Assembly: GCA_003285105.1 (NCBI GenBank)
Contig: CP030158.1
Coordinates: 2,332,501 to 2,396,500 of the forward strand
Direction of reading: 5' to 3'
DNA: 64,000 bases
From: Roseithermus sacchariphilus
Lineage (GTDB): Bacteria > Bacteroidota > Rhodothermia > Rhodothermales > MEBIC09517
Shown here: positions 1-64,000 of the stretch, piece after piece
Layout: each line of letters begins with the position of its first letter
Numbering within the stretch: position 1 is the first letter of the stretch
The notes under the pieces: generated by a model
What the model saw: only the letters and a program-made list of their open reading frames with translations
Database searches by the model: none
What the model was told of the DNA's origin: nothing
Translations under genes and position numbers: made by a program

Positions 1-2
1 CC

Positions 3-209
3 AGCCCTGACAGCAACGCACATATGCGGCTTCTTCTCCTCTATGAGGGACGATGCGATCTGGCAGATCTGTTTGATCGCTACCGCCGAGACATTCGCAA
101 CCGGCTCGATCTCATCCACGGCGAATCTCTGAAAACCAGGGCCTCCCATGCTACGCTCGAAGATGTACGAGGCCTCGTCAGGGTGTTACGTTTTGCCCTG
201 AGGGGGTGA
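3..209 (+). CDS. hypothetical protein, 5' end outside window
   Basis: This frame is open from the window edge to a TGA at 207-209. The first ATG is at 24, which would give 61 residues, but the frame may start further upstream. The product is charged and helix-rich (repeated Arg, Asp and Leu) with no motif I recognise. Its TGA overlaps the GTG start of the next gene (GTGA at 206-209), so the two are probably translationally coupled. Reality and function are both uncertain. Confidence 0.35.
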   Translation, partial: SPDSNAHMRLLLLYEGRCDLADLFDRYRRDIRNRLDLIHGESLKTRASHATLEDVRGLVRVLRFALRG

Positions 210-727
210 ATGCCTTGGCCATGGATATTCTTTCTCCACTCCTTCGCCCCCACCTGTGGTATGACCGCCCCACGCTCGTAAACGACGGGCGCCTGATCCC
301 CGAGGCCGGCGGTATTTATGCCTGGTACTTCGACGAAGCCCCACCCGAAGTGCCCGTCTCGGATTGCCATACGCACCGGGGGTGGAAACTTCTCTATGTG
401 GGCATCTCGCCGTCTCGCCCCGTCGTTCGGCGGACGGCGCATCAGACCCTGCGCAAGCGGCTACAAGCCCACCTGAGCGGCAACGCCGAGGGATCCACGC
501 TGCGCAGGACGCTGGGTATCCTGCTGGCGGAGACCCTGGGCATTGCTCTGAGACGCGTAGGGAGTTCCGGGCGGCGGATGACGTTCACGCCTGATGGAGA
601 AGCACGGCTCTCGGCCTGGATGGACCGGCACGTACGGATAGCCTGGCTGGTCTGCGACACCCCCTGGGCGCTGGAGTCGGTGATGCTGGAGACCTGTTCG
701 TTGCCGCTGAACTTGATAAGGCAATGA
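206..727 (+). CDS. GIY-YIG nuclease-like protein
   Basis: The 173-residue product has a GIY-YIG-like N-terminal core: GIYAWYF near residues 36-42, LLYVGIS near 63-69, and an RKRLQAHL segment near 83-90 that corresponds to the family's conserved Arg helix. GIY-YIG domains cut DNA in repair enzymes, homing endonucleases and some restriction enzymes. This one stands alone, without a UvrC or intron-type DNA-binding extension, so its substrate cannot be named. The start is the GTG at 206, which overlaps the upstream stop codon; an ATG at 221 is an alternative. It lies just outside the integrase gene, so it may be element cargo or flanking chromosome. Confidence 0.6.
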   Translation: MNALAMDILSPLLRPHLWYDRPTLVNDGRLIPEAGGIYAWYFDEAPPEVPVSDCHTHRGWKLLYVGISPSRPVVRRTAHQTLRKRLQAHLSGNAEGSTLRRTLGILLAETLGIALRRVGSSGRRMTFTPDGEARLSAWMDRHVRIAWLVCDTPWALESVMLETCSLPLNLIRQ

Positions 728-805
728 CCATCATCCCTTTGCGCCTCGTCTGAAGCAGCTCCGGAAAGCGGCCCGCGTGCAGGCGGCGCAGTTACCCATC
801 GTCCG

Positions 806-1918
806 CTAACGCGCATACCCTGCAAAGGCCCGCTCCACCTGCTCCCTGACCGCCCCCGCGAACACATCGGCGTAGGTGCGCGCGGTGATGCGGATGTCGC
901 TGTGGCCGAGGAGCTTCTGGATCGTGCGCAACGGCACACCGGCCGAGGCCAGCACGGTGCCGTACGTCTTACGCAGGCTGTGGAACGTCAGCGACTCCGG
1001 GAGTTGGGCCATCCGCCGGTATTTCCTGAAAAGACGGCTGGTGCGGGCGTAGCTGAGGCGTCCCTCGCCGCCCGGGCTCTGAAACACGTAGCCGCCCTGC
1101 CACCCCCGCTCCGCATAGAGGCGCCGCAGCACCTCGGCGGCATCAGGGCTGATGTGGACCGTACGCTCATCGCCCGTCTTGGTACGGTGCTCCCGGCGGT
1201 TGCTGCGCACGACGACCAGCGCCTCCTCCACGTTCACGTCCGCCCATTGGAGCGCGCAGAGCTCGCCCAGGCGCAGCCCGCTGCCGGCGGCAAAACGCAC
1301 CACGTCGGCAAACCAGAGGATCTCCCCCGCACGCGCACCCCGCATCCGGTGATGCGCCTCGATGGTAGTCAGCAGCCGGTCCAGCTGCTCCACCGTGAGG
1401 TAGTTGACCGCTTTCCGAGGCGCTTTCGGACGACGGATCTCGTCGCAGGGGTTCTGGGGCGCATACCCGGCCGTGACGCAGAACGTGAAGAAGGTATTCA
1501 GCCGGGCATAGTACGTGCACCGGGTGTAGTCGGCCAGGCCGGGCTGGTGAATGAAGCGCCGCACGTCCTGCACCGTGACCCGATCGACCGTGATCTCCGG
1601 TGCCAGGAACGAGGCAAAGCGCTCCAGCACACGCAAACGCTGCCGGGTGGAATGCCGTCCGTAGCCCTCGGCCTCACGATGCCGGGCATAGGCGGCGATG
1701 GCTTCGGACAGGAGGACGGTGCGGCGGAGGGCCTCCTGCCAGGGGTCGTAGTCGCCGCGCATGTAGGCGTCGCTCAGTTCGATGAACCGCCGCTGCGCGT
1801 CGCGCTGGTTCTTCGTGCCCAGGGCCACCCACTTGCGCCCGCGGTGCCGGTCGTAAAAGTCGGCGTAGTACGATCCTTTCTTCTTCCTCAGCCGGGGTGC
1901 TCTACGTGCGGGGATCAT
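806..1918 (-). CDS. tyrosine recombinase / phage-type integrase
   Basis: This 370-residue site-specific recombinase probably integrates and excises the element that follows. An Arg/Lys-rich N-terminus (Arm-type start, YYADFYD near 17-23) precedes a SAM-like core-binding domain (about 70-155) and a catalytic domain. Visible catalytic residues are Arg in GSGLRLGEL, Lys in RTKTGDER, HSLRKTYG (HxxR), GHSDI and the nucleophile Tyr in ARTYADV near the C-terminus. I chose the ATG at 1918 because the frame upstream (to 2113) is low-complexity Arg/Ser/Pro sequence opposite the PIN gene. It sits at the left of the mobile region, with a tRNA-Leu gene at the right end. A target inside or beside that tRNA is an inference. 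Confidence 0.93.
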   Translation of the reverse strand: MIPARRAPRLRKKKGSYYADFYDRHRGRKWVALGTKNQRDAQRRFIELSDAYMRGDYDPWQEALRRTVLLSEAIAAYARHREAEGYGRHSTRQRLRVLERFASFLAPEITVDRVTVQDVRRFIHQPGLADYTRCTYYARLNTFFTFCVTAGYAPQNPCDEIRRPKAPRKAVNYLTVEQLDRLLTTIEAHHRMRGARAGEILWFADVVRFAAGSGLRLGELCALQWADVNVEEALVVVRSNRREHRTKTGDERTVHISPDAAEVLRRLYAERGWQGGYVFQSPGGEGRLSYARTSRLFRKYRRMAQLPESLTFHSLRKTYGTVLASAGVPLRTIQKLLGHSDIRITARTYADVFAGAVREQVERAFAGYAR

Positions 1919-1961
1919 GGCAGGTCGGGTGCAAGGGTTTGACGTGAACGGGAAGGCCGGC

Positions 1962-2372
1962 TCAGGCGAGCGCGGCGAGCAACTCGGCCGGCGTGTAGAC
2001 GGACAGCGTGGCCGCCCGGAAGTCCGGCGCGTTGCGGGTAACGAGGCCGTCGGCGCCGGCGAGGCGGGCCGCCTCGTGCAGCACCGCGTCCTCGAAGTCC
2101 TTCCAGCCCGCACCGAGCGCGGCCTCGATCGTCTGGCGCGTCACCGGGAGCACCTCGAAGCGGCGCAGCAGGTGCGCGAGGTCGTCCCGCGTCTGGGCCG
2201 GGCCGTAGGCGCGTTCGAGGAAGTAGGCCAGCGTCGTCAGCGTCGTGGCGGCCAGGCATCCCTCGAGCCGCCCGGTCTCCACCGCATCGAGGAGCCGGAC
2301 GGCGTTGTGCTGGTGCGGCGCCCGCGCCAGCAGGGCGTCGAGGAGGACGTTCGTGTCGAAGAGGATGCGCAT
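1962..2372 (-). CDS. PIN-domain toxin (VapC-like)
   Basis: The 136-residue PIN-domain protein is a predicted Mg-dependent RNase toxin. It opens with the PIN signature FDTNVLLD (first acidic residue Asp6). An acidic Glu lies in YFLERA in the middle, and FEDAVLHEAA followed by LVTRNAPDF supplies the C-terminal acidic/Asn motif. Size and order match the VapC type. The gene begins 3 nt after the stop of the upstream ribbon-helix-helix-like gene (2376-2660), a typical antitoxin-toxin order. It probably serves as a maintenance module for the element. Confidence 0.88.
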   Translation of the reverse strand: MRILFDTNVLLDALLARAPHQHNAVRLLDAVETGRLEGCLAATTLTTLAYFLERAYGPAQTRDDLAHLLRRFEVLPVTRQTIEAALGAGWKDFEDAVLHEAARLAGADGLVTRNAPDFRAATLSVYTPAELLAALA

Positions 2373-2375
2373 GGC

Positions 2376-2660
2376 CTACCGGTGCTTTTCTTCGAGGTAG
2401 CGGTAGTAATCCTCCTCATCCAGATCGACGGCCGGCTTGCGCCCCAGGAGCGACCGCGTCCAGGGCGAGAGGCGATCCTTCCAGTCCTCCTCGGCCTGTG
2501 GCGGGCGCTCCGCTTCCACCTGCCGGGCGAGCGCCCTGAAATACCCGGCGACGAGCCGGGAGAGCGAGGTGCCGTGCTCGTCGGCGTACCGTTTGGCGGC
2601 CTCGATGAGGTCGCGGTCGAGGCGCAATGTGAGCTTGGTGCGGGGCGATGACTCGGGCAT
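2376..2660 (-). CDS. DUF6364-like antitoxin, ribbon-helix-helix type
   Basis: The 94-residue protein has an N-terminal stretch (TKLTLRLDRDLIEAAKRYA, then GTSLSRLV) that matches the ribbon-helix-helix DNA-binding pattern of DUF6364 antitoxins. The acidic, aromatic C-terminus (DEEDYYRYLEE) is the kind of tail that wraps the partner toxin. It is the first gene of a two-gene operon with the PIN toxin. The expected role is to neutralise the toxin and autorepress the operon. The fold is read from sequence pattern only. Confidence 0.75.
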   Translation of the reverse strand: MPESSPRTKLTLRLDRDLIEAAKRYADEHGTSLSRLVAGYFRALARQVEAERPPQAEEDWKDRLSPWTRSLLGRKPAVDLDEEDYYRYLEEKHR

Positions 2661-2728
2661 GGCGACAGGGGTTCAGGTAGTGTGACGTACACCGTGCGCA
2701 TTTGTGTACGTCAGCGTGTTCGGGCGGT

Positions 2729-3535
2729 TCAGGCCGGGCGCAGGTAGAAGACCACCTTGCCGATGACCTCGCACGTGCAGGTCATGCCGGTGACCTCGGA
2801 GCGGTACGTGTTGGGCGTGTCGGCCTCGGGCAGGGGGCGGAGCATCTCGCTCCGGTAGGCCGGGTTGACGGGGATGATCTCGAGCACGCCGCCGCCGAAG
2901 CGCTGCACCTTCTTCACCAGCACCAGGTCGTCGAGGCGCAGCACGTAGATGCCGGCGTCGCTGACGGCCTGCACGGGCTCGTAGACCACCGTGTCGTTGG
3001 CGCGGATCTCCGGTTCCATCGAGTCGCCGACGACCTTGATGGAGCGGAGGCGGTCGGGGTTGGTGTTGGTCAGGCGGGCGATCTCGTCGCGGGAGAAGGC
3101 GTCGTAGCGTTCCGCCTCGCCGGCGCCGTTGTCGTAGCCGTACCCGGCCGAGGCGTGCCCGACGCGGGGGATGAGCACGATGCGGCTCGGGTCGAACTCG
3201 GGCCGGGCGCCGTCGCGCTCCACCGGCAGGCGCCGGCCTTCGGAGGGCGGGACGACCGCAGCCTGTTCAGCGCCGAACGATCGTTCGGCACCGCCTTCCA
3301 GCCCCAGGTCGCTCCACGAGAGGCCCAGGATCTCCACCAGCACCGGCAGATACTTGGTGCCCGGCAGCTTCTCGCCGCGCGTCCAGTTGCTGACGGTGCT
3401 CTGGCCGGGCCGCGAGCCGATGCGCGCCTCGATGGCCTCGGCAAGCGCCTCCTGCGTCAGCCCCAGCCGCGTCATCGCCTCCCCCACACGGCGGACGAAC
3501 AGCTCCGGGTCGATCACTTTTTTGACACGCGGCAT
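2729..3535 (-). CDS. XRE-S24 repressor (CI/LexA-like) of the element
   Basis: This 268-residue regulator has an N-terminal XRE helix-turn-helix (about 10-75: LTQEALAEAI, then STVSNWTRGEKLP) and a C-terminal S24 self-cleaving domain. Visible S24 features are an Ala-Gly pair in GHASAGYG as candidate cleavage site, the nucleophile Ser in VVGDSMEP and the general-base Lys in LVLVKKVQR. Such proteins hold temperate elements quiescent and self-cleave on RecA activation. The gene diverges from the early operon at 3649, as expected for a CI-type switch. The linker between the domains contains one copy of the 18-bp palindrome, read as AERSFG. Confidence 0.9.
   Translation of the reverse strand: MPRVKKVIDPELFVRRVGEAMTRLGLTQEALAEAIEARIGSRPGQSTVSNWTRGEKLPGTKYLPVLVEILGLSWSDLGLEGGAERSFGAEQAAVVPPSEGRRLPVERDGARPEFDPSRIVLIPRVGHASAGYGYDNGAGEAERYDAFSRDEIARLTNTNPDRLRSIKVVGDSMEPEIRANDTVVYEPVQAVSDAGIYVLRLDDLVLVKKVQRFGGGVLEIIPVNPAYRSEMLRPLPEADTPNTYRSEVTGMTCTCEVIGKVVFYLRPA
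3272..3289. repeat. 18-bp perfect palindrome, copy 1
   Basis: GCCGAACGATCGTTCGGC, identical on both strands. It lies inside the repressor gene, in the linker between HTH and S24 domains, and is read in frame as AERSFG. Four more identical copies lie at 4593, 7232, 7522 and 12789. Confidence 0.97.
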
Positions 3536-3648
3536 ATGTGTAAGTATTGTTTAGTGATAAAAGGAGATTTATATTGAGGCCACAGGAAGGCCTCTACGGT
3601 GTAATATACGCTGTGAGGTGATCGGTAACAATATGTGCGGTGATAATT
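3536..3648. promoter_or_regulatory. divergent control region of the element switch
   Basis: This AT-rich spacer separates the CI-like repressor (minus) from the early operon (plus). It contains AGTGATAA at 3553-3560, a GTGATAA at 3640-3646 running into the start region of the next gene, and an inverted repeat GAGGCC-N7-GGCCTC at 3576-3594. The GTGATAA motif recurs three times in the element's other AT-rich region (13909, 13941, 13953), which makes it a candidate repressor half-site. No -35/-10 pair is assigned. Confidence 0.6.
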
Positions 3649-3903
3649 ATGATCGCCAATCGCAAACCCTGCTGGATGGACGGCACGCTCGTCCCCTTCG
3701 ACGAGTACCTGCGGCGCGTCGAGGCGGCCCGACGCCGGGCCGAGGCGCTGTGCCTGACGCGCACCTGGATCGCCGCGCAGATCGGCCGCAGCCGGGGCCA
3801 CACCACGCGCGTGCTCGCCGGACAGGATCGCGGCGTCGAGACGCTGCTGCGCATCGAGGCGCTGCTGCGCCGCGTCGAGGCCGGGGAGGTGGCCCCGCGA
3901 TGA
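3649..3903 (+). CDS. small helix-turn-helix protein (Cro/CII position)
   Basis: This 84-residue basic protein contains a likely HTH near the middle (LTRTWIAAQIGRSRGHTTRVLAG), followed by a helical C-terminus. It is the first gene of the plus-strand operon, opposite the CI-like repressor, the position of Cro or CII in lambdoid elements. The ATG at 3649 is preferred over a GTG at 3640 that falls in the regulatory spacer. Its stop overlaps the next start (ATGA, 3900-3903). It is probably a regulator, but the family is not identified. Confidence 0.6.
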   Translation: MIANRKPCWMDGTLVPFDEYLRRVEAARRRAEALCLTRTWIAAQIGRSRGHTTRVLAGQDRGVETLLRIEALLRRVEAGEVAPR

Positions 3904-4991
3904 GCATCCTCCGCGCCCCGACACGCCCCCACGGCTTCGCGGTCATCGACCGCCGCACGCTGGCCGACGAGCGCCTCTCCTGGGCCGCCCGGGGCCTGCT
4001 CGCCTACCTGCTCTCGCTCCCCGACGACTGGCAGGTGCGCCCCGGACACCTGGCCGGCCGCGCCCCCTGCTCGGACTACCGCCTCCGGCAGGCCCTGGCC
4101 GAACTCCAGGCCTGCGGCTACGCCCGCGTCCAGCGACGCCGCCGCCGCGACGGCAAGCTCGCCGGCAGCACCTGGCTCATCGCCGAACGCCCCGAACTGC
4201 TCGAACCGGATGAGGCCGAGCCGGATGAGGAGGAGCCGGACGAGGCCGAGCCGGATGAGGAGGAGCCGGACGAAGCCGAGCCGGATGAGGAGGAGCCGGA
4301 CGAAGCCGAGCCGGATGAGGCCGAGCCCGCTCCGGCGAAGCCGTATCGCCATATCCGCCTCGTGGCACCGCACGCCGCGAAGAAAACGCCGTTTCCGGGC
4401 GATACGGCCACATCGCGATCCACCGAGAACCGGCCATCACCGGGAGCCGGTGTTTCCCGGGACTCGGCCCATTCGCCCCCCTTACCAAGCATAGAAGAAC
4501 AACCAAGTATTAAAACAGCAGCAACACCCTGCTCGGGCGACGGCATCCACCGGCTGGGGACTCTGCTTCCGGTGCCGGACACCCCGCCGGATGCCGAACG
4601 ATCGTTCGGCCATGCTGCTGCTGCTCTGGAAAAGAAGAACCTGCTGTTTCTGTTGACGAGCCGCGGCGTGGATGCGCCCGTGGCTCGGCGGCTCGTCGAG
4701 CGCTTCCCGGCGGAACGCATCCGTCGTCAGGTGGCGAGCTTCGACCGTGAACGCCCCGCCTCGGTGGGCTGGCTCGTGAAGGCCATCGAGCACGACTACG
4801 CGCCCCGCACCGCCGGGGCCGCGGAGCCGGAACTGCTCACCTACCAGCAGATGCTCCGCTGGTGCGAGGCGAACGGCGGGCTGCACCGCACCGCCGAGTT
4901 CGAGGTCGTCCGCCGGCCCGACGGCACCACCCGCTTCAAACTGGCCGCAAGGGCCGTGTCACACGGCCAACGCGGCCCTTCGGCCCCATGA
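3900..4991 (+). CDS. winged-helix, replication-initiation-like protein
   Basis: The 363-residue product has an N-terminal winged-helix domain (about 1-95: FAVIDRRTLADERLSWAARG, then LLAYLLSLPDDWQV) of the sort seen in phage and plasmid replisome-organiser proteins. An acidic low-complexity segment (EPDEA/EPDEE repeats, about 102-142) and a disordered linker follow. A C-terminal helical module (about 240-300: LLFLLTSRGVDAPVARRLVE, then VGWLVKAIEHDYAPR) is common at the end of such proteins. Two palindromic repeats are read through, one near residue 233 (AERSFG) and one as the last 15 residues. It overlaps its upstream neighbour by ATGA and its downstream neighbour likewise. A role in element replication is inferred. 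Confidence 0.62.
   Translation: MSILRAPTRPHGFAVIDRRTLADERLSWAARGLLAYLLSLPDDWQVRPGHLAGRAPCSDYRLRQALAELQACGYARVQRRRRRDGKLAGSTWLIAERPELLEPDEAEPDEEEPDEAEPDEEEPDEAEPDEEEPDEAEPDEAEPAPAKPYRHIRLVAPHAAKKTPFPGDTATSRSTENRPSPGAGVSRDSAHSPPLPSIEEQPSIKTAATPCSGDGIHRLGTLLPVPDTPPDAERSFGHAAAALEKKNLLFLLTSRGVDAPVARRLVERFPAERIRRQVASFDRERPASVGWLVKAIEHDYAPRTAGAAEPELLTYQQMLRWCEANGGLHRTAEFEVVRRPDGTTRFKLAARAVSHGQRGPSAP
4203..4326 (+). repeat. 30-bp tandem minisatellite encoding EPDEAEPDEE
   Basis: Four tandem units of 30 bp lie inside the replication-like gene, each encoding EPDEAEPDEE (the last unit ends EPDEAE). Units differ by a few synonymous changes. The period is a multiple of three, so copy-number changes keep the frame. 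Confidence 0.85.
4593..4610. repeat. 18-bp perfect palindrome, copy 2
   Basis: GCCGAACGATCGTTCGGC inside the replication-like gene, in frame as AERSFG, in the low-complexity linker before the C-terminal helical module. Confidence 0.97.
4943..4986. repeat. 44-bp nested palindromic element, copy A
   Basis: This 44-bp sequence is repeated exactly at 5032-5075. It holds GGCCGC...GCGGCC outer arms and an inner hairpin GGCCGTGT-C-ACACGGCC. It forms the C-terminal codons of the replication-like protein. Confidence 0.95.
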
Positions 4992-5344
4992 ACCCCACGA
5001 CGCACACCCCCGCACCGCTGCCGAACGATCAGGCCGCAAGGGCCGTGTCACACGGCCAACGCGGCCCTTCGGCCCATGACCTGGCCGCGCTCCGGGCGCA
5101 CCTGGCCGAGTTGGCCGCCCGGCAGGCCCGCATCGAAGACCTGCTCGTCCGCCTCTCGGCCGGCAAGCACCTGGAGCTGCTCACGACCGAGGACGTCCGC
5201 CGCATCCTCGGCATCGGCCGCACGAAGCTGAACGAGCTGATCGCCTCGGGAGAGCTGCCCATGTGGAAGCTGGGCGGCGAGCGCCGCATCACGCGGGCCG
5301 GGCTGGAGGCCTACATCCGGGCGCAGGCACGGGGAGGGCGATGA
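4988..5344 (+). CDS. excisionase/MerR-like helix-turn-helix protein
   Basis: This 118-residue protein carries a C-terminal HTH_17 (excisionase family) domain: LLTTEDVRRILGIGRTKLNE, then SGELPMWKLGGERRITRAGL (about 65-110). Such proteins bend DNA to direct excision or act as small regulators. A short coiled coil (about 38-60) precedes the HTH. The N-terminal 30 residues are largely encoded by copy B of the palindromic element, so this part is probably a late acquisition. It overlaps its neighbours by 4 nt on both sides (ATGA). An Xis role alongside the integrase is likely but not proven. Confidence 0.8.
   Translation: MNPTTHTPAPLPNDQAARAVSHGQRGPSAHDLAALRAHLAELAARQARIEDLLVRLSAGKHLELLTTEDVRRILGIGRTKLNELIASGELPMWKLGGERRITRAGLEAYIRAQARGGR
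5020..5075. repeat. nested palindromic element, copy B with GCCGAA/TTCGGC outer arms
   Basis: It begins GCCGAACGATC (half of the 18-bp palindrome) and continues into the exact 44-bp repeat of 4943-4986, which ends ...CTTCGGCCC. The outermost arms are GCCGAA (5020-5025) and TTCGGC (5068-5073). The unit therefore looks like the 18-bp palindrome split by an inserted hairpin. Confidence 0.9.
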
Positions 5345-5973
5345 CCGTGCGACGCCGCTTCCCCCATAACGCCCTGCTCGACACCACGCCGGACGGCCTG
5401 GCCCTCATCCGCCGCTGCGAGCGCTTCGCCGGGCGCTGGTACCGCTGCCCCGCCGGCGTCTGGACGATCGGCTACGGCACCACCGAGCACCTGCTGCCGG
5501 GCATCCACCGGCAGACGCTCCCCGGCCCCATCACGAAGGCCGACGCCGAACGCCTCCTCCGCCGCAGCCTCATCCAGGTCTTCGAGCCCGCCGTCGAACG
5601 CCTCGTCCGCGCCGACCTCACGGCCAACCAGTTCTCCGCGCTCGTCTCGTTCGTCTACAACGTCGGCGTGCCCCGCTTCGCCCGCTCGACGCTCCTGCGC
5701 AAGCTCAACCGCAGCGACTACGACGGGGCCGCCGCCGAGTTCGAGCGGTGGGTCTACGCCGGCGGGCAGCGCCTCCGGGGCCTCGTGCACCGCCGCCGCG
5801 CCGAACGCACCCTCTTCGAGACGCCGGACGACCCGCCGGGCGCGCTCCGCCTCACCGGCCTCGAGCCGCTCCCGCCCGTCCGCGTCGAGCCCTCGCCCAC
5901 CGCGCCGAACGATCCGGCCGCGTTACGCGGCCCTTCGACCCTGAATCGCCCCCACAACCCGCGCCTGCCCTGA
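5341..5973 (+). CDS. GH24 phage-type lysozyme / endolysin
   Basis: This 210-residue muramidase should cleave the MurNAc-GlcNAc bond of peptidoglycan. The catalytic signature is Glu in CERFAGRWY, then Cys after 8 residues and Thr after 5 more (WTIGYGTT): the E-8aa-C-5aa-T pattern of R21-type endolysins. The conserved FSALVSFVYNVG and GLVHRRRAER segments follow. No signal peptide is seen, so export would need a holin or other route. The ATG at 5341 overlaps the excisionase-like gene's stop. The Pro-rich C-terminal tail contains a shortened palindromic element (5904-5937). A close paralogue lies at 50616-51221 in the chromosome. Confidence 0.9.
   Translation: MTVRRRFPHNALLDTTPDGLALIRRCERFAGRWYRCPAGVWTIGYGTTEHLLPGIHRQTLPGPITKADAERLLRRSLIQVFEPAVERLVRADLTANQFSALVSFVYNVGVPRFARSTLLRKLNRSDYDGAAAEFERWVYAGGQRLRGLVHRRRAERTLFETPDDPPGALRLTGLEPLPPVRVEPSPTAPNDPAALRGPSTLNRPHNPRLP
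5904..5937. repeat. short form of the nested palindrome
   Basis: GCCGAACGATC is followed by GGCCGCG-TTA-CGCGGCC and CTTCG, inside the C-terminal tail of the endolysin gene. A related hairpin GGCCGCG-TCA-CGCGGCC occurs at 7046-7062 near the start of the gene at 7017. Confidence 0.85.
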
Positions 5974-6332
5974 TGGATCTCCTGCCCGGCATCGACCTCG
6001 CCAGCGTGCTCGTCGGGGCCGTCAGCGGCCTCGTGGGGGCGGTGCTGACGTTCCTGGCCACGCGGCGGCAGCACGAGGTGTCCGAGCGGTCGGTCTACAT
6101 CGCCGCCGTGGAGGGGCTGACGGCGTCGCTGCGGGCGGAGATCGAGCGGGTCAACGAGGCCCGGCGCGCGATGAAGGCGCGGATCGAGGCGCTGGAGCAG
6201 CGCATCGCGGAGCTGGAGGCGCGGGAGCGGACGCTGCAGGCCCGCATCGACGAGCTGGAGCGCGAGCGCGACCGCCTCCGCGACGACCTCCGCCGACACA
6301 TCAATGGCAACCCGCCGGAGGAATCGCCATGA
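5973..6332 (+). CDS. membrane-anchored coiled-coil protein (holin/spanin position)
   Basis: This 119-residue protein has one hydrophobic segment near residues 8-30 (ASVLVGAVSGLVGAVLTFLA). A long charged coiled coil of Glu/Arg heptads (about 45-110) follows. It starts at the TGATG overlap with the endolysin stop and ends in an ATGA overlap with the next gene. Position and layout resemble an Rz-like or holin-accessory protein of a lysis cassette, but there is no sequence signature for either. Confidence 0.65.
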   Translation: MDLLPGIDLASVLVGAVSGLVGAVLTFLATRRQHEVSERSVYIAAVEGLTASLRAEIERVNEARRAMKARIEALEQRIAELEARERTLQARIDELERERDRLRDDLRRHINGNPPEESP

Positions 6333-7009
6333 CGTACCGGCCCCGTATCGCCTTCAGCCGAAGGGCCGCCCGGTGGCTGCTCGCGCTGCTCGTGCTCGCG
6401 GCCGTGATGTGGCTCGGGCGGTCTTGCTCGCGGCCCTCCGCCCCGCCGCCGGCCACGCCGTCCGGGCGGGTCGAGGCCCCGGCGCCGCTCCTGCCACGGG
6501 CCGACGCCGTCACGGTGGCCCGGCGAATTGACACCGCGACCGTTGCCACGGAGCGCATTGCCGTCCGGGGCGGCCGCCGGTACGCCGCCACGGTGACGGT
6601 CGAAGCCGAAGGCACCGGTGTCGTGCTCGGCGTCCGGCGCGTCGATCCGGGCTGGTTCGCCGAGTTCCGCCTCGAGCGCCCCGACCGCGTGGCCGTCGAC
6701 GTGCTGCCCGGCTACGAGGCCGACGTGCTGACGGTGGCGCAGCGCCTGCCCGTCTTCGACGTCGAGGCGGCCCCGCAGGTGGGCCTCGGCCTCGGGCCAC
6801 GCGGCGTCTCCGGCGTGGCGGCGCTGACCGTCGTGCGCGCCTGGGGCGTCCATCTCGGCGGCTTCGCGGCGGTGGCCTTCCGGCCCGGCCGTCGTCGCCT
6901 TCATACCGGCGGCTACGCCTCGGTGCGCCCGCGCCCGGCCTTCTCCGTCGGCCTCGGCGTCGATGCGCTCACACGCCGTCCAATCCTCACCCTCACCCTT
7001 AACCTGTAA
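6329..7009 (+). CDS. membrane-anchored protein of unknown function
   Basis: This 226-residue product has an N-terminal basic stretch and a hydrophobic anchor (about 14-30: RWLLALLVLAAVMWLG). A Pro/Ala-rich linker follows, then a C-terminal region (about 65-226) of alternating hydrophobic and polar residues that looks beta-rich. Cys33, just after the anchor, is not in a proper lipobox. It is the fourth gene of the ATGA-overlapped chain from the endolysin. I do not recognise the family. A periplasmic or outer-membrane-facing domain is the likeliest reading. Confidence 0.6.
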   Translation: MTYRPRIAFSRRAARWLLALLVLAAVMWLGRSCSRPSAPPPATPSGRVEAPAPLLPRADAVTVARRIDTATVATERIAVRGGRRYAATVTVEAEGTGVVLGVRRVDPGWFAEFRLERPDRVAVDVLPGYEADVLTVAQRLPVFDVEAAPQVGLGLGPRGVSGVAALTVVRAWGVHLGGFAAVAFRPGRRRLHTGGYASVRPRPAFSVGLGVDALTRRPILTLTLNL

Positions 7010-7016
7010 CCCCGCT

Positions 7017-7481
7017 ATGGTCACCATCACGATTCAAATCCACATGGCCGCGTCACGCGGCCCTCACGGCCTCGACGGCGTCGTCGAGGTCATCCCGGCT
7101 GAGCCGGAGCCTCCCCCTCCGGCCCACACCGCCCGTGGCGACGGCGCGAGCCACACGCCCCCCGAGCCGCCTTCCGAAACCCGACCCTACCGCTACCCCG
7201 ATGGCACCAACCCGCCCCCCGCTGACGCAACGCCGAACGATCGTTCGGCCATCACCACCGGCACGCACACCCTCCGCGACCACATCGCCGTGCTGGAGGC
7301 CTGGCTGCACGCCCTCGACCCCGCGGCCCTCGCCGCCGTGCGCCAGGTCGTCACCCCGGACACCCCGGCGGATGCATGCATCGACTACGCCTTCCGCCTG
7401 GAGGCGGCGATCCGAACGCTGCGCCCGGTGCGGGGCGGTGACCCCGAGGACAACCCGCACGACGACCCGCCGGCTCGCTGA
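7017..7481 (+). CDS. hypothetical protein with helical C-terminal domain
   Basis: This 154-residue protein has a Pro/Glu-rich, poorly ordered N-terminal two-thirds containing two palindromic inserts (7046-7062 and 7232-7249, the latter read as PNDRSA). The C-terminal helical segment (about 85-140) is more protein-like (TLRDHIAVLEAWLHALDP, then DYAFRLEAAIRTL). A competing minus-strand reading frame exists but looks like a shadow. It is the last clear gene of the early operon. Confidence 0.5.
   Translation: MVTITIQIHMAASRGPHGLDGVVEVIPAEPEPPPPAHTARGDGASHTPPEPPSETRPYRYPDGTNPPPADATPNDRSAITTGTHTLRDHIAVLEAWLHALDPAALAAVRQVVTPDTPADACIDYAFRLEAAIRTLRPVRGGDPEDNPHDDPPAR
7232..7249. repeat. 18-bp perfect palindrome, copy 3
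   Basis: GCCGAACGATCGTTCGGC, read as PNDRSA in the gene at 7017-7481. This is a different reading frame from copies 1 and 2. Confidence 0.97.
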
Positions 7482-7521
7482 CCGGCCGAGCCCGATCCGG
7501 GTGAGCACGATGAGGGGCGAC

Positions 7522-7539
7522 GCCGAACGATCGTTCGGC
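7522..7539. repeat. 18-bp perfect palindrome, copy 4
   Basis: GCCGAACGATCGTTCGGC downstream of the gene ending at 7481. It would be read as AERSFG if the short plus-strand frame 7510-7704 is a gene. Confidence 0.97.
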
Positions 7540-7557
7540 GCATTGACCACCCAGCGC

Positions 7558-7758
7558 CTACTCACGACCCAGTTCCTCGTCCAGTTCTTGCGCGGTTACC
7601 TGAAAGGGCGAGACCTCAAAGCGCCCCGACGCATCGAGGAACGCCTGACGGCTCAGGCCCGCCAGCCTTCGATGGGGAGATACGGCCCGGTTCACGCCAC
7701 TTGACCACGGCTGCCAGACAAGCCCTCCCTCGTGACCTCCCTGATCAGTTCCGCCCAC
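7558..7758 (-). CDS. possible small protein or gene fragment
   Basis: A 66-codon minus-strand frame with GTG start has a protein-like C-terminal half (SRQAFLDASGRFEVSPFQVT, then an acidic end). A plus-strand frame (ATG 7510 to 7704) covers the same DNA. Neither is recognised and at most one is real. The region may be a remnant between the early operon and the WYL gene. Confidence 0.25.
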   Translation of the reverse strand: MGGTDQGGHEGGLVWQPWSSGVNRAVSPHRRLAGLSRQAFLDASGRFEVSPFQVTAQELDEELGRE

Positions 7759-7781
7759 CTTGTACAGGGGTCTGCCCTGCC

Positions 7782-8879
7782 TCAGCCTCCGGGCTCCGTG
7801 TCCTCTGCCGGCCCGTAGTGGCGGTCTACGAGGTTCATCACGGGCACGAGCACAGGCAAACCGGTCGGTAGACGAGGCGGGGCCTTCGGGTCGGGATACG
7901 CCTCGGCCGTCCGGTGCACGATGTACCCGATGGCGTCGCGCATCCAGGCCGGCTCCTCGATCATACCGTAAGGCGCCACCCCCAGGCAGACTCCGATGGC
8001 ATGAACGACCGAATTGAAGGGCAACACCAGGTAGCAGGTTTCCCCCTGCTTTTCCCGGCGCTGTCCGGGTACGAGGTTCGTCATCCGCATGGCATCGAAG
8101 AACCGCCTATCCACCCGGAAGCGCACCTCGAACGGCTCCTCTACCGTGGCCCCGTGCACCGTATCCGGCGCCAGCAGACACTCCAGATCGGAAGGATCGA
8201 TCCCGGGATCGCTAAAGCCTACGTCCAGCTCTTCCAGCGACTCGATCATAGCCAGCGGAATCGGTCGAATCGTGCCTTTATGACTCCCTTCGGCATCCCG
8301 CACAAGAAGCACCGGCACGGCCGACATCAACGCGAGCGTGATCGGCTCCACGACCTCCTCCACCGTGTTTTTCCATCCCGGAGGGCGCACCGTAACCCGG
8401 ATCCGCTTCCCGTGCAATACCGCTTTCATGACCTCGAAAAAGACGGACGGATCGAACGACGGCGCCGGCGCCTGATTGAAGAGACGCGTCTCCAGCTCCG
8501 GATTGTCCTTCAGCCAGTAGACGAGTTCGGGATTCATCGTCTCACGTACCCGACGAATCAGCTCGACGAGTTGCTTGTAGAGCGACGTGTCCTTCAGGCT
8601 GTGCATCGTCATGTAGAGCGACAGCAACAGGAGCAGTACCTGCTGCTCCGACAGGTCGATGGAGGAAATGGCCTTTTCGACCTCTGGAATACCCTGTAGC
8701 TCATACCGGGTCTGCGGGCCCCTTTCAATCCGCCGGATGGGATGACCTTCTTCCTGGAGTTGTTCGATGAGACGGCGCACTTGCCTGGACGAGCAACCGA
8801 CCTGTTCAGCCAGTTCGCCGGCCGACAAAGGCCCCGTGGCCCGCTTGAGCTCCTCTAGCAAGCGTTCTTTTTTACGCAT
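7782..8879 (-). CDS. HTH-WYL domain transcriptional regulator
   Basis: This 365-residue regulator has an N-terminal winged helix (about 1-60: LSAGELAEQVGCSSRQVRRL) and a central/C-terminal WYL-type region (about 150-330, with HGKRIRVTVRPPG and RPIPLAMIESLEEL). WYL proteins often sense nucleic acid or ligand and control DNA-damage and defence genes; this is family knowledge. Its ATG (8877-8879) overlaps the end of the sigma factor gene by 8 nt, so the two are one operon. With the sigma factor it probably controls the divergent genes from 9737. Confidence 0.87.
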   Translation of the reverse strand: MRKKERLLEELKRATGPLSAGELAEQVGCSSRQVRRLIEQLQEEGHPIRRIERGPQTRYELQGIPEVEKAISSIDLSEQQVLLLLLSLYMTMHSLKDTSLYKQLVELIRRVRETMNPELVYWLKDNPELETRLFNQAPAPSFDPSVFFEVMKAVLHGKRIRVTVRPPGWKNTVEEVVEPITLALMSAVPVLLVRDAEGSHKGTIRPIPLAMIESLEELDVGFSDPGIDPSDLECLLAPDTVHGATVEEPFEVRFRVDRRFFDAMRMTNLVPGQRREKQGETCYLVLPFNSVVHAIGVCLGVAPYGMIEEPAWMRDAIGYIVHRTAEAYPDPKAPPRLPTGLPVLVPVMNLVDRHYGPAEDTEPGG

Positions 8880-9428
8880 TGCTTTTACCTGTTCTTTGGT
8901 TGTGCAGGGTGATCCCTATCCATGTGTCGGCGGATTGCTTCAGGCTGCGCACCTCGCCCAGATGCACCTGAAGCAACGAGGCAATGTCTTCCAACCCCAT
9001 GTGGTCGTAGTAATGCATCCAGGCTATGAGCCCCAGGCGGGGGGCATCTTCGCTATGACCTCTTGAATCAACAGGTGGCTTTCCTGCCGGGCCCATTGCG
9101 CATCCGGATCGCCTTCTCCGGCCATCTCCTCGACCGGTTCCGAATCCCCCTCTTTTTTCTTCCTCAGATAATCTTTGCAGGCATTTCCGGCCACGGTTTT
9201 CAGCCACGCGGCAAACTCACCCTGTTCGGGGTCGTACTGGTCGATGTTTTCCAGCACCTTGATCCAGATCTCCTGGGCCACGTCTTCGGCCTCATCGCTT
9301 TGCTGGAAATAGCGCCGGCAAAGGCCCAGCACCGTTCCCGCATGCCGGCTTACGAGTTCGCCATAAGCACGGTTGGCTTGCTCCCGCCCCTGTCGTATCT
9401 GCTCGATCAACTCCCTGTCCGTTTTCAT
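8872..9428 (-). CDS. ECF-type RNA polymerase sigma factor (frameshifted in this sequence)
   Basis: This sigma-70 family factor is about 185 residues once corrected. Region 2 is visible (YGELVSRHAGTVLGLCRRYF, then DEAEDVAQEIWIKVLENI) and region 4.2 follows the break (GLEDIASLLQVHLGEVRSLK). The reading frame breaks at the GGGGGG run 9039-9044 (CCCCCC on the coding strand); one extra C restores KMPPRLGLIAW. I start at the ATG at 9428, which has GGAGGGGG a few bases upstream. No anti-sigma gene is visible. It overlaps the WYL regulator gene and diverges from 9737. Confidence 0.85.
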
Positions 9429-9491
9429 GATGCCCCCTCCATGGTGCATTGAGCGAACCGTACGCCTGTAGAACGAAAACCCGGCAGAGAC

Positions 9492-9511
9492 CCGGACATT
9501 TCCAGGTCCGG
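9492..9511. promoter_or_regulatory. operator candidate CCGGAC-N8-GTCCGG, site 1
   Basis: Perfect 6-bp inverted arms with an 8-nt spacer, proximal to the sigma factor gene. The same arms and spacer length recur at 9651-9670. Confidence 0.6.
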
Positions 9512-9650
9512 TTAAAAAAATCTTTTCTGTCGCCCGCGTTATCTGTTCAACTGCATGCTCGGGGATGCCCGGGTTCGGGGATGCCCGCGTCTGGGGTTCC
9601 CGTTCCGTATCGACCCCTGTCCCACTCTATAAAGACAGACTGGGCCTTAT

Positions 9651-9670
9651 CCGGACACGAAAAGGTCCGG
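9651..9670. promoter_or_regulatory. operator candidate CCGGAC-N8-GTCCGG, site 2
   Basis: Same arms and spacing as 9492-9511 but a different spacer sequence, 67 bp upstream of the ATG at 9737. Conserved arms with a variable spacer suggest a protein-binding dyad. Confidence 0.6.
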
Positions 9671-9736
9671 CTGCCGACCGGCCACTCGTTATGGGGGTGT
9701 ACGCACGATTCATTCACTCAAACCGTGAGGTGCACC

Positions 9737-10783
9737 ATGACCACACAACACCCCATCCCCACCCGCGAACTGTTCTCGTACCTGTCCTGGATCGGGAGCA
9801 AAATCAAAGAACCGGAAGGCCGCCTCCGGTTGTTCTTCGACGACGAGCCCGTGAACTGGGCAGATACCCCGGATCAGGAGGAGGTATCCTCCGATCTCAA
9901 GAAGCGGGACGCCGATACGTGGCGTCATATCCCGGCCGAAGAGCGGATGGAGTCGCTGGGGCTCTCCACGCTGGAGCGGCGTGTCGTCCGCGTGCTCCTG
10001 CTGCAGGCGGTCCTCCATTGTGCGCCGAAGAAGCCCTTCTGTGGCCGGCTCTCCCAGCTGCTGCCGCTCGTCGTGGACGCGGACAACCTCATGCACTCGT
10101 TGCAGGTCATGGAGTCGCTCACGCCCGAGGGACGCCTTCTGCAGAGCGGGCTGGTGCAGGTCAAAGGCGGCTTCGTCCTCAGCGACCCCAAAGTGCTGCT
10201 GACCGAGGACGGCATCGTGGAGCTGCTCGGCCCCGGGATCTTCCCGCTGCTGGGCCTGAAGCCCTTCGAGACCGCCGGCGATCCCTACGCGCTGCCGAAG
10301 CGGCTGGCGGACCAGTTGCCGGAAAACTTCCGGATCGACTGCTCCCCCGACCGGGCTACGGTGCTGGCCGGCTCCCTGGCGGCCTCCCGTGGCGGATCGC
10401 CCTGGCTGGCCCCCTCACGTCGGTTCGACCACGAGATCGTCGTGAAGGCGCTGAAGCGGTATGGGGGGCTGCTCGTGTTCGAGGAGGAGAACCTCTTCAC
10501 GTCCAGCCGTGTCCGCGAGATCAACAAGGAGGTTCCGGTGCTGGTCATCCACCGGGAGTGGGACATCCCGAAGGTGGTCATCCGCGAGCGGAGCGTCCGC
10601 CTCTCGCAGTACCTGGACCGCCGGCTGCAGAAACATCTGGATCGGCAGAAGGCCCGCGTCAGCGGCGACGGCCAGGCCACGGACGTGCCCGAACTGAAGC
10701 AGCCGGATGATGAGGTCGATCGGCTCACGAAGGAGATCGACCAGATGCTCACACGGGTGTTGAGCGAGAACGCCGAGGCCTGA
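9737..10783 (+). CDS. pseudo-AAA+ / winged-helix protein A
   Basis: This 348-residue protein is related to the product of 11597-12610. Shared landmarks are LERRVVRVLLLQAV (about 80-93), KKPF, then RLSQLLPL (about 100-112), GRLLQSGLVQVKGG (about 130-145) and LGPGIFPLLGLKPF (about 170-183). The layout resembles the N-terminal winged-helix region and first AAA module of double-AAA ATPases. Where Walker A is expected there is RATVLAGSLAAS with no GKT; where Walker B is expected there is GGLLVFEEENLF. ATP hydrolysis is therefore unlikely. The ATG at 9737 follows GAGGTG. An acidic helical tail ends the protein. The AAA relation is inferred from pattern. Confidence 0.7.
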   Translation: MTTQHPIPTRELFSYLSWIGSKIKEPEGRLRLFFDDEPVNWADTPDQEEVSSDLKKRDADTWRHIPAEERMESLGLSTLERRVVRVLLLQAVLHCAPKKPFCGRLSQLLPLVVDADNLMHSLQVMESLTPEGRLLQSGLVQVKGGFVLSDPKVLLTEDGIVELLGPGIFPLLGLKPFETAGDPYALPKRLADQLPENFRIDCSPDRATVLAGSLAASRGGSPWLAPSRRFDHEIVVKALKRYGGLLVFEEENLFTSSRVREINKEVPVLVIHREWDIPKVVIRERSVRLSQYLDRRLQKHLDRQKARVSGDGQATDVPELKQPDDEVDRLTKEIDQMLTRVLSENAEA

Positions 10784-10851
10784 CCGCAGACGCGGCTACG
10801 CCTACACCCTGGAACCGTAACGCTACAACCCTAACCCGTAGAGGTGAAGCC

Positions 10852-11049
10852 ATGTACAGTGCCAAAATCGAACTCAACCGCCGTGTGGTGAAGGTGTACG
10901 ACCATCAAGGTAAAAACATCCTGTCGCGTCCCTTCTCCCACCCCGTTGCCAGCGCCTACGTCAGCGGTAACCAACTGACGGTGCAGGACGAGACCGGACG
11001 GCTCTACGTCTACAACCTCCCCAGTGGGTCGATGGCCTACTCGCGGTAG
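10852..11049 (+). CDS. small beta-rich protein
   Basis: This 65-residue protein has alternating hydrophobic strands and turns (RRVVKVYDHQGKNI, then GNQLTVQDETGRLYVYNLPS) that read like one blade of a WD- or PQQ-like repeat. No known family is recognised. It has a good upstream GAGGTGAAG spacing, and the gene follows pseudo-AAA gene A by 68 nt. A strong hairpin (11063-11093) follows it. It is probably co-transcribed with 9737-10783. Confidence 0.65.
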   Translation: MYSAKIELNRRVVKVYDHQGKNILSRPFSHPVASAYVSGNQLTVQDETGRLYVYNLPSGSMAYSR

Positions 11050-11062
11050 GAAGCCGGGGGTG

Positions 11063-11093
11063 CCGGGGCGGGAACGTGGTGTTCCCGCCCCGG
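11063..11093. terminator. hairpin between convergent genes
   Basis: Perfect 13-bp arms CCGGGGCGGGAAC / GTTCCCGCCCCGG with a 5-nt loop lie between the stop at 11049 (plus) and the stop at 11103 (minus). No strong T-run is present on either side, so termination is inferred from stem strength and position. Confidence 0.7.
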
Positions 11094-11102
11094 GCGCCTT
11101 CC

Positions 11103-11522
11103 TCACCCGGCCGTGCGGGCGCACACGCGCTCCCGGAACGACCCGAGCGCGTATCGCTTCGTCCCCTGCCCGCATCGGCTGACGAGCAGGCGATCCCCTT
11201 CGACATAGTAGATGGCATCCTGCCGGAACCCACGTCCCAGCTCACACGCCGCGTCGTGATCGAGCGCCACGCCCCAGCCAGGCTCGGCGTGTCCCGTATC
11301 GGGATCGTAGCCGGTAACACGGAACGGTCGCAGCCCGCGCGTGCGCAGTTCGGCCTCCAGGCGGCAGTCGGCCTCCTCGTTCTCCTCCGGGGTCCATGTC
11401 TGCCCCGTCGTGGCGTAGGCGGTGATGATGGCAAACCGTTCGGGCCACCGCTCCGGTGCGCCTTCAACCTCGAAATGCGTGCGCGCATAGGCAGGATGCA
11501 CGTCGTCCGGAAAACCGCTCAC
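11103..11522 (-). CDS. DUF3293 family protein
   Basis: The product is about 139 residues. It contains the DUF3293 hallmarks FAIITAYATTGQTW, then EENEEADCRLEAELRTRGL, FRVTGYDPDTGHAEPGW and a C-terminal IYYVEGDRLLVSRCG. The function of DUF3293 is unknown. The frame extends to a TTG at 11582, but I prefer the GTG at 11522, which leaves a divergent promoter spacer for the gene at 11597. It sits between the two pseudo-AAA genes on the opposite strand. Confidence 0.75.
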   Translation of the reverse strand: MSGFPDDVHPAYARTHFEVEGAPERWPERFAIITAYATTGQTWTPEENEEADCRLEAELRTRGLRPFRVTGYDPDTGHAEPGWGVALDHDAACELGRGFRQDAIYYVEGDRLLVSRCGQGTKRYALGSFRERVCARTAG

Positions 11523-11596
11523 GGGTGGATGCCTCGTCTGAAAAGCTCTGTTGAGAACACCGGAAATATACCATAACCCCAACCCTGTCGGGCCTT

Positions 11597-12610
11597 ATGG
11601 AGAGAGATCATTACGAGCAGCTGCGCACGATTATGGCGTACCTGAAGGACATCCTGCAGCGATACCTGCCTTCGGAACGAGCCATCACGGCCACCCAGAA
11701 GATCGTCGCGAAGTTTAACAAGGAGCACGCCGAATCGGAGCGTACCCGCGAAGGGTATGACGTCTCGGAGCTGTCCTTCGAAGCGTCAAACGTCCGGGCG
11801 CATCGCACGCTGGGACTGTACCGCCGTGCGAGTGAAAAGCTCGATATGAATCGGGATACACTGGCCCGGGACTGGGCAACGGTGCCGGCCGAAGACTACA
11901 TGGAGCAGCAGAACTACACGCCGCTGGAGCGTCGGATCCTCCGCGTGTTGCTCGTGCAGGAAGTTATGCGCGAACTCCGTAAAAAGCCGTTCGACGATCG
12001 CCTCTCGGGCCTGCTCTCCCTGATCTCGAATGACTCGTCGACCGCCATGCACCTCGCCGTCGTTGACCTGCTGATGCCCTATGGTCGGTTGCGGCAGGAA
12101 GGGTTGGTCTGCGTGAAGGGTGCGCTGCTGTGCGGCGACCCGGTGGTGAAACTCCGACGCGAGATGCTCGTGCCGCTGCTCGGGGAGAATCTGTTCCTGC
12201 TGATGGGTCTGGAGCCGCTCACCCCGGCTCCGCTCGCGCCCGCCTCCTTCGAGCGCCATGACCTGAAGCACGTCCTCATCGAGGGGCCACGCCAGGAAGC
12301 GGCGCGCCTGGCTGCCCTCCTGTGCTCATGCACCGGGGGCACCGCCTGGGCAGTGCCCCCCGGGCTGGACGTCGCCGACCTGCCAGCGAAGCTGCTCAGC
12401 GCGGCGCTCCAACAGCACGGCGGCTTGCTCGTCCTCGATACCGCGCGCGCATATACGAGCGGCGCGCTCGTGAAACTGCTTCGCCACATGCCCGTGCTGC
12501 AACTCTCGGAGACGAGAGAGGACATCCGCGTCCAGGCCCCACAGGATCCGAGTTTCGGTGAGGTGCTCCACGAGTGGCTCTCGTCCCAACTGGCCGGTGA
12601 CGATGCGTGA
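11597..12610 (+). CDS. pseudo-AAA+ / winged-helix protein B
   Basis: This 337-residue protein is a relative of 9737-10783, with a different N-terminal helical domain (about 1-95). Shared core landmarks are LERRILRVLLVQEV, KKPFDDRLSGLLSLI, GRLRQEGLVCVKGALLCGDP and LGENLFLLMGLEPL (about 115-210). The AAA-like part begins at HVLIEGPRQEAARLAALL, where a P-loop (GPPGxGKx) would be expected, but the Gly-Lys-Thr is missing. GGLLVLDTARAY stands where Walker B would be, with a single Asp. It is probably a non-hydrolysing structural or regulatory paralogue. Two related pseudo-enzymes within 3 kb suggest a heteromeric assembly. Confidence 0.7.
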   Translation: MERDHYEQLRTIMAYLKDILQRYLPSERAITATQKIVAKFNKEHAESERTREGYDVSELSFEASNVRAHRTLGLYRRASEKLDMNRDTLARDWATVPAEDYMEQQNYTPLERRILRVLLVQEVMRELRKKPFDDRLSGLLSLISNDSSTAMHLAVVDLLMPYGRLRQEGLVCVKGALLCGDPVVKLRREMLVPLLGENLFLLMGLEPLTPAPLAPASFERHDLKHVLIEGPRQEAARLAALLCSCTGGTAWAVPPGLDVADLPAKLLSAALQQHGGLLVLDTARAYTSGALVKLLRHMPVLQLSETREDIRVQAPQDPSFGEVLHEWLSSQLAGDDA

Positions 12611-12816
12611 TTGAGCACACGCTCACCCCCCTCTGAAATGACCGGCCGAGCTTCAAGGGCGGCAGGGGCCAGCGCGGGCGACAGCCCGGCGCGCCGCGCC
12701 GCCCACGGCGATACGCATCGGCCCGGCACCCGCGCCGCAGGCGCCGGCGGCCCCCGGAGAGCCGTCAGGCGTGGGGCCAGGCCAAACAGCCGAACGATCG
12801 TTCGGCGCCGTGTCCA
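12611..12816. other. non-coding spacer
   Basis: About 200 bp of very GC-rich sequence with no convincing frame. It contains an 18-bp palindrome copy (12789-12806) and a short TGAGC-ACAC-GCTCA hairpin just after the stop of pseudo-AAA gene B. Confidence 0.5.
12789..12806. repeat. 18-bp perfect palindrome, copy 5
   Basis: GCCGAACGATCGTTCGGC just downstream of the small coiled-coil gene (12817-13041). It appears to be intergenic, unlike copies 1-3. Confidence 0.97.
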
Positions 12817-13041
12817 TCACCAGCCGCGTGCCCGGTGGGCCACGTCCGACCGGACGCGGTAGAGGTCGTCCTGCAGATGGCGCACCTCGCCTTCCAGACG
12901 ATCCACGCGCCGGTGCAGCCGCTCGGCCGCCTCATCGCGGCGCGAGAAACGCACCTCGCTCGTCTCCCGCATCGCCTCGACCAGCCCGCACAGGCGGTCG
13001 AGTTGCTCCTTCAGCGCCTCCAGGGTCAGGGTGTCGCTCAT
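12817..13041 (-). CDS. small coiled-coil protein
   Basis: The 74-residue protein is almost entirely heptad-patterned (LEALKEQLDRLCGLVEAM, then RVDRLEGEVRHLQDDLYRV). It is charged and lacks a membrane segment. The ATG at 13039-13041 begins MSDTLTLEAL. It is the last of three small minus-strand genes (13835 to 12817) that share an AT-rich upstream region. Function is unknown; it may be an oligomerising accessory protein. Confidence 0.6.
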   Translation of the reverse strand: MSDTLTLEALKEQLDRLCGLVEAMRETSEVRFSRRDEAAERLHRRVDRLEGEVRHLQDDLYRVRSDVAHRARGW

Positions 13042-13115
13042 GGTTTCCGAAGTGGTTGTGGCGGCCCCCGGCAGGCGCGCGGCTGTGTTGCACGGCCAGA
13101 GCGGCACAGGGGGCC

Positions 13116-13139
13116 GGCCGGGCCGGTGAGGATTCAGGC
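13116..13139. repeat. 24-bp direct repeat, copy 1
   Basis: Identical to 13653-13676. The core reads GGCCGGTGAGGATTCAGGC on the plus strand. It includes the stop codon of the gene at 13134-13613 on the minus strand. Confidence 0.9.
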
Positions 13140-13613
13140 AACGGCATGGTAGGCAAACACCGGCTCCTGCACGACGGGCTGCGGCAGCGCCTCCAGGGCT
13201 TCCAGCGCCCGGCCGATGCCGGTCAGCACGACGTTGCACCCCTTGAAGCGGTGGCCGCTGTCGGTCACCTGCAGCACGAAGCAGCGGACGTGCCCCGTCT
13301 CCAGCAGCGGGCGCAGCCAGCGGACGTGCTTCGGGCGGATGAAGCCCACCGGCACGCCGTGCCAGAGGGCCGCGATCCGATGACCTTCGCAGTGCAGGTC
13401 GAGAGGCTGGAAGGGCGTGCCGGCCTGGCGGATGGCGTCGAGCACGTCCTGATGGCGGCTCACGCCGTCGAGCTTCGAGGGCAGGGCGAAGGTGTGTCCG
13501 CCGCGGTCGAGGACGAAGGCGACGGCCTGAGCGGCCTTCGTTTCGGCGTCGAAGCGGCATCCGGTGGCGCGGGTGTGGCGGATCCAGCGGTAGGCGGTTT
13601 CGATGAGATGCAT
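13134..13613 (-). CDS. hypothetical protein
   Basis: This 159-residue protein is chosen from the ATG at 13611-13613 (MHLIETAYRWI). It has mixed alpha/beta character, several His/Cys residues and conserved-looking segments such as WHGVPVGFIRPKHVRWLRPL and FKGCNVVLTGIGRALEALE. No catalytic motif or membrane segment is visible, and I do not recognise the family. Its stop lies inside a 24-bp repeat that also ends the upstream small gene. Confidence 0.6.
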   Translation of the reverse strand: MHLIETAYRWIRHTRATGCRFDAETKAAQAVAFVLDRGGHTFALPSKLDGVSRHQDVLDAIRQAGTPFQPLDLHCEGHRIAALWHGVPVGFIRPKHVRWLRPLLETGHVRCFVLQVTDSGHRFKGCNVVLTGIGRALEALEALPQPVVQEPVFAYHAVA

Positions 13614-13652
13614 GGGTCTGGCGGGATGCGCCCGGCCCACCGACAGGCAGCG

Positions 13653-13676
13653 GGCCGGGCCGGTGAGGATTCAGGC
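13653..13676. repeat. 24-bp direct repeat, copy 2
   Basis: Exact copy of 13116-13139. It again covers the stop codon of a minus-strand gene (13671-13835). Confidence 0.9.
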
Positions 13677-13835
13677 GGCGAGGGTGGTGACCAGGCGCTC
13701 GGCGTGGGCGATGGCCGCACGGCGGGCACCGAAGAACCAGTGCCGACGCCGGCCTTCGGGGGCGCGAAAGATGCGGATTTCATAGACGCCGCGGCGGAGG
13801 CGGTAGAGCGAGAAGGTGCGGGTGTGGAGGTACAT
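13671..13835 (-). CDS. short hypothetical protein
   Basis: A 54-codon frame from ATG 13833-13835 to TGA 13671-13673. The product is basic and aromatic (MYLHTRTFSLYRLRRGVYEI, then RRHWFFGARRAAIAHAERLV). It is the first gene downstream of the AT-rich control region 13836-13967 and is followed by two more minus-strand small genes. Real-gene status rests on position, strand agreement and the shared repeat at its stop. Confidence 0.5.
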   Translation of the reverse strand: MYLHTRTFSLYRLRRGVYEIRIFRAPEGRRRHWFFGARRAAIAHAERLVTTLAA

Positions 13836-13967
13836 GGCTGCAAGGGTTTGGATGGATGAAAACGGGAAGGGGAACGGTGCTTACTGCTGATACTAATGTA
13901 AGATAAATAGTGATAAATAGCAAGTTTTAAAGAAAATAAAAGTGATAAAAATGGTGATAACCACGCC
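13836..13967. promoter_or_regulatory. AT-rich control region with repeated GTGATAA motif
   Basis: A sharply AT-rich stretch within very GC-rich flanks, directly upstream of the minus-strand genes starting at 13835. It has RGTGATAA at 13909-13916, 13941-13948 and 13953-13960 and an inverted repeat CTTAC-N13-GTAAG at 13880-13902. The same RGTGATAA occurs twice in the switch region 3536-3648, which suggests a common element-encoded regulator. Confidence 0.6.
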
Positions 13968-14486
13968 CTAGAACAGCCCGAGCTGCCGCGCCCCGGCACG
14001 CCAGTACCACCCGCCCCCGAGCGGACGGAACCCCCACCCCGGCGGCACCGCCACCCCAGGCGGCAAAAAGACCAGGCACGCCACCCCCAGCCCCGCCGCC
14101 AGCGCCAGCGACGCCCACGAACCCGAACCCCGCCCCGAAAAACACGCCGACGCCGAGCGCGACGGCACTAGCCCCGCCGGGCACGCACGCCCCGGACACG
14201 ACACCCACACCCCGCCCGCCGCCGCCACGGCCCGCACGCACGCCACCGACCGTGCCGCCGGCGCCCCCCGCCCCGACCCGAACGCCGACGCCCGAAACAC
14301 CCGCAGCCGCGCCGCCGGCACCGACGCCCGCACCACCGCATCGACGCCCCGCGCACACCCGACCACGACCCGCCCCCGCACCAGCGGCAGCACCGCCCGC
14401 ACCGCCGCCACGCACACCGACGACGGCGAACGCGAACCCGAGAACCCCACCACCGGGGCAGACGAAAGAGCGGAGCGGACGGACAT
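13968..14486 (-). CDS. SLOG/DprA-like Rossmann-fold protein
   Basis: This 172-residue protein is extremely Ala/Gly/Val/Arg-rich. Pattern elements typical of SLOG/DprA-like nucleotide- or DNA-binding folds are VVGFSGSRSP at the N-terminus (about 11-20), RVVVGCARGVDAVVR (about 42-56) and GRGSGSWASLALAAGLGVAC near 125-145. The start is the ATG at 14484-14486. DprA binds single-stranded DNA, while SLOG proteins in defence and mobile elements sense nucleotide signals. Which applies here is not visible. GC content is higher than in neighbouring genes. Confidence 0.6.
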   Translation of the reverse strand: MSVRSALSSAPVVGFSGSRSPSSVCVAAVRAVLPLVRGRVVVGCARGVDAVVRASVPAARLRVFRASAFGSGRGAPAARSVACVRAVAAAGGVWVSCPGRACPAGLVPSRSASACFSGRGSGSWASLALAAGLGVACLVFLPPGVAVPPGWGFRPLGGGWYWRAGARQLGLF

Positions 14487-15345
14487 GGCAACGACGTGGC
14501 AGGTGAAGAAAAAACCTGAACCGGGGGGCTGAATGCCCAATCAGCCTGCGCACAGCGGAGGCCAGGTGGAGCGCCCGCAGGCGCGGACCTGCACAAGCGC
14601 AGCGCCGAAGGGAGCACCGAGGACGAACAGGGCCGCTAGGGTCGCGTCATGCGGCCTATCGGCCCGTACCTTGCCGGAGCGAGCACGGGCGTATCCTGAC
14701 AAAGCCCCCCCGGTGATAGAAGTAGACAGAGCAAGGGTGTCAGCGCGGACGAGATGGGTTCAGCGGGGCGTCAGCCCGGCCGGTCAGCGGCGGAAGGGGA
14801 AGCGGAGAGGTGCGGGCAGCGGCGCGGGGACGGCTCTGTCTCGGCCCGGCGCCGCGTGCGGTGTGCCTTCGGGATCAGTCGCGGCGAGGCGCGGAGGGCC
14901 TGGCCGCGTACTCGGCTGTCAGGCGGGCGGTAGGTTGGCCGAGCGGCACGCTGGACGTGCCCGGCGGGCTGGAGCTGTAGCCGTGGGGGCCACGGCCTGG
15001 GTGCCGCGAGTTGGGCTGGTGTCGGTTTGCTTTTCCGGTGCCAACGACAGGCCGGCGTGCCCGCCGCCGACAGGCGTGCCAGGGCCGCCGTGCCGGAGGG
15101 AAGGCCGTGTGCGTGTACGTAGATGCTTCAGGCAGCGACGGCCGAAGGCCTGCGGCCCCGGACGCGGGGCCAGGAAAAAAAGAAGGCCCGCCGGCAAACC
15201 CTTGCAAGGAAAACCAACGGGCCAGAGCGCGCTCCCGTTAAAGCGCGCATTGACCGAAAGGTAGACACCACGGCGGCGGCCTGTCAATCAGCCGCCGCAA
15301 AAGAGGGGGCCAACGCGCTTTTTGTAGAACATTTGTAGAACGCCC
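14487..15345. other. element-end region without a convincing gene
   Basis: About 860 bp of GC-rich DNA between the SLOG-like gene and the tRNA terminator. A 243-codon plus-strand frame (14533-15264) is dominated by Arg, Gly, Ala and Pro and looks non-coding. A degenerate nested palindrome (GGCCGC...GCGGCC, 14631-14664) is present. Two direct repeats TTTGTAGAAC (15321-15330 and 15332-15341) lie next to the tRNA side and could be recombinase sites. Confidence 0.5.
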
Positions 15346-15387
15346 TCAAAAACCAAGGCGCCAACCCTATGAGGATCAACGCCTTGG
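15346..15387 (-). terminator. intrinsic terminator of tRNA-Leu
   Basis: Read on the minus strand, an 8-bp stem CCAAGGCG / CGCCTTGG (15380-15387 with 15353-15360) is followed by TTTTT. It lies immediately downstream of the tRNA-Leu 3' end. Confidence 0.8.
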
Positions 15388-15401
15388 CTCAAAAGGTGCT
15401 G

Positions 15402-15486
15402 TACCCGGGGTGGGACTCGAACCCACACTCCTTTGAGGGGAACCGGATTTTGAGTCCGGCGCGTCTACCGATTCCGCCACCCGGGC
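15402..15486 (-). tRNA. tRNA-Leu (anticodon CAA)
   Basis: An 85-nt class II tRNA. The acceptor arm GCCCGGG pairs with CCCGGGT (one G-U pair). The D-arm contains GGCGGAATCGGTAGACGC, the anticodon loop is CTCAAAA with CAA in the middle, a variable arm is present and the T-arm is GGGTTCGAGTCCC. CCA is not encoded (CAG follows the discriminator). Its 3' end faces the mobile region and integrase, the usual geometry for tRNA-targeting elements. Confidence 0.95.
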
Positions 15487-15586
15487 CGGGGAAACAGGCT
15501 CTCAGTCTATCATACGAACACCCCATTGTCAATGTGCCGGGGCGTTTTTTGCCGGCCCTTCGCATCGGGCGCGCGGCCGACCGCCG

Positions 15587-16336
15587 CTAGAAATCCTGCC
15601 CCAGCGGGTGGACGGTCACCTCGTCGGCCACGAGCGGGTAGGGCAGGCGCAGGATCGTCTCGATGAGCGCGGCCACGGCCTCGGGGCGCATCGACCAGTC
15701 GGCCCCCCGGCTGCCTTCCTCTGCGCCGCCGAAGTAGGTGTCGATGATGCCGGGCAGCAGCACCGAGACGCGGATGCCGTGGTCCTTCACCTCGCGCAGC
15801 AGCGCGCCGGAGAAGCCCACCACGCCGTGCTTGGCGGCCACGTACGCCGCCATGTTGGGGATGACGCGCCGCCCGATGTCGGAGGCCACGTTGACGATGT
15901 AGCCGGTGCGCCGTTCGAGCAGGTGGGGCAGCACCGCGTGGGTCATGTGGATGAGCCCCTTCAGGTTCACGTCGAGCGTGACGTCGAGCTCCTCGCGGGT
16001 CCACTCGGTGAAGGGCTTGTACCAGCTCAGCCCGGCGTTGTTGACCAGCACGTCGAGCTGCCCGAAGGCGTCGAGGGCGTCGGCCACGACGGCGTGGATG
16101 CGGTCGGTGTCGAGCACGTCGAGGGGGAAGGCGTGGGCCGTCCCGCCGTCGCGCGCGATCTCGTCCGCGAGGGCCCGCAGCTCGTCTTCGGCGCGGGCGC
16201 ACAGGGCCACGCGCATCCCGGCACGGGCCAGACGGAGGGCCGTATGGCGCCCCAGCCCCCGGCTGGCGCCGGTGATCAGGGCCACCTGGCCCGTGAGGTC
16301 GGCCGGGGCGGCGGGAAGCGAAGCAGGGGTCGGCAT
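15587..16336 (-). CDS. short-chain dehydrogenase/reductase
   Basis: This 249-residue classical SDR should be an NAD(P)-dependent oxidoreductase. The dinucleotide motif TGASRGLG is near residues 24-31 and NNAG near 100-103. The catalytic Ser is in NVASDIGR and the YxxxK pair in AAYVAAKHG. Arg residues after the Gly motif (GASRGLGR) favour NADPH. The substrate cannot be told from sequence. It directly follows the M20 dipeptidase gene on the same strand (gap about 1 nt), so the pair is likely co-transcribed. Confidence 0.9.
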   Translation of the reverse strand: MPTPASLPAAPADLTGQVALITGASRGLGRHTALRLARAGMRVALCARAEDELRALADEIARDGGTAHAFPLDVLDTDRIHAVVADALDAFGQLDVLVNNAGLSWYKPFTEWTREELDVTLDVNLKGLIHMTHAVLPHLLERRTGYIVNVASDIGRRVIPNMAAYVAAKHGVVGFSGALLREVKDHGIRVSVLLPGIIDTYFGGAEEGSRGADWSMRPEAVAALIETILRLPYPLVADEVTVHPLGQDF

Positions 16337-16337
16337 G

Positions 16338-17708
16338 TCAGCGGGTGGCGGCGTAGTGCGTGTGGAAGCGGATGATCGATTCGATCCCCTGGCGGAACCG
16401 GTCGAGGCCGAAGTGCTCGTTGGGCGAGTGGATGGCGTCGGAGTTCAGCCCGAAGCCCATCAGCACGCTGTCGAGCCCGAGGATGGTCTTGAAGTCGGCC
16501 ACGACGGGGATGGAGCCGCCGCTGCGGACGAAGAAGGGGTCGCGGCCGAAGACCTCCTTCAGGGCGCGGGCCGCCGCCTGCATGGCCGGGCTGTGCGTGT
16601 CGACGAGCACCCCGTGGCCGCCGTGCAGGGTGCGGAAGGTGAGCTTCATGGTGGGCGGGCAGTTTGCCTCGAAGTAGGCGCGGGCCTTCTCGGCGATCTC
16701 GTCGGGCGTCTGGTTGGGGACCAGCCGCATGGAGATCTTGGCGTGGGCCTGGGCGGGGAGCACCGTCTTGGCCCCCTGTCCGGTATAGCCGCCCCAGATG
16801 CCGTTGGCGTCGAGGGTGGGCCGGGCGGAGATGGCTTCGAGGACGCTGTAGCCCTTCTCGGTCCTGGTCACGCGCACACCCACCTCCTCGGCCCACGCCG
16901 TTTCGTCGAAGGGCAGGGCGCGGAAGGTGGCGCGCTCCTCCTCGGTCAGCGGCACCACGTTGTCGTAGAAGCCGGGGATGGTGACGCGGTGGTCCGCGTC
17001 GTGCAGCCCGGCGATGAGGCGGCAGAGGGCGTTGATGGGGTTCTCGATGGCGCCGCCGTACATGCCTGAGTGGAGATCGCGGTCGGGGCCGGTGAGCGTC
17101 ACCTCGACGTAGGCCAGCCCCCGCAGGCCATAGGTGATGGAAGGGATGCCGGGGCCGAAGAGGTCGGTGTCGGAGATGAGCACCACGTCGGCGGCGAGCC
17201 GCTCGCGGTGCGCCGCGATGAAGCCGGGGAGGTGCGTCGAGCCGCTCTCTTCCTCGCCCTCGAGGAGGAACTTGAGGTTGACCGGCGGGCCGCCCTCGGC
17301 GGCCAGGTAGGCCTCGGCGGCTTTCAGGTGCATGAAGAGCTGGCCCTTGTCGTCGCAGGCGCCGCGGGCGTAGAGCACCCCGTCGCGGATGACCGGCTCG
17401 AACGGCGGCGAGGTCCACAGCTCCAGCGGGTCGGGCGGCTGCACGTCGTAGTGGCCGTAGACGAGCACCGTGGGCAGCGACGGGTCCACGCGGTGCTCGG
17501 CGTAGACGATGGGATGGCCCTCGGTGTCGATGGCCTCGGCATGAGCCACCCCGATGGCCTTGAAGTGGTCGACGAGCCAGCCGGCCGCCCGCCGCACCTC
17601 GCCGGCATAGGCGGGATCGGTGCTGATCGAGGGGATCCGCAGCAGGTCCTCCAGGTCGGCGACGAAGCGGTCGTAGTGGTTCCGGGCGTAGGTAAGGGCG
17701 TGGTCCAT
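16338..17708 (-). CDS. M20 family dipeptidase
   Basis: This 456-residue metallopeptidase resembles CNDP-type dipeptidases. Metal and catalytic motifs are in order: YGHYDVQPPD (first His and Asp), ACDDKGQ (bridging Asp), LLEGEEESGS (catalytic Glu and metal Glu), ISDTDLF, the dimerisation segment DLHSGMYGGAIENP, SGGSIPV and the final His in SPNEHFGL. These enzymes hydrolyse dipeptides in the cytoplasm with two zinc or manganese ions. Length matches the family. It is followed by the SDR gene. Confidence 0.93.
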   Translation of the reverse strand: MDHALTYARNHYDRFVADLEDLLRIPSISTDPAYAGEVRRAAGWLVDHFKAIGVAHAEAIDTEGHPIVYAEHRVDPSLPTVLVYGHYDVQPPDPLELWTSPPFEPVIRDGVLYARGACDDKGQLFMHLKAAEAYLAAEGGPPVNLKFLLEGEEESGSTHLPGFIAAHRERLAADVVLISDTDLFGPGIPSITYGLRGLAYVEVTLTGPDRDLHSGMYGGAIENPINALCRLIAGLHDADHRVTIPGFYDNVVPLTEEERATFRALPFDETAWAEEVGVRVTRTEKGYSVLEAISARPTLDANGIWGGYTGQGAKTVLPAQAHAKISMRLVPNQTPDEIAEKARAYFEANCPPTMKLTFRTLHGGHGVLVDTHSPAMQAAARALKEVFGRDPFFVRSGGSIPVVADFKTILGLDSVLMGFGLNSDAIHSPNEHFGLDRFRQGIESIIRFHTHYAATR

Positions 17709-17763
17709 CGTAGAAGGTCAGCGTGTTGCGGGTCGGAAGGGGGAGGGAGGGGCTGGAGGCGGC

Positions 17764-18276
17764 TCAGAACTCGCTCTCGTCGCGCCAGCGGCGGAGCTTC
17801 CAGGGCGCCGTGCTGTCCGGGCGGACGAGCAGGAAGTTGACGTTGCCGTCGCCGCGGAAGCTGTCGCCGGCTTCGAGAGCGATCATCAGGTTGAACGAGC
17901 GCACGACGCGCGCCTGCCGGCCGGCGTCGAAGAGGTCCTGGGAAAGGATCTGGTTCCAGCGGAGCTGGATGGTGGTGGCGTTCAGGAACAGCCGCCGGGT
18001 AGACTCCAGCTCCTGGCTGAACCGCCACTCGCGCTCGACCTGGGCCTCGAAGTCGTAGTAGACGAAGACGAAGCCGGAGTCGATCAGCGGTTCGTAAAGG
18101 GAGAGGTCGCGCAGTTCGTAGGCGTTCTGGAAGTTGGTGAAGAAGCCCTCGATGGTCGTCGGGTCGCCCAGCAGGTCGGCAAAGGGATCGCCCTCCTCCA
18201 GCGCCGGGGCGAACGGGTTGCACGCCGCCAGCCCGAGGGCGGTGCCGAGGGTCATCAGGACGAGGCGGCGTGGCAT
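17764..18276 (-). CDS. putative lipoprotein, NTF2-like
   Basis: This 170-residue protein has a signal peptide ending in a lipobox-like GLAAC (Cys19), so it is probably lipid-anchored. The mature part (FFTNFQNAYELRDLSLYEPL, then FVFVYYDFE) resembles NTF2/SnoaL-like folds. It has the same strand and design as the neighbour at 18324-18893, and the two share the motif of an N-terminal helix followed by a catastrophe-free beta sheet. No enzymatic residues are evident. Function unknown. Confidence 0.75.
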   Translation of the reverse strand: MPRRLVLMTLGTALGLAACNPFAPALEEGDPFADLLGDPTTIEGFFTNFQNAYELRDLSLYEPLIDSGFVFVYYDFEAQVEREWRFSQELESTRRLFLNATTIQLRWNQILSQDLFDAGRQARVVRSFNLMIALEAGDSFRGDGNVNFLLVRPDSTAPWKLRRWRDESEF

Positions 18277-18323
18277 CGGGAGGACGTCGGGGGGTGGGCG
18301 CGCGGAAGGCCGGTGGCCGGGCC

Positions 18324-18893
18324 CTACTGCACGAAGGCGGCCTTCAGGTCGCTCCAGGCCGGGGCGGTGCCCACCTCCCGGTCGATCCAGCGCGACAGGG
18401 ACCAGAGCCCGTCGGCATCCTGGGTCAGTTCCCAGATGAGCCGGCCTTCGACGGTGGTGGGCACTTCGGTGCGGCGGTGGCGCACGGTGAGCACGTAGAG
18501 GGCGTCGAGCTGAGCCCGGGTTTCGGTCACGAACGAGAGTACGTCCTCGCGCAACTCGAGTTCGTGCCCGCTGCCGAACTGTGCGGAGGCGACGAGGGTG
18601 CTGAAGTAGGCGTCTTCCTCCTGCCGGCTCCAGGTGGCCCAGAGCGCCGGCGTGCGGGCCATGGCCGTGGCCGTCGGTTCGAAGACGAGATCCTCGGCGA
18701 GGGAGCGGCGGTAGTTCTGGGTGTTGAGCTCGGCGATGGCGGCCTGCAGGTTGGCCACGACCTGCTCAGGCGTGTCCGGCTGCTCGTACGTGCCGCCGGC
18801 CTCCGTGGGCGCCTCGGGCTCGCGGGGACTGAACAGGCTGCACCCGGCCAGGACGAGGACGCCGGCTACGGGGATCAGGGTATGAAGCGGCAT
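18324..18893 (-). CDS. putative lipoprotein, NTF2-like
   Basis: This roughly 189-residue protein has a clear lipobox LVLAGC near residues 15-20 from the ATG at 18893 (another ATG at 18902 adds three residues). The mature region (TPEQVVANLQAAIAELNTQN, then WELTQDADGLWSLSRWID) fits an NTF2-like fold that ends in a conserved-looking WxLxxW element, shared in spirit with its neighbour. The pair may derive from duplication. Role unknown; probably outer-membrane associated. Confidence 0.75.
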   Translation of the reverse strand: MPLHTLIPVAGVLVLAGCSLFSPREPEAPTEAGGTYEQPDTPEQVVANLQAAIAELNTQNYRRSLAEDLVFEPTATAMARTPALWATWSRQEEDAYFSTLVASAQFGSGHELELREDVLSFVTETRAQLDALYVLTVRHRRTEVPTTVEGRLIWELTQDADGLWSLSRWIDREVGTAPAWSDLKAAFVQ

Positions 18894-18944
18894 GCGGCAC
18901 ATGGCGACAACCTACACCGTGCACGCGTCCCTCACAACCCCGCT

Positions 18945-19688
18945 CTACGCCCGGTCCCGCCGTTTGCGGGCGTGCAGGATGAGCCGGGGCGCATCCGGGG
19001 TGTAGGGGCGGCCGTCGTAGGCGCCAAAGGTCTGCACCAGCTCCAGCCCGGCCCGGTCGTAGAAGGCCTGGAAGTCGTCCAGCGTGAGGAGGCGAACCGA
19101 TTCCCGGAACGCGTGCTCGTGGCCGTTGAGGCGCAGGCGGATCTCCTTCTCGATCCGGCCATCGGCGATCCACCGGCGCTGCCGGATGGTGTAGCCGTCC
19201 TCGGTGCGGACGTCTTCCGGGACGAGGGTGGCCCGCACGTGGGGCGCGTTGAGGAAGTCCTGGAAGAACCAGCCTCCGGGGCGCAGCATCGTCGCGATGG
19301 CGTCGATGGCCCGCTGGTGGTCGGTGTCGTCCTCGAAGTAGCCGAACGCCGTGAAGAGGTTGACGGCGCCGTCGAAGCAGGCCTCGCAGAGCGGCGTCCG
19401 CATGTCGGCCTGGAGGAAGGTGGCGGAGAGGCCCTGGGCGCGGGTGCGGGCGCGGGCCTGTTCGATGGCGTGGGCGGAGAGGTCGATGCCGGTGACGACG
19501 TAGCCTCGCCGGGCGAGGAGGCGGGCGTGGCGGCCCCGGCCGCAGGCGACGTCCAGGATGCGGCTGCCGGGGCGCGGGCGCACCGCCCGCTCCAGCAGGT
19601 CGATCACCGGCTCGGCATCGCGCTCGTCGCGGTGGCGGTAGACGAGTTCATAGGCGTCCTGGTCAAACCAGTCCTCGTACCAGGCCAT
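18945..19688 (-). CDS. class I SAM-dependent methyltransferase
   Basis: The product is about 247 residues. Motif I is ILDVACGRGRHARLLARRGY (about 45-64), motif II is VTGIDLSAHAI, and the post-I region ADMRTPLCEACFDGAVNLFTAFGYF contains the usual acidic and aromatic residues. LRPGGWFFQDFLN is the late beta strand. I start at the ATG at 19688 (MAWYEDWFD), because the N-terminal motif of a small residue followed by W..WF...Y is usual in this family; upstream TTG/ATG options exist at 19712 and 19706. The substrate is unknown. It lies 40 nt downstream of ispH. Confidence 0.85.
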   Translation of the reverse strand: MAWYEDWFDQDAYELVYRHRDERDAEPVIDLLERAVRPRPGSRILDVACGRGRHARLLARRGYVVTGIDLSAHAIEQARARTRAQGLSATFLQADMRTPLCEACFDGAVNLFTAFGYFEDDTDHQRAIDAIATMLRPGGWFFQDFLNAPHVRATLVPEDVRTEDGYTIRQRRWIADGRIEKEIRLRLNGHEHAFRESVRLLTLDDFQAFYDRAGLELVQTFGAYDGRPYTPDAPRLILHARKRRDRA

Positions 19689-19729
19689 GCGGGTGGGGGG
19701 CGTCATCGGCAACGGCGGCGGCGGTCCCG

Positions 19730-20962
19730 TCAGGACGCCTCAGCGAAGGGCGCCAGCGCTTCCTCGACCGGGCGGGCGTCGTCGAACCATCCGACGATCT
19801 CACGGATCACCTCATCGAGCAGGGCATCGGGGCAGGAGGCTCCGGCCGTCAGCACGATGTCCACCGGGCGGCGGTCCGGGAACCAGCCGGTGGACTCGCG
19901 CTCCACCTTGGCGTGGTAGTCGTAGTGGCGGATGCGATAGCGGGAGAGGATCTCCTCCGCCCCCTTGATGAAGTAGGTGGGCATACGCTGCTCGCACAGC
20001 TCGACGAGGTGGCTGGTGTTGGACGAGTTGTAGCCGCCCACGACGATGGCAAGGTCGCCGCCGTCCTCGATCAGCGCGAGCGTGGCGTTCTGGTTCTCGT
20101 TCGTCGCGTAGCAGAGCGTGTCGCTCGTGGTGGCGAAGTGCGCGTCGATCGCCTCCGCGCCGTAGCGGGCGATCATGGCCTGCCGCAGCAGGTCCGCGAT
20201 GGCCTGCGTCTCCGTGGCGAGCATGGTGGTCTGGTTGACCACGCCGATGCGCTGGAGGTCCCGGTCCGGGTCGAAGCCCTCGGAGTAGCGGCCGCCGAAG
20301 CGGACGAAGAAGAAGCCGCGGGAGACGTCGCCGCGGATGACCCGGGCCAGGTCTTCGGCTTCTTCCAGGTTACGCACGACGACCACGGGAGCCGCCTGGC
20401 GGGCGTGCGAGATGGTGGCGCGGGTCTCCTCGTGGTAGCGTTTGCCGTGGACCACCACCGTGAAGCCCTGCTGCCCGATCTGTCGGCTCTTCTTCCAGAC
20501 CTTCTCGACGAAGGGGCAGGTGGTGTCGTAGGAAAGGGTGTCCACGCCGCGTTCCTGCAGCGCTCCGGCCACTTCGACGGAGGTGCCGAAGGCGGGGATG
20601 ATGACGATGTCCTCGGGCGTCAGCTCGTCGAACGGGATGAGCTGCTCGCCGCGGGTGGTGCGCAGGAAGCGGATGCCGCGCCGCTGGAGGTCCTCGTTCA
20701 CGCGCGGGTTGTGGATCATCTCCGAGAGCAGGAAGATCCGCCGGTCCGGGTTTTCCTCCAGCGCGCGGTAGGCGATCTCGATGGCGTTTTCCACGCCGTA
20801 GCAGAAGCCGAAATGCCGGGCGATCTTGAAACGCACCGGCCCGAAGTCGAGCACCGACGGGGAGAGGTCGCGCTTGCGCGGGTCGGTGAGGCGGCGGGAC
20901 TCCTTGACCTGCGAGATGATCGGGCTGCGATAGAAGACGGGGACGTCGAACTGACGAGCCAT
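19730..20962 (-). CDS. ispH: 4-hydroxy-3-methylbut-2-enyl diphosphate reductase
   Basis: IspH makes isopentenyl and dimethylallyl diphosphate in the last step of the MEP pathway, using a [4Fe-4S] cluster. The three cluster Cys are in FGFCYGVENAI (about residue 54), DTTCPFVEKVW (about 146) and GASCPDALLDEVI near 380. The substrate His/Glu motifs SEMIHNP and GKRYHEETRA are present. At 410 residues it belongs to the long-form family with an N-terminal extension and a 60-residue insertion, unlike the 316-residue E. coli enzyme. Confidence 0.95.
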   Translation of the reverse strand: MARQFDVPVFYRSPIISQVKESRRLTDPRKRDLSPSVLDFGPVRFKIARHFGFCYGVENAIEIAYRALEENPDRRIFLLSEMIHNPRVNEDLQRRGIRFLRTTRGEQLIPFDELTPEDIVIIPAFGTSVEVAGALQERGVDTLSYDTTCPFVEKVWKKSRQIGQQGFTVVVHGKRYHEETRATISHARQAAPVVVVRNLEEAEDLARVIRGDVSRGFFFVRFGGRYSEGFDPDRDLQRIGVVNQTTMLATETQAIADLLRQAMIARYGAEAIDAHFATTSDTLCYATNENQNATLALIEDGGDLAIVVGGYNSSNTSHLVELCEQRMPTYFIKGAEEILSRYRIRHYDYHAKVERESTGWFPDRRPVDIVLTAGASCPDALLDEVIREIVGWFDDARPVEEALAPFAEAS

Positions 20963-21110
20963 AGCGGGGGCCGGTTGGTCGCGGGGGCCGGTTGGTCGAG
21001 AGTGGGCCGTCTAACGCGACAGGCGACGGGGAGGTTCAGCGCGTTTCGCGAACGTCACCACCGGGGATCGACAGGGCCGTCGGTGCTTCTCCGGCGCTTC
21101 TCCGGCGGCC

Positions 21111-23357
21111 TCAGGGGTGGGGCGAGGCGGTGCGGCGCGGCGGGGGTTCCACGCCGATGGGCTGCCCCGTGTAGGCCGGCAGCACCACGGTGAAGCGGCT
21201 CCCGGCGCCGACTTCGCTCTCGGCGTAGATCTCACCGTTCATGCTGAGCACCAGCTCGCGGGTGATGGACAGGCCGAGGCCGACCCCCTGGAAGCCCTCG
21301 GTGTAGGTGCGCTGCTCCTGCGCGAAGCGCGTGAACAGGTGCGGCATGAACTCCGGCGCGATGCCGCGGCCGGTGTCTTCCACGACGAGGGTGACGGCCG
21401 GCACCGGGGGGCCTCCGGTGGTGAGGACGAGCCGGGTCTGCCCCGTGCGGACCGTCACGTGCCCCTGGCTGGTGAACTTGATCGCATTGGAGACGAGGTT
21501 GAGCAGGATCTGCCGCAGCCGCATCGCGTCGGCATAGGCTATCGGCGGGTCCTCGGCCGGGAGCGCCCTCAGTGTCAGCCCCTTCTGATGGGCCCAGGTA
21601 TGCAACTGGTTGAGCACGTCGTCGATGACGACCTCGAGCGGCACGGCGTCCAGCGTCAGGTGCAGCTGCCCGGTGTCGGCGCTGGCGACGTCGAGCAGGT
21701 TGTTGACCAGGTCGAGCAGGCGGGTGCTGCTGGTGCGGATGATCTGCAGGAACTCGCGTTCGTGGGGTTCGATGCGCGGGGCCAGCTCGGATTCCAGGAT
21801 CTGATTGAACCCCATGATGGCCGTCAGCGGCGTGCGGATCTCGTGGCTGACGGTGTTGAGGAACTGGCTCTTGACCCGGTTGGCTGCCTGTGCCGCCAGC
21901 GAGGCCTCGCGCAGCTCGCGGACGAAGCGGCAGCCCACGGCGATGCCCTGGATGAGGATGAAGCCGAGGAAGGCCTGCGGGAACAGGTACGGCGTGCCCT
22001 CGATGACGCCCATCGCCCGCAGCACGTCGTGGATCCCTCCACCGAGCACGAAGAGGAACCCCAGCGCCGTGCTGCGCGCCAGCGGGCGTCGCCGTTGCAG
22101 GGCGGCCAGCAGCACGATCAGCGCCGGAGGAATCAGCAACAGGCTCAGCCAGCGGGAGATGGCCAGCAGGTAGGAGGTGACCTGAGGGGAGACGATCAGG
22201 ACCGTCAGGGAGAAGAACAGGCTCAGGATGGCGGCGGTCAGCGCCGGGATGGTGGTAGCCACCCGCAGCCAGTCCGGCAGTGTCGGGGGTTCCTCGTCCA
22301 CCAGCCGGTAGGTACGCAGCGGCCGTTCCTCGTCCGGCTGACGGAGGTAGAGCCGCCAGCCGGCGACGTGGATCTCCAGAAACTCCCGGGGGAAGAACGC
22401 CCACAGCAGGAAGGCGAACAGCCCGTTGAGCACGAGGTAGCTGATCGCCTCCACGGCGATGCGCACCTCGAAGTCGACCGCCTGTGGAAACATCGGCTCC
22501 AGCAGCCCGGCGGTGGAGACGGTGCGTACGGCCATGGCCAGCGCCAGCAGGCTGAGGGCCAGCATGGCGTAATTGGTGCGGTTGGCGAACCAGAAGATGA
22601 GGAAGGCCAGCCCGATCAGCAGATACATGCCGCAGCTGGCGAAGGCCACGGCGTTCTGGCGCAGCAACATGCGCTCGATGGAGGGCGCGGTGCCGATGCG
22701 GATGGCGTGGAAGGGGCCGCCGTTGCGGTAGTCGTAGTTGGCCACGCGCCAGGTCAGCACCAGCGCCGTATCCGCCGGCAGGCTGAAGCGGACGGGTCGG
22801 CGGCTGAGCTGCGTGGTGACGGCCGTGGCCCCGGGCCGGCCGCTGCGGGCGAGTTCGACGGGCGGCTGGCCGGGCCGGGCGGCGTAGATCGCATGCGCGT
22901 TGTTGGCGTGCTGCACGTATCCGGCCAGCGGCGGGTGCCCCGGCGGCAGGCGGAGGTGCAGCCGGTACCAGACGTGCCCTTCATCCGGAAAACCTTGCCG
23001 CGTGAAGTACGCCGGGACCCGGGCCGGCTGCCAGTCGTCATCGGGCAGGTCGTACGCCGCCAGGTCGGCGGTGTCCGGGCCGGCGTAGGCCAGCCACGTG
23101 CCGTTCAGAGGCAGCGGCCGGTCCAGCGGCACGTCCCGCAGATCCAGCAGGCCATAGACGACCTCCGGCTGCGGGGTGGACGAGCATCCCACCCCGGCCA
23201 GGAGGATCAGGCAGACCAGCAGAGACGACCAGACGCTATGCCGAGACGACGACAAGGAGAAGGAGCCGTAAGCTGGAAAGAAGTGTCCGAGAAAGGCGGT
23301 AAAGACGGGCAGACCACACGGTGCCGCAGGGCCAGCATAGAACGTACCGATCCGCAA
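21111..23357 (-). CDS. membrane sensor histidine kinase with 7TMR-DISM sensor
   Basis: The frame is 748 residues. A signal peptide with a lipobox-like LLAGVGC is followed by a DISM-type periplasmic beta domain (about 65-230). Seven hydrophobic helices (about 240-480) come next. The HisKA domain contains NTVSHEIRTPL (phospho-acceptor His about 505), and the HATPase contains NLVSNAIKF (N box), EDTGRGIAPEF (G1) and GVGLGLSI (G2). No response regulator is adjacent, so it is an orphan kinase. The start is unclear: the frame opens with TTG at 23357, and another TTG at 23255 would give a tighter signal peptide. Confidence 0.9.
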   Translation of the reverse strand: MRIGTFYAGPAAPCGLPVFTAFLGHFFPAYGSFSLSSSRHSVWSSLLVCLILLAGVGCSSTPQPEVVYGLLDLRDVPLDRPLPLNGTWLAYAGPDTADLAAYDLPDDDWQPARVPAYFTRQGFPDEGHVWYRLHLRLPPGHPPLAGYVQHANNAHAIYAARPGQPPVELARSGRPGATAVTTQLSRRPVRFSLPADTALVLTWRVANYDYRNGGPFHAIRIGTAPSIERMLLRQNAVAFASCGMYLLIGLAFLIFWFANRTNYAMLALSLLALAMAVRTVSTAGLLEPMFPQAVDFEVRIAVEAISYLVLNGLFAFLLWAFFPREFLEIHVAGWRLYLRQPDEERPLRTYRLVDEEPPTLPDWLRVATTIPALTAAILSLFFSLTVLIVSPQVTSYLLAISRWLSLLLIPPALIVLLAALQRRRPLARSTALGFLFVLGGGIHDVLRAMGVIEGTPYLFPQAFLGFILIQGIAVGCRFVRELREASLAAQAANRVKSQFLNTVSHEIRTPLTAIMGFNQILESELAPRIEPHEREFLQIIRTSSTRLLDLVNNLLDVASADTGQLHLTLDAVPLEVVIDDVLNQLHTWAHQKGLTLRALPAEDPPIAYADAMRLRQILLNLVSNAIKFTSQGHVTVRTGQTRLVLTTGGPPVPAVTLVVEDTGRGIAPEFMPHLFTRFAQEQRTYTEGFQGVGLGLSITRELVLSMNGEIYAESEVGAGSRFTVVLPAYTGQPIGVEPPPRRTASPHP

Positions 23358-23491
23358 GACGGACGCGGAAGGACGGAAAAATAAGGCTCCGGGGCCAGGT
23401 TTCCGAGCGGCCGCCCGGGGTCGCCCGGGGCCGGGGGGGCAGGATGAAACGGCCGTGGGGCGAAATCCCCCGTCCCGCCCCGGGCCGGCGG

Positions 23492-24699
23492 CTACAGGCG
23501 GCGGTCGATGCGGGGCAGCACCTCGCGCATCCAGGCCCGGTACCGTCCCTCACGGATGGCCGTGCGGGCTTCGCGCATCAGCCACAGGTAGAACGACAGG
23601 TTTTGCAGCGAGGCGATCTGCAGGCCCAGGATCTCATTGGCCTTGAACAGGTGCCGAACGTAGGCCCGCGTGAACGTCTGAGACACGTAGCCATCCAGAC
23701 CCGGATCGAGCGGCGAGAAGTCGGATTGCCACTTCGCGTTGCGGATGTTCAGCTGGCCCTCGGTCGTGAAGAGGGTCCCGTTGCGGCCGTTGCGCGTGGG
23801 CATCACACAGTCGAACATATCGACCCCCGGGCCACGTTCTCCAGGAGGTTCGCCGGCGTGCCCACGCCCATCAGATAGCGCGGCTTGTCGGCCGGCAGGA
23901 TCTCGTTGACGACCTCCACCATGGCATACATGGCTTCGTGCGATTCGCCCACGGACAACCCGCCGATGGCATAGCCGGGGAAGTTGAGGTCCACCAGAGC
24001 GCGGGCCGAGGCACGCCGGATCTCGGGGTAGACCACCCCCTGCACGATGGCGAAGAGGGCCTGGTCGTGTCCGTAGAGGCCCTCGGTTTCGTCGAAGCGG
24101 CGGCGGCAGCGGGCGGCCCATTGCAGCGTGCGTTCGTGGGCGCGCCAGGCATAGGGGCGGTCGGCGTCGCCCGGCGGGCATTCATCCAGCACCATCATGA
24201 TGTCCGCGCCGATGGTCCGCTGGATGTCCACCACGGATTCCGGCGTGAACCAGTGGTGGGCGCCGTCGATGTGGCTCTGGAAGCGGACGCCCTCGTCGGT
24301 GAGCGTACGCAGCTCGGCCAGCGAAAACACCTGGTAGCCGCCCGAGTCGGTGAGGATCGGGCCGGGCCATTGCATGAAGCGATGGAGCCCGCCGGCCTGC
24401 CGCAGCACGTCGGTGCCGGGACGGAGGTAGAGGTGGTACGTGTTGCCCAGGATGATCTGCGCCCGGACGTCGTGTTGCAGCTCGCGCGGCTGCACGGCCT
24501 TCACGCTGCCGACCGTGCCGACGGGCATGAAGATGGGTGTTTCGATCGTCCCGTGGTCCGTTTCCAGGCGCCCGGCCCGGGCTCCGGTGTCCGGGTCGGT
24601 GTGTTCCAGCGTAAACCGCACGGCGGGGGTGGACGGGTGAGGGGATGAGAGAGCGGGGGGCGTCTCGAAGTGCCCGGGGCGTTCGATGGCCCTCGTCAC
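23492..24699 (-). CDS. tgt: tRNA-guanine transglycosylase (frameshifted in this sequence)
   Basis: Tgt exchanges guanine 34 for preQ1 in tRNAs for Asp, Asn, His and Tyr. Seen: TPIFMPVGTVGSVKAV, the catalytic ILTDSGGYQVFSL (Asp general base), FAIVQGVVYPEIR, YAIGGLSVGE and, after a frame change, the nucleophile region GVDMFDCVMPTRNGRNG and the zinc-site tail. One base is missing in the CCCCC run 23824-23828; one more restores ARGVDMFD and a product of about 402 residues. The start GTG at 24699 overlaps the upstream stop (GTGA); a GTG at 24621 would give the canonical MRFTLEHTD start. Confidence 0.92.
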
Positions 24700-25289
24700 T
24701 CGACCTCCGCGGTGCACCGTGTGGAGGCAGGGGCCGGGGTCGTCGCCAGCCAGTCGACGAGGGCGGCGCGGTCCGGGGCGGTCAGGCCCAGCGCCAGCAC
24801 ATCGCCCCGCGCCGTACGCAGCAGCAGCACGTCCCGTTCCGGGTGGTTGACGAAGTCCATCGTGCCGGCATAGCGCCGCTCGTGCCGGTGGTAGCGGAGC
24901 GGGTCGACCGTGGTGACGGCAGCGAGGTCGGCCGGATCGAGCGACACGGTGTGCGGCCCCCGGCGCACGCGCAGCCGTCCGTCCGCGGCGGTGAGGTGGA
25001 TGGCGGGCCGGAAGCCCCAGCCGGCCAGGAGGAAGCCCGCCAGGGCGGCGGCCAGATGCGCCCCGGCATAGCGCAGCGCCGTCGGTCCGGTCGGGTCGGC
25101 CTGGAGGACCGGGTGCAGCCAGAGCCAGCCCAGCATCGAGCCCAGCACGCCAGCCAGCAGCAGCCCCGTCACGGCGACGATGAACAGCGCCTCGGCGCGG
25201 CGGGGGTCGCCGGTGCGGCGGCGCAGCCAGCGCCCGAGGAGGCTGTGGCTCGGGGCAAAACGACGGGGGATGTACAGACGGAGGGGCAC
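24696..25289 (-). CDS. small membrane protein
   Basis: The product is about 197 residues with two transmembrane helices (ALFIVAVTGLLLAGVLGSML and GAHLAAALAGFLLAGWGF). A soluble C-terminal part (about 110-197) is rich in beta strands and has a PH-like feel (LRVRRGPHTVSLDPADLAAV). I prefer the GTG at 25289; the frame reaches a GTG at 25394 that would overlap the upstream AI-2E gene by 53 nt. It is coupled to tgt by a GTGA overlap. No known family is assigned. Confidence 0.65.
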   Translation of the reverse strand: MPLRLYIPRRFAPSHSLLGRWLRRRTGDPRRAEALFIVAVTGLLLAGVLGSMLGWLWLHPVLQADPTGPTALRYAGAHLAAALAGFLLAGWGFRPAIHLTAADGRLRVRRGPHTVSLDPADLAAVTTVDPLRYHRHERRYAGTMDFVNHPERDVLLLRTARGDVLALGLTAPDRAALVDWLATTPAPASTRCTAEVE

Positions 25290-25341
25290 GTCGGGCGTGG
25301 GGACGGGGAGCGAGCGACCGCGGGCATGGATTCGGTGCGGT

Positions 25342-26700
25342 TCAGCGCGGCGACGTTTCAGCCGGGGCGGCGTCACCGTCGGGCGCGGCGTCACCGTCGG
25401 GCGCCGGGCCGTCGGGTGCGCCGCGCGGGCCCTCGTTGTACCGGGCGAGGTCCAGCGTCAGTTCCTCGCGGTAGGCCCGGTAGCCCATCTGAAGCAGCGC
25501 CGTGGTCGGCACCGCGATGAGCAGGCCAAAGACCCCCATGAAGTAGCCGAAGACGAAGAGCGCCAGGATGATCAGCACCGGATGCAGGCCCACGTGGTAG
25601 CTGAGGATGTTGGGCGTCAGCACCGTCGATTCCAGCAGCGACTGCATCAGCAGCACCACCACCACGATCAGCGCCTTGACCAGCCACGGATCGCCGAAGG
25701 TCACCGCCAGGAGCACGCCCACGATGTTGGTCACGATGATGCCCAGGTTCGGGATCATGTTCAGCAGCCCGCCCAGCAGCCCGATGAGCAGCGCGAACGG
25801 CACCCCGCCGATGTAGAGGAGCAGGGAGACGTTGAAGGCGGCGATGGCGCTGATGGTGAGCTGGCCGCGCAGGTAATTGCCCACCACCCCGCCGGCCTTG
25901 ACCAGGTAATCGCGGCGGCCTCCGAAGGTCGGAAACAGCTCGATCAGGCGCCGCTTGATGAAGGGGTAGTCGCGCAGCGTGTAGAAGAGCAGCACGGGGG
26001 TGATGGAGACGACCACCAGGACGCTCAGCAGCGAGCCCAGCGAGCGAATCAGGCTCTGCGTGGCCGTCGGGATGCGGCCCGTCAGGTCCGTGAGCTGGTC
26101 CTGGATCGTCGTCGTGAGCTGGGCGACGACCTCGTTTTTGTCGATCCCCAGGTCGGCGAGGGTGTCCATGAAGGGCGCCGAGAGCAGCCAGGCCCGCAGG
26201 TCGCCCAGGCTGCCCAGCAGCCGCGTCGCCAGCGTTTCCAGCTGGCTGAAGAGGTTGGGCACCAGCAGCAGCGCGAACAGACCGACGAGGCTCACCGCCA
26301 GGGCCGTCACCAGCAGCGAGGGCACCCAGCGCGGCATCCGAAACCGCTGGCGGAGGTAGCTGACGAGGGGGTCGAAGAGGTAGGCCAGCAGGTAGACCAG
26401 CACGAAGGGCAGCAGGATCACCTTCAGCTGGACGAACAGCCACGTCAGCACGAGAAAGCCGCCCGAGAGGAGGATGGCACGGACGGTGCGGTGCCGGCGC
26501 AGCGGCCAGAGCAGGATGGCGCCGGCGGCCGCGATCAGCGGCGGGTTCAGCAGCCCGCCGTCCGGGGCCGGGGTATGCAGGTCGTAGAGGAGGACCAGAA
26601 ACAGCGCCAGCCCGCCCACCACCAGCGCCGTCTCGAAGGCCGCGGTACGCTGCGTGGCCAGGCGTTTGCGAAAGTCCCGGGCGGTGCCGTCGTCGGCCAT
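25342..26700 (-). CDS. AI-2E family transporter (PerM-like)
   Basis: This 452-residue integral membrane protein has about eight hydrophobic segments, a soluble helical insertion in the middle (about 160-230) and the family's conserved GxxxxxIPNLG region (LLGGLLNMIPNLGIIVTNIV). Some members export autoinducer-2 or sodium/protons; the substrate here is unknown. The C-terminus is an acidic/Pro tail with short tandem repeats (APDGDA). It is 18 nt downstream of MlaD, so it is probably co-transcribed with the Mla genes. Confidence 0.88.
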   Translation of the reverse strand: MADDGTARDFRKRLATQRTAAFETALVVGGLALFLVLLYDLHTPAPDGGLLNPPLIAAAGAILLWPLRRHRTVRAILLSGGFLVLTWLFVQLKVILLPFVLVYLLAYLFDPLVSYLRQRFRMPRWVPSLLVTALAVSLVGLFALLLVPNLFSQLETLATRLLGSLGDLRAWLLSAPFMDTLADLGIDKNEVVAQLTTTIQDQLTDLTGRIPTATQSLIRSLGSLLSVLVVVSITPVLLFYTLRDYPFIKRRLIELFPTFGGRRDYLVKAGGVVGNYLRGQLTISAIAAFNVSLLLYIGGVPFALLIGLLGGLLNMIPNLGIIVTNIVGVLLAVTFGDPWLVKALIVVVVLLMQSLLESTVLTPNILSYHVGLHPVLIILALFVFGYFMGVFGLLIAVPTTALLQMGYRAYREELTLDLARYNEGPRGAPDGPAPDGDAAPDGDAAPAETSPR

Positions 26701-26718
26701 GCGTCTGTGGCGGAGCCT

Positions 26719-27885
26719 CTACTGCTGGTTCGCCGATCCGGAGTCCTGCGCGGAGGTTTCCGCCGGGGTGTCGGGCGGCGTCTGCGGCGGCGTCCCGACG
26801 GCACCGCCGGGGGGCAGGGCCTCCAGCGCCTCCACCGCCACGCCGGTGCTGTCGCCGGGCACGACGCGGGCTTCGAGGGCCCTCAGGCGCTGCTCCCACT
26901 CGAACAACTCCCGCTCGCGTTCCTGCAGCCTCCGGTAGGTTTCCTCCAGCGCCCGTTCGCGCACCTCGAAAGGCGCAGCCTCCATGTAGCCCCGCTCCTC
27001 GAAGTAGCGCTTGAAGAGGAAGTTGTGCCGGGCCGCCTCCATCAGCTGCGCGAACCGGTACGTCCCCAGCGCGCCCCAGTTGGCCGCATTCTCCGCGCTG
27101 TTCGTGATGCCGCGCAGGTCCGTCGAGATGGTCTGGAGCGTGTCGGCCGTGGAGAGGAGCTTGTCGTAGAGCACCGGGTCGTTGATGAGCTGGGCCAGCG
27201 TGCCCTCGCCGTTGTTGATCTTGTTGAGGATGTCCTCGACGCCCTCGGTGGCGCGCCCGGCCAGGCCCACGAGCGCCTCGGCGTTGTCGGCCAGGTTGTT
27301 GATGACGCGGCGGGATTCGTTCGTCGTTTGCACGAACTCGTCGTAGAGCGTCGGGTCATAGATGATCTTGCCCAGCGTGCCCTCGCCGTTGCGCACGTCC
27401 AGCATGATCTGCTCGAAGGCGACGGCGGCCTGCTCGAAGCGCTGCACCGAGGTCATCGCCCGGTCGGTGATCTCGAACAGGTCGAAGGGCGGCACGCCCG
27501 GGATGAAGCCGCCGTCCTCCACGGGTTCGGCCGGTTGCGCCGCGGGCACCAGCACCACGATCTGGTTGCCCACCAGGCCCTCGCTCTTGATCTGGGCCTG
27601 CGTGTTCTTGCGGATGAGATGGCGCGCCTCCTCCTGGATCGCCATGCGGACGAGGATCTGCCCGCCCGGTTCCTCGGGCAACTGCACCGTCTCGACGCGG
27701 CCGATGTTGACGCCCTGGTACTGCACCGCGCCGCCGGCCTGCAGGCCGGCCACGCTGCTGAAGCGCGACTGCACGAAGAACGTGTCGCTCAGCAGAAAGG
27801 AGCGGTCGGCCAGGATGAACAGCGCCCCGAGGAAGAGGACGACGCCGGCCAGTACGAGCAAGCCTACGCGTGCCTGGCGTGACAT
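26719..27885 (-). CDS. mlaD: MlaD/MCE domain lipid-transport protein
   Basis: This 388-residue protein has an N-terminal transmembrane anchor (about 6-24: VGLLVLAGVVLFLGALFILA) and a periplasmic MCE domain (about 38-115: VAGLQAGGAVQYQGVNIGRV). A long helical C-terminal region follows, with NNGEGTLAQLINDP-type repeats. It should act as the periplasmic substrate-binding ring of an ABC phospholipid transporter with MlaE and MlaF. It is longer than E. coli MlaD (183 residues), as in many Bacteroidota-type MCE proteins. Confidence 0.9.
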   Translation of the reverse strand: MSRQARVGLLVLAGVVLFLGALFILADRSFLLSDTFFVQSRFSSVAGLQAGGAVQYQGVNIGRVETVQLPEEPGGQILVRMAIQEEARHLIRKNTQAQIKSEGLVGNQIVVLVPAAQPAEPVEDGGFIPGVPPFDLFEITDRAMTSVQRFEQAAVAFEQIMLDVRNGEGTLGKIIYDPTLYDEFVQTTNESRRVINNLADNAEALVGLAGRATEGVEDILNKINNGEGTLAQLINDPVLYDKLLSTADTLQTISTDLRGITNSAENAANWGALGTYRFAQLMEAARHNFLFKRYFEERGYMEAAPFEVRERALEETYRRLQERERELFEWEQRLRALEARVVPGDSTGVAVEALEALPPGGAVGTPPQTPPDTPAETSAQDSGSANQQ

Positions 27886-27996
27886 GGGTTCCGGGGTTGG
27901 TGAGGGGCTATCGGCGATCGCACGACCCGCTCCGCTCCGTCGGGCGGCAGCGGACGGGGAGGAGGGGCCGGCGTCCGGTTCCTGACGGCGGACGCC

Positions 27997-28791
27997 TCAT
28001 CTCAACCCCTCGTCGCCGAAGAAGTTGCGGAGCTCGGGGTGATCCGATCGCTTCAGCTCGTCCAGCGTGCCGCTCGCCACGAGCGTGCCCTCGTAGAGGA
28101 AGTGCGCCCGGTCCGTGATGATCTCGGCGCAGAGCAGGTCGTGCGTGATGGCGATGGACGTGATGCCCCGCTCGTCCCGCAGCCGCGTGATGAGGTGCGA
28201 GACGGTGCGCACGGAGATCGGGTCGAGGCCGGTCGTGGGTTCGTCGTAGAGCAGGATCTCCGGTTCCAGGATGATGGCCCGGGCCAGCCCGATCCGCTTC
28301 TTCTGGCCGCCCGAGAGCTCGGCCGGGTACTGCGGCCCGGTATGCTCCAGGTTCACCCAGGCCAGCGTCTCCTCGATCCGCTCCCGGGCCTCGGCCTCAG
28401 ACAGGTCGGCGTGCCGGTTCAGGATGAAGTTGAGGTTCTCGTAGACCGTCATCGAGTCGAACAGCGCCCCGCCCTGGAACAGGTAGCCGATGCGGAGCCG
28501 CACGCGGTCCAGCTCGTCGCCCTCCAGCCGATCGACCCGCTGGCCCTGGACCCACACCTCGCCCCGGTCGGGCTTGAGGAGCTGCACGATGTGCTTGATG
28601 AGCACGCTCTTGCCCGTGCCGGAGCCGCCCATCACCACGGCCGACGTGCCGCGCTCGACGGAGAGGTCGACGCCGGTGAGCACGTGCTTGTCGCCGAAGC
28701 TTTTGTGCACGTCCCGCAATTCGATGACGATGTCGTCCGGGGGCGGGGTGCCGGCGTCCGGGGTGGTCTGTTCGGCCGTCTCGGGAAGCAC
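27997..28791 (-). CDS. mlaF: ABC transporter ATP-binding protein MlaF
   Basis: This 264-residue ATPase has Walker A GGSGTGKS (55-62), a Q-loop YLFQGGALFDSM, signature LSGGQKKR, Walker B ILLYDEPTTGLD and a switch His in AITHD. It energises lipid transport through MlaE. The start is a GTG at 28791. It lies 66 nt downstream of mlaE and 111 nt upstream of mlaD, with the same strand and order as Mla operons elsewhere. Confidence 0.95.
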   Translation of the reverse strand: MLPETAEQTTPDAGTPPPDDIVIELRDVHKSFGDKHVLTGVDLSVERGTSAVVMGGSGTGKSVLIKHIVQLLKPDRGEVWVQGQRVDRLEGDELDRVRLRIGYLFQGGALFDSMTVYENLNFILNRHADLSEAEARERIEETLAWVNLEHTGPQYPAELSGGQKKRIGLARAIILEPEILLYDEPTTGLDPISVRTVSHLITRLRDERGITSIAITHDLLCAEIITDRAHFLYEGTLVASGTLDELKRSDHPELRNFFGDEGLR

Positions 28792-28857
28792 GGATGGAAG
28801 GGGGGTTGAGCGGGAAAGAAGGTGGGGCGAAGGGCCGCGCCGGTTCCGGGCTTGCGC

Positions 28858-29634
28858 TCACACGCCGCCGAAGAGCAGGAGCGAGAGGCGCACGATCAGG
28901 ACGTCGGCCAGGATGATCAGCAGCGAGGAGACGACGACCGACTGCATGGCGGCCTGCCCGACCTCGCGCGTGCCGCCGCGGACGCTGTAGCCCATGTAGC
29001 AACTCACCAGCCCGACGATCAGGCCGAAGACGCCGGTTTTGCCCGTGTCCAGGATCAGGTCCGAGAACCGCATGCTGGCGAAGGCCGTGCTGATGAAGAT
29101 GCGGTAGTCCATGCCGGCGCTCAGCAGCGATTCCAGGTATCCGCCCACGAGCGCGATGATGTCGGTCCAGATGGTCAGGATGGGGAACATGAAGGCGCAG
29201 GCCAGCACGCGGGTGACGACGAGGTAGTGGAACGGCTTGAGCGCGGCCACTTCCAGCGCGTCGATCTGCTCGGTCACGCGCATCGAGCCGATCTCGGCGC
29301 CGATGCCGGCCCCGAGCCGTCCGGCCAGCACGAGCGAGGTGAACACCGGCCCGATCTCTTTGAAGACCGACAGCGCCAGCATGTTGGGCAACACCGCCTC
29401 GGCACCGAAGCGGGCCAGCGTGCCGCGGCTCTGCATCGCCAGCACGATCCCGATGGCAAGCCCCGTCACGGCCGTCAGCAGGAAGCTCTTGGATCCCGCC
29501 TCATCCATCTGGTGGATCAACTCGCGCCCCTCGAACGGACGCCGCCAGAACCGCCGGAAGAACTCCACCGCAAACAGCGCCAGCTCGCCCGTGCGCGTCA
29601 GGATCAGGGTGACGAAGCCGGAAGAGGAGGCCAT
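28858..29634 (-). CDS. mlaE: ABC transporter permease MlaE
   Basis: This 258-residue inner-membrane permease has about five transmembrane segments and the family signatures KEIGPVFTSLVLAGRLGAGI and EIGSMRVTEQIDALEVAAL. It forms the channel through which phospholipids pass between the inner membrane and MlaD. It is the first of the MlaE-F-D set and is separated from tamB by a heptanucleotide repeat tract (29651-29727). Confidence 0.95.
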   Translation of the reverse strand: MASSSGFVTLILTRTGELALFAVEFFRRFWRRPFEGRELIHQMDEAGSKSFLLTAVTGLAIGIVLAMQSRGTLARFGAEAVLPNMLALSVFKEIGPVFTSLVLAGRLGAGIGAEIGSMRVTEQIDALEVAALKPFHYLVVTRVLACAFMFPILTIWTDIIALVGGYLESLLSAGMDYRIFISTAFASMRFSDLILDTGKTGVFGLIVGLVSCYMGYSVRGGTREVGQAAMQSVVVSSLLIILADVLIVRLSLLLFGGV

Positions 29635-29650
29635 GGCTCAGTGTAGAGAA

Positions 29651-29727
29651 GGCTGTGGGCTGCTGGCTGCTGGCCGTGGGCTGCTGGCTGTGGGCTGCTG
29701 GCTGTGAGCTGACCGCTGACCGCTGGC
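29651..29727. repeat. heptanucleotide array (AGCCNNN family, minus orientation)
   Basis: Tandem 7-mers such as GGCTGTG and GGCTGCT (AGCCCAC and AGCCAGC on the other strand) lie between mlaE and tamB. Confidence 0.85.
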
Positions 29728-29815
29728 GGCCCAGAGCCGAATGTACGTATGCCGGATGTCAGAAGCAGGGGGAACCGGGCGTCCGGCTCCTCGCTTTTTC
29801 TCTTTCGTCCTGGCC

Positions 29816-32800
29816 TCAATAGGCCGTCTTCCAGATCAGGTTGAAGCGGATGGAGCGGCGGCGGCTGATACGGGCCAGCAGGCCCTCGGCCAGTTCGTAC
29901 TCGATGGTCACCTCCGTCTGCTGGATGGCGCTGCCGGAGCCCGTCTCCGTGGCGTTGCTGCTGCTGAACGAGATGGGCTGGCTGATGGCGAGGAAGACCG
30001 GGTTGGGCAGGCCGCGGATGCTGTAGTAGGAGCCCGCCGTGATCTTCGTGCCGCGCAGGCCGTCCTGCTCGATCTCGATCACGTCCAGCCCGAGCTCCTG
30101 CCCCAGCGTGCTTTCGAGCAGGGCCGCCACCTGGCCCAGGGCGATGCCGACCCCGATCTCTCCGACGTTCTGGTTGCCGCCGGCCCCGCTGCCGCCCAGC
30201 AGGAACGACTCACTCGCCGGCCGGCCAAAGACGAGATACGAGACGATGTCGGTCAGTTCCATGTTGGGGGGGTTCTCCGAGCCGGGCTCGATGTCCAGGT
30301 TGTCCAGCCGTCCCTCGACCGACAGGGTGATGATGACCGGATCGCCGGGATTCTCCCGGCTCGGCACGCGGTACTCCGCGTCGATGTCGAGCAGCGGGTC
30401 GGTGACGGGGCCGTTGAAGGTGAGCGTGCCGCTGGTGATGGAGAACTCCTTGCCGAACTGCCGGATGACGCTGCGCTCGGGGATGACTTCGATGCTGCCG
30501 AAGGCCTGCTCCTCGCCGTAGGGCGCCTTCTGCACGTCCAGATCGCCGGTGAACTGGATGTACATCTCCGGGTTCTCGGTCGAGCGCAGCCAGATGTCGC
30601 GCTCCAGGCGTACGGAGAGCGCCATCGAGAGGGCCTCGTAGAAATCGAAGGTCGTCGTGTCCTCCTCCGTCACGCGGACGCCGAAGCGGCGCTCCAGCAT
30701 CTGGAGGTCGGCTTCGGTGAGGGTGACCTCTTCGTAGGCGTCGCTGGAGGTTTCGTCGGTGAGGTAGATGTCGGCGCTGAGGACGGTGACGTTGCCTTCC
30801 AGGACGGGCTCCTCGGTGGTGCCCTGGAGCGTGAAGCGGCCGTCGAGGACGGCGCGGTAGTCGCTCGTGTTGATGGCGAGGAAGTCGCGGGCCTCGGCCG
30901 TGAGGTCGAAGGCGCCGAGGGTCAGGTCGGGCAGGTTGATGGTGCCGGAGGCCGAGAGGCGTCCGTCGCCGGCACGGAGGCGGCCGGGGCGGCTGGAGCG
31001 GAGGCGGGCCTCCTCGAGCACGATGCGGTCCCCGTCGAGCGTGGCACGGGCCTGCACGGCCCGGTACTCCGTCCCCAGTTCGGGCAGGCCCAGGACGCCG
31101 TCCCGGAGGCGGGCGAAGCCGCTGAGCGTGGGGCTGTCCAGCGTGCCGGTGATGTCTACCTCGGCCGACAGCGTGCCCTCCAGGCGGTCGACGACGGTGG
31201 GGTCGAGGAAGGGGCGGATCCAGCCGATGGCGAACGAGTCGGAGCGGAGGGCGAGGTTGAGGTTGCCGGCCGTGGCGATGTCGGTGGCGATGGCGACGCC
31301 CTGGCCGCGCCGGGCGGCGGCGTCGGCCTCGGTCAGGCGCAGGTCCATGGGCACGGTGCCCGCGAGCGTGAGGCGGCTGCCGTCGCGGTGGCGGAGGCGG
31401 GCGTCCACGTCCATCAGCAGGCTGTCGTAGGCCAGGTTCAGCGCCAGCGTGCCGACCTCGCGGTCGTAGGACGCCAGATCCAGGTTGAGGGCCCCGCCCA
31501 GGGTCGGCGCGGTGGCGGCCCCGCTGAGGTCGAGGTATCCGTTGAGCGTGCCGTCGAGGCCCTGGAAGTCGAGCAGATCCGCCACGGCCCCGATTCGGAA
31601 CTGCTCGATGGTGAGGATGAGGCTCTGGCGCCCGTCGAAGTCGACCACCCCGTCGAGGGCGATCTGCTGGTCGCCGGCGTAGAGCAGCAGGTTGCTGATG
31701 CGGTAGGCGTCGCCGTAGGCGATGGAGGCCTCCTGGAGCAGGGTCCAGCGGTCGTCGTCGAAGCGCAGCCGCAGGCTGTCCAGCACGACGCGCCGGCGCT
31801 CGGGGTTGAGCTCGACGCGGCCCTGCAGTCGGGCGTCGCGGCGCTTGTCGACGACCATCTCGGTGATGAAGCGGACCGTCTCGTCGGCGTAGGAGGCTTC
31901 GAAGGCGGTGTTTTCGATGGTCAGCGCGGGGACGGAGGCGTAGCGGAGGTCGCCCTGCACTTCGGCCAGGCGCAGCGTACGGTGCCGGTCGAACTCGGCC
32001 AGCACGACGGCTTCGAAGCCGGCCAGGCGGAGGTCGTCGTAGGCGAGGCTGTTGAGCGTGGTGCGGACGTCGAGGCGGAGCGTGCCGGGGCGGCCGAAGA
32101 CGCGGCCGGTGACGGCGCCTTCGCCGAGGGCGAGGTACTCGGCGCCGACCAGCGGTTCGAGCGGGGCCAGGTTGTCCAGCGTGGCGGCGAAGCGGAAGTT
32201 GGAGGTGCGCTCGCCGAGCGAGTCGGTCAGGGCGATGGGGCCGCCGCCCTGGAGCGTGACGACGTTGCTGTGCACCACGACGGTGTCGATCCGGGCCAGG
32301 CCGTCGGCCAGGTCGAAGGCGGTGCGCAGCGTATCGACCCGGATGCCCTGGAGGTGGGTATCCCGGACGAGGAGGTTGCCGCGCAGGCGCATCGTGGGCA
32401 GGGAAAGCCCCGCGCGGCGACGTCGAAACGGGCTGAGAGGCGGGCATCGAGGGTGTCGACGCCGGAGAGGCGGGCGAGGTCGAGGTTGCGGAAGAGGCCC
32501 TGCGCCTCGTAGCGGGGGCGGTCGTCGAAGAAGCGGCCGGTGGCCTGCAACTCGGCCAGTCCGTCGGGCAGGTCCAGGCGGGCGTCGAGGCGGGCGAAGC
32601 CGTCGTCCAGCCGGGCCTCGGTGACGCCGCGCTGGATCGTCTCCTGGTTGATGGTGGAGGCGTCGAGGTCGATCCGGGCGGTGAGCGACATCGAGGCCGG
32701 GTCCAGGCCGGCGCCTTCCAGGGCGATGGTGGCGTTGAGGTCGGTGCGCCAGTCGGGCCGCCCGGCGAGGGCGCCGAGGTCGAGGTGTTCGAGGCGGCCC

Positions 32801-35075
32801 TCCCGCAGGGCGTAGGTCGGCACGTCGGCGAAGGGGTGGCGGTGCCGGCGAGGCGCGTCCGGCCCTCGGGCAGGTCCAGCGCGGCGTCGAAGGTGAGCGT
32901 GCCCTGCTGCAGCGTGGCCACCAGCCGGGCGCCGTCGATGGGTTGTGCGTTGAGCTGCGAGCGGGCCAGGTCGATCTCGGCGGAGAGCGTCATCGAGGCG
33001 GGCTCCAGGCCGGTGCCCCGCAGGGCGAAGCGGCCGGAGAGGTCGCTGCGCTGGTCCGGCCGGCCGGCCAGCGTGCCGAGGTCGAGGTGTTCGAAGCGGC
33101 CGTCGGTGACGGCCAACGTGGGTTGCCGGTCGAAGGGGCGGGCCGTCGCGTTCGCGCGGACGGTGCCCCCTTCCATGTCGGCGCCCAGGGTCGTCTCCAG
33201 CCGACCGTTGCGCAGCGCGGCGCGCAGGTCGCCGGCGATCAGGCGGTAGGGGCCGTAGTGCGAATCCTGCAGGCTCAGGCGGACCGTCAGCGCCATCGTG
33301 GCGGGGTCCGTGCCGGAGCCGTCCAGGCTGAAGGTGCCGGAGAGGCGGCTGCGGGTCGTGTCGCCGGCCAGCGCGGCGGCGTCCAGGTCCGTCAGCCGTC
33401 CCTCGGCGATGCGGTAGCGCGGCACCTCGGCCAGCACGGCCGAGCCGCGGACGGCGGCCTGCCCCGTGCCCACGTCCAGCCGGCCGTCGAACGTGAGGGC
33501 CTCGCCGGCCACCTGCAGGGCGAGGCGCCCGCCGGGCAGAGACGTGGCCGCGAAGGCCGAGGGGGTCAGCGTCAGCGTCGCATCGAGGCGGAGGCTGTCC
33601 GGCCGGAGGTCCCGGCCCTGCACGCGCAGCCGGCCGTTGAGGTCGCTGCGGCGGGCCGGGTCGTCGAGCAGCCGGCCGAGGTCGACGTCGGCGAACGTGG
33701 CCGTCAGGTCGGCCGCCGGTGGGGTGGCGAAGGGCCGGAGCGTGCCGTCGAGCGTCAGCCGCGCCTCGCGCAGGCCGGTGGCCAGGTTCAGCCGGGCCGT
33801 GCCGTCCTCGAAGCGACCTTCCAGCGTGGTCCGGGCGAGGGCGTAGTCGCCGAGGCGGGTGTCCGTCACGGTGGCCTGGAACGGGCCTTGCAGGCCTTGC
33901 AGCGACGCCCCGCGCAGGTCGGCGCGGGCGTCCAGGTTGAGGGTGCCCGCCAGCGCCGGGGTGTCGGCGACGAAGCGCCCCGGGTCGAGGTCACGCACCT
34001 GGAGGGCGAGGCGGTAGACGAGCGTGTCGGCCCGCGTGGGCGTGGCCGTGGCCTGGAGCGAGAGCCGGCCTCCGTCGGAGAGCGTGGCGTCGGCGTCGGC
34101 CGTCACCTGCAGGCCGGACCCGCGCAGGCGGACGTCCAGCGTGAGGGCGGCGGCCGGGTCCAGCATCGGGGCGAAGGCGTGGATGTCCCGGAAGGCCAGC
34201 GGGGCCGCCTGCAGCGTGAAGTCGATGGCCTCGACGGCCGCCGTGTCGGCCTCGGGCAGGAGGAGCGAGCCCCGGCCGCTGACCCGGCTGCGGGCCGACG
34301 TCAGGTGCAGGCCGTGCAGGGTGAAGCGGCCGTCCTCCGTCAGCCGGGCTCCGAGGCCGAACGAGACGGAATCGGGGCTACCCGGCGGCTGGAAGCGCCC
34401 CCAGAGCGAGTCGAGCCGGGCGGCCGGTGCATCGTCCAGACGCAGGTCGTGCAGGCGCAGGTGGAGCCCGGCGGCGCGGAAGACCGAATCGCGGCCGGGG
34501 GCGTAGAAGCGTGCCGTCGCCGCCCCGTCCACGATCCGCGCCCGGTCCACCCGGAGGCGAAAGCCCGCGGTGGTGTCCGGCTCGTCCGATCCGGCGGGCA
34601 ACACGGCGGCCAGGTCCCACGTGGAGTCGGGCTGCTGCGTCAGGTGCAGCGCCGGGCGGACGAGGGCGACGTCGCGGACGTGGAGCTGCCGGCGCAGGAG
34701 CGGCAGCAACCGGTACGAGGCGGCCGCCGTGTCGACCCGCGCCAGCACCGTGTCGCCGCGGACGAGCCGGACGTCCGTCAGGACGAGGCGGGTGAGGAAC
34801 GTCCCGTCGATGCGGCCGACCTCGAGCGTGGCGCCGGTGAAGACCCGCTCGTTGGCGAAGCGCAGCGCTACGTCCAGGGCGGTGCGGGCTCCCCGGGGCG
34901 TTTGCAGCAGCAGCACCAGCAGGAGCACCAGCAGCAGGGGCAGCCCGGCGAGTCCGGCCAGGATCACGCCCAGCCGCCGCACCCGGCGTTTCCACGACGG
35001 GCGCGCCGCGCCGTCCGCGGCCCCGTCGGTCGGGTCCGGTGCGTTCGTGGGAGGGCGTGTCTCGGGAGGGGTCAT
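29816..35075 (-). CDS. tamB: TamB/AsmA-like translocation and lipid-bridge protein (two frameshifts in this sequence)
   Basis: The corrected product is about 1,753 residues. One N-terminal membrane anchor (about 37-58: LAGLPLLLVLLLVLLL) precedes a very long periplasmic repeat of beta-strand segments. The conserved C-terminal DUF490 (TamB) domain ends in the FNLIWKTAY-type terminus. TamB forms a hydrophobic groove bridging inner and outer membranes and pairs with TamA, here the adjacent upstream gene. The frame breaks at GGGG 32833-32836 and CCCC 32408-32411, each needing one added base. The segments between read smoothly, so the gene is probably intact in the organism. Confidence 0.9.
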
Positions 35076-35144
35076 GCCGGGGTGGCGGGGAGGGCGAAAC
35101 GTAGCGTGGAGGGGGCGCGCTGCGTGGAGGGTGAGCGGGGTGGG

Positions 35145-37337
35145 TTAGAAGACCTGCCCGATGCTCAGGTGGAGCCGGAAGCGGCGCATGAAGCGTTTGT
35201 CCAGGTCGGCTTCGGGGAGGAGGTCGTTCCGGTAGAGGTAGAGTTGCTCGAAGCTCACGAGGTCACGCAGGGCCGGGTTCAGCTTGAAGCCGAGGTCGAG
35301 CCGGAGGTAGCCGATGGGCGTCTGGTAGCGGATGCCCAGGCCGGTGCCGTAGCGCAGGTCGGCCAGGTTGAACAGGTCGTCGTTGTAGACATAGCCGGCG
35401 TCCAGGAACGTCCCGATCTGCCAGGCGCGGCCCAGCCCCGGGACGGGCAGGCGCAGTTCCAGGTTGCCGGCCAGCTTGGCCAGCCCGCCCACCTCCTCCG
35501 GCTGCACCGTCGCCGTGAGCGACCCGTCCCCGGTCGTGTCCACCGTGGCCGAGGTGAAGACGACCTCCCCGATCTGCTGGAAGCCCCACCCGCGGACGTC
35601 GTTACCGCCGCCGGCGTAGAAGCGCACCGGGTCGAAGCGGTTCTCGTAGGGGGCGGCGTCCTGGTTGCGGCTGGCGCCGCGCGGCCAGACGCGGCCCGCG
35701 AAGAGCCGGGCGGCCAGCACGGAGCGGCGGGTCAGCGGCAGGTAGCCGGTCAGCTCCAGGCTGGCCTTCTGATACTGGATGCCCGGCGCCACGCCGGGCA
35801 GCAGAAAGCCGCCGGCCGCCTCGAACAGCGGGCGCACGAGGACGCCCCGCCGGGGGTTCAGGAAGTCGTTGACGGCCCCCAGCGTGGCATTCAGCGTGAG
35901 GATGCTCTTGTTGTAGAGATCCCGGGTCTGCAGCACGTCGCTATCGACCACGGCGGCCTGCCCCGCCTGGATGGCCCGGCTGATGGCATGCCGGAGGCTG
36001 ATGGTGCGGAAGGGCAGCAGGTCGTAGAACACGGTCGTCTCCAGGCCGAACTCCAGCGTGTTCAGGTTCTGAATCCAGGTGCTCTCGCCCAGGCGTGGCA
36101 CCCGGGCCGCCTCCCCGAACGGCCCGATCACCCCGGTCAGCTTGGAGGTGAACAGGTAGGGCTGCCGCAGCGACACCGTGCCCCGGTAGCGGGCCGGCGT
36201 CTGCCCCTCGGTGGTCGTATCGGCGGCGAGGCCGGTTTCGGCCAGCAGCGTGGCGGTCAGGTTGCGGGCGCCCCCGCCGAAGTTGCGGTGGGTCCATTGC
36301 CCCTCGGCGTTGAAGCCGACGTCCGGGCCATAGCCGCCCTGTAGCGTGATGAGGCGAGGCCGGGCCTCACGCAGACGGATCCGAACCGCGACGGTGCTGT
36401 CGCGCGGCTGCGGGGGCACCTCGGTCAGGGCCACGCGGAACAGGTTCAGGTTGAAGAGCTGCCGCTGCCCCTCGGCCAGCGCCCGGCTCGAAAAGCGATC
36501 CCCCACACGGAACGGCAACTCGCGCGTCACCACGCGGGACGAGACGGTTTCATTCCCCTCGATGTCGATCTCCGTGATGATCCCCATCGGCCCGGGGTCC
36601 AGGTGGAAGCGCAGGTCCACCGTGTTGTAGGTGGAGTCGATGTCCACCTCGGTCTCGATGCGGGCGAAGGCGAAGCCCTGCTCCTGCATCCAACTCAGCA
36701 CCCGATCCTGGATGCGGAGCCGATCGGCCTCCGTATAGCGCGTGCCCGTCTGCAGCGCGATGCGGTCCCGAAAGCGGATCCAGCGATCGCGCACCGGCCC
36801 CTGAAACGCCTCGATGGCATAGCGACCGTCCGGCCCGAAGAAGCCGACATCCTGAATGATCAGCGGCGGGCCTTCCTCGATGCGGAAGATGATGTGGATC
36901 GTGTTGGAGGTGGTGTCGAGCTGGGACGCCGGATAGTCGATCGACGGAAAGAGAAAGCCGTTGCGCTGGTAGAAGCGCCGCAGGCGCACCACGTCCTTCT
37001 GCAGTTCGATGGGGGAGAAGGGGTAGGGCTTCGCGCTGAGCAGCGGCAGGCGCTCTTTGACGCGGTCCCACAGTCCCGGCGCGCTCGTCGCCATCTGCGC
37101 CCGTAGCTGCTCCACCTCGAAGGTCTGGTGGTCCATGAACCGGAAGGAGATGGCACGGACCTCGGTGTCCTGGTTGACCAGAAACAACGGGGCCTGGGCC
37201 CGGGCCGGCGTCAGGCCGAGCCCCGTTCCGATCAGCAGCAGGAGCACGAGGAGCCTCCCGGGGCCTACCGGCGAGGGGGCGACGGCCGGGGCGTCCGAAC
37301 GAACACGGCGAGCGCGCATAGAGACGGCGTTCTGCAC
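35145..37337 (-). CDS. tamA: TamA/BamA-type Omp85 outer-membrane protein
   Basis: This 730-residue protein has a signal peptide (LLVLLLLIGTGLGL, then ARAQ). Three POTRA-like domains (about 55-330; typical beta-alpha-alpha-beta-beta, for example LIIQDVGFFGPDGRYAIEAF) and a 16-strand-type barrel (about 370-730) follow. The barrel ends in Phe, with the Omp85 strand motif VRGWGFQQIGE. It is adjacent to tamB, so I call it TamA rather than BamA. The GTG start at 37337 follows the yihY stop (TGA) without a gap; an in-frame ATG lies at 37319. Confidence 0.92.
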   Translation of the reverse strand: MQNAVSMRARRVRSDAPAVAPSPVGPGRLLVLLLLIGTGLGLTPARAQAPLFLVNQDTEVRAISFRFMDHQTFEVEQLRAQMATSAPGLWDRVKERLPLLSAKPYPFSPIELQKDVVRLRRFYQRNGFLFPSIDYPASQLDTTSNTIHIIFRIEEGPPLIIQDVGFFGPDGRYAIEAFQGPVRDRWIRFRDRIALQTGTRYTEADRLRIQDRVLSWMQEQGFAFARIETEVDIDSTYNTVDLRFHLDPGPMGIITEIDIEGNETVSSRVVTRELPFRVGDRFSSRALAEGQRQLFNLNLFRVALTEVPPQPRDSTVAVRIRLREARPRLITLQGGYGPDVGFNAEGQWTHRNFGGGARNLTATLLAETGLAADTTTEGQTPARYRGTVSLRQPYLFTSKLTGVIGPFGEAARVPRLGESTWIQNLNTLEFGLETTVFYDLLPFRTISLRHAISRAIQAGQAAVVDSDVLQTRDLYNKSILTLNATLGAVNDFLNPRRGVLVRPLFEAAGGFLLPGVAPGIQYQKASLELTGYLPLTRRSVLAARLFAGRVWPRGASRNQDAAPYENRFDPVRFYAGGGNDVRGWGFQQIGEVVFTSATVDTTGDGSLTATVQPEEVGGLAKLAGNLELRLPVPGLGRAWQIGTFLDAGYVYNDDLFNLADLRYGTGLGIRYQTPIGYLRLDLGFKLNPALRDLVSFEQLYLYRNDLLPEADLDKRFMRRFRLHLSIGQVF

Positions 37338-38443
37338 TCAGGACGAGGAAACCGATGACTCGACCGGCGCAGGGGCCGGCGCCCGCGTGTCGTCCGCCCG
37401 CGTGTCGTCCGGCGGCCTGGGCGGCGGAGCGGTCTCCGCGCGGTCCGGCGTCTCCGCGGTGGACTCCTGCGCGGCCGGGTCCGGGTCGCCGGACCGGTAT
37501 TTCTTCTCGTGCAGCAGCACGATCAGGGCACCCAGGACGAGCACGATGCCGGAGAAGTACACCCAGAGCACGAAGGCGATGATCAGGCCAAAGGTGTTGC
37601 CGAGCACGGCCAGGCCGTCGTCCGAGGGCGATCCGCCGTAGCGCTCGAAGCGGCCGACGTACGCGGCATAGAAGGTAAAGCCAAACTTGGCGATCTCCCA
37701 CAGCAGCGCCGTGATGCCGGCGCCCAGGAGGGCGCTCCGGCGGGGCGGGCGCGGCTTGGGAATGAAGTAGAACAGCTGGAAAAACATGAGGGTGGTGATG
37801 AGGTAGGGCAGGAGCATCACCGCCCAGGTGAAGAAGTGCCGCCACCCCGTCCGCACCCAGGCAAAGTCGAGCCCGTGGGTAGCCAGCCACTCGGCCCCGG
37901 CGGCATTGAACGCCTGTATGGCCAGCGACAGGCCGATGGTCAGCAGGAAGAGCAGCCCCACCTGCGCGGACATGCGCAGGTCGAAGAGATAGCCGCCCAG
38001 GATGGTCCGGCTCTGGTGCCAGTCTTCCTGAAACACGTTGCTGATCACCACGCGCAGCGTCGTGAAGAGCGTCATGGCGGAAAAGACCAGGCCGGCGATA
38101 CCGATGATGGTGAACGTGTTACTGGCGCTCTGGAGCTGGTCCAGGAAGGCGATGAGCTGGTCGCTCTGGTAGGCCGGCAGGAACTCCCGGATGAAGCGTG
38201 CGATGGTCAGGAACGGTCGTTCGGGGTGTCGATGCCGAGCAGCGGCAGGATGCGCCCTTTCAGCATCTGCCCGAAGATACCCGTGGCCAGGATGACGACC
38301 GGCACGATGGTGATGAGGACCTTGAAGGCGATGGCCTGCGCCCAGAGGAACACATCCTTGCGGTTGATCTCGCGATAGAGGCCGCCGGCATAGTAGGCGA
38401 GTGTGTGCCAGAGACGACGCACGTAGAGGAGGGGGGTGATCAT
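37338..38443 (-). CDS. yihY: YihY/BrkB-type membrane protein (frameshifted in this sequence)
   Basis: The corrected product is about 368 residues with six transmembrane segments and the YihY/UPF0761 pattern: AIAFKVLITIVPVVILATGI near the N-terminus, then FTIIGIAGLVFSAMTLFTTL and a C-terminal acidic Pro-rich tail. The ATG at 38443 (MITPLLYVRRL) is chosen. The frame breaks at GGGG 38223-38226; one additional C on the coding strand gives DTPERPFLTIARF. Members are inner-membrane proteins linked genetically to phospholipid transport (TamB, YdbH, YhdP). Here the gene abuts tamA. Confidence 0.88.
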
Positions 38444-38553
38444 GGGCACGGGCCTGCAACGCTCAAACGGCACTCGAACGGCACGGTCGATCTCAGAGAT
38501 CCACTCGGGGATCCACTCAGAGATCCGCGCCCGGCGGTGGTGAGCCGGGCGGC

Positions 38554-38982
38554 TCAGGTGGCGGCCAGGATGAGTACGAGGTAACGGATCACGCGTGTTC
38601 CGATGCCCAGGGTTACGAAGCGGGAAAGCGGCAGGCGGAAGAGCCCGGCCGCCAGGCACAGCGGGTCCCCGAGGACCGGCAGCCAGGAGCCGAGGAGGCT
38701 CCAGGAGCCGAAGCGTTCCACCCAGGCCAGGGCCTGCCGGCCGCTGCGGCGCCGGGCGAGGGCGCGGCGGGTGCGCTCGGCCAGCAGCCGCCCGAGGCCG
38801 TAGTTGAGCAGCGCCCCGAGGGCGTTGCCGATGGAGGCGCTGAGGAAGACGTCCCAGGCGGGCACGCCCAGCCGCAGGGCCGCCAGCACGGCGAGTTCGG
38901 AGGAAACCGGCAGCAGCGTGGCCCCGGCGAAGGCCGCGGCCGCCACCCCCCACACCCCGTATGCCTGTGCCCATTGCTCCAT
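38554..38982 (-). CDS. YqaA-family membrane protein (DedA/SNARE-associated-like)
   Basis: This 142-residue protein has about four hydrophobic segments and YqaA/DedA-like elements: FAGATLLPVSSELAVLAALR, SIGNALGALLNYGLGR and a Gly/Pro-rich GSWLPVLGDPLCLAAGLFRL. It belongs to a group related to VTT/DedA lipid scramblases, so a role in membrane lipid homeostasis is plausible beside the lipid-transport genes. It is not fused to any other domain. Confidence 0.85.
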   Translation of the reverse strand: MEQWAQAYGVWGVAAAAFAGATLLPVSSELAVLAALRLGVPAWDVFLSASIGNALGALLNYGLGRLLAERTRRALARRRSGRQALAWVERFGSWSLLGSWLPVLGDPLCLAAGLFRLPLSRFVTLGIGTRVIRYLVLILAAT

Positions 38983-39058
38983 GTTCGGCGGTCGGCCGGG
39001 CGTGCGCGGCGGCGATGTCCGTGCCCGGCCCGTCGGTCAGGTGCCGGGCCGGCGTCGG

Positions 39059-40330
<1,272 letters not shown>

Positions 40331-40532
40331 GGGTGGGGCAGCGGTGTGCGGGAAACAGGGGAGCCGGCACCGGGGAAGCAGCGTTCACCCATGGTAACGA
40401 TAACGCCGTCCTTCTACAAGAACGAGGCCGGCGGCCGGGTCGCGTCCGTCGGGGGTATCAACGTACGGCGGCGCGTCTGGTTCACGGCCGTCGTTTCGTT
40501 CGTCTTCCCTCGCCGTCTTCCGCCGTCGTCTC

Positions 40533-41537
40533 ATGCCGTCCGATCCCGCCGAACCGCTGCCCGACCCGGAAGCGGTGTTGCCGCCCGCCTTCCTGGATCG
40601 CCTCCGGCAGCAGCTCTCGCCCGGGGATCTGTCGGCGGTCCTCGCGGCCTTTCGGCAGCCGCGCGCCCCGGCCTTTCGGGTCAACACGCTCCGGGCCGAG
40701 CCGGCGGCCGTCGAGGCGGAGCTGACCGCCGCCGGGCTGACGTGGCAGGCCGTGCCCTGGCTGCCGGCGGCCTACCGGGTGCCCCCGGCCGAACGGGCGG
40801 CGCTGCTGGCCTCGGCCGCCTGTGCCGGGCAGCGCATCTACGTCCAGAACCTCGCCAGCATGGTGCCGGTGGTGGTGCTGGCCCCGGAGCCCGGGGAGCG
40901 GGTGCTGGACCTGGCCGCGGCCCCGGGCAGCAAGACGCTCCAGATCGCCTGCCGGATGCGGGGTGAGGGTGAGCTGGCCGCCGTCGAGGTCGTGCGAAGC
41001 CGCTTCTTCAAGCTGCAGCACAACCTGGAGGCCCAGGGCGCCACGCACGTGCGCACCTACCTGCAGGACGGCACGCGCGTCTGGCGCTACCGCCCCGAGT
41101 ACTTCGACCGGGTCCTGCTCGATGCGCCGTGCTCCAGCGAAGGCCGGTTTCACGTGAGCGACCCGGCTTCCTATGCCTACTGGAGCCCTCGCAAGAGCCG
41201 CGAGATGGCGCGCAAGCAGGTCCGCCTGCTCTACTCGGCGGTGCAGAGCCTGCGCCCCGGCGGGGTGCTGGTCTATGCCACCTGCTCGCTCGCCCCCGAC
41301 GAGAACGAAGCCGTCCTCGACAAGACCCTGCGGACCTTCGGGGAGGCCCTCACCCTCGAACCGATCGGGCTGGAGCTGGAAACCATGCGCCCGCCGCTAC
41401 AGACCTGGGACGGGCGTGCGTTCGAGCACGACCTGTCCCCGGCCCGCCGCCTGCTGCCGGGCCCCGACACGGAAGGGTTCTTCGTCGCCCGTCTGCGAAA
41501 AAAACGGTCGACCCTGACGGGGAGGAACAAGCCCTGA
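40533..41537 (+). CDS. RNA (cytosine-5) methyltransferase, NOL1/NOP2/Sun family
   Basis: This 334-residue protein has an N-terminal RNA-binding region (FRVNTLRAEP motif near 45-55) and a SAM-binding domain with motif I VLDLAAAPGSKT. Catalytic Cys motifs are LLDAPCSSEGRF (motif IV Cys) and ATCSLAPDENE (motif VI Cys). These enzymes methylate rRNA or tRNA cytosines. It lacks a PUA domain at the end and is close in layout to RsmF/NSUN-type proteins. The exact target is uncertain. Confidence 0.88.
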   Translation: MPSDPAEPLPDPEAVLPPAFLDRLRQQLSPGDLSAVLAAFRQPRAPAFRVNTLRAEPAAVEAELTAAGLTWQAVPWLPAAYRVPPAERAALLASAACAGQRIYVQNLASMVPVVVLAPEPGERVLDLAAAPGSKTLQIACRMRGEGELAAVEVVRSRFFKLQHNLEAQGATHVRTYLQDGTRVWRYRPEYFDRVLLDAPCSSEGRFHVSDPASYAYWSPRKSREMARKQVRLLYSAVQSLRPGGVLVYATCSLAPDENEAVLDKTLRTFGEALTLEPIGLELETMRPPLQTWDGRAFEHDLSPARRLLPGPDTEGFFVARLRKKRSTLTGRNKP

Positions 41538-41669
41538 AACCCGTGATTGAACCGTGCCATCTTCCGCCACCCCTCCCCGCCGGCCTGCCTTCGTCTCCGG
41601 GGGCGACGTCCCGGTGGGGGCCACGGTGGGGCGCCCTCCTTCCACGTTTCAGCACGACGGTATCCGGCC

Positions 41670-41891
41670 ATGCCACGCGGCACAGTCAAATGGTTCAGCG
41701 TCGAGAAAGGCTTCGGGTTCATCCGGCCTGACGAGCGCGGCAAAGATGTCTTCGTTCACCGCAGCAGCGTCGCCGGGCTTGGCTGGGACGAGGGGTTGCG
41801 TGATGGGGAAGCGGTGGAGTACGAGGTGGAGCAGACGCCGAAAGGCTTGAACGCCCGCAACGTCCGCCGCCTCGATCAGCCGTCGGCCTGA
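41670..41891 (+). CDS. cold-shock domain protein
   Basis: This 73-residue single CSD protein has both RNP motifs (GFGFIRP and DVFVHRS) and binds single-stranded nucleic acid. The start is ATG at 41670, after which MPRGTVKWFSVEKG is the usual beginning. A repeat tract of 13-bp units (41886-41927) begins at its stop codon. Confidence 0.95.
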   Translation: MPRGTVKWFSVEKGFGFIRPDERGKDVFVHRSSVAGLGWDEGLRDGEAVEYEVEQTPKGLNARNVRRLDQPSA

Positions 41892-41927
41892 GCCGTTAGC
41901 CTGAGCCGTTGGCCTGAGCCGTCGGCT
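41886..41927. repeat. 13-bp tandem repeat (AGCCNNN related)
   Basis: Three units of CCTGAGCCGTTNG lie immediately after the cold-shock gene stop, with AGCC spaced 6-7 bp. Confidence 0.8.
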
Positions 41928-41930
41928 TCA

Positions 41931-42602
41931 TCATTCCGGGTCGTTCGTTCCGGCGGGGGAGGCGATGGCGGCGCGGAGGGCCTGGGCCAGGAGCGCCGTG
42001 GGCTGCGCTCCCACCAGGGGCGGGTGCCCGTTCAGGATGTAGCAGGGGACGCCCCGAACCCCGATCCGACGGGCGCTCTGCTGGCTCGCCTCGATCTCGT
42101 CCACGCCGGCCCCGGAGGCCAGATAGTCCAGGGCGGCCGCCTCGTCCAGCCCGACCTCGCGCACGAGGGCGCGGAGGTCCTTCCGGCTGTTGAGGTCGCG
42201 GCCCTGCGTGAAGTAGGCGGCGAAGAGGGCCTCTACCATGGCCCACTCGCGGTCGTGCTGCCGGGCGAACAGGATCAGCCGGTGCGCGTCGCGGGTGTGG
42301 TTGGCCTTCTGGATCTTGTCGAACCGGAAGCGGATGCCTTCCGCTCGGCCCAGCTGTTCCATTCGCTCGAACAGCACCGTGGCACGCTCCCAGCCGCCGA
42401 AGCGGGTCCGGGCGAAGGTGCGCCAGGCCACCCCCTCGGGCGGCAGGTCCGGCTGTAGCTCGAAGGGACGCCAGCGCCGGACGACCGTCAGGTCCGGCTG
42501 TTCCGCGCAGACCTCCTCGAGGGCGCGGCGCAGCCGCCGCTCTCCGAGGTAGCACCAGGGGCAGGTCACATCGGCGAAGACCTCGATCGTCAGGGCAGGC
42601 AT
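41931..42602 (-). CDS. DsbA family oxidoreductase (FrnE-like)
   Basis: This 223-residue cytoplasmic thioredoxin-fold protein has a CPWC active site near residues 13-16 (FADVTCPWCYLGERR). A helical insertion and the cis-Pro loop GVRGVPCYILNG follow. It is probably a protein-disulfide oxidoreductase or FrnE/2-hydroxychromene-carboxylate isomerase relative. I use the ATG at 42602 (MPALTIEVFAD) rather than the far upstream start at 42668. No signal peptide. Confidence 0.9.
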   Translation of the reverse strand: MPALTIEVFADVTCPWCYLGERRLRRALEEVCAEQPDLTVVRRWRPFELQPDLPPEGVAWRTFARTRFGGWERATVLFERMEQLGRAEGIRFRFDKIQKANHTRDAHRLILFARQHDREWAMVEALFAAYFTQGRDLNSRKDLRALVREVGLDEAAALDYLASGAGVDEIEASQQSARRIGVRGVPCYILNGHPPLVGAQPTALLAQALRAAIASPAGTNDPE

Positions 42603-42691
42603 GGGTAGAGCGGCCGGGGTGGAGGCAGGGAGCAGCGGGGACCCGGGCTCCCGGAATACCCTGCACAATCGCGCATCCGCACTTCGGTTCC

Positions 42692-42747
42692 GGGCTGCCG
42701 GCTTCAGGCTGTCGGCTTCAGGCTGCCGGCTTCAGGCTGCCGGCTGA
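42692..42747. repeat. heptanucleotide array (AGCCNNN, minus orientation)
   Basis: Alternating AGCCGGC/AGCCTGA-type 7-mers on the minus strand, at the 3' end of the glutamate-cysteine ligase-like gene. Confidence 0.85.
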
Positions 42748-42768
42748 AAGCGGACCGCTCACAGCCCA

Positions 42769-43988
42769 TCAAATCAGCAGCGTGTTGGCGACGAGGCAGC
42801 GGGCGAGTTCGTGGTATAGGGTGCGGATGCGCTCCGGCGTGACGTCGTCGCCGAGGCGGCGCACGATGCGGCTGGCCAGCGACCCCCACTCGACGATCGT
42901 CGCCAGGGTGCGTGCCGCCTCCAGGGGCAGCTCCGGGCGGATCTGCTCCAGCAGGTGCCGCCAGAGGTCCTGCGCCGTGGCCGTCTCCGCCTCCAGCCCG
43001 AACAGGCGCAGGTAGGCCGGGCTGCGGATGACCGTGTGCTCGGCCGTGCGGATCACGTCCAGGAACAGGGCGGCCAGGTCGTGCTCCGACCAGGCTCGTT
43101 GCGTGGCCTGATCGGTCCAGGTTTCGTCGACCAGCCGGCGTAGCACCGCCACGACGCCCTGCAGGATCGCCAGATCCGCCGCCGGCGATTCCTGCAGGTC
43201 GATGACGCGGATCTCGATGGCGCCCCGGTCGAACCGGGCGATGGCGCCCCGGGAGTTGAGGAAGTGGTGATCGAGGACGCCTTCGGTGTCGTGGGGCCGG
43301 ATGGCGGCGTCGATGGGACGAAAGATGCGGGCGTGGTAGTCGGCCTCGGTAAAGACGGCCTCGGGGATGACGACGCCGGCGATCTCCGGGATGCGCGCCT
43401 GATTGTGGCGGTAGTGTTCGAGGCGGCTGTCGGCGAAGCCCGTCCGGCGCCCGTCGAGGAGGGGGTGCTGGCGCTCAGCGCGGGGATGATGGGCAGCAGC
43501 ACGCGGACGGCGGCATGGAGGCGGCCAAACTCCGCGTCGTCGCGGAAGGGGAGGTTCAGGTGGGTGCTCTGCAGGTTGGACCAGCCGTGGCCCCGGCAGT
43601 CGAACAGGCGGTTGTAGAGGCCGTAGACCTCGCTATACTCGTGCGGCCAGAGCTGCGTCTCCGTCAGCGGGTCCATCAGCGGATGCGCGCCCGTCGGCAG
43701 CAGCATCGCGTCGTGCGCGGCCAGCACTTCGTTGATGGCCCGGACCTCCTGCCAGAACGCCTCGGCCAGCCCGTCGAGGGCCGGGACCGGTCCGTTCGTC
43801 TTCAACTCGATGACGTGGTTGACCAGTTCGTTCGACCACGCCAGAAGCCCCCGGTCTACGTCGGACGTGTAGGTGCCCGTGACGTGGCGGATGAGCGCGT
43901 CGGCCAGCGGCCGCACCGCCAGCGTCGTGCGGTCGACGATCATGTATTCCAGCTCGACGCCGAAGACGGAGAAGAGGGGGTAGGGCAT
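42769..43988 (-). CDS. GCS2-family carboxylate-amine ligase (frameshifted in this sequence)
   Basis: The corrected product is about 406 residues and belongs to the glutamate-cysteine ligase 2 superfamily of ATP-dependent amidoligases. The FSVFGVELEYMIVDR start and the ATP/Mg-site segments (HVIELKTNGPVP; LQSTHLNLPF) are visible. After the break come EHYRHNQARIPE and RGAIEIRVIDLQES. The frame breaks at GGGGG 43461-43465 and needs one more base. It is 37 nt downstream of the RimK-like gene. Such pairs are described for peptide-tag or metabolite biosynthesis; the substrate is unknown. Confidence 0.85.
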
Positions 43989-44025
43989 GAGGGCGTGTCG
44001 AAGGGTGAAGGGTGAAGGGCGTTCC

Positions 44026-45488
44026 TCATCCGGCTGCGCGTCGGTGTTCGAGGCGGTGCTTGAGGGCCTGGATGATACGGGCGTAGAGGGCCTCTCCGAG
44101 GACGGCGTCCTCGATGCCGGCGTCGAGGCTGGGGTTGTCGTTGATCTCGATGAGGTACGGTTTGCCGTCGATGTCCTTGATGTCTACCCCGAAGAGGCCG
44201 TTGCCGATCAGGCGGGTCGCCCGCAGGGCCATGCGGAGCACCGCTTCAGGGACCTCCGCGACGGGGAGCGTTTCGACGTCGCCCTCGATGTCATCCGTTT
44301 TTTTCTTCGTCCAGTCGTAGATCTGCCAGTGCCCCTTGGCCATGAAGTATTTGCAGGCGTAGAGCGGCTGGCCGTCCAGCACCCCGATGCGCCAGTCGAA
44401 GGGGTGGGGCTGTAGGCCTGGGCGATGACGAGGTCGGAATGGGCCAGCATGCGGGTCAGTTCGGATTGCAACTGCTCCGGGGTGGTCGTTTTCACGACGC
44501 CCTGCGAGAAGGACGAATCCGGCAGCTTCAGCACGCAGGGCAGGCCGAGCGTGGCCTCGACGGCGTCGCGGTTCTCGGCGTGCACGATCATCGTCGCCGG
44601 CGTACGGATGCGGGCGTTCTGCATCAGCTCGGCCAGGTAGACCTTGTTGGTGCAGCGCAGGATGGCGTCGGGGTCGTCGATGACGGCGAGGCCTTCGGAC
44701 TGGGCGCGGCGGGCGAAGCGGTAGGTATGGTGGTTCACCGACGTCGTCTCGCGGATGAAGAGCGCGTCGAACTCGCCGATGCGGCTGTAGTCGTCCCGCG
44801 TGATGAACTCCACGCTGAAGCCGGCCCGCTCGGCGGCCTCGGCAAAGCGAGCCAGCGCCTTCTTGTTCGAGGGCGGGGCCGGTTCGTTCGGGTTGACGAG
44901 GATGGCCAGGTCGTAGATGAACGGATCGGCCGGGATGCGGCCGTAGCGCTGGCGTCCGAAGTAATGCCGGGCCGTCTCCCGCACGAAGTCCAGGTGGGCT
45001 TCGGGGATCTCGCTCATGGAGATGGCACGGATGGATTGCAGCGTCCATTGCTTCGAGCGCGTGAAGCGGGCGCGCAGGAAGGGGGCCTGGAACAGCTTGT
45101 ACAGCTCCTGGGCCAGCCGGTGATGCTGCTTCGCCACGTTCTCCCCGAAGTAGATGCTCAGCACGAACGTGTCGGACTTGATGTGGCGCAGGCTGCGCTG
45201 GATCAGGTCGTCCAGCTCGTCCGAGATGATGCGGACGATGGCCGGCGTCTTGAGGTCCTGGATGGTCTTGACGCTGGGAATCACCTTGTGCCCCCGCGCC
45301 TCGGCCAGCAACGAGACGTAGTAGCCTTTCGACTGGTAGCGGTATTCCCGCGAGAGGTTGAAGACGCGGACGTTGCGCAGGCGCGCGAAGGCCGGGTCGG
45401 TGAGGTAGTCCCGGGTCGAGATGACCTCGGCGGACGCCGCGTCCAGCGTCCACGATCGGGGGTTGTTGACGACGATGAGCTTTTTCAC
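44026..45488 (-). CDS. RLAN/RimK-type ATP-grasp ligase (frameshifted in this sequence)
   Basis: The corrected product is about 487 residues. An N-terminal RLAN-like domain (KKLIVVNNPRSWTLD to about residue 150) precedes a RimK-type ATP-grasp domain. The ATP-grasp part contains LPDSSFSQGVVKT, GVLDGQPLYACKY and DIKDIDGKPYLIEINDNPSL (Mg-binding Glu/Asn). The break at GGGG 44401-44404 needs one base. The start is GTG at 45488. Enzymes of this type add amino acids by ATP-dependent amide bond formation. The gene lies between a GCS2-like ligase and a C39-like peptidase, which points to a joint amidoligase pathway. Confidence 0.87.
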
Positions 45489-45591
45489 GATGCGGGGCAG
45501 CGGAAGAGCGGAGTTCGAAGGACGAAGGCCGGTTGATGGACAGGGTTTCCTTTCCGCCCGGCGATCTTCCCCCTTCGCCCTTTGCGGGGGT

Positions 45592-46287
45592 TCAGTCGGC
45601 CGGGGCGATGACGAGCAGGTTGGCGTCGTAGGTGACGATGCCGAGCAGGATGGCCCGAATCAGCCGGTGCAGGTCGACCTCGTAGTAGTGGTCATGCGAG
45701 ATGGGGTTTTCCTTGTACGGGTCAGCGACGACGACGCGGTTGCCGCGGATGGCGCAGAGGACGACGAAGTGCCCCATGGGCTCGCCGCGGAGGTCGTCGT
45801 AGACGGATCGGTTGAGGTGGTTGGTGTATTCGCGCCGGGTGTTGTAGAGGTAGGTAGCGCTCAGGCCGGTCAGGATGGGCAGGTTCTGGTCGAGGTAGTG
45901 GTGGAGGAGGGCCGGGGTCAGGTCGTCGAAGCAGAGGTGGCCGCCCTGCCGGAGGAAGCGCTGGTAGGCGCGGCTGTTTTCGGTGAAGCGTTTGCCTTTC
46001 TTGTAGCGCAGCTGGGCCTCCAGCTTGTCGATGAGGGCCGGGCGCCGGAGGGTGGCCCACGAGGGGTCGAAGATCTTCAGGTTGTAGGAGTAGAGGAACG
46101 CCTCGAACCCGCGCCGCAGGGCGTCCAGGCCGAGGTAGACCCCGAGGGTGCCGCCCTCCTCGAGGTAGTCGACGCCGCGGATGACGTCCTCCAGGTCGAG
46201 GTGGAGCCCGAGGAAATCGTAGACGGCGTGCAGGCTCGTCGGGCCGCAGGTCACGTCGTCCGGCTGGGCGAGCATCCGAATCTCCAT
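45592..46287 (-). CDS. C39/papain-like peptidase domain protein
   Basis: This 231-residue protein has a papain-fold Cys-protease signature. Residues 8-18 are QPDDVTCGPTS, with the Cys after a Gln and Asp pair. A late His (GHFVVLC) and an Asp/Asn (VVADPYK) complete the triad. Such domains act as leader-peptide processors or isopeptidases. It is co-directional with the RLAN/RimK and GCS2-like genes, so removal or trimming of an amidoligase-made peptide is a reasonable hypothesis. No signal peptide. Confidence 0.82.
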   Translation of the reverse strand: MEIRMLAQPDDVTCGPTSLHAVYDFLGLHLDLEDVIRGVDYLEEGGTLGVYLGLDALRRGFEAFLYSYNLKIFDPSWATLRRPALIDKLEAQLRYKKGKRFTENSRAYQRFLRQGGHLCFDDLTPALLHHYLDQNLPILTGLSATYLYNTRREYTNHLNRSVYDDLRGEPMGHFVVLCAIRGNRVVVADPYKENPISHDHYYEVDLHRLIRAILLGIVTYDANLLVIAPAD

Positions 46288-46389
46288 GGCGGGCAGGGTC
46301 CGATGGGGGGGTGGGCGGGTGGGGGTGTGGTGCGCACAGCACCCCGCGCGCCGCGGAAGGATCCCGTCCGGCTACCGAAGCGCCGCCGG

Positions 46390-47570
46390 CTACAGCGTGG
46401 CGACGAGGGCGGCGGCGGCGCGGTTGGCGGTGGCGCGGGCCTCGTCGATGGTGGCGCCGCGGGCCACGACCACGCCCATCCGCCGCTGGCCCTGCACCTC
46501 CGGCTTGCCGAAGAGCCGCAGGTGGGTGTCCGCCTCGGCCAGCACCTGGCCCAGGTTGCCGTATTGCACCTGCGACGAGTGGCCCTCGACCAGAATGACG
46601 CTGGAGGCCGCCGGTCCGTAGAGCCGGATCTGCGGGATGGGCAGACCCAGGATGGCCCGCGCGTGCAGCGCGAACTCGGACAGATCCTGCGAGACGAGCG
46701 TGACCAGCCCGGTGTCGTGGGGCCGGGGCGAAACCTCGCTGAAGTAGACCGTGTCCCCCTTCACGAACAGCTCGACGCCGAAGAGCCCGCGCCCGCCGAG
46801 GTGGTCCGTGATGGCCTTCGCCATGCGATGGGCCTCGGCCAGGGCCGCCTCGCTCATCGGCTGCGGCTGCCACGACTCGCGGTAGTCCCCCGCACCTGCC
46901 GGTGCCCGATCGGGGCGCAGAAGTCGGTGCCGCCCCCGTGGCGGACCGTCAGCAGCGTGATCTCGTAGTCGAAGTCGACGAAGCCTTCGACGATGACGCG
47001 GCCCTGCCCGGCCCGCCCGCCTTCCTGGGCGTAGCGCCAGGCGGCGTCGATCTCCTCGGCCGAGCGCACGAGGCTCTGGCCCTTGCCCGACGAGCTCATC
47101 ACGGGCTTGACGACGCAGGGCAGCCCGATCGCTTCGACGGCCTCTCTGTACGCGTCCTCGGTGGCGGCGAAGCGGTAGGGCGAGGTGCGCAGGCCCAGCT
47201 CCTCGGCCGCGAGCCGGCGGATGCCTTCGCGATCCATCGTCAGCCGCACGGCGCGGGCCGTCGGGATCACCGTGAAGCCCTCTCGTTCCACCTCCAGCAG
47301 CACGTCCGTGGCGATGGCCTCGATCTCCGGGACGATGTACGTGGGCCGCTCCGCCTCGATGACCCGGCGCAGCGCGGCCCCGTCGAGCATGGAGATCACG
47401 TGTGCGCGGTGGGCCACCTGCATGGCCGGGGCGTGGGCATAGCGGTCCACGGCCACGACCTCGACGCCGTAGCGCTGCAACTCGATGGCGAGTTCCTTGC
47501 CGAGCTCTCCCGCACCCAGCAGGAGCACCTTCGTGGCGGTCGGGGAAAGCGGGGTACCGATGGTGGGCAT
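46390..47570 (-). CDS. purT: formate-dependent phosphoribosylglycinamide formyltransferase (frameshifted in this sequence)
   Basis: PurT makes formyl-GAR from GAR, formate and ATP in purine synthesis. The ATP-grasp enzyme shows [17 protein letters not shown] at the N-terminus, a [15 protein letters not shown] loop, [16 protein letters not shown], then [16 protein letters not shown] and a C-terminal ATP-grasp region. The break at CCCCC 46887-46891 needs one base; the corrected length is about 393 residues, matching the E. coli enzyme (392). Confidence 0.93.
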
Positions 47571-47695
47571 GGCGGGGCAGGGAGGATGGGGCCGGGAGGA
47601 TGGGGCCGGGCGAAGGGCGCGCCGGGACGGCAGATCGGTCCTCCGCCCCTCGGCCCTCGTCGTTCGATGAAGCTTCCGGTCAATCCGTCAATCCG

Positions 47696-49758
47696 TCAAT
47701 CCGTCGAGGTGTCGTCCGCCGCGTCGGTCGAGGCGTCGTCTTTGTCTTTCGCGGGTTCGGCTTTTCGTTCCCACGGCGTCCAGTCCTGGCCGAGCACGTA
47801 CCGTTGCATCCAGCGGATCTCCTCGACGTCGCGGGTGCGCTGGTGGCGGGGTTCGCGGAAGCCGTGCGGCTCGCGCGGGAAGCGGATGTAGCGAACCGGC
47901 TTGCCCAGGTCTTTGAGGGCGGCGAAGAGCATCATGCTCTGCGGCTCGGTGTCCACCGGGTCGCTCATGCCGTGCAAGAGCAGCACGGGCGTGTCGATCT
48001 GCTTCACGTGCGTCAGCGTCGAGCGTTCCCGCCAGGCGTCCGGGTTGTCCCAGGGCGTTCCGCCGATGTACCAGAGGCGGACGTCGTGGTTGAAGCCGGG
48101 GCCGTACTCGCTCGTCCAGTCGTAGACGCCCGCGCCGAGGGAGGCGGCCTTGAAACGGTGGGTCCTGGTGATGGTGCGGCCCCCCAGGATGCCGCCGTAG
48201 CTCCAGCCGCGCACGCCCATCCGCTCGGGGTCGACGTAGCCCTGCGCGATGACGTGGTCGACGCCGCTCATGAGGTCCTCGTAGTCGCCATCGCCGATGT
48301 CGTACATGTTGCCCCGCAGCAGGTCGTCCGAGTAGCCGCTGGAGCCGCGCACGTTGGGCATGAGCTGTGCGTAGCCGAGGCCGGCCCAGACCTGATACTG
48401 CGGGCGGAAGCTGTTGGTGAAGACGCCCGCCGGCCCGCCGTGGATGTGCAGCAGCAGCGGCACGCGGGTGCCGGCTTCGTAGCCGGGCGGGAGCATCAGC
48501 AAGCCCTCGATCTCCAGCCCGTCGTAGCTGGTCCAGCGGATGACCTGCCCCTCGGCCAGCAGCAGGCTGTCGGTGATGGTCGGGTTGGCCGTGGTCAGCC
48601 GCGTCGGCTCGAAGCGGTCGACGGGGGAGGTGTAGAGGTCCGGGGGGTGGAGAGGGTCTGGTAGGAATAGACCATCCGCGAGCGATCCCGGGAGAAGGCA
48701 TGGGCCCGGAGGGTGCCGGTGACGTCGGTGAGGCGGGTCACCGTGCCGTCGGCCAGGGAGAGGCGGTAGAGGTTGCTGTTGGTGCGCTGGAGGCCGGTGA
48801 AGAGGATCGCCGTGCCGTCGGGCGTCCACTCGTAGTCGTAGATTGTGCCCTCGAAGGCGCCGGAGACCATCCGGCGCGCGCGGGTGTCCGGGTTCATGAT
48901 CCAGAGCTTGTCCTGGCGCAGCTCCCACCGGGCGGAGTCCGGGGCGCTGTAGGCGAAGCGTCGGCCGTCCGGCGCCCAGCGCAGGTCGCTCTCCGGCGCC
49001 TCGTTGTCGGTCAGGCGCACGTGCGTGGTGTCCGCCAGCGTGAGCAGGTAGATCTCGGACCGGTTGGCCTGGTTGCGGCGGTTCTCCGTGCGGGCGGTGA
49101 AGACGATCCGCCGGCCGTCGGGGGCGACGTCGAACTCGCCGATGCGAAACGCCTCCTTCGTCAGCCGGGTCGGCGTCTTCGGCTCCTCGGCCAGTTCGAC
49201 CGCCACGCTCCAGAGGTTGCGCCAGCGGCCGGCCGTCTGGCCGTTGGGTCCCTCGTCCACCACGATGGCGTCGGCGCCGTTCTCGTATTCCTTCTGCTCC
49301 TTCTCCGGGCGCGGGTCGTCCGAGACGAAGTAGATCGTCGTGCCGTCCGGGCTCCAGCGGTAGGGGCCGACGCTCCCCCGGTGCTTCGTGAGCTGCCGGG
49401 CCTCGCCGCCGGCGGTGCGCATGACGAACAGCTGGGCCTTCTTGTCGACGGTCCGCTTGAAGGCGAGGTAGGTGCCGTCGGGCGAGAAGCGGAGGTCGCT
49501 GCCGCCGTCCTCGCCCAGGAAGGGGTAGGGCTCGCCGCCGGTGGCCGGGACGGCGTAGATCGTCTCGTCGCGCTTGTTCTTGGCCCAGTTCAGCGTGGAG
49601 CGTTCGAAGAGCACGAGCGAGCCGTCGGGCGAGAGGACGGCGTCGTCGACGAGGACCATGTCGAGGCCGTCGTCCGTGGTCATCGGGCGGCGGTCGGGCT
49701 GGGCCGCGGCCGGCCGCAGGAGCAGCAGGAGCAGCCCGGTCAGCAACAGGCGTGGCAT
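47696..49758 (-). CDS. S9 family prolyl-oligopeptidase-type peptidase (frameshifted in this sequence)
   Basis: The corrected product is about 687 residues with a signal peptide (MPRLLLTGLLLLLLRPAAAQ), so it is secreted or periplasmic. WD/PD40-like propeller repeats (DDAVLSPDGSLVLFERS; RFSPDGTYLAFKR) occupy the N-terminal two-thirds. An alpha/beta hydrolase domain follows, with the Ser in GVRGWSYGGILGG, Asp in LLHGMSDPVD and His in REPHGFREP. The break at GGGGGG 48642-48647 needs one base. It is an exopeptidase or oligopeptidase of dipeptidyl-peptidase IV or acylaminoacyl-peptidase type. Confidence 0.92.
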
Positions 49759-49833
49759 GGCGTTTCGGGGCCGGGTGGGGGGAGGGTAGGGGGCGGAAGA
49801 AGGTACGACGCGCACGCATCGAATGGGAGCCCT

Positions 49834-49866
49834 CAGCGGTCAGCCGTCAGCCGTCAGCCGTCAGCT
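49834..49866. repeat. short AGCCGTC heptanucleotide array
   Basis: AGCGGTC followed by three AGCCGTC units, downstream of the peptidase promoter side. It is the first of several arrays in this 860-bp intergenic region. Confidence 0.85.
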
Positions 49867-49944
49867 CCTCCCATGCGAAGGTGGACAGGGATTGTTTTTT
49901 ACAGAAAGTGGCTTTTGAGACCCATAGAGCCCTTTCGATCCGTC

Positions 49945-49965
49945 ATCCCCAACTCGATTGGGGAT
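49945..49965. repeat. REP-like palindrome ATCCCCAA-CTCGA-TTGGGGAT
   Basis: Perfect 8-bp arms with a 5-nt loop in non-coding DNA. A larger imperfect inverted repeat follows at 50086-50138 (CCTTCCCCCCTG with CAGGGGGAAGG). Confidence 0.75.
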
Positions 49966-50157
49966 CCAGAAAACGGAGCCTGTGGACTGGCGTCCCGCCT
50001 TCTCGGAAACCAGAGGCTTCCGCAGGGACTGACAGCAACGGAGGGGTAGCTCAGGATGATGGCGGCGATGCGGCGGTCATGACCCCCTTCCCCCCTGCGG
50101 GGGACTTCTCCCTGTGCGGCCTGCGGCCAGGGGGAAGGACTCGTTCCGGCACGATGC

Positions 50158-50455
50158 CGGCAGCCGTCAGCCCTCAGCCGTCAGCCCTCAGCCGTCAGCC
50201 ATCAGCCATCAGTCCGCAGCCAGAAGCCCGCGGCCAGAAGCCCGCGGCCCGCAGCCAGAAGCCGGCAGCCCGCAGCCAGAAGCCGGCAGCCCGCAGCCAG
50301 AAGCCGGCAGCCCGCAGCCAGAAGCCCGCGGCCCGCAGCCAGAAGCCCTCAGCCCGCAGCCAGAAGCCCGCGGCCCGCAGCCAGAAGCCCTCAGCCCGCA
50401 GCCAGAAGCCGGCAGCCAGAAGCCCTCAGCCCGCAGCCAGAAGCCCGCAGCGTCT
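50158..50455. repeat. 300-bp AGCCNNN heptanucleotide array
   Basis: Over 40 consecutive 7-mers beginning AGCC. They are organised in 21-bp higher-order units such as AGCCAGA-AGCCGGC-AGCCCGC, repeated exactly three times in one stretch. The six-frame translation is a false Pro/Ala/Gln/Glu-rich protein that runs into the lysozyme; I regard it as non-coding. Confidence 0.9.
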
Positions 50456-50615
50456 TGCATTCCAGCGGGGGCGTTGCTTCCTTGCTCATGCATGCCGCAC
50501 GTCTCTTCCCGGCGCGTCTCTGGCCGTCTCTGGCCGTCTCTGGCCCCTGCCGGCCCTCGTCGCTTCGTGGCCGCCTCCTCCGCCCGTCTCTCTCGCTCGA
50601 CCCGTTCCCGCTCTC

Positions 50616-51221
50616 ATGCCGCACTTCTTCGACCCCAACGACATCCTCGACGTCAACGAGGCCGGCCTGGACCTCATCAAGCAGGCCGAGGCCTTCCGTC
50701 CGACGTGGTACCTTTGCCCGGCCCGGGTGTGGACGATCGGCTACGGGACGACCGAGGACAGCATGCCGGGCGTGAATCGCCGCCAGATGCCCGGACCGAT
50801 CAGCCGCCCGCAGGCCGAGAGCCTGCTCCGGCGGGCGCTCGTGGCCTACTACGAACCGGCCGTCGAGACGCGCGTCCACGTGCCGCTGACCCGCAACCAG
50901 TTCAGCGCGCTCGTGTCGTTCGTCTACAACGTCGGCGCCCAGAAATTTGCCAGTTCCACCCTGCTGCGCAAGCTCAACGAAGGGGATTATGACGGGGCGG
51001 CGGCCGAGTTCGACCGGTGGGTGTTTGCCGGCGGGGAGCGGCTCCGCGGCCTCGTCACGCGGCGGCAGGCCGAGCGGGCGCTGTTCCTGGAGCGTCCGCC
51101 TGAGGTGGTCGAGGAACGCATCCGCGTGGTGGAAGGCCTGGAACGCCTGGAGCCCCGCTCGACGCAGGCGCTGCCCACGGTCGACCTGGACGTGCCGCCG
51201 GAGGACCTGCGGCCGTCGTAG
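50616..51221 (+). CDS. GH24 lysozyme (chromosomal paralogue)
   Basis: This 201-residue muramidase has the same E-8aa-C-5aa-T catalytic layout as the element endolysin (QAEAFRPTWYLCPARVWTIG) and the same FSALVSFVYNVGAQKFASST stretch. The ATG at 50616 begins MPHFFDPNDILDVNEAG; upstream extension runs into the repeat array and is rejected. There is no phage gene beside it, so it is either a domesticated lysin or the source of the element's gene. No signal peptide is visible. Confidence 0.9.
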   Translation: MPHFFDPNDILDVNEAGLDLIKQAEAFRPTWYLCPARVWTIGYGTTEDSMPGVNRRQMPGPISRPQAESLLRRALVAYYEPAVETRVHVPLTRNQFSALVSFVYNVGAQKFASSTLLRKLNEGDYDGAAAEFDRWVFAGGERLRGLVTRRQAERALFLERPPEVVEERIRVVEGLERLEPRSTQALPTVDLDVPPEDLRPS

Positions 51222-51396
51222 CAGGGGAGGGCCGAGGCCCCGAGGGCCCATGGCGAAGGCCCCGCCACGGGCGAAGGCCCCGCCACGGGCAGGTGCCGAC
51301 GCGGTTCCCCGCCTGCCCTTCGCCCTTTGACTTTCGCCCTTCCAACGTCGACCTTCTCCTCCCGCCCCGACCCGCTCGTTCACCCCCGCATCAGGG

Positions 51397-52098
51397 ATGC
51401 GCCAGGCGCTGATCGTCTTCGCCCGGATCCCCCGGCCGGGCCGCGTGAAGACCCGTCTCACCACGCTGCTCAGCGCGGAAGAAGCCGCGACCCTCTACGA
51501 GGCCTTCCTCCGCGATGCCCTCGACCAGTACCGGGCGCTCGACGCCGACGTGCGGCTGTACCTGAGCCCGCCGGCCGCCCCGCTCCCGGACGGCCTCGTC
51601 CCCGAGGGCGTGACGGTGCGGGCGCAGCAGGGCGAGGGGCTGGGGGCGCGGATGCAGCAGGCCTTCCTCGACGGCTTCGCCGCCGGGTACGAGCGCCTCG
51701 TCATCGTCGGCACCGACCATCCCACGCTGCCGACGGCCTACCTGGAGGAAGCCTTCCGGGCCCTCGCCCGGCCGCTGTCGGTGTGCATCGGCCCGAGCGA
51801 GGACGGGGGCTATTACCTGCTCGGGATGAACGACTTCTACCCGCAGCTCTTCGCCGGGATGACCTACAGCCACGACGAGGTGTTCGCGCAGACGCTGGCC
51901 CGGATCCAGACGACGCGGGCGGCGCTGACGGTGCTCCCGGCGTGGTACGACGTGGACACCCCGGCCGATCTGGCCCGCCTCGTGCGGGAACTGGACGCCG
52001 CCTCCGACGACGGACTGCCGCGCGTGCGCCGCGTGGTGGCGGCCCTGCACCTCGCCGACCGCCTCGCCGCCCACCTCGGCCCGGCCCATCTCGGCTAG
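51397..52098 (+). CDS. TIGR04282 family glycosyltransferase-like protein (DUF2064)
   Basis: This 233-residue nucleotide-diphospho-sugar transferase-like protein has the family's RPGRVKTRLTTLLS start (a basic P-loop-like segment after the first strand), VIVGTDHPTLPT and GPSEDGGYYLLGM. Members are often clustered with arsenosugar or cell-wall glycan genes. The exact sugar acceptor is unknown. It reads independently of the lysozyme upstream. Confidence 0.9.
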   Translation: MRQALIVFARIPRPGRVKTRLTTLLSAEEAATLYEAFLRDALDQYRALDADVRLYLSPPAAPLPDGLVPEGVTVRAQQGEGLGARMQQAFLDGFAAGYERLVIVGTDHPTLPTAYLEEAFRALARPLSVCIGPSEDGGYYLLGMNDFYPQLFAGMTYSHDEVFAQTLARIQTTRAALTVLPAWYDVDTPADLARLVRELDAASDDGLPRVRRVVAALHLADRLAAHLGPAHLG

Positions 52099-52129
52099 AG
52101 CCACAGCGGCATTCCACGGCGACTGAGCA

Positions 52130-52612
52130 CTAGACACGCCAGCGTCGGAGCCGGGCTTCCACTTCGGCGCGAGGCAGGCGGGCGCCCTCGTCGAGCATAC
52201 GTTGCAGGCCGTCGGCTGCCATGGGAGGCTGGATGATGGCCTCCTCCACGAGCCGGTCGAGCAGCCAGAGGATGCCATGCACCGCCACGTGCAGTTCAGC
52301 GGCGGCCTCCCGAAGCGCCCCGTCGCCGGTAACCAGCAGGGCCGCCTCGTCGAAGGCGAGAACGAGCGCGGCCAGGTCGGCCTCGGACGGACGGCGGTAT
52401 TGCTCGGCCAGCGCGTAGGTGCGCTCGACCTGCTCCGGCGACAGCGTGCGCGGCTCGACGCCCAGCTCCAGCAGCCAGCCAGCATCGACGGTGTTCAGCT
52501 CGTCCAGGACGATGTCCGGCACGGCCCACGTCACCTCCAGTTCGAACACGCGTTGGATGAGGTGCGCCACGTTCAGGTCGATCCAGATGTTCGCGTCGGT
52601 GATGCAGACCAC
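52130..52612 (-). CDS. PIN-like domain protein, toxin candidate
   Basis: The 160-residue product has the PIN acidic core: Asp in VCITDANIWIDL, the DELNT segment, SEADLAALVLA and LLVTGDGALREA. The C-terminal half is helical. The start is a GTG at 52612, 4 nt after the stop of the upstream XRE-ImmA/IrrE gene, which gives an antitoxin-toxin-like order. RNase toxicity is predicted, not shown. Confidence 0.82.
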   Translation of the reverse strand: MVCITDANIWIDLNVAHLIQRVFELEVTWAVPDIVLDELNTVDAGWLLELGVEPRTLSPEQVERTYALAEQYRRPSEADLAALVLAFDEAALLVTGDGALREAAAELHVAVHGILWLLDRLVEEAIIQPPMAADGLQRMLDEGARLPRAEVEARLRRWRV

Positions 52613-52616
52613 GGTA

Positions 52617-53789
<1,173 letters not shown>

Positions 53790-53867
53790 TCACTGAAGAC
53801 AGGGGTCATTCTTCTCATCTGAAAGATGGGAAATGGGAGGCTCCTTGCTTTGCCCGTTCAGCCCTCT

Positions 53868-54743
53868 CTAGCCCAGCAAGATCACCGCGGCACCGGTGAG
53901 CATGATCAGGCTGCCGATGGCCCGCCGCCCGGTGTGGGCCTCCCGGAAGAGCACGAAGCCGAACAGCACGTTGAGCACCATGCTGACCTGGAACAGCGCC
54001 AGCGCGTAGGCGACGAGCATCCGTTCGAAGACGGCCAGGGTCAGGTATTGCATGGCCAGGATCAGCAGGGCCAGTCCCAGCAGCCGCCCGGCGTTATGCC
54101 GGAGCGCGACGCCGCTCCCCCGCAGCGCGCCCGGCGCGGTCACGCGCAGGCACAGCAGCGCCATCGGAACGTTCAGCAGGGCCCAGGCCATGAAGGTGTG
54201 CTCCGGGGTGGCCTCGCGCACGGCCGCCTTCAGGAAGATCGCCCCCACCGCGCCGAAGACGAGCGAGAGGATGCGGTACCAGAAGCCGCGCTCCCGCAGC
54301 AGCCGCCCGAAGGCCCGGACGCCGGCCCGCTCCCCCGCCGGCGACAGGAAGAAGCTGCCCAGGAGGATGATGCCGATCCCCAGCACACCCGGCCCCGTCG
54401 GCACCTCGCCGAGCAAGAGGATGCCCGGCAGCAGCGCGACGACCGGCTTGTAGGCGTTCAGCGGGCCGAACAGCGACAGGTCCGTCATGCGGATCGCCTG
54501 TACCATCAGCACGTTGCCCGGCGTCTCGAACAGCGCGGCCAGCATCATGCTGATCCAGAAGGCCCGGGGCAGCCCGCCGGCGTCCAGCCATACCAGGCCC
54601 GGGGCCACCCCGAGCGCCAGCAGGCCGAACGTGACGGTCACGATCAGGGCCGGATGCAGCCCGGCCAGCGTCAGACGCTTCTGCAGCACGTTGGACCACG
54701 AGCCGGCCAGGATGCGCCCGAGCACGAGCAGCGAGAGGGTCAT
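53868..54743 (-). CDS. EamA/DMT-family transporter
   Basis: This 291-residue protein has about ten transmembrane helices in two EamA-like halves (for example FGLLALGVAPGLVWL, then FWYRILSLVFGAVGAIFLKA in the second half). The start is ATG 54741-54743. The substrate cannot be told; the family moves metabolites and drugs. It diverges from fbp. Confidence 0.85.
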   Translation of the reverse strand: MTLSLLVLGRILAGSWSNVLQKRLTLAGLHPALIVTVTFGLLALGVAPGLVWLDAGGLPRAFWISMMLAALFETPGNVLMVQAIRMTDLSLFGPLNAYKPVVALLPGILLLGEVPTGPGVLGIGIILLGSFFLSPAGERAGVRAFGRLLRERGFWYRILSLVFGAVGAIFLKAAVREATPEHTFMAWALLNVPMALLCLRVTAPGALRGSGVALRHNAGRLLGLALLILAMQYLTLAVFERMLVAYALALFQVSMVLNVLFGFVLFREAHTGRRAIGSLIMLTGAAVILLG

Positions 54744-54821
54744 GGGCAAAGGGGAGATGGAAGAGAGCGGCAGGGTGTGTACCTTACCGGACCGGCCCGA
54801 TCACCAGCCCGATGCCGTCGC

Positions 54822-55886
54822 ATGACCGATCCGCACCCCCGCTCCACCGTGCCGAACGCCCGGCGGGCCTCGCTCGACGCCGGGGCCGTGATGACGCTGG
54901 AGCAGTTCATCATCGATCAGCAACACCGGTTCCCTCACTCGACGGGCTCCTTCTCGCGGTTGATCCGGGACATCAGCGTGGCCGCCAAGATCATCAACCG
55001 CGACGTGCGCCGCGCCGGGCTGGTCGACATCTTCGGCGACTCCGGCCAGATCAACGTGCAGGGGGAGGTGCAGAAGAAGCTCGATGCGCTGGCTCACGCC
55101 GAGATGGAGCGGGCGCTGCGGCGTGGCGGTGAGTGCGTGCTGATCGGCTCCGAAGAGCACGCCGAGGCCATCCCCCTGCAAACCTCCAGCGAGTCCGGGC
55201 GCTACATCGTGCTCATGGACCCGCTGGACGGCTCCTCCAACATCGAAGTCAACGTGTCCATCGGGACGATCTTCAGCGTGTACCGTCTGCCCGAAGGGCA
55301 GGCCGAGGCGACGCTGGACGCCGCGCTCCAGCCCGGCACGCAGCAGGTGGCCGCCGGATACGTCGTCTACGGCTCGTCCACGATGCTCGTCTACACCACC
55401 GGAGACGGGGTCAACGGCTTCACGCTGGATCCGTCCATCGGGGAGTTCATCCTTTCCCATCCCAACATCCGCACGCCCCGGCAGGGACGGATCTACTCCG
55501 TCAACGTCGGAAACTACCGCTCCTTCGACGCCGGCCTGCGGGCCTACCTGGAGTGGGTGCAGGAGGAGGACCCCGCCACGAACCGGCCCTTCACGCTGCG
55601 CTACATCGGCTCCTTCGTCTCCGACTTCCACCGCAACCTGCTCAAGGGCGGTATCTACATCTATCCCGCCAACACCCGCGACCCCGAGGGCAAGCTCCGG
55701 CTCATGTACGAGGCCAACCCCATGGCCTTCATCGTCGAGCAGGCCGGCGGGCGCGCCACCGACGGCACCCGTCGCATCCTCTCGAAACGGCCCGAGGCCC
55801 TGCACCAGCGGACCCCCGTGTTCATCGGGAGCGAGGAGATGGTGCGGCGTGTCGAGTCGTTCCTGCATCCCTCGTCGGCTCGCTGA
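54822..55886 (+). CDS. fbp: fructose-1,6-bisphosphatase class I
   Basis: This 354-residue enzyme hydrolyses fructose-1,6-bisphosphate in gluconeogenesis. Metal-binding motif: LMDPLDGSSNIEVN; substrate-binding segments: GSFVSDFHRNLLKGGIYIYP and KLRLMYEANPMAFIVEQAGG. The N-terminal extension before TLEQFIIDQQHRFPHSTGSF is about 25 residues and poorly conserved-looking. The start ATG is at 54822. Confidence 0.96.
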   Translation: MTDPHPRSTVPNARRASLDAGAVMTLEQFIIDQQHRFPHSTGSFSRLIRDISVAAKIINRDVRRAGLVDIFGDSGQINVQGEVQKKLDALAHAEMERALRRGGECVLIGSEEHAEAIPLQTSSESGRYIVLMDPLDGSSNIEVNVSIGTIFSVYRLPEGQAEATLDAALQPGTQQVAAGYVVYGSSTMLVYTTGDGVNGFTLDPSIGEFILSHPNIRTPRQGRIYSVNVGNYRSFDAGLRAYLEWVQEEDPATNRPFTLRYIGSFVSDFHRNLLKGGIYIYPANTRDPEGKLRLMYEANPMAFIVEQAGGRATDGTRRILSKRPEALHQRTPVFIGSEEMVRRVESFLHPSSAR

Positions 55887-56361
55887 CGGGATCGCCTCGC
55901 GCCCCGGCCCTCGGCGGCCAGGACCGCCCGGCGGCGACGCGCCCTGCGCGGCGGGTCCGGCGACGCCGGGTGGCCGCCCCCGCGGAAAAAAAGCGTCCAC
56001 GGAGGTTCCGGTGGGATTTTTTAATATAAAGAAAAGATGAAATGAAGGAAAAATTAAATGGGTTGAGGCTGTGAGTTTGGGTAAAAACAAAATGATTCGC
56101 GCAAATGGGATCTTATTATTTCATGCATTTATGATGTTATGCTATTAAAAATTAAATGGAAGCGCTACCGATTGGCGGCGGTCGTGTGAACGCATCCCGG
56201 TTGGCGGCGTTTTTGTTGCATTGACGTTTCACCCCGCCAATCGCGTTATTACGGCACACATCAGGCACCAGCCATCCATCGTAGCGATGACCACCCTACC
56301 CACCTATCGTCCCCACACCGCCGCGCTTCCGGCGCCGGCACGGGGCCGGCATGCGGGCCTG
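55887..56361. promoter_or_regulatory. AT-rich promoter region of the ilv-leu operon
   Basis: The stretch is strikingly AT-rich at 56020-56160. It contains a repeated motif CGATTGGCGGCG (56169-56180), CGGTTGGCGGCG (56198-56209) and the inverted CGCCAATCG (56235-56243), a likely regulator cluster. No other gene is seen. A promoter in or after this stretch would drive the leader peptide and ilvB. Confidence 0.6.
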
Positions 56362-56466
56362 ATGTCGAACGCTTTGCTTAGCGGGATTGTCACGGTATCG
56401 ACGATCGAAGTCCTACGACTTACGATCCTCGTTCTCCTTATTAGCCTCGTCATTATTACGGGCTAA
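56362..56466 (+). CDS. branched-chain amino-acid operon leader peptide
   Basis: A 34-codon frame (ATG 56362 to TAA 56464-56466) whose C-terminal 16 residues are VLRLTILVLLISLVII: 13 of 16 are Leu, Ile or Val. That composition, the position 328 bp before ilvB and a downstream inverted repeat fit an attenuation leader like ilvL/ilvB leader peptides. Starts further upstream (56287 or 56221) would lengthen it. Ribosome stalling at scarce Leu/Ile/Val tRNAs is the expected sensor. Confidence 0.75.
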   Translation: MSNALLSGIVTVSTIEVLRLTILVLLISLVIITG

Positions 56467-56472
56467 GCGACC

Positions 56473-56536
56473 GGTCAATCCCGAGCACATCCGCGAGCAG
56501 AGTGACTGCACACATCGAGGGCGCCTGGGATTGACC
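56473..56536 (+). terminator. attenuator-like inverted repeat
   Basis: GGTCAATCCC (56473-56482) and GGGATTGACC (56527-56536) are perfect 10-bp arms with a 44-nt interval, beginning 6 nt after the leader stop. Together with the leader peptide they could be a terminator or antiterminator. No strong T-run follows, so the mechanism (intrinsic or Rho) is open. Confidence 0.6.
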
Positions 56537-56794
56537 AGACCAGCCACCGATGATGCAGCAACCTCCCGATACACCCCCTGCCGTCAGCCCCGGTGCCTCC
56601 CGGCCCGGATCGGAAGCTCCCCACGAGTCGGTCGGATACCGTCCAGGCCGTCGTGTGTCCGAGCGCATCGGCCGCCGGGGCGCGCTCCCGGATCGCCGAC
56701 CGTTCTTACCCCACCGTTTCCCTGACACCGTCCGGCCCGAGGCCGGCGCCCAACCTGCCTGACCCTCCTCCCCCTATCCCATTCGCAGAACGCC

Positions 56795-58594
56795 ATGGAG
56801 CAGCACAGCACCCGTCCCGGAAGCATGACCGGTACCCCGGCCGGTGACGGCCAGGCTCAGGGCCAACCCGCTTTGCCCCACACGGGCGTGACGATGACCG
56901 GCGCGGAGATCTTCGTCCGCGCGCTCGAGGCCGAGGGCGTCAAGGTCGTCTTCGGCCATCCCGGCGGGGCCGTCATCAAGATCTACGACGAGATCGCGCG
57001 CCTCAAGCCCACGTTCGAGCACGTGCTGGTCCGCCACGAGCAGGGCGGCACGCACGCCGCCGAGGGCTATGCCAAAGCCACCGGGCAGGTCGGCACGGTG
57101 CTCGTGACCAGCGGCCCGGGCGCGACGAACTGCGTCACCGGCATCGCCGATGCCTACATGGACTCGGTGCCGATCGTCGTCTTCACCGGGCAGGTGCCCG
57201 TGCCGCTCATCGGCAACGATGCCTTCCAGGAGACGGACACGATCGGGGTGACGCGCAGCATCACCAAGCACAGCTTCCAGGTGCGCCGCGTCGAGGACAT
57301 GACCTGGATGATCCGGGCCGCCTATCACATCGCCCGGACGGGCCGCCCCGGCCCGGTCGTGGTCGACCTGCCCAAGGACGTGTTGTTGGCCGAGACGACC
57401 TTCCAGTACCCGTCCGACGTGCAGGATCGGATCCGGGGGTATCGGGTCCACACGACGCCGAACCCGGCCAAGGTGGAGCGGGCCGCCCGAATGATCGCCC
57501 GCGCCCGGCGCCCGCTGCTCTACGTGGGCGGTGGCGTCAACGGTGCCGGAGCGGCGCCGGAGCTGCTGGAGCTGGCGCACAAAGCCCGCATTCCCGTCAC
57601 CACGACGCTGCACGGGCTGGGGGCGTTTCCGGAAGACGACCCGCTCTCGCTGGGGATGCTGGGCATGCACGGCACCTGGTACGCCAACCAGGCCGTCCAG
57701 CATTGTGATCTGCTCATCGCCGTCGGCGCCCGCTTCGATGACCGGGTGACGGGCAAGCTGGAGGCCTGGGCGCCCCACGCCAAGGTCATCCACATGGACA
57801 TCGACCAGGCCTGCGTCTCGAAGAACGTGTGGTGTGACTGTGCCGTGCTCGGAGACGTCAAGGAATCGCTCCGCGCCCTGCTGCCGCTGGTCGACCCGAA
57901 GGACACGCAGGCCTGGCTGGACGAGATCGCCGCCTGGCGCGCCGAGTGCCCGCTGGCGTATGAACATGATGGACGGCTCCACGCGCAGTTCGTCATCGAG
58001 CAGCTGCGCGCGATCTCCGGCGGGGACGCCGTGGTGGTCTCGGACGTGGGCCAGCATCAGATGTGGACGGCCCAGTTCTTCCGCTACAAGCATCCGCGCT
58101 CGCACATCACCTCCGGCGGCCTCGGCACGATGGGTTTCTGCCTGCCGGCTGCCATGGGGGCGGCCTTCGGGCTGCGCGAGCAGGGCAAGGACCTGCCGGT
58201 CATCTCGATCTCCGGCGACGGCGGCTTCGTGATGAACGCGCAGGAACTGGGCGTCATCGCCAAGCACCGGCTGCCGATCAAGATCGTCGTGATCAACAAC
58301 CAGTTCCTGGGGATGGTGCGGCAGTGGCAGGAGCTGTTCCATCAGGAGCGCTACAGCCAGACCAACCTGGCGGATACCAACCCCGACTTCGTGAAGCTGG
58401 CCGAGGCCTTTGGGATCGAAGCGATGCGGGCCACCAGCCCCGAGGAGGCCGAAGACGTGATCGCCCGGGCCTGGCAGATCACGGATCGGCCGGTGCTGCT
58501 GGAGTTCCGCGTCGTCCCCGAAGGCATGGTCTTCCCCATGGTGCCGGCCGGCGCCGCCACCGACGACATGATCACGGCACGGTTCAAGGAGTAG
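56795..58594 (+). CDS. ilvB: acetolactate synthase, large subunit
   Basis: This 599-residue ThDP enzyme makes acetolactate or acetohydroxybutyrate. The catalytic Glu is in VRHEQGGTHAAEGYA. The central FAD-binding region contains NGAGAAPELLELAHKARIP, and the ThDP-binding motif is GDGGFVMNAQELGVIAKH followed by NN. The N-terminal 33 residues (MEQHSTRP to about PHTGV) are an extension relative to the usual start (MTGAEIF). An alternative ATG lies at 56825. It is the first structural gene of the operon. Confidence 0.97.
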   Translation: MEQHSTRPGSMTGTPAGDGQAQGQPALPHTGVTMTGAEIFVRALEAEGVKVVFGHPGGAVIKIYDEIARLKPTFEHVLVRHEQGGTHAAEGYAKATGQVGTVLVTSGPGATNCVTGIADAYMDSVPIVVFTGQVPVPLIGNDAFQETDTIGVTRSITKHSFQVRRVEDMTWMIRAAYHIARTGRPGPVVVDLPKDVLLAETTFQYPSDVQDRIRGYRVHTTPNPAKVERAARMIARARRPLLYVGGGVNGAGAAPELLELAHKARIPVTTTLHGLGAFPEDDPLSLGMLGMHGTWYANQAVQHCDLLIAVGARFDDRVTGKLEAWAPHAKVIHMDIDQACVSKNVWCDCAVLGDVKESLRALLPLVDPKDTQAWLDEIAAWRAECPLAYEHDGRLHAQFVIEQLRAISGGDAVVVSDVGQHQMWTAQFFRYKHPRSHITSGGLGTMGFCLPAAMGAAFGLREQGKDLPVISISGDGGFVMNAQELGVIAKHRLPIKIVVINNQFLGMVRQWQELFHQERYSQTNLADTNPDFVKLAEAFGIEAMRATSPEEAEDVIARAWQITDRPVLLEFRVVPEGMVFPMVPAGAATDDMITARFKE

Positions 58595-58746
58595 CTGCTG
58601 GCTTCTAGCTGCTGGCTGCTGGCTCTCAGCCGTCAGCCATCAGCCATCAGCCGTCAGCCATCAGCCGTTAGCCGTCAGCTAACAGCCCGCAGCCCACAGC
58701 CCACCGCCCGTAGCCCACAGCCCTCGGCTCACAGCCTACAGCCAGA
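58595..58746. repeat. heptanucleotide array inside the ilv-leu operon
   Basis: The AGCCNNN-type array between ilvB and ilvN begins with a reverse-orientation part (GCTGCTGGCT) and then switches to AGCCGTC and AGCCCAC units. The orientation change lets the transcript fold back. Confidence 0.88.
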
Positions 58747-58750
58747 CCCT

Positions 58751-59323
58751 ATGCCCGACACGCTGACCTCGCAGCAGATCCTCCGCAAGCAGAAGATGGG
58801 GGAACCGGTGTACTCGGACGACGCCGAGCACATCCACCGTCACATCGTGATGGTGTTGCTGGAAAACCATCTGGGAGCCCTCAACCGGGTCATCAACCTG
58901 TTCTCGCAGCGCGGCTTCAACCTCGAAAGCGTGGCCGTGGGCGAGACGGAAGACCCGACGGTTTCCCGTCTCACCATCGTGACCACCGGCAACGACCGGA
59001 TCATCAAGCAGGTCATCCGCCAGCTCAACAACCTCGTCGATGCGCTGGAGGTGGAGGACCTGACCGAGCATGAGTACGTCGAGCGCGAGTTGCTCTTGCT
59101 CAAGGTGAAGTACACGCCCGAGAACCGGGCTGCGCTCATGGAAAATGCCCACATCTTCCGCGGCAAGGTGGTCGACATCACGAAGGACACGATGACCTTC
59201 GAGGTCACCGGCCCGACGAAGAAGGTGAACGCTTTCCTGGGGCTGATGAAGCCCTACGGCATCGTCGAGACGGCGCGGAGCGGGCGCGTGGCCATGCGCC
59301 GGGCGCTCGTCTTCGGCAGCTGA
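58751..59323 (+). CDS. ilvN: acetolactate synthase, small (regulatory) subunit
   Basis: This 190-residue protein has an N-terminal ACT domain ([20 protein letters not shown], then [11 protein letters not shown]) that binds valine for feedback inhibition, and a C-terminal ALS-SSU domain ([19 protein letters not shown]). It restores activity and sensitivity to IlvB. The ATG at 58751 is 4 nt after the repeat array. Confidence 0.96.
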
Positions 59324-59364
59324 CCCCCCGTTCGATCGTTTCCCCATCACCCTCCGATCTTCCC

Positions 59365-61528
<2,164 letters not shown>

Positions 61529-61667
61529 TGGCTGCCATGACCTTCCGGTTGCTACGGCGACTTAGCGGGCGCCCGGTCCTCTCCGGGAAGCCGGCTCTGC
61601 CGGCCGGGCCGGGCGCGCCTTCGCCTGAATCCGACACCCCTGTCCACGCAACGCGCTCTCCGCTCTC

Positions 61668-63269
61668 ATGAGCCAGAACCACATTCTCATCTTCGACACG
61701 ACGCTGCGCGACGGCGAACAGGCCCCCGGCGCGTCCATGACCGTGCCCGAAAAGGTCGCCATCGCCCGGCAACTGGCCCGGCTGAACGTCGATGTCATCG
61801 AAGCCGGCTTCCCGGTGTCCTCCCCCGGCCAGTACGAGGCCGTCCGCCGGGTCGTCGCCGAAGTCAGCGGCCCCACGATCTGCGCCCTGGCCCGGGCCGT
61901 CGAACAGGACATCCGCGCCGCCGGGGAGGCCCTCCAGGGAGGCGCCCGCACCCGCATCCACACCTTCATCGCCACCAGCGACATCCACATCGACGCCAAG
62001 TTCGGCGACGATCGCTTCGGGAAGACGCTGCGCGAGAAGCGGCAGACCATCCTCCGCATGGTGGACGAAGCCGTGCGCTATGCCTGCACCTTCACCGACG
62101 ACGTCGAGTTCAGCGCCGAAGACGCCGGCCGGACCGACCTGGGCTACCTCTGTGAAGTGGTGCAGGCCGCCGTCGCCGCCGGCGCGACGACCATCAACAT
62201 CCCGGACACGACCGGGTATTGCATCCCGTCCGAGTACGCCGAGATGTTCACCACCGTGCGGGCGTGCCTGGCGGGGCGGGACGACGTCATCCTCTCGACG
62301 CACTGCCACGACGACCTGGGGCTGGCCGTGGCCAACTCGCTGGCCGCCGTGCAGGCCGGAGCCCGGCAGGTCGAGTGTACGATCAACGGCATCGGAGAGC
62401 GGGCCGGGAATGCGGCGCTCGAAGAGGTCGTCATGGCGCTCAAGGTGCGCGGATCGAAGTTCGGCGTCGACACCCGCATCGTGACGCGCGAGCTGGCGGC
62501 GACGAGCAAGATGGTGTCCGTCGCCTGTGGCTTTCCCGTGCCGCCGAACAAGGCCATCGTGGGCCGCAACGCCTTCAGCCACGAGGCGGGCATCCACCAG
62601 CACGGCGTGCTGCGCCGCCGGGACACCTACGAGATCATGCGGGCGGAGGACGTGGGGCAGGAGCCCGAGCAGATCCGCCTGGGGCGCCACTCCGGCCGTC
62701 ACGGCTTCTTCAGCCGCCTCGAAAAGCTGGGCGCGCAGGTGGCCGAGGACCAGCGGGAAACCCTCTACCAGCAGTTCGTCGAGCTGGCCGACCGCAAGAA
62801 GGAGATCTACGACGCCGACCTGCTGCACCTGGTCGACCAGCACCGGCTGCGGGTGACCGAGCCGCACTATCGCATCAATGCGATGAAGGTGTCGGTGGAC
62901 ACCACCGGGCAGCCGCAGGCCGAGGTGCAGGTCTACCTGAGCCGGTCCGGCGTCATCCGCACCGTGCAGGCCGAGGGGGAAGGGCCGGTGGAGGCCATCT
63001 ACCGGGCCATCGACGAGGCCGTCGGCGACGCGCACGAGCTGATCAGCTACGACATCCATTCCGTGTCGCAGGGGTCCGACGCCCTCGGCGAGGTGACGGT
63101 CATGATCCGCTTCGCCGGCACCAGCTTCCGGGGCAGCGCCCGCAGCGTGGATGTGTTGAAAGCATCGGCCGACGCCTACATCGAAGCCATCAACAAAATG
63201 GAAATGCACCGCACCGAGGAGGAGAACGTCGCCTTCGTCGGACGCGGCATCATCGAGTCGTTTCAATAG
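61668..63269 (+). CDS. leuA: 2-isopropylmalate synthase
   Basis: This 533-residue enzyme condenses acetyl-CoA with 2-ketoisovalerate. The TIM barrel starts with IFDTTLRDGEQAPGASM and contains HCHDDLGLAVANSLAAVQAG (metal His). NAFSHEAGIHQHGVL follows, and the C-terminal LeuA regulatory (leucine-binding) domain covers about residues 400-533. The presence of that domain supports LeuA over citramalate synthase. Confidence 0.96.
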   Translation: MSQNHILIFDTTLRDGEQAPGASMTVPEKVAIARQLARLNVDVIEAGFPVSSPGQYEAVRRVVAEVSGPTICALARAVEQDIRAAGEALQGGARTRIHTFIATSDIHIDAKFGDDRFGKTLREKRQTILRMVDEAVRYACTFTDDVEFSAEDAGRTDLGYLCEVVQAAVAAGATTINIPDTTGYCIPSEYAEMFTTVRACLAGRDDVILSTHCHDDLGLAVANSLAAVQAGARQVECTINGIGERAGNAALEEVVMALKVRGSKFGVDTRIVTRELAATSKMVSVACGFPVPPNKAIVGRNAFSHEAGIHQHGVLRRRDTYEIMRAEDVGQEPEQIRLGRHSGRHGFFSRLEKLGAQVAEDQRETLYQQFVELADRKKEIYDADLLHLVDQHRLRVTEPHYRINAMKVSVDTTGQPQAEVQVYLSRSGVIRTVQAEGEGPVEAIYRAIDEAVGDAHELISYDIHSVSQGSDALGEVTVMIRFAGTSFRGSARSVDVLKASADAYIEAINKMEMHRTEEENVAFVGRGIIESFQ

Positions 63270-63348
63270 CAGCGGTCAGGTATCAGCGGTCAGCTTTCAG
63301 TGATCTACCTGACAGGCTGCCCGCTGAACGCTGACGCCTGAAAGCTAC
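63270..63348. repeat. heptanucleotide-type repeat between leuA and leuC
   Basis: AGCGGTC and related 7-mers (AGGTATC, AGCTTTC), then an inverted part (GCTGAAC, GCTGACG). Weaker match to AGCCNNN than the other arrays. Confidence 0.7.
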
Positions 63349-63353
63349 TTCTT

Positions 63354-64000
63354 ATGACCATCACCGAGAAGATCATCGCACAGCATGCCGGCCGCGAGCG
63401 TGTGGTGCCGGGCGAGAATGTGTGGATCAGCGTCGACATCTTGATGACGCACGACGTCTGCGGACCGCCGGCCATCGACATCTTCAAGCGCGAGTTCGGC
63501 GAGAAGGCCCGGGTGTGGGACCGCAACAAGCTGGTCATCATGCCGGACCACTACATCTTCACGGCGGACGCCCACGCCAACCGTAACGTGCGCATCCTGC
63601 GCGAATTTGCCGCCGAGCAGGACCTGCCGCACTTCTTCGACGTCGGTACGGCGCGCTACAAGGGGGTCTGCCACGTGGGCCTGGCCGAGGAGGGCTTCAA
63701 CCGCCCCGGCACCGTGCTGATCGGGACGGACAGCCACACCTGTACCTCGGGCGCCTTCGGGCTGTTCTCGACGGGGGTGGGCAACACCGATGCGGCCTTC
63801 ATCATGGGCACCGGCAAGATCTGGGTGAAGGTCCCGGCGACCATGCGGTTCGTCTTCGAGGGCAGCCTGCCGCCCTACCTGATGGCCAAGGACCTCATCC
63901 TCCAGGTCATCGGCGACATCGGCTTCGACGGCGGGACGTACAAGGCGCTGGAGTTCGACGGCGAGGCGGTCTTCGACCTGTCGATGGAAGAGCGCATGAC
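63354..64000 (+). CDS. leuC: 3-isopropylmalate dehydratase large subunit (3' end outside window)
   Basis: The 5' 215 codons are visible. The aconitase-like start MTITEKIIAQHAGRERVVPG, DHYIFTADAHANRNV and TDSHTCTSGAFGLFSTGVG (iron-sulfur/active-site segment) identify the isomerase that makes 3-isopropylmalate. The ATG is at 63354. The gene runs off the end of the window; leuD presumably follows. Confidence 0.95.
   Translation, partial: MTITEKIIAQHAGRERVVPGENVWISVDILMTHDVCGPPAIDIFKREFGEKARVWDRNKLVIMPDHYIFTADAHANRNVRILREFAAEQDLPHFFDVGTARYKGVCHVGLAEEGFNRPGTVLIGTDSHTCTSGAFGLFSTGVGNTDAAFIMGTGKIWVKVPATMRFVFEGSLPPYLMAKDLILQVIGDIGFDGGTYKALEFDGEAVFDLSMEERM

Follow-up and report, generated by a model that had tools for sequence, protein, structure and literature searches.

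Results

Gene content of the locus

We analysed a 64-kb window (G000:C1:2332501-2396500) from a 4.81-Mb single-contig genome, the sole representative of its family among the genomes compared. The features studied here are collected in Table 1. A preliminary description of this DNA had placed a sigma factor and a WYL regulator on one strand and two related proteins on the other, with a small beta-rich gene and a DUF3293 gene between these two. All of these genes are present in the window, but the conserved module is a different one from the one proposed. Both small genes do lie between the two large plus-strand genes, and the DUF3293 identity stood, with its strand corrected to minus. The table also lists palindromic sites in the divergent promoter (9492-9511 and 9651-9670) that had been overlooked.

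Table 1 Features of the locus, in window coordinates
Feature	Position	Strand	Remark
WYL-type regulator (P0001), 365 aa: wHTH, apparently diverged WYL domain, WCX-like C terminus	7782..8879	-	
ECF sigma gene, broken; not conserved with the cassette	8872..9428	-	domain matches in two frames
Candidate operator 1, CCGGAC-CTGGAAAT-GTCCGG; core end 65 bp 5' of sigma ATG	9492..9511	-	
Candidate operator 2, CCGGAC-ACGAAAAG-GTCCGG; core end 68 bp 5' of 9737 ATG	9651..9670	+	
P-loop-less protein A (P0003), 348 aa; direct counterpart of the Rhodothermus gene	9737..10783	+	
65-aa beta-rich protein; conserved beside the P-loop-less gene	10852..11049	+	
DUF3293 protein, not conserved with the cassette	11103..11582	-	E=2.8e-13
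P-loop-less protein B (P0004), 337 aa; local paralogue of A	11597..12610	+	

Domain searches bore out the assignment of P0001 as a WYL regulator. The protein matched HTH_11 in a Pfam-type domain search (E=1.8e-9) and WYL profiles of PADLOC (E=1.5e-10 and 5.3e-8); Pfam WYL and WCX were absent among the 25 matches listed for it. The orthologue on a Rhodothermus plasmid (P0009), which shares 26% identity with P0001, passes both Pfam WYL and WCX. Judged by its sequence, the WYL domain of P0001 is a diverged one. Other WYL proteins of the class Rhodothermia sit before CRISPR-Cas genes.

The sigma gene is broken in this assembly at a C6 run (9039-9044), a break that may be a sequencing error. Sigma region 2 lies in the minus-strand frame 9024-9428 (Sigma70_r2, E=8.7e-23) and is the sole region found there. 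Region 4 lies in another frame, which continues across the WYL start codon as far as 8872; its match (Sigma70_r4_2, E=1.2e-6) was obtained on a fragment read through across one frame break solely for the domain search. The claim of an ECF sigma factor thus holds for the region 2 match and fails for an intact gene, because regions 2 and 4 do not share one open frame.

A three-gene set recurs in Rhodothermus

A tblastn search of plasmids returned homologues solely in Rhodothermus marinus pRMAR01 and pRHOM17201, and a whole-genome search found them in 4 of the 245 genomes of the class. Profile searches of 395 genomes of the phylum returned the same four genomes; weaker matches among them (E 0.01-0.1) were judged to be chance. 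No homologues were found in viral contigs, phages or GTDB genome contigs. The distribution of the cassette is very narrow.

The plasmids pRMAR01 and pRHOM17201 and one Rhodothermus chromosome (G168) all carry, in the same order, a WYL gene (minus strand), a P-loop-less gene (plus) and a 65-aa gene (plus). The WYL and P-loop-less genes are divergent neighbours in all four loci that have complete copies of the two, namely the window and these three; in a fourth Rhodothermus locus (G172), the WYL gene is truncated at its 5' end, and the P-loop-less gene is cut off by the end of the contig. Class-wide, strong matches to a profile of the 65-aa protein occur solely beside the cassette, and the window and pRMAR01 copies are 42% identical. 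The 65-aa gene belongs to the recurring set, and its product is possibly one propeller blade. No sigma factor accompanies any Rhodothermus copy of the cassette and DUF3293 is likewise absent from those loci, so that a four-gene module with sigma and DUF3293 was rejected. The expectation that homologues of the two plus-strand proteins would adjoin a sigma/WYL pair was therefore borne out for WYL and not for sigma, which is absent in Rhodothermus.

The large plus-strand proteins lack a P-loop

P0003 and P0004 are related, as previously described (37% identity over 215 aa, E=5e-35), and P0004 is encoded by a second, duplicate P-loop-less gene in the window. The Walker A motif GxxxxGK[ST] is missing from all five full-length members (P0003, P0004 and the three Rhodothermus homologues), which extends the reported absence of the P-loop Lys-Thr beyond the window pair; since the P-loop lysine is gone from all five, its loss is a family trait. 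Walker B-like strings (LLVLD, LLVFE and VLVLE) were found in the family and are of a kind common by chance. Sequence searches of Pfam, NCBIfam, PADLOC, PHROG and PDB gave no match to the P-loop-less protein and so lent no support to its earlier "winged helix" and "AAA" assignments. Domain library searches found no enzymatic or toxic domain in this protein or in the 65-aa protein. On sequence grounds both partner proteins are new to the extent that none of the libraries used has an entry for them.

AF2 models built from the two window sequences alone had mean pLDDT values of 47 and 50. Residues ~195-275 of P0003 were mostly predicted at pLDDT 72-84, with a b-a-b-a-b-a-b order that would be compatible with an ASCE core in the C-terminal domain. 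Foldseek against PDB gave no match at E<=1e-3 for either model; one viral protein was matched at 2.9e-4. Many AAA and RecA entries appeared among the fold matches for P0004, at E 0.05-0.4; we did not count these as proof. With weak models and no PDB fold match at that threshold, the pseudo-AAA reading of the preliminary description is plausible, not proven, and pseudo-AAA identity may be called a fair guess. Direct homology to the WHD-AAA proteins of PF22977 was considered and rejected, as hhalign gave a best E of about 0.03 in a single comparison, which is not significant; Pfam searches found no PF22977 match in P0003 or P0004, nor in their own genome.

A palindrome at fixed distance is a candidate operator

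Two perfect CCGGAC-N8-GTCCGG palindromes lie in the 307-bp divergent region, and the 64 kb contain no other exact match. Two 6-bp palindromes with the same arm arose in none of 3000 dinucleotide shuffles of the region. In pRMAR01, pRHOM17201 and G168 the palindrome lies exactly 68 bp 5' of the P-loop-less ATG, as it does in the window, and Rhodothermus and window sequences are 75-80% identical inside it compared with 32-36% outside. No palindrome lies 5' of the P0004 gene. Divergent placement in four loci and a conserved palindrome at fixed distance bear out the link between the WYL regulator and the P-loop-less protein.

We searched six genomes for CGGACCTGAAAATGTCCG, allowing up to 3 mismatches. 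Two of them, G168 and G149, each have a single exact copy of the 18-mer, which in G168 belongs to the cassette and in G149 comes immediately behind a WYL stop; for G000 and G167, too, the best match falls in the cassette. In G149 the 18-mer lies between the WYL gene and a relative of a G150 gene that follows a WYL gene there and is itself followed by Cas3 and Cas8e (CRISPR type I-E). Classification of the palindrome as a high-copy REP element was rejected, the best matches being single-copy per genome. Promoters of adjoining immune operons contain palindromes to which CapW and BrxR bind (PMC9122588, PMC9122601), and by analogy with them CGGAC-N8-GTCCG would be the operator bound by the WYL protein. 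In Rhodothermus, a second palindrome closely follows the WYL stop. The role of a simple promoter operator leaves this second site unexplained, which counts against our main model.

Three different defence cargoes follow the cassette in Rhodothermus

Comparison of the three Rhodothermus loci revealed a common 2.48-kb cassette block, 83-98% identical, that ends 20-40 bp after the 65-aa gene. Three unrelated stretches follow, after which the shared backbone resumes. One stretch encodes BREX-3 (BrxF, E=2e-64; BrxC, PglX, BrxH and PglZ), another a type III R-M system with a CBASS cyclase and 2TM effector, and the third, according to its annotation, an EcoRV-type R-M system with HsdS. Each cargo begins immediately behind the cassette and reads in the same direction. 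The stretch that separates the cassette from BREX in G168 has no terminator-like site; in pRMAR01, promoters are predicted between the 65-aa gene and the cargo, and read-through is therefore uncertain. The three loci share one plasmid-type backbone, so their association with defence may possibly reflect one evolutionary event. A neighbouring defence operon, the criterion for BrxR and CapW, is found in Rhodothermus and not in the window. The earlier suggestion of a role in DNA damage or defence gains from both the candidate operator and the three defence cargoes.

The window copy carries no defence cargo. To its left lie genes for an integrase, an S24/CI-like repressor, a replication-initiator-like protein and a phage lysozyme. 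Another palindrome, GCCGAACGATCGTTCGGC, has six copies in the genome, five of them at window 3272-12806, where they flank the cassette on both sides. The G+C content of the cassette genes is 57-66%, compared with about 69-75% around them. The window cassette is probably cargo of a prophage- or satellite-like element. A tRNA-Leu gene (15401) was considered as the attachment site and discarded, as no 14-base repeat of its own sequence was found in the window or in the 20 kb upstream.

Discussion

We propose that these genes form a mobile three-gene immune-control cassette in which a WYL protein, acting as repressor or activator, is joined by a conserved non-ATPase protein and a beta protein of 65 aa, and we put the probability of this reading at about one half. 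The sequences themselves show the set of genes and their orientation, the palindrome with its constant spacing, the lack of a P-loop and the exchange of cargo behind the cassette; we infer the binding, the signal, the direction of regulation and the roles of the partner proteins as follows. A WYL dimer would sit on CGGAC-N8-GTCCG in the divergent promoter and control both its own and the opposite transcript. Upon infection or DNA damage, the WYL domain would take up single-stranded nucleic acid, as suggested by CapW and BrxR, and promoter output would shift. The two induced partner proteins would then act with the defence operon directly downstream, an action suggested by the gene order in Rhodothermus, and the cassette promoter may read through into that operon. 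In the window the cassette has no defence cargo, and it is accompanied by a second non-ATPase gene and by an additional sigma gene, frameshifted in this assembly. A bolder form of the idea, in which a new type of portable control unit combines the WYL switch with a catalytically inactive P-loop protein and a one-blade protein, the latter two forming a non-enzymatic sensor or adaptor that licenses any defence operon placed behind them, is one we regard as doubtful.

The same genes could instead serve plasmid or element housekeeping (copy number, stability or phage conflict), with a slot behind them that merely tolerates defence genes. All three Rhodothermus copies belong to a single related backbone, with RepA, ParA or UmuC-type genes nearby, and the cargo-free window copy lies in an element with an integrase, an S24 repressor and a replication initiator, as this explanation would have it. 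Such tolerance sits poorly, however, with three different cargoes that are all defence systems placed directly behind the cassette in the same direction, and with WYL relatives before CRISPR genes, where the same 18-mer occurs; we consider housekeeping rather unlikely. The cassette could also be a small defence system in its own right, with the P-loop-less and 65-aa proteins as sensor or scaffold and partner, silenced by a WYL repressor, and with neighbours that reflect ordinary clustering in defence islands. WYL regulators are known to control adjoining toxic immune genes (PMC9122588), and in the window the cassette stands alone with its P-loop-less gene duplicated. Neither protein has an enzymatic or toxic domain, however, and we hold this explanation to be quite improbable.

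The preliminary description had joined the sigma factor, the WYL regulator and both pseudo-AAA proteins in one stress circuit. The sigma and WYL genes do overlap, and the palindrome before sigma lies at nearly the same distance from its gene as the one before 9737 (65 vs 68 bp). Such a circuit is nonetheless very hard to maintain, because sigma is missing from all Rhodothermus copies and broken in this assembly.

We found no description of this WYL-centred cassette in the literature searched; with its two partner proteins and well-conserved candidate operator, it is undescribed. The immune-control cassette that we favour most resembles BrxR and CapW (PMC9122601, PMC9122589, PMC9122588), which have a wHTH-WYL-WCX architecture that P0001 would share, stand beside varied defence systems as the Rhodothermus copies do, and have a promoter palindrome with a putative counterpart here. 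In the present cassette, by contrast, two undescribed conserved genes run divergently from the WYL gene and lie between it and the defence cargo, and the candidate site is CGGAC-N8-GTCCG, whereas the BrxR palindrome has 11-bp arms and a 5-bp gap. The cassette would thus work like the BrxR/CapW kind of control, and its membership in that kind amounts to a likeness. CapK with CapS and CapH with CapP (PMC13373217) are also portable multi-gene controllers before varied immune operons, but use a kinase and STAS protein or a protease and HTH protein, with neither a WYL nor a P-loop-less protein. The mycobacterial SiwR (PMC10693628) is likewise a WYL regulator beside a two-gene operon with a promoter palindrome; it differs in being an activator with DinB-like targets and, in the text consulted, in having no link to defence. 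The WHD-domain AAA+ ATPases (PF22977) of the same taxonomic order look superficially similar, with a helical or winged N-terminal part and then a degenerate ATPase-like module, but the active AAA module is missing from P0003 and P0004.

BrxR/CapW, CapH with CapP and CapK with CapS are one- or two-gene controllers, and they explain how one damage-responsive switch can be common to different immune operons. In the present case, two conserved proteins that have no catalytic signature accompany a WYL switch, directly ahead of three different defence systems in one slot. If our reading is right, it would add to these systems a controller with non-enzymatic partners, and would define a precise operator for the WYL proteins of Rhodothermota, one of them linked to CRISPR.

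A probable mobile-type element and palindrome copies around the cassette

The genes next to the cassette in the window probably constitute a prophage- or satellite-like element. A palindrome, GCCGAACGATCGTTCGGC, occurs six times in the 4.8-Mb genome, and five of these copies fall within one 9.5-kb stretch of the window, where they flank the cassette on either side. These copies are perhaps operators of the S24 repressor, or else element-specific repeats. Separately, an 80-bp segment of the window has 32% G+C in a region of 70% G+C.

Coordinates of features in the window and at related loci
Feature	Locus	Position
Integrase, DUF6364, S24/CI-like repressor, replication-initiator-like protein, phage lysozyme	window	806-7481
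S24 repressor gene	window	2729-3535
GCCGAACGATCGTTCGGC copies	window	3272, 4593, 7232, 7522, 12789
Low-G+C segment	window	13860-13940
Post-WYL-stop palindrome	L006	10643-10662
Post-WYL-stop palindrome	L007	10605-10624
Post-WYL-stop palindrome, core	L008	10446-10461
Defence genes	L006 (pRHOM17201)	13716-20851
Truncated WYL gene and start of P-loop-less gene	L010 (G172)	18334-19158
Palindrome at CRISPR-linked WYL gene	L073	3209-3228

The cassette palindrome at other loci

In Rhodothermus loci L006, L007 and L008, a second copy of the cassette palindrome, with a common CTTTCNG flank, lies immediately 3' of the WYL stop codon. On plasmid pRHOM17201 (L006), type III restriction-modification methyltransferase and nuclease genes enclose a CBASS cyclase and 2TM effector. 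In Rhodothermus genome G172 the WYL gene is truncated: only the C-terminal 110 aa of its protein remain (49% identity to P0001, the window WYL protein), adjoining a P-loop-less gene whose start is intact at the contig end, and the cassette palindrome is absent from this locus. At the CRISPR-linked WYL locus L073, a perfect palindrome with 11-bp arms (CCAACCCGGAC-CTGAAAAT-GTCCGGGTTGG) separates the WYL gene from a neighbouring gene, and a relative of this neighbour lies 5' of Cas3/Cas8e in L078, another WYL locus. By sequence, the palindrome has the same candidate operator core as the cassette.
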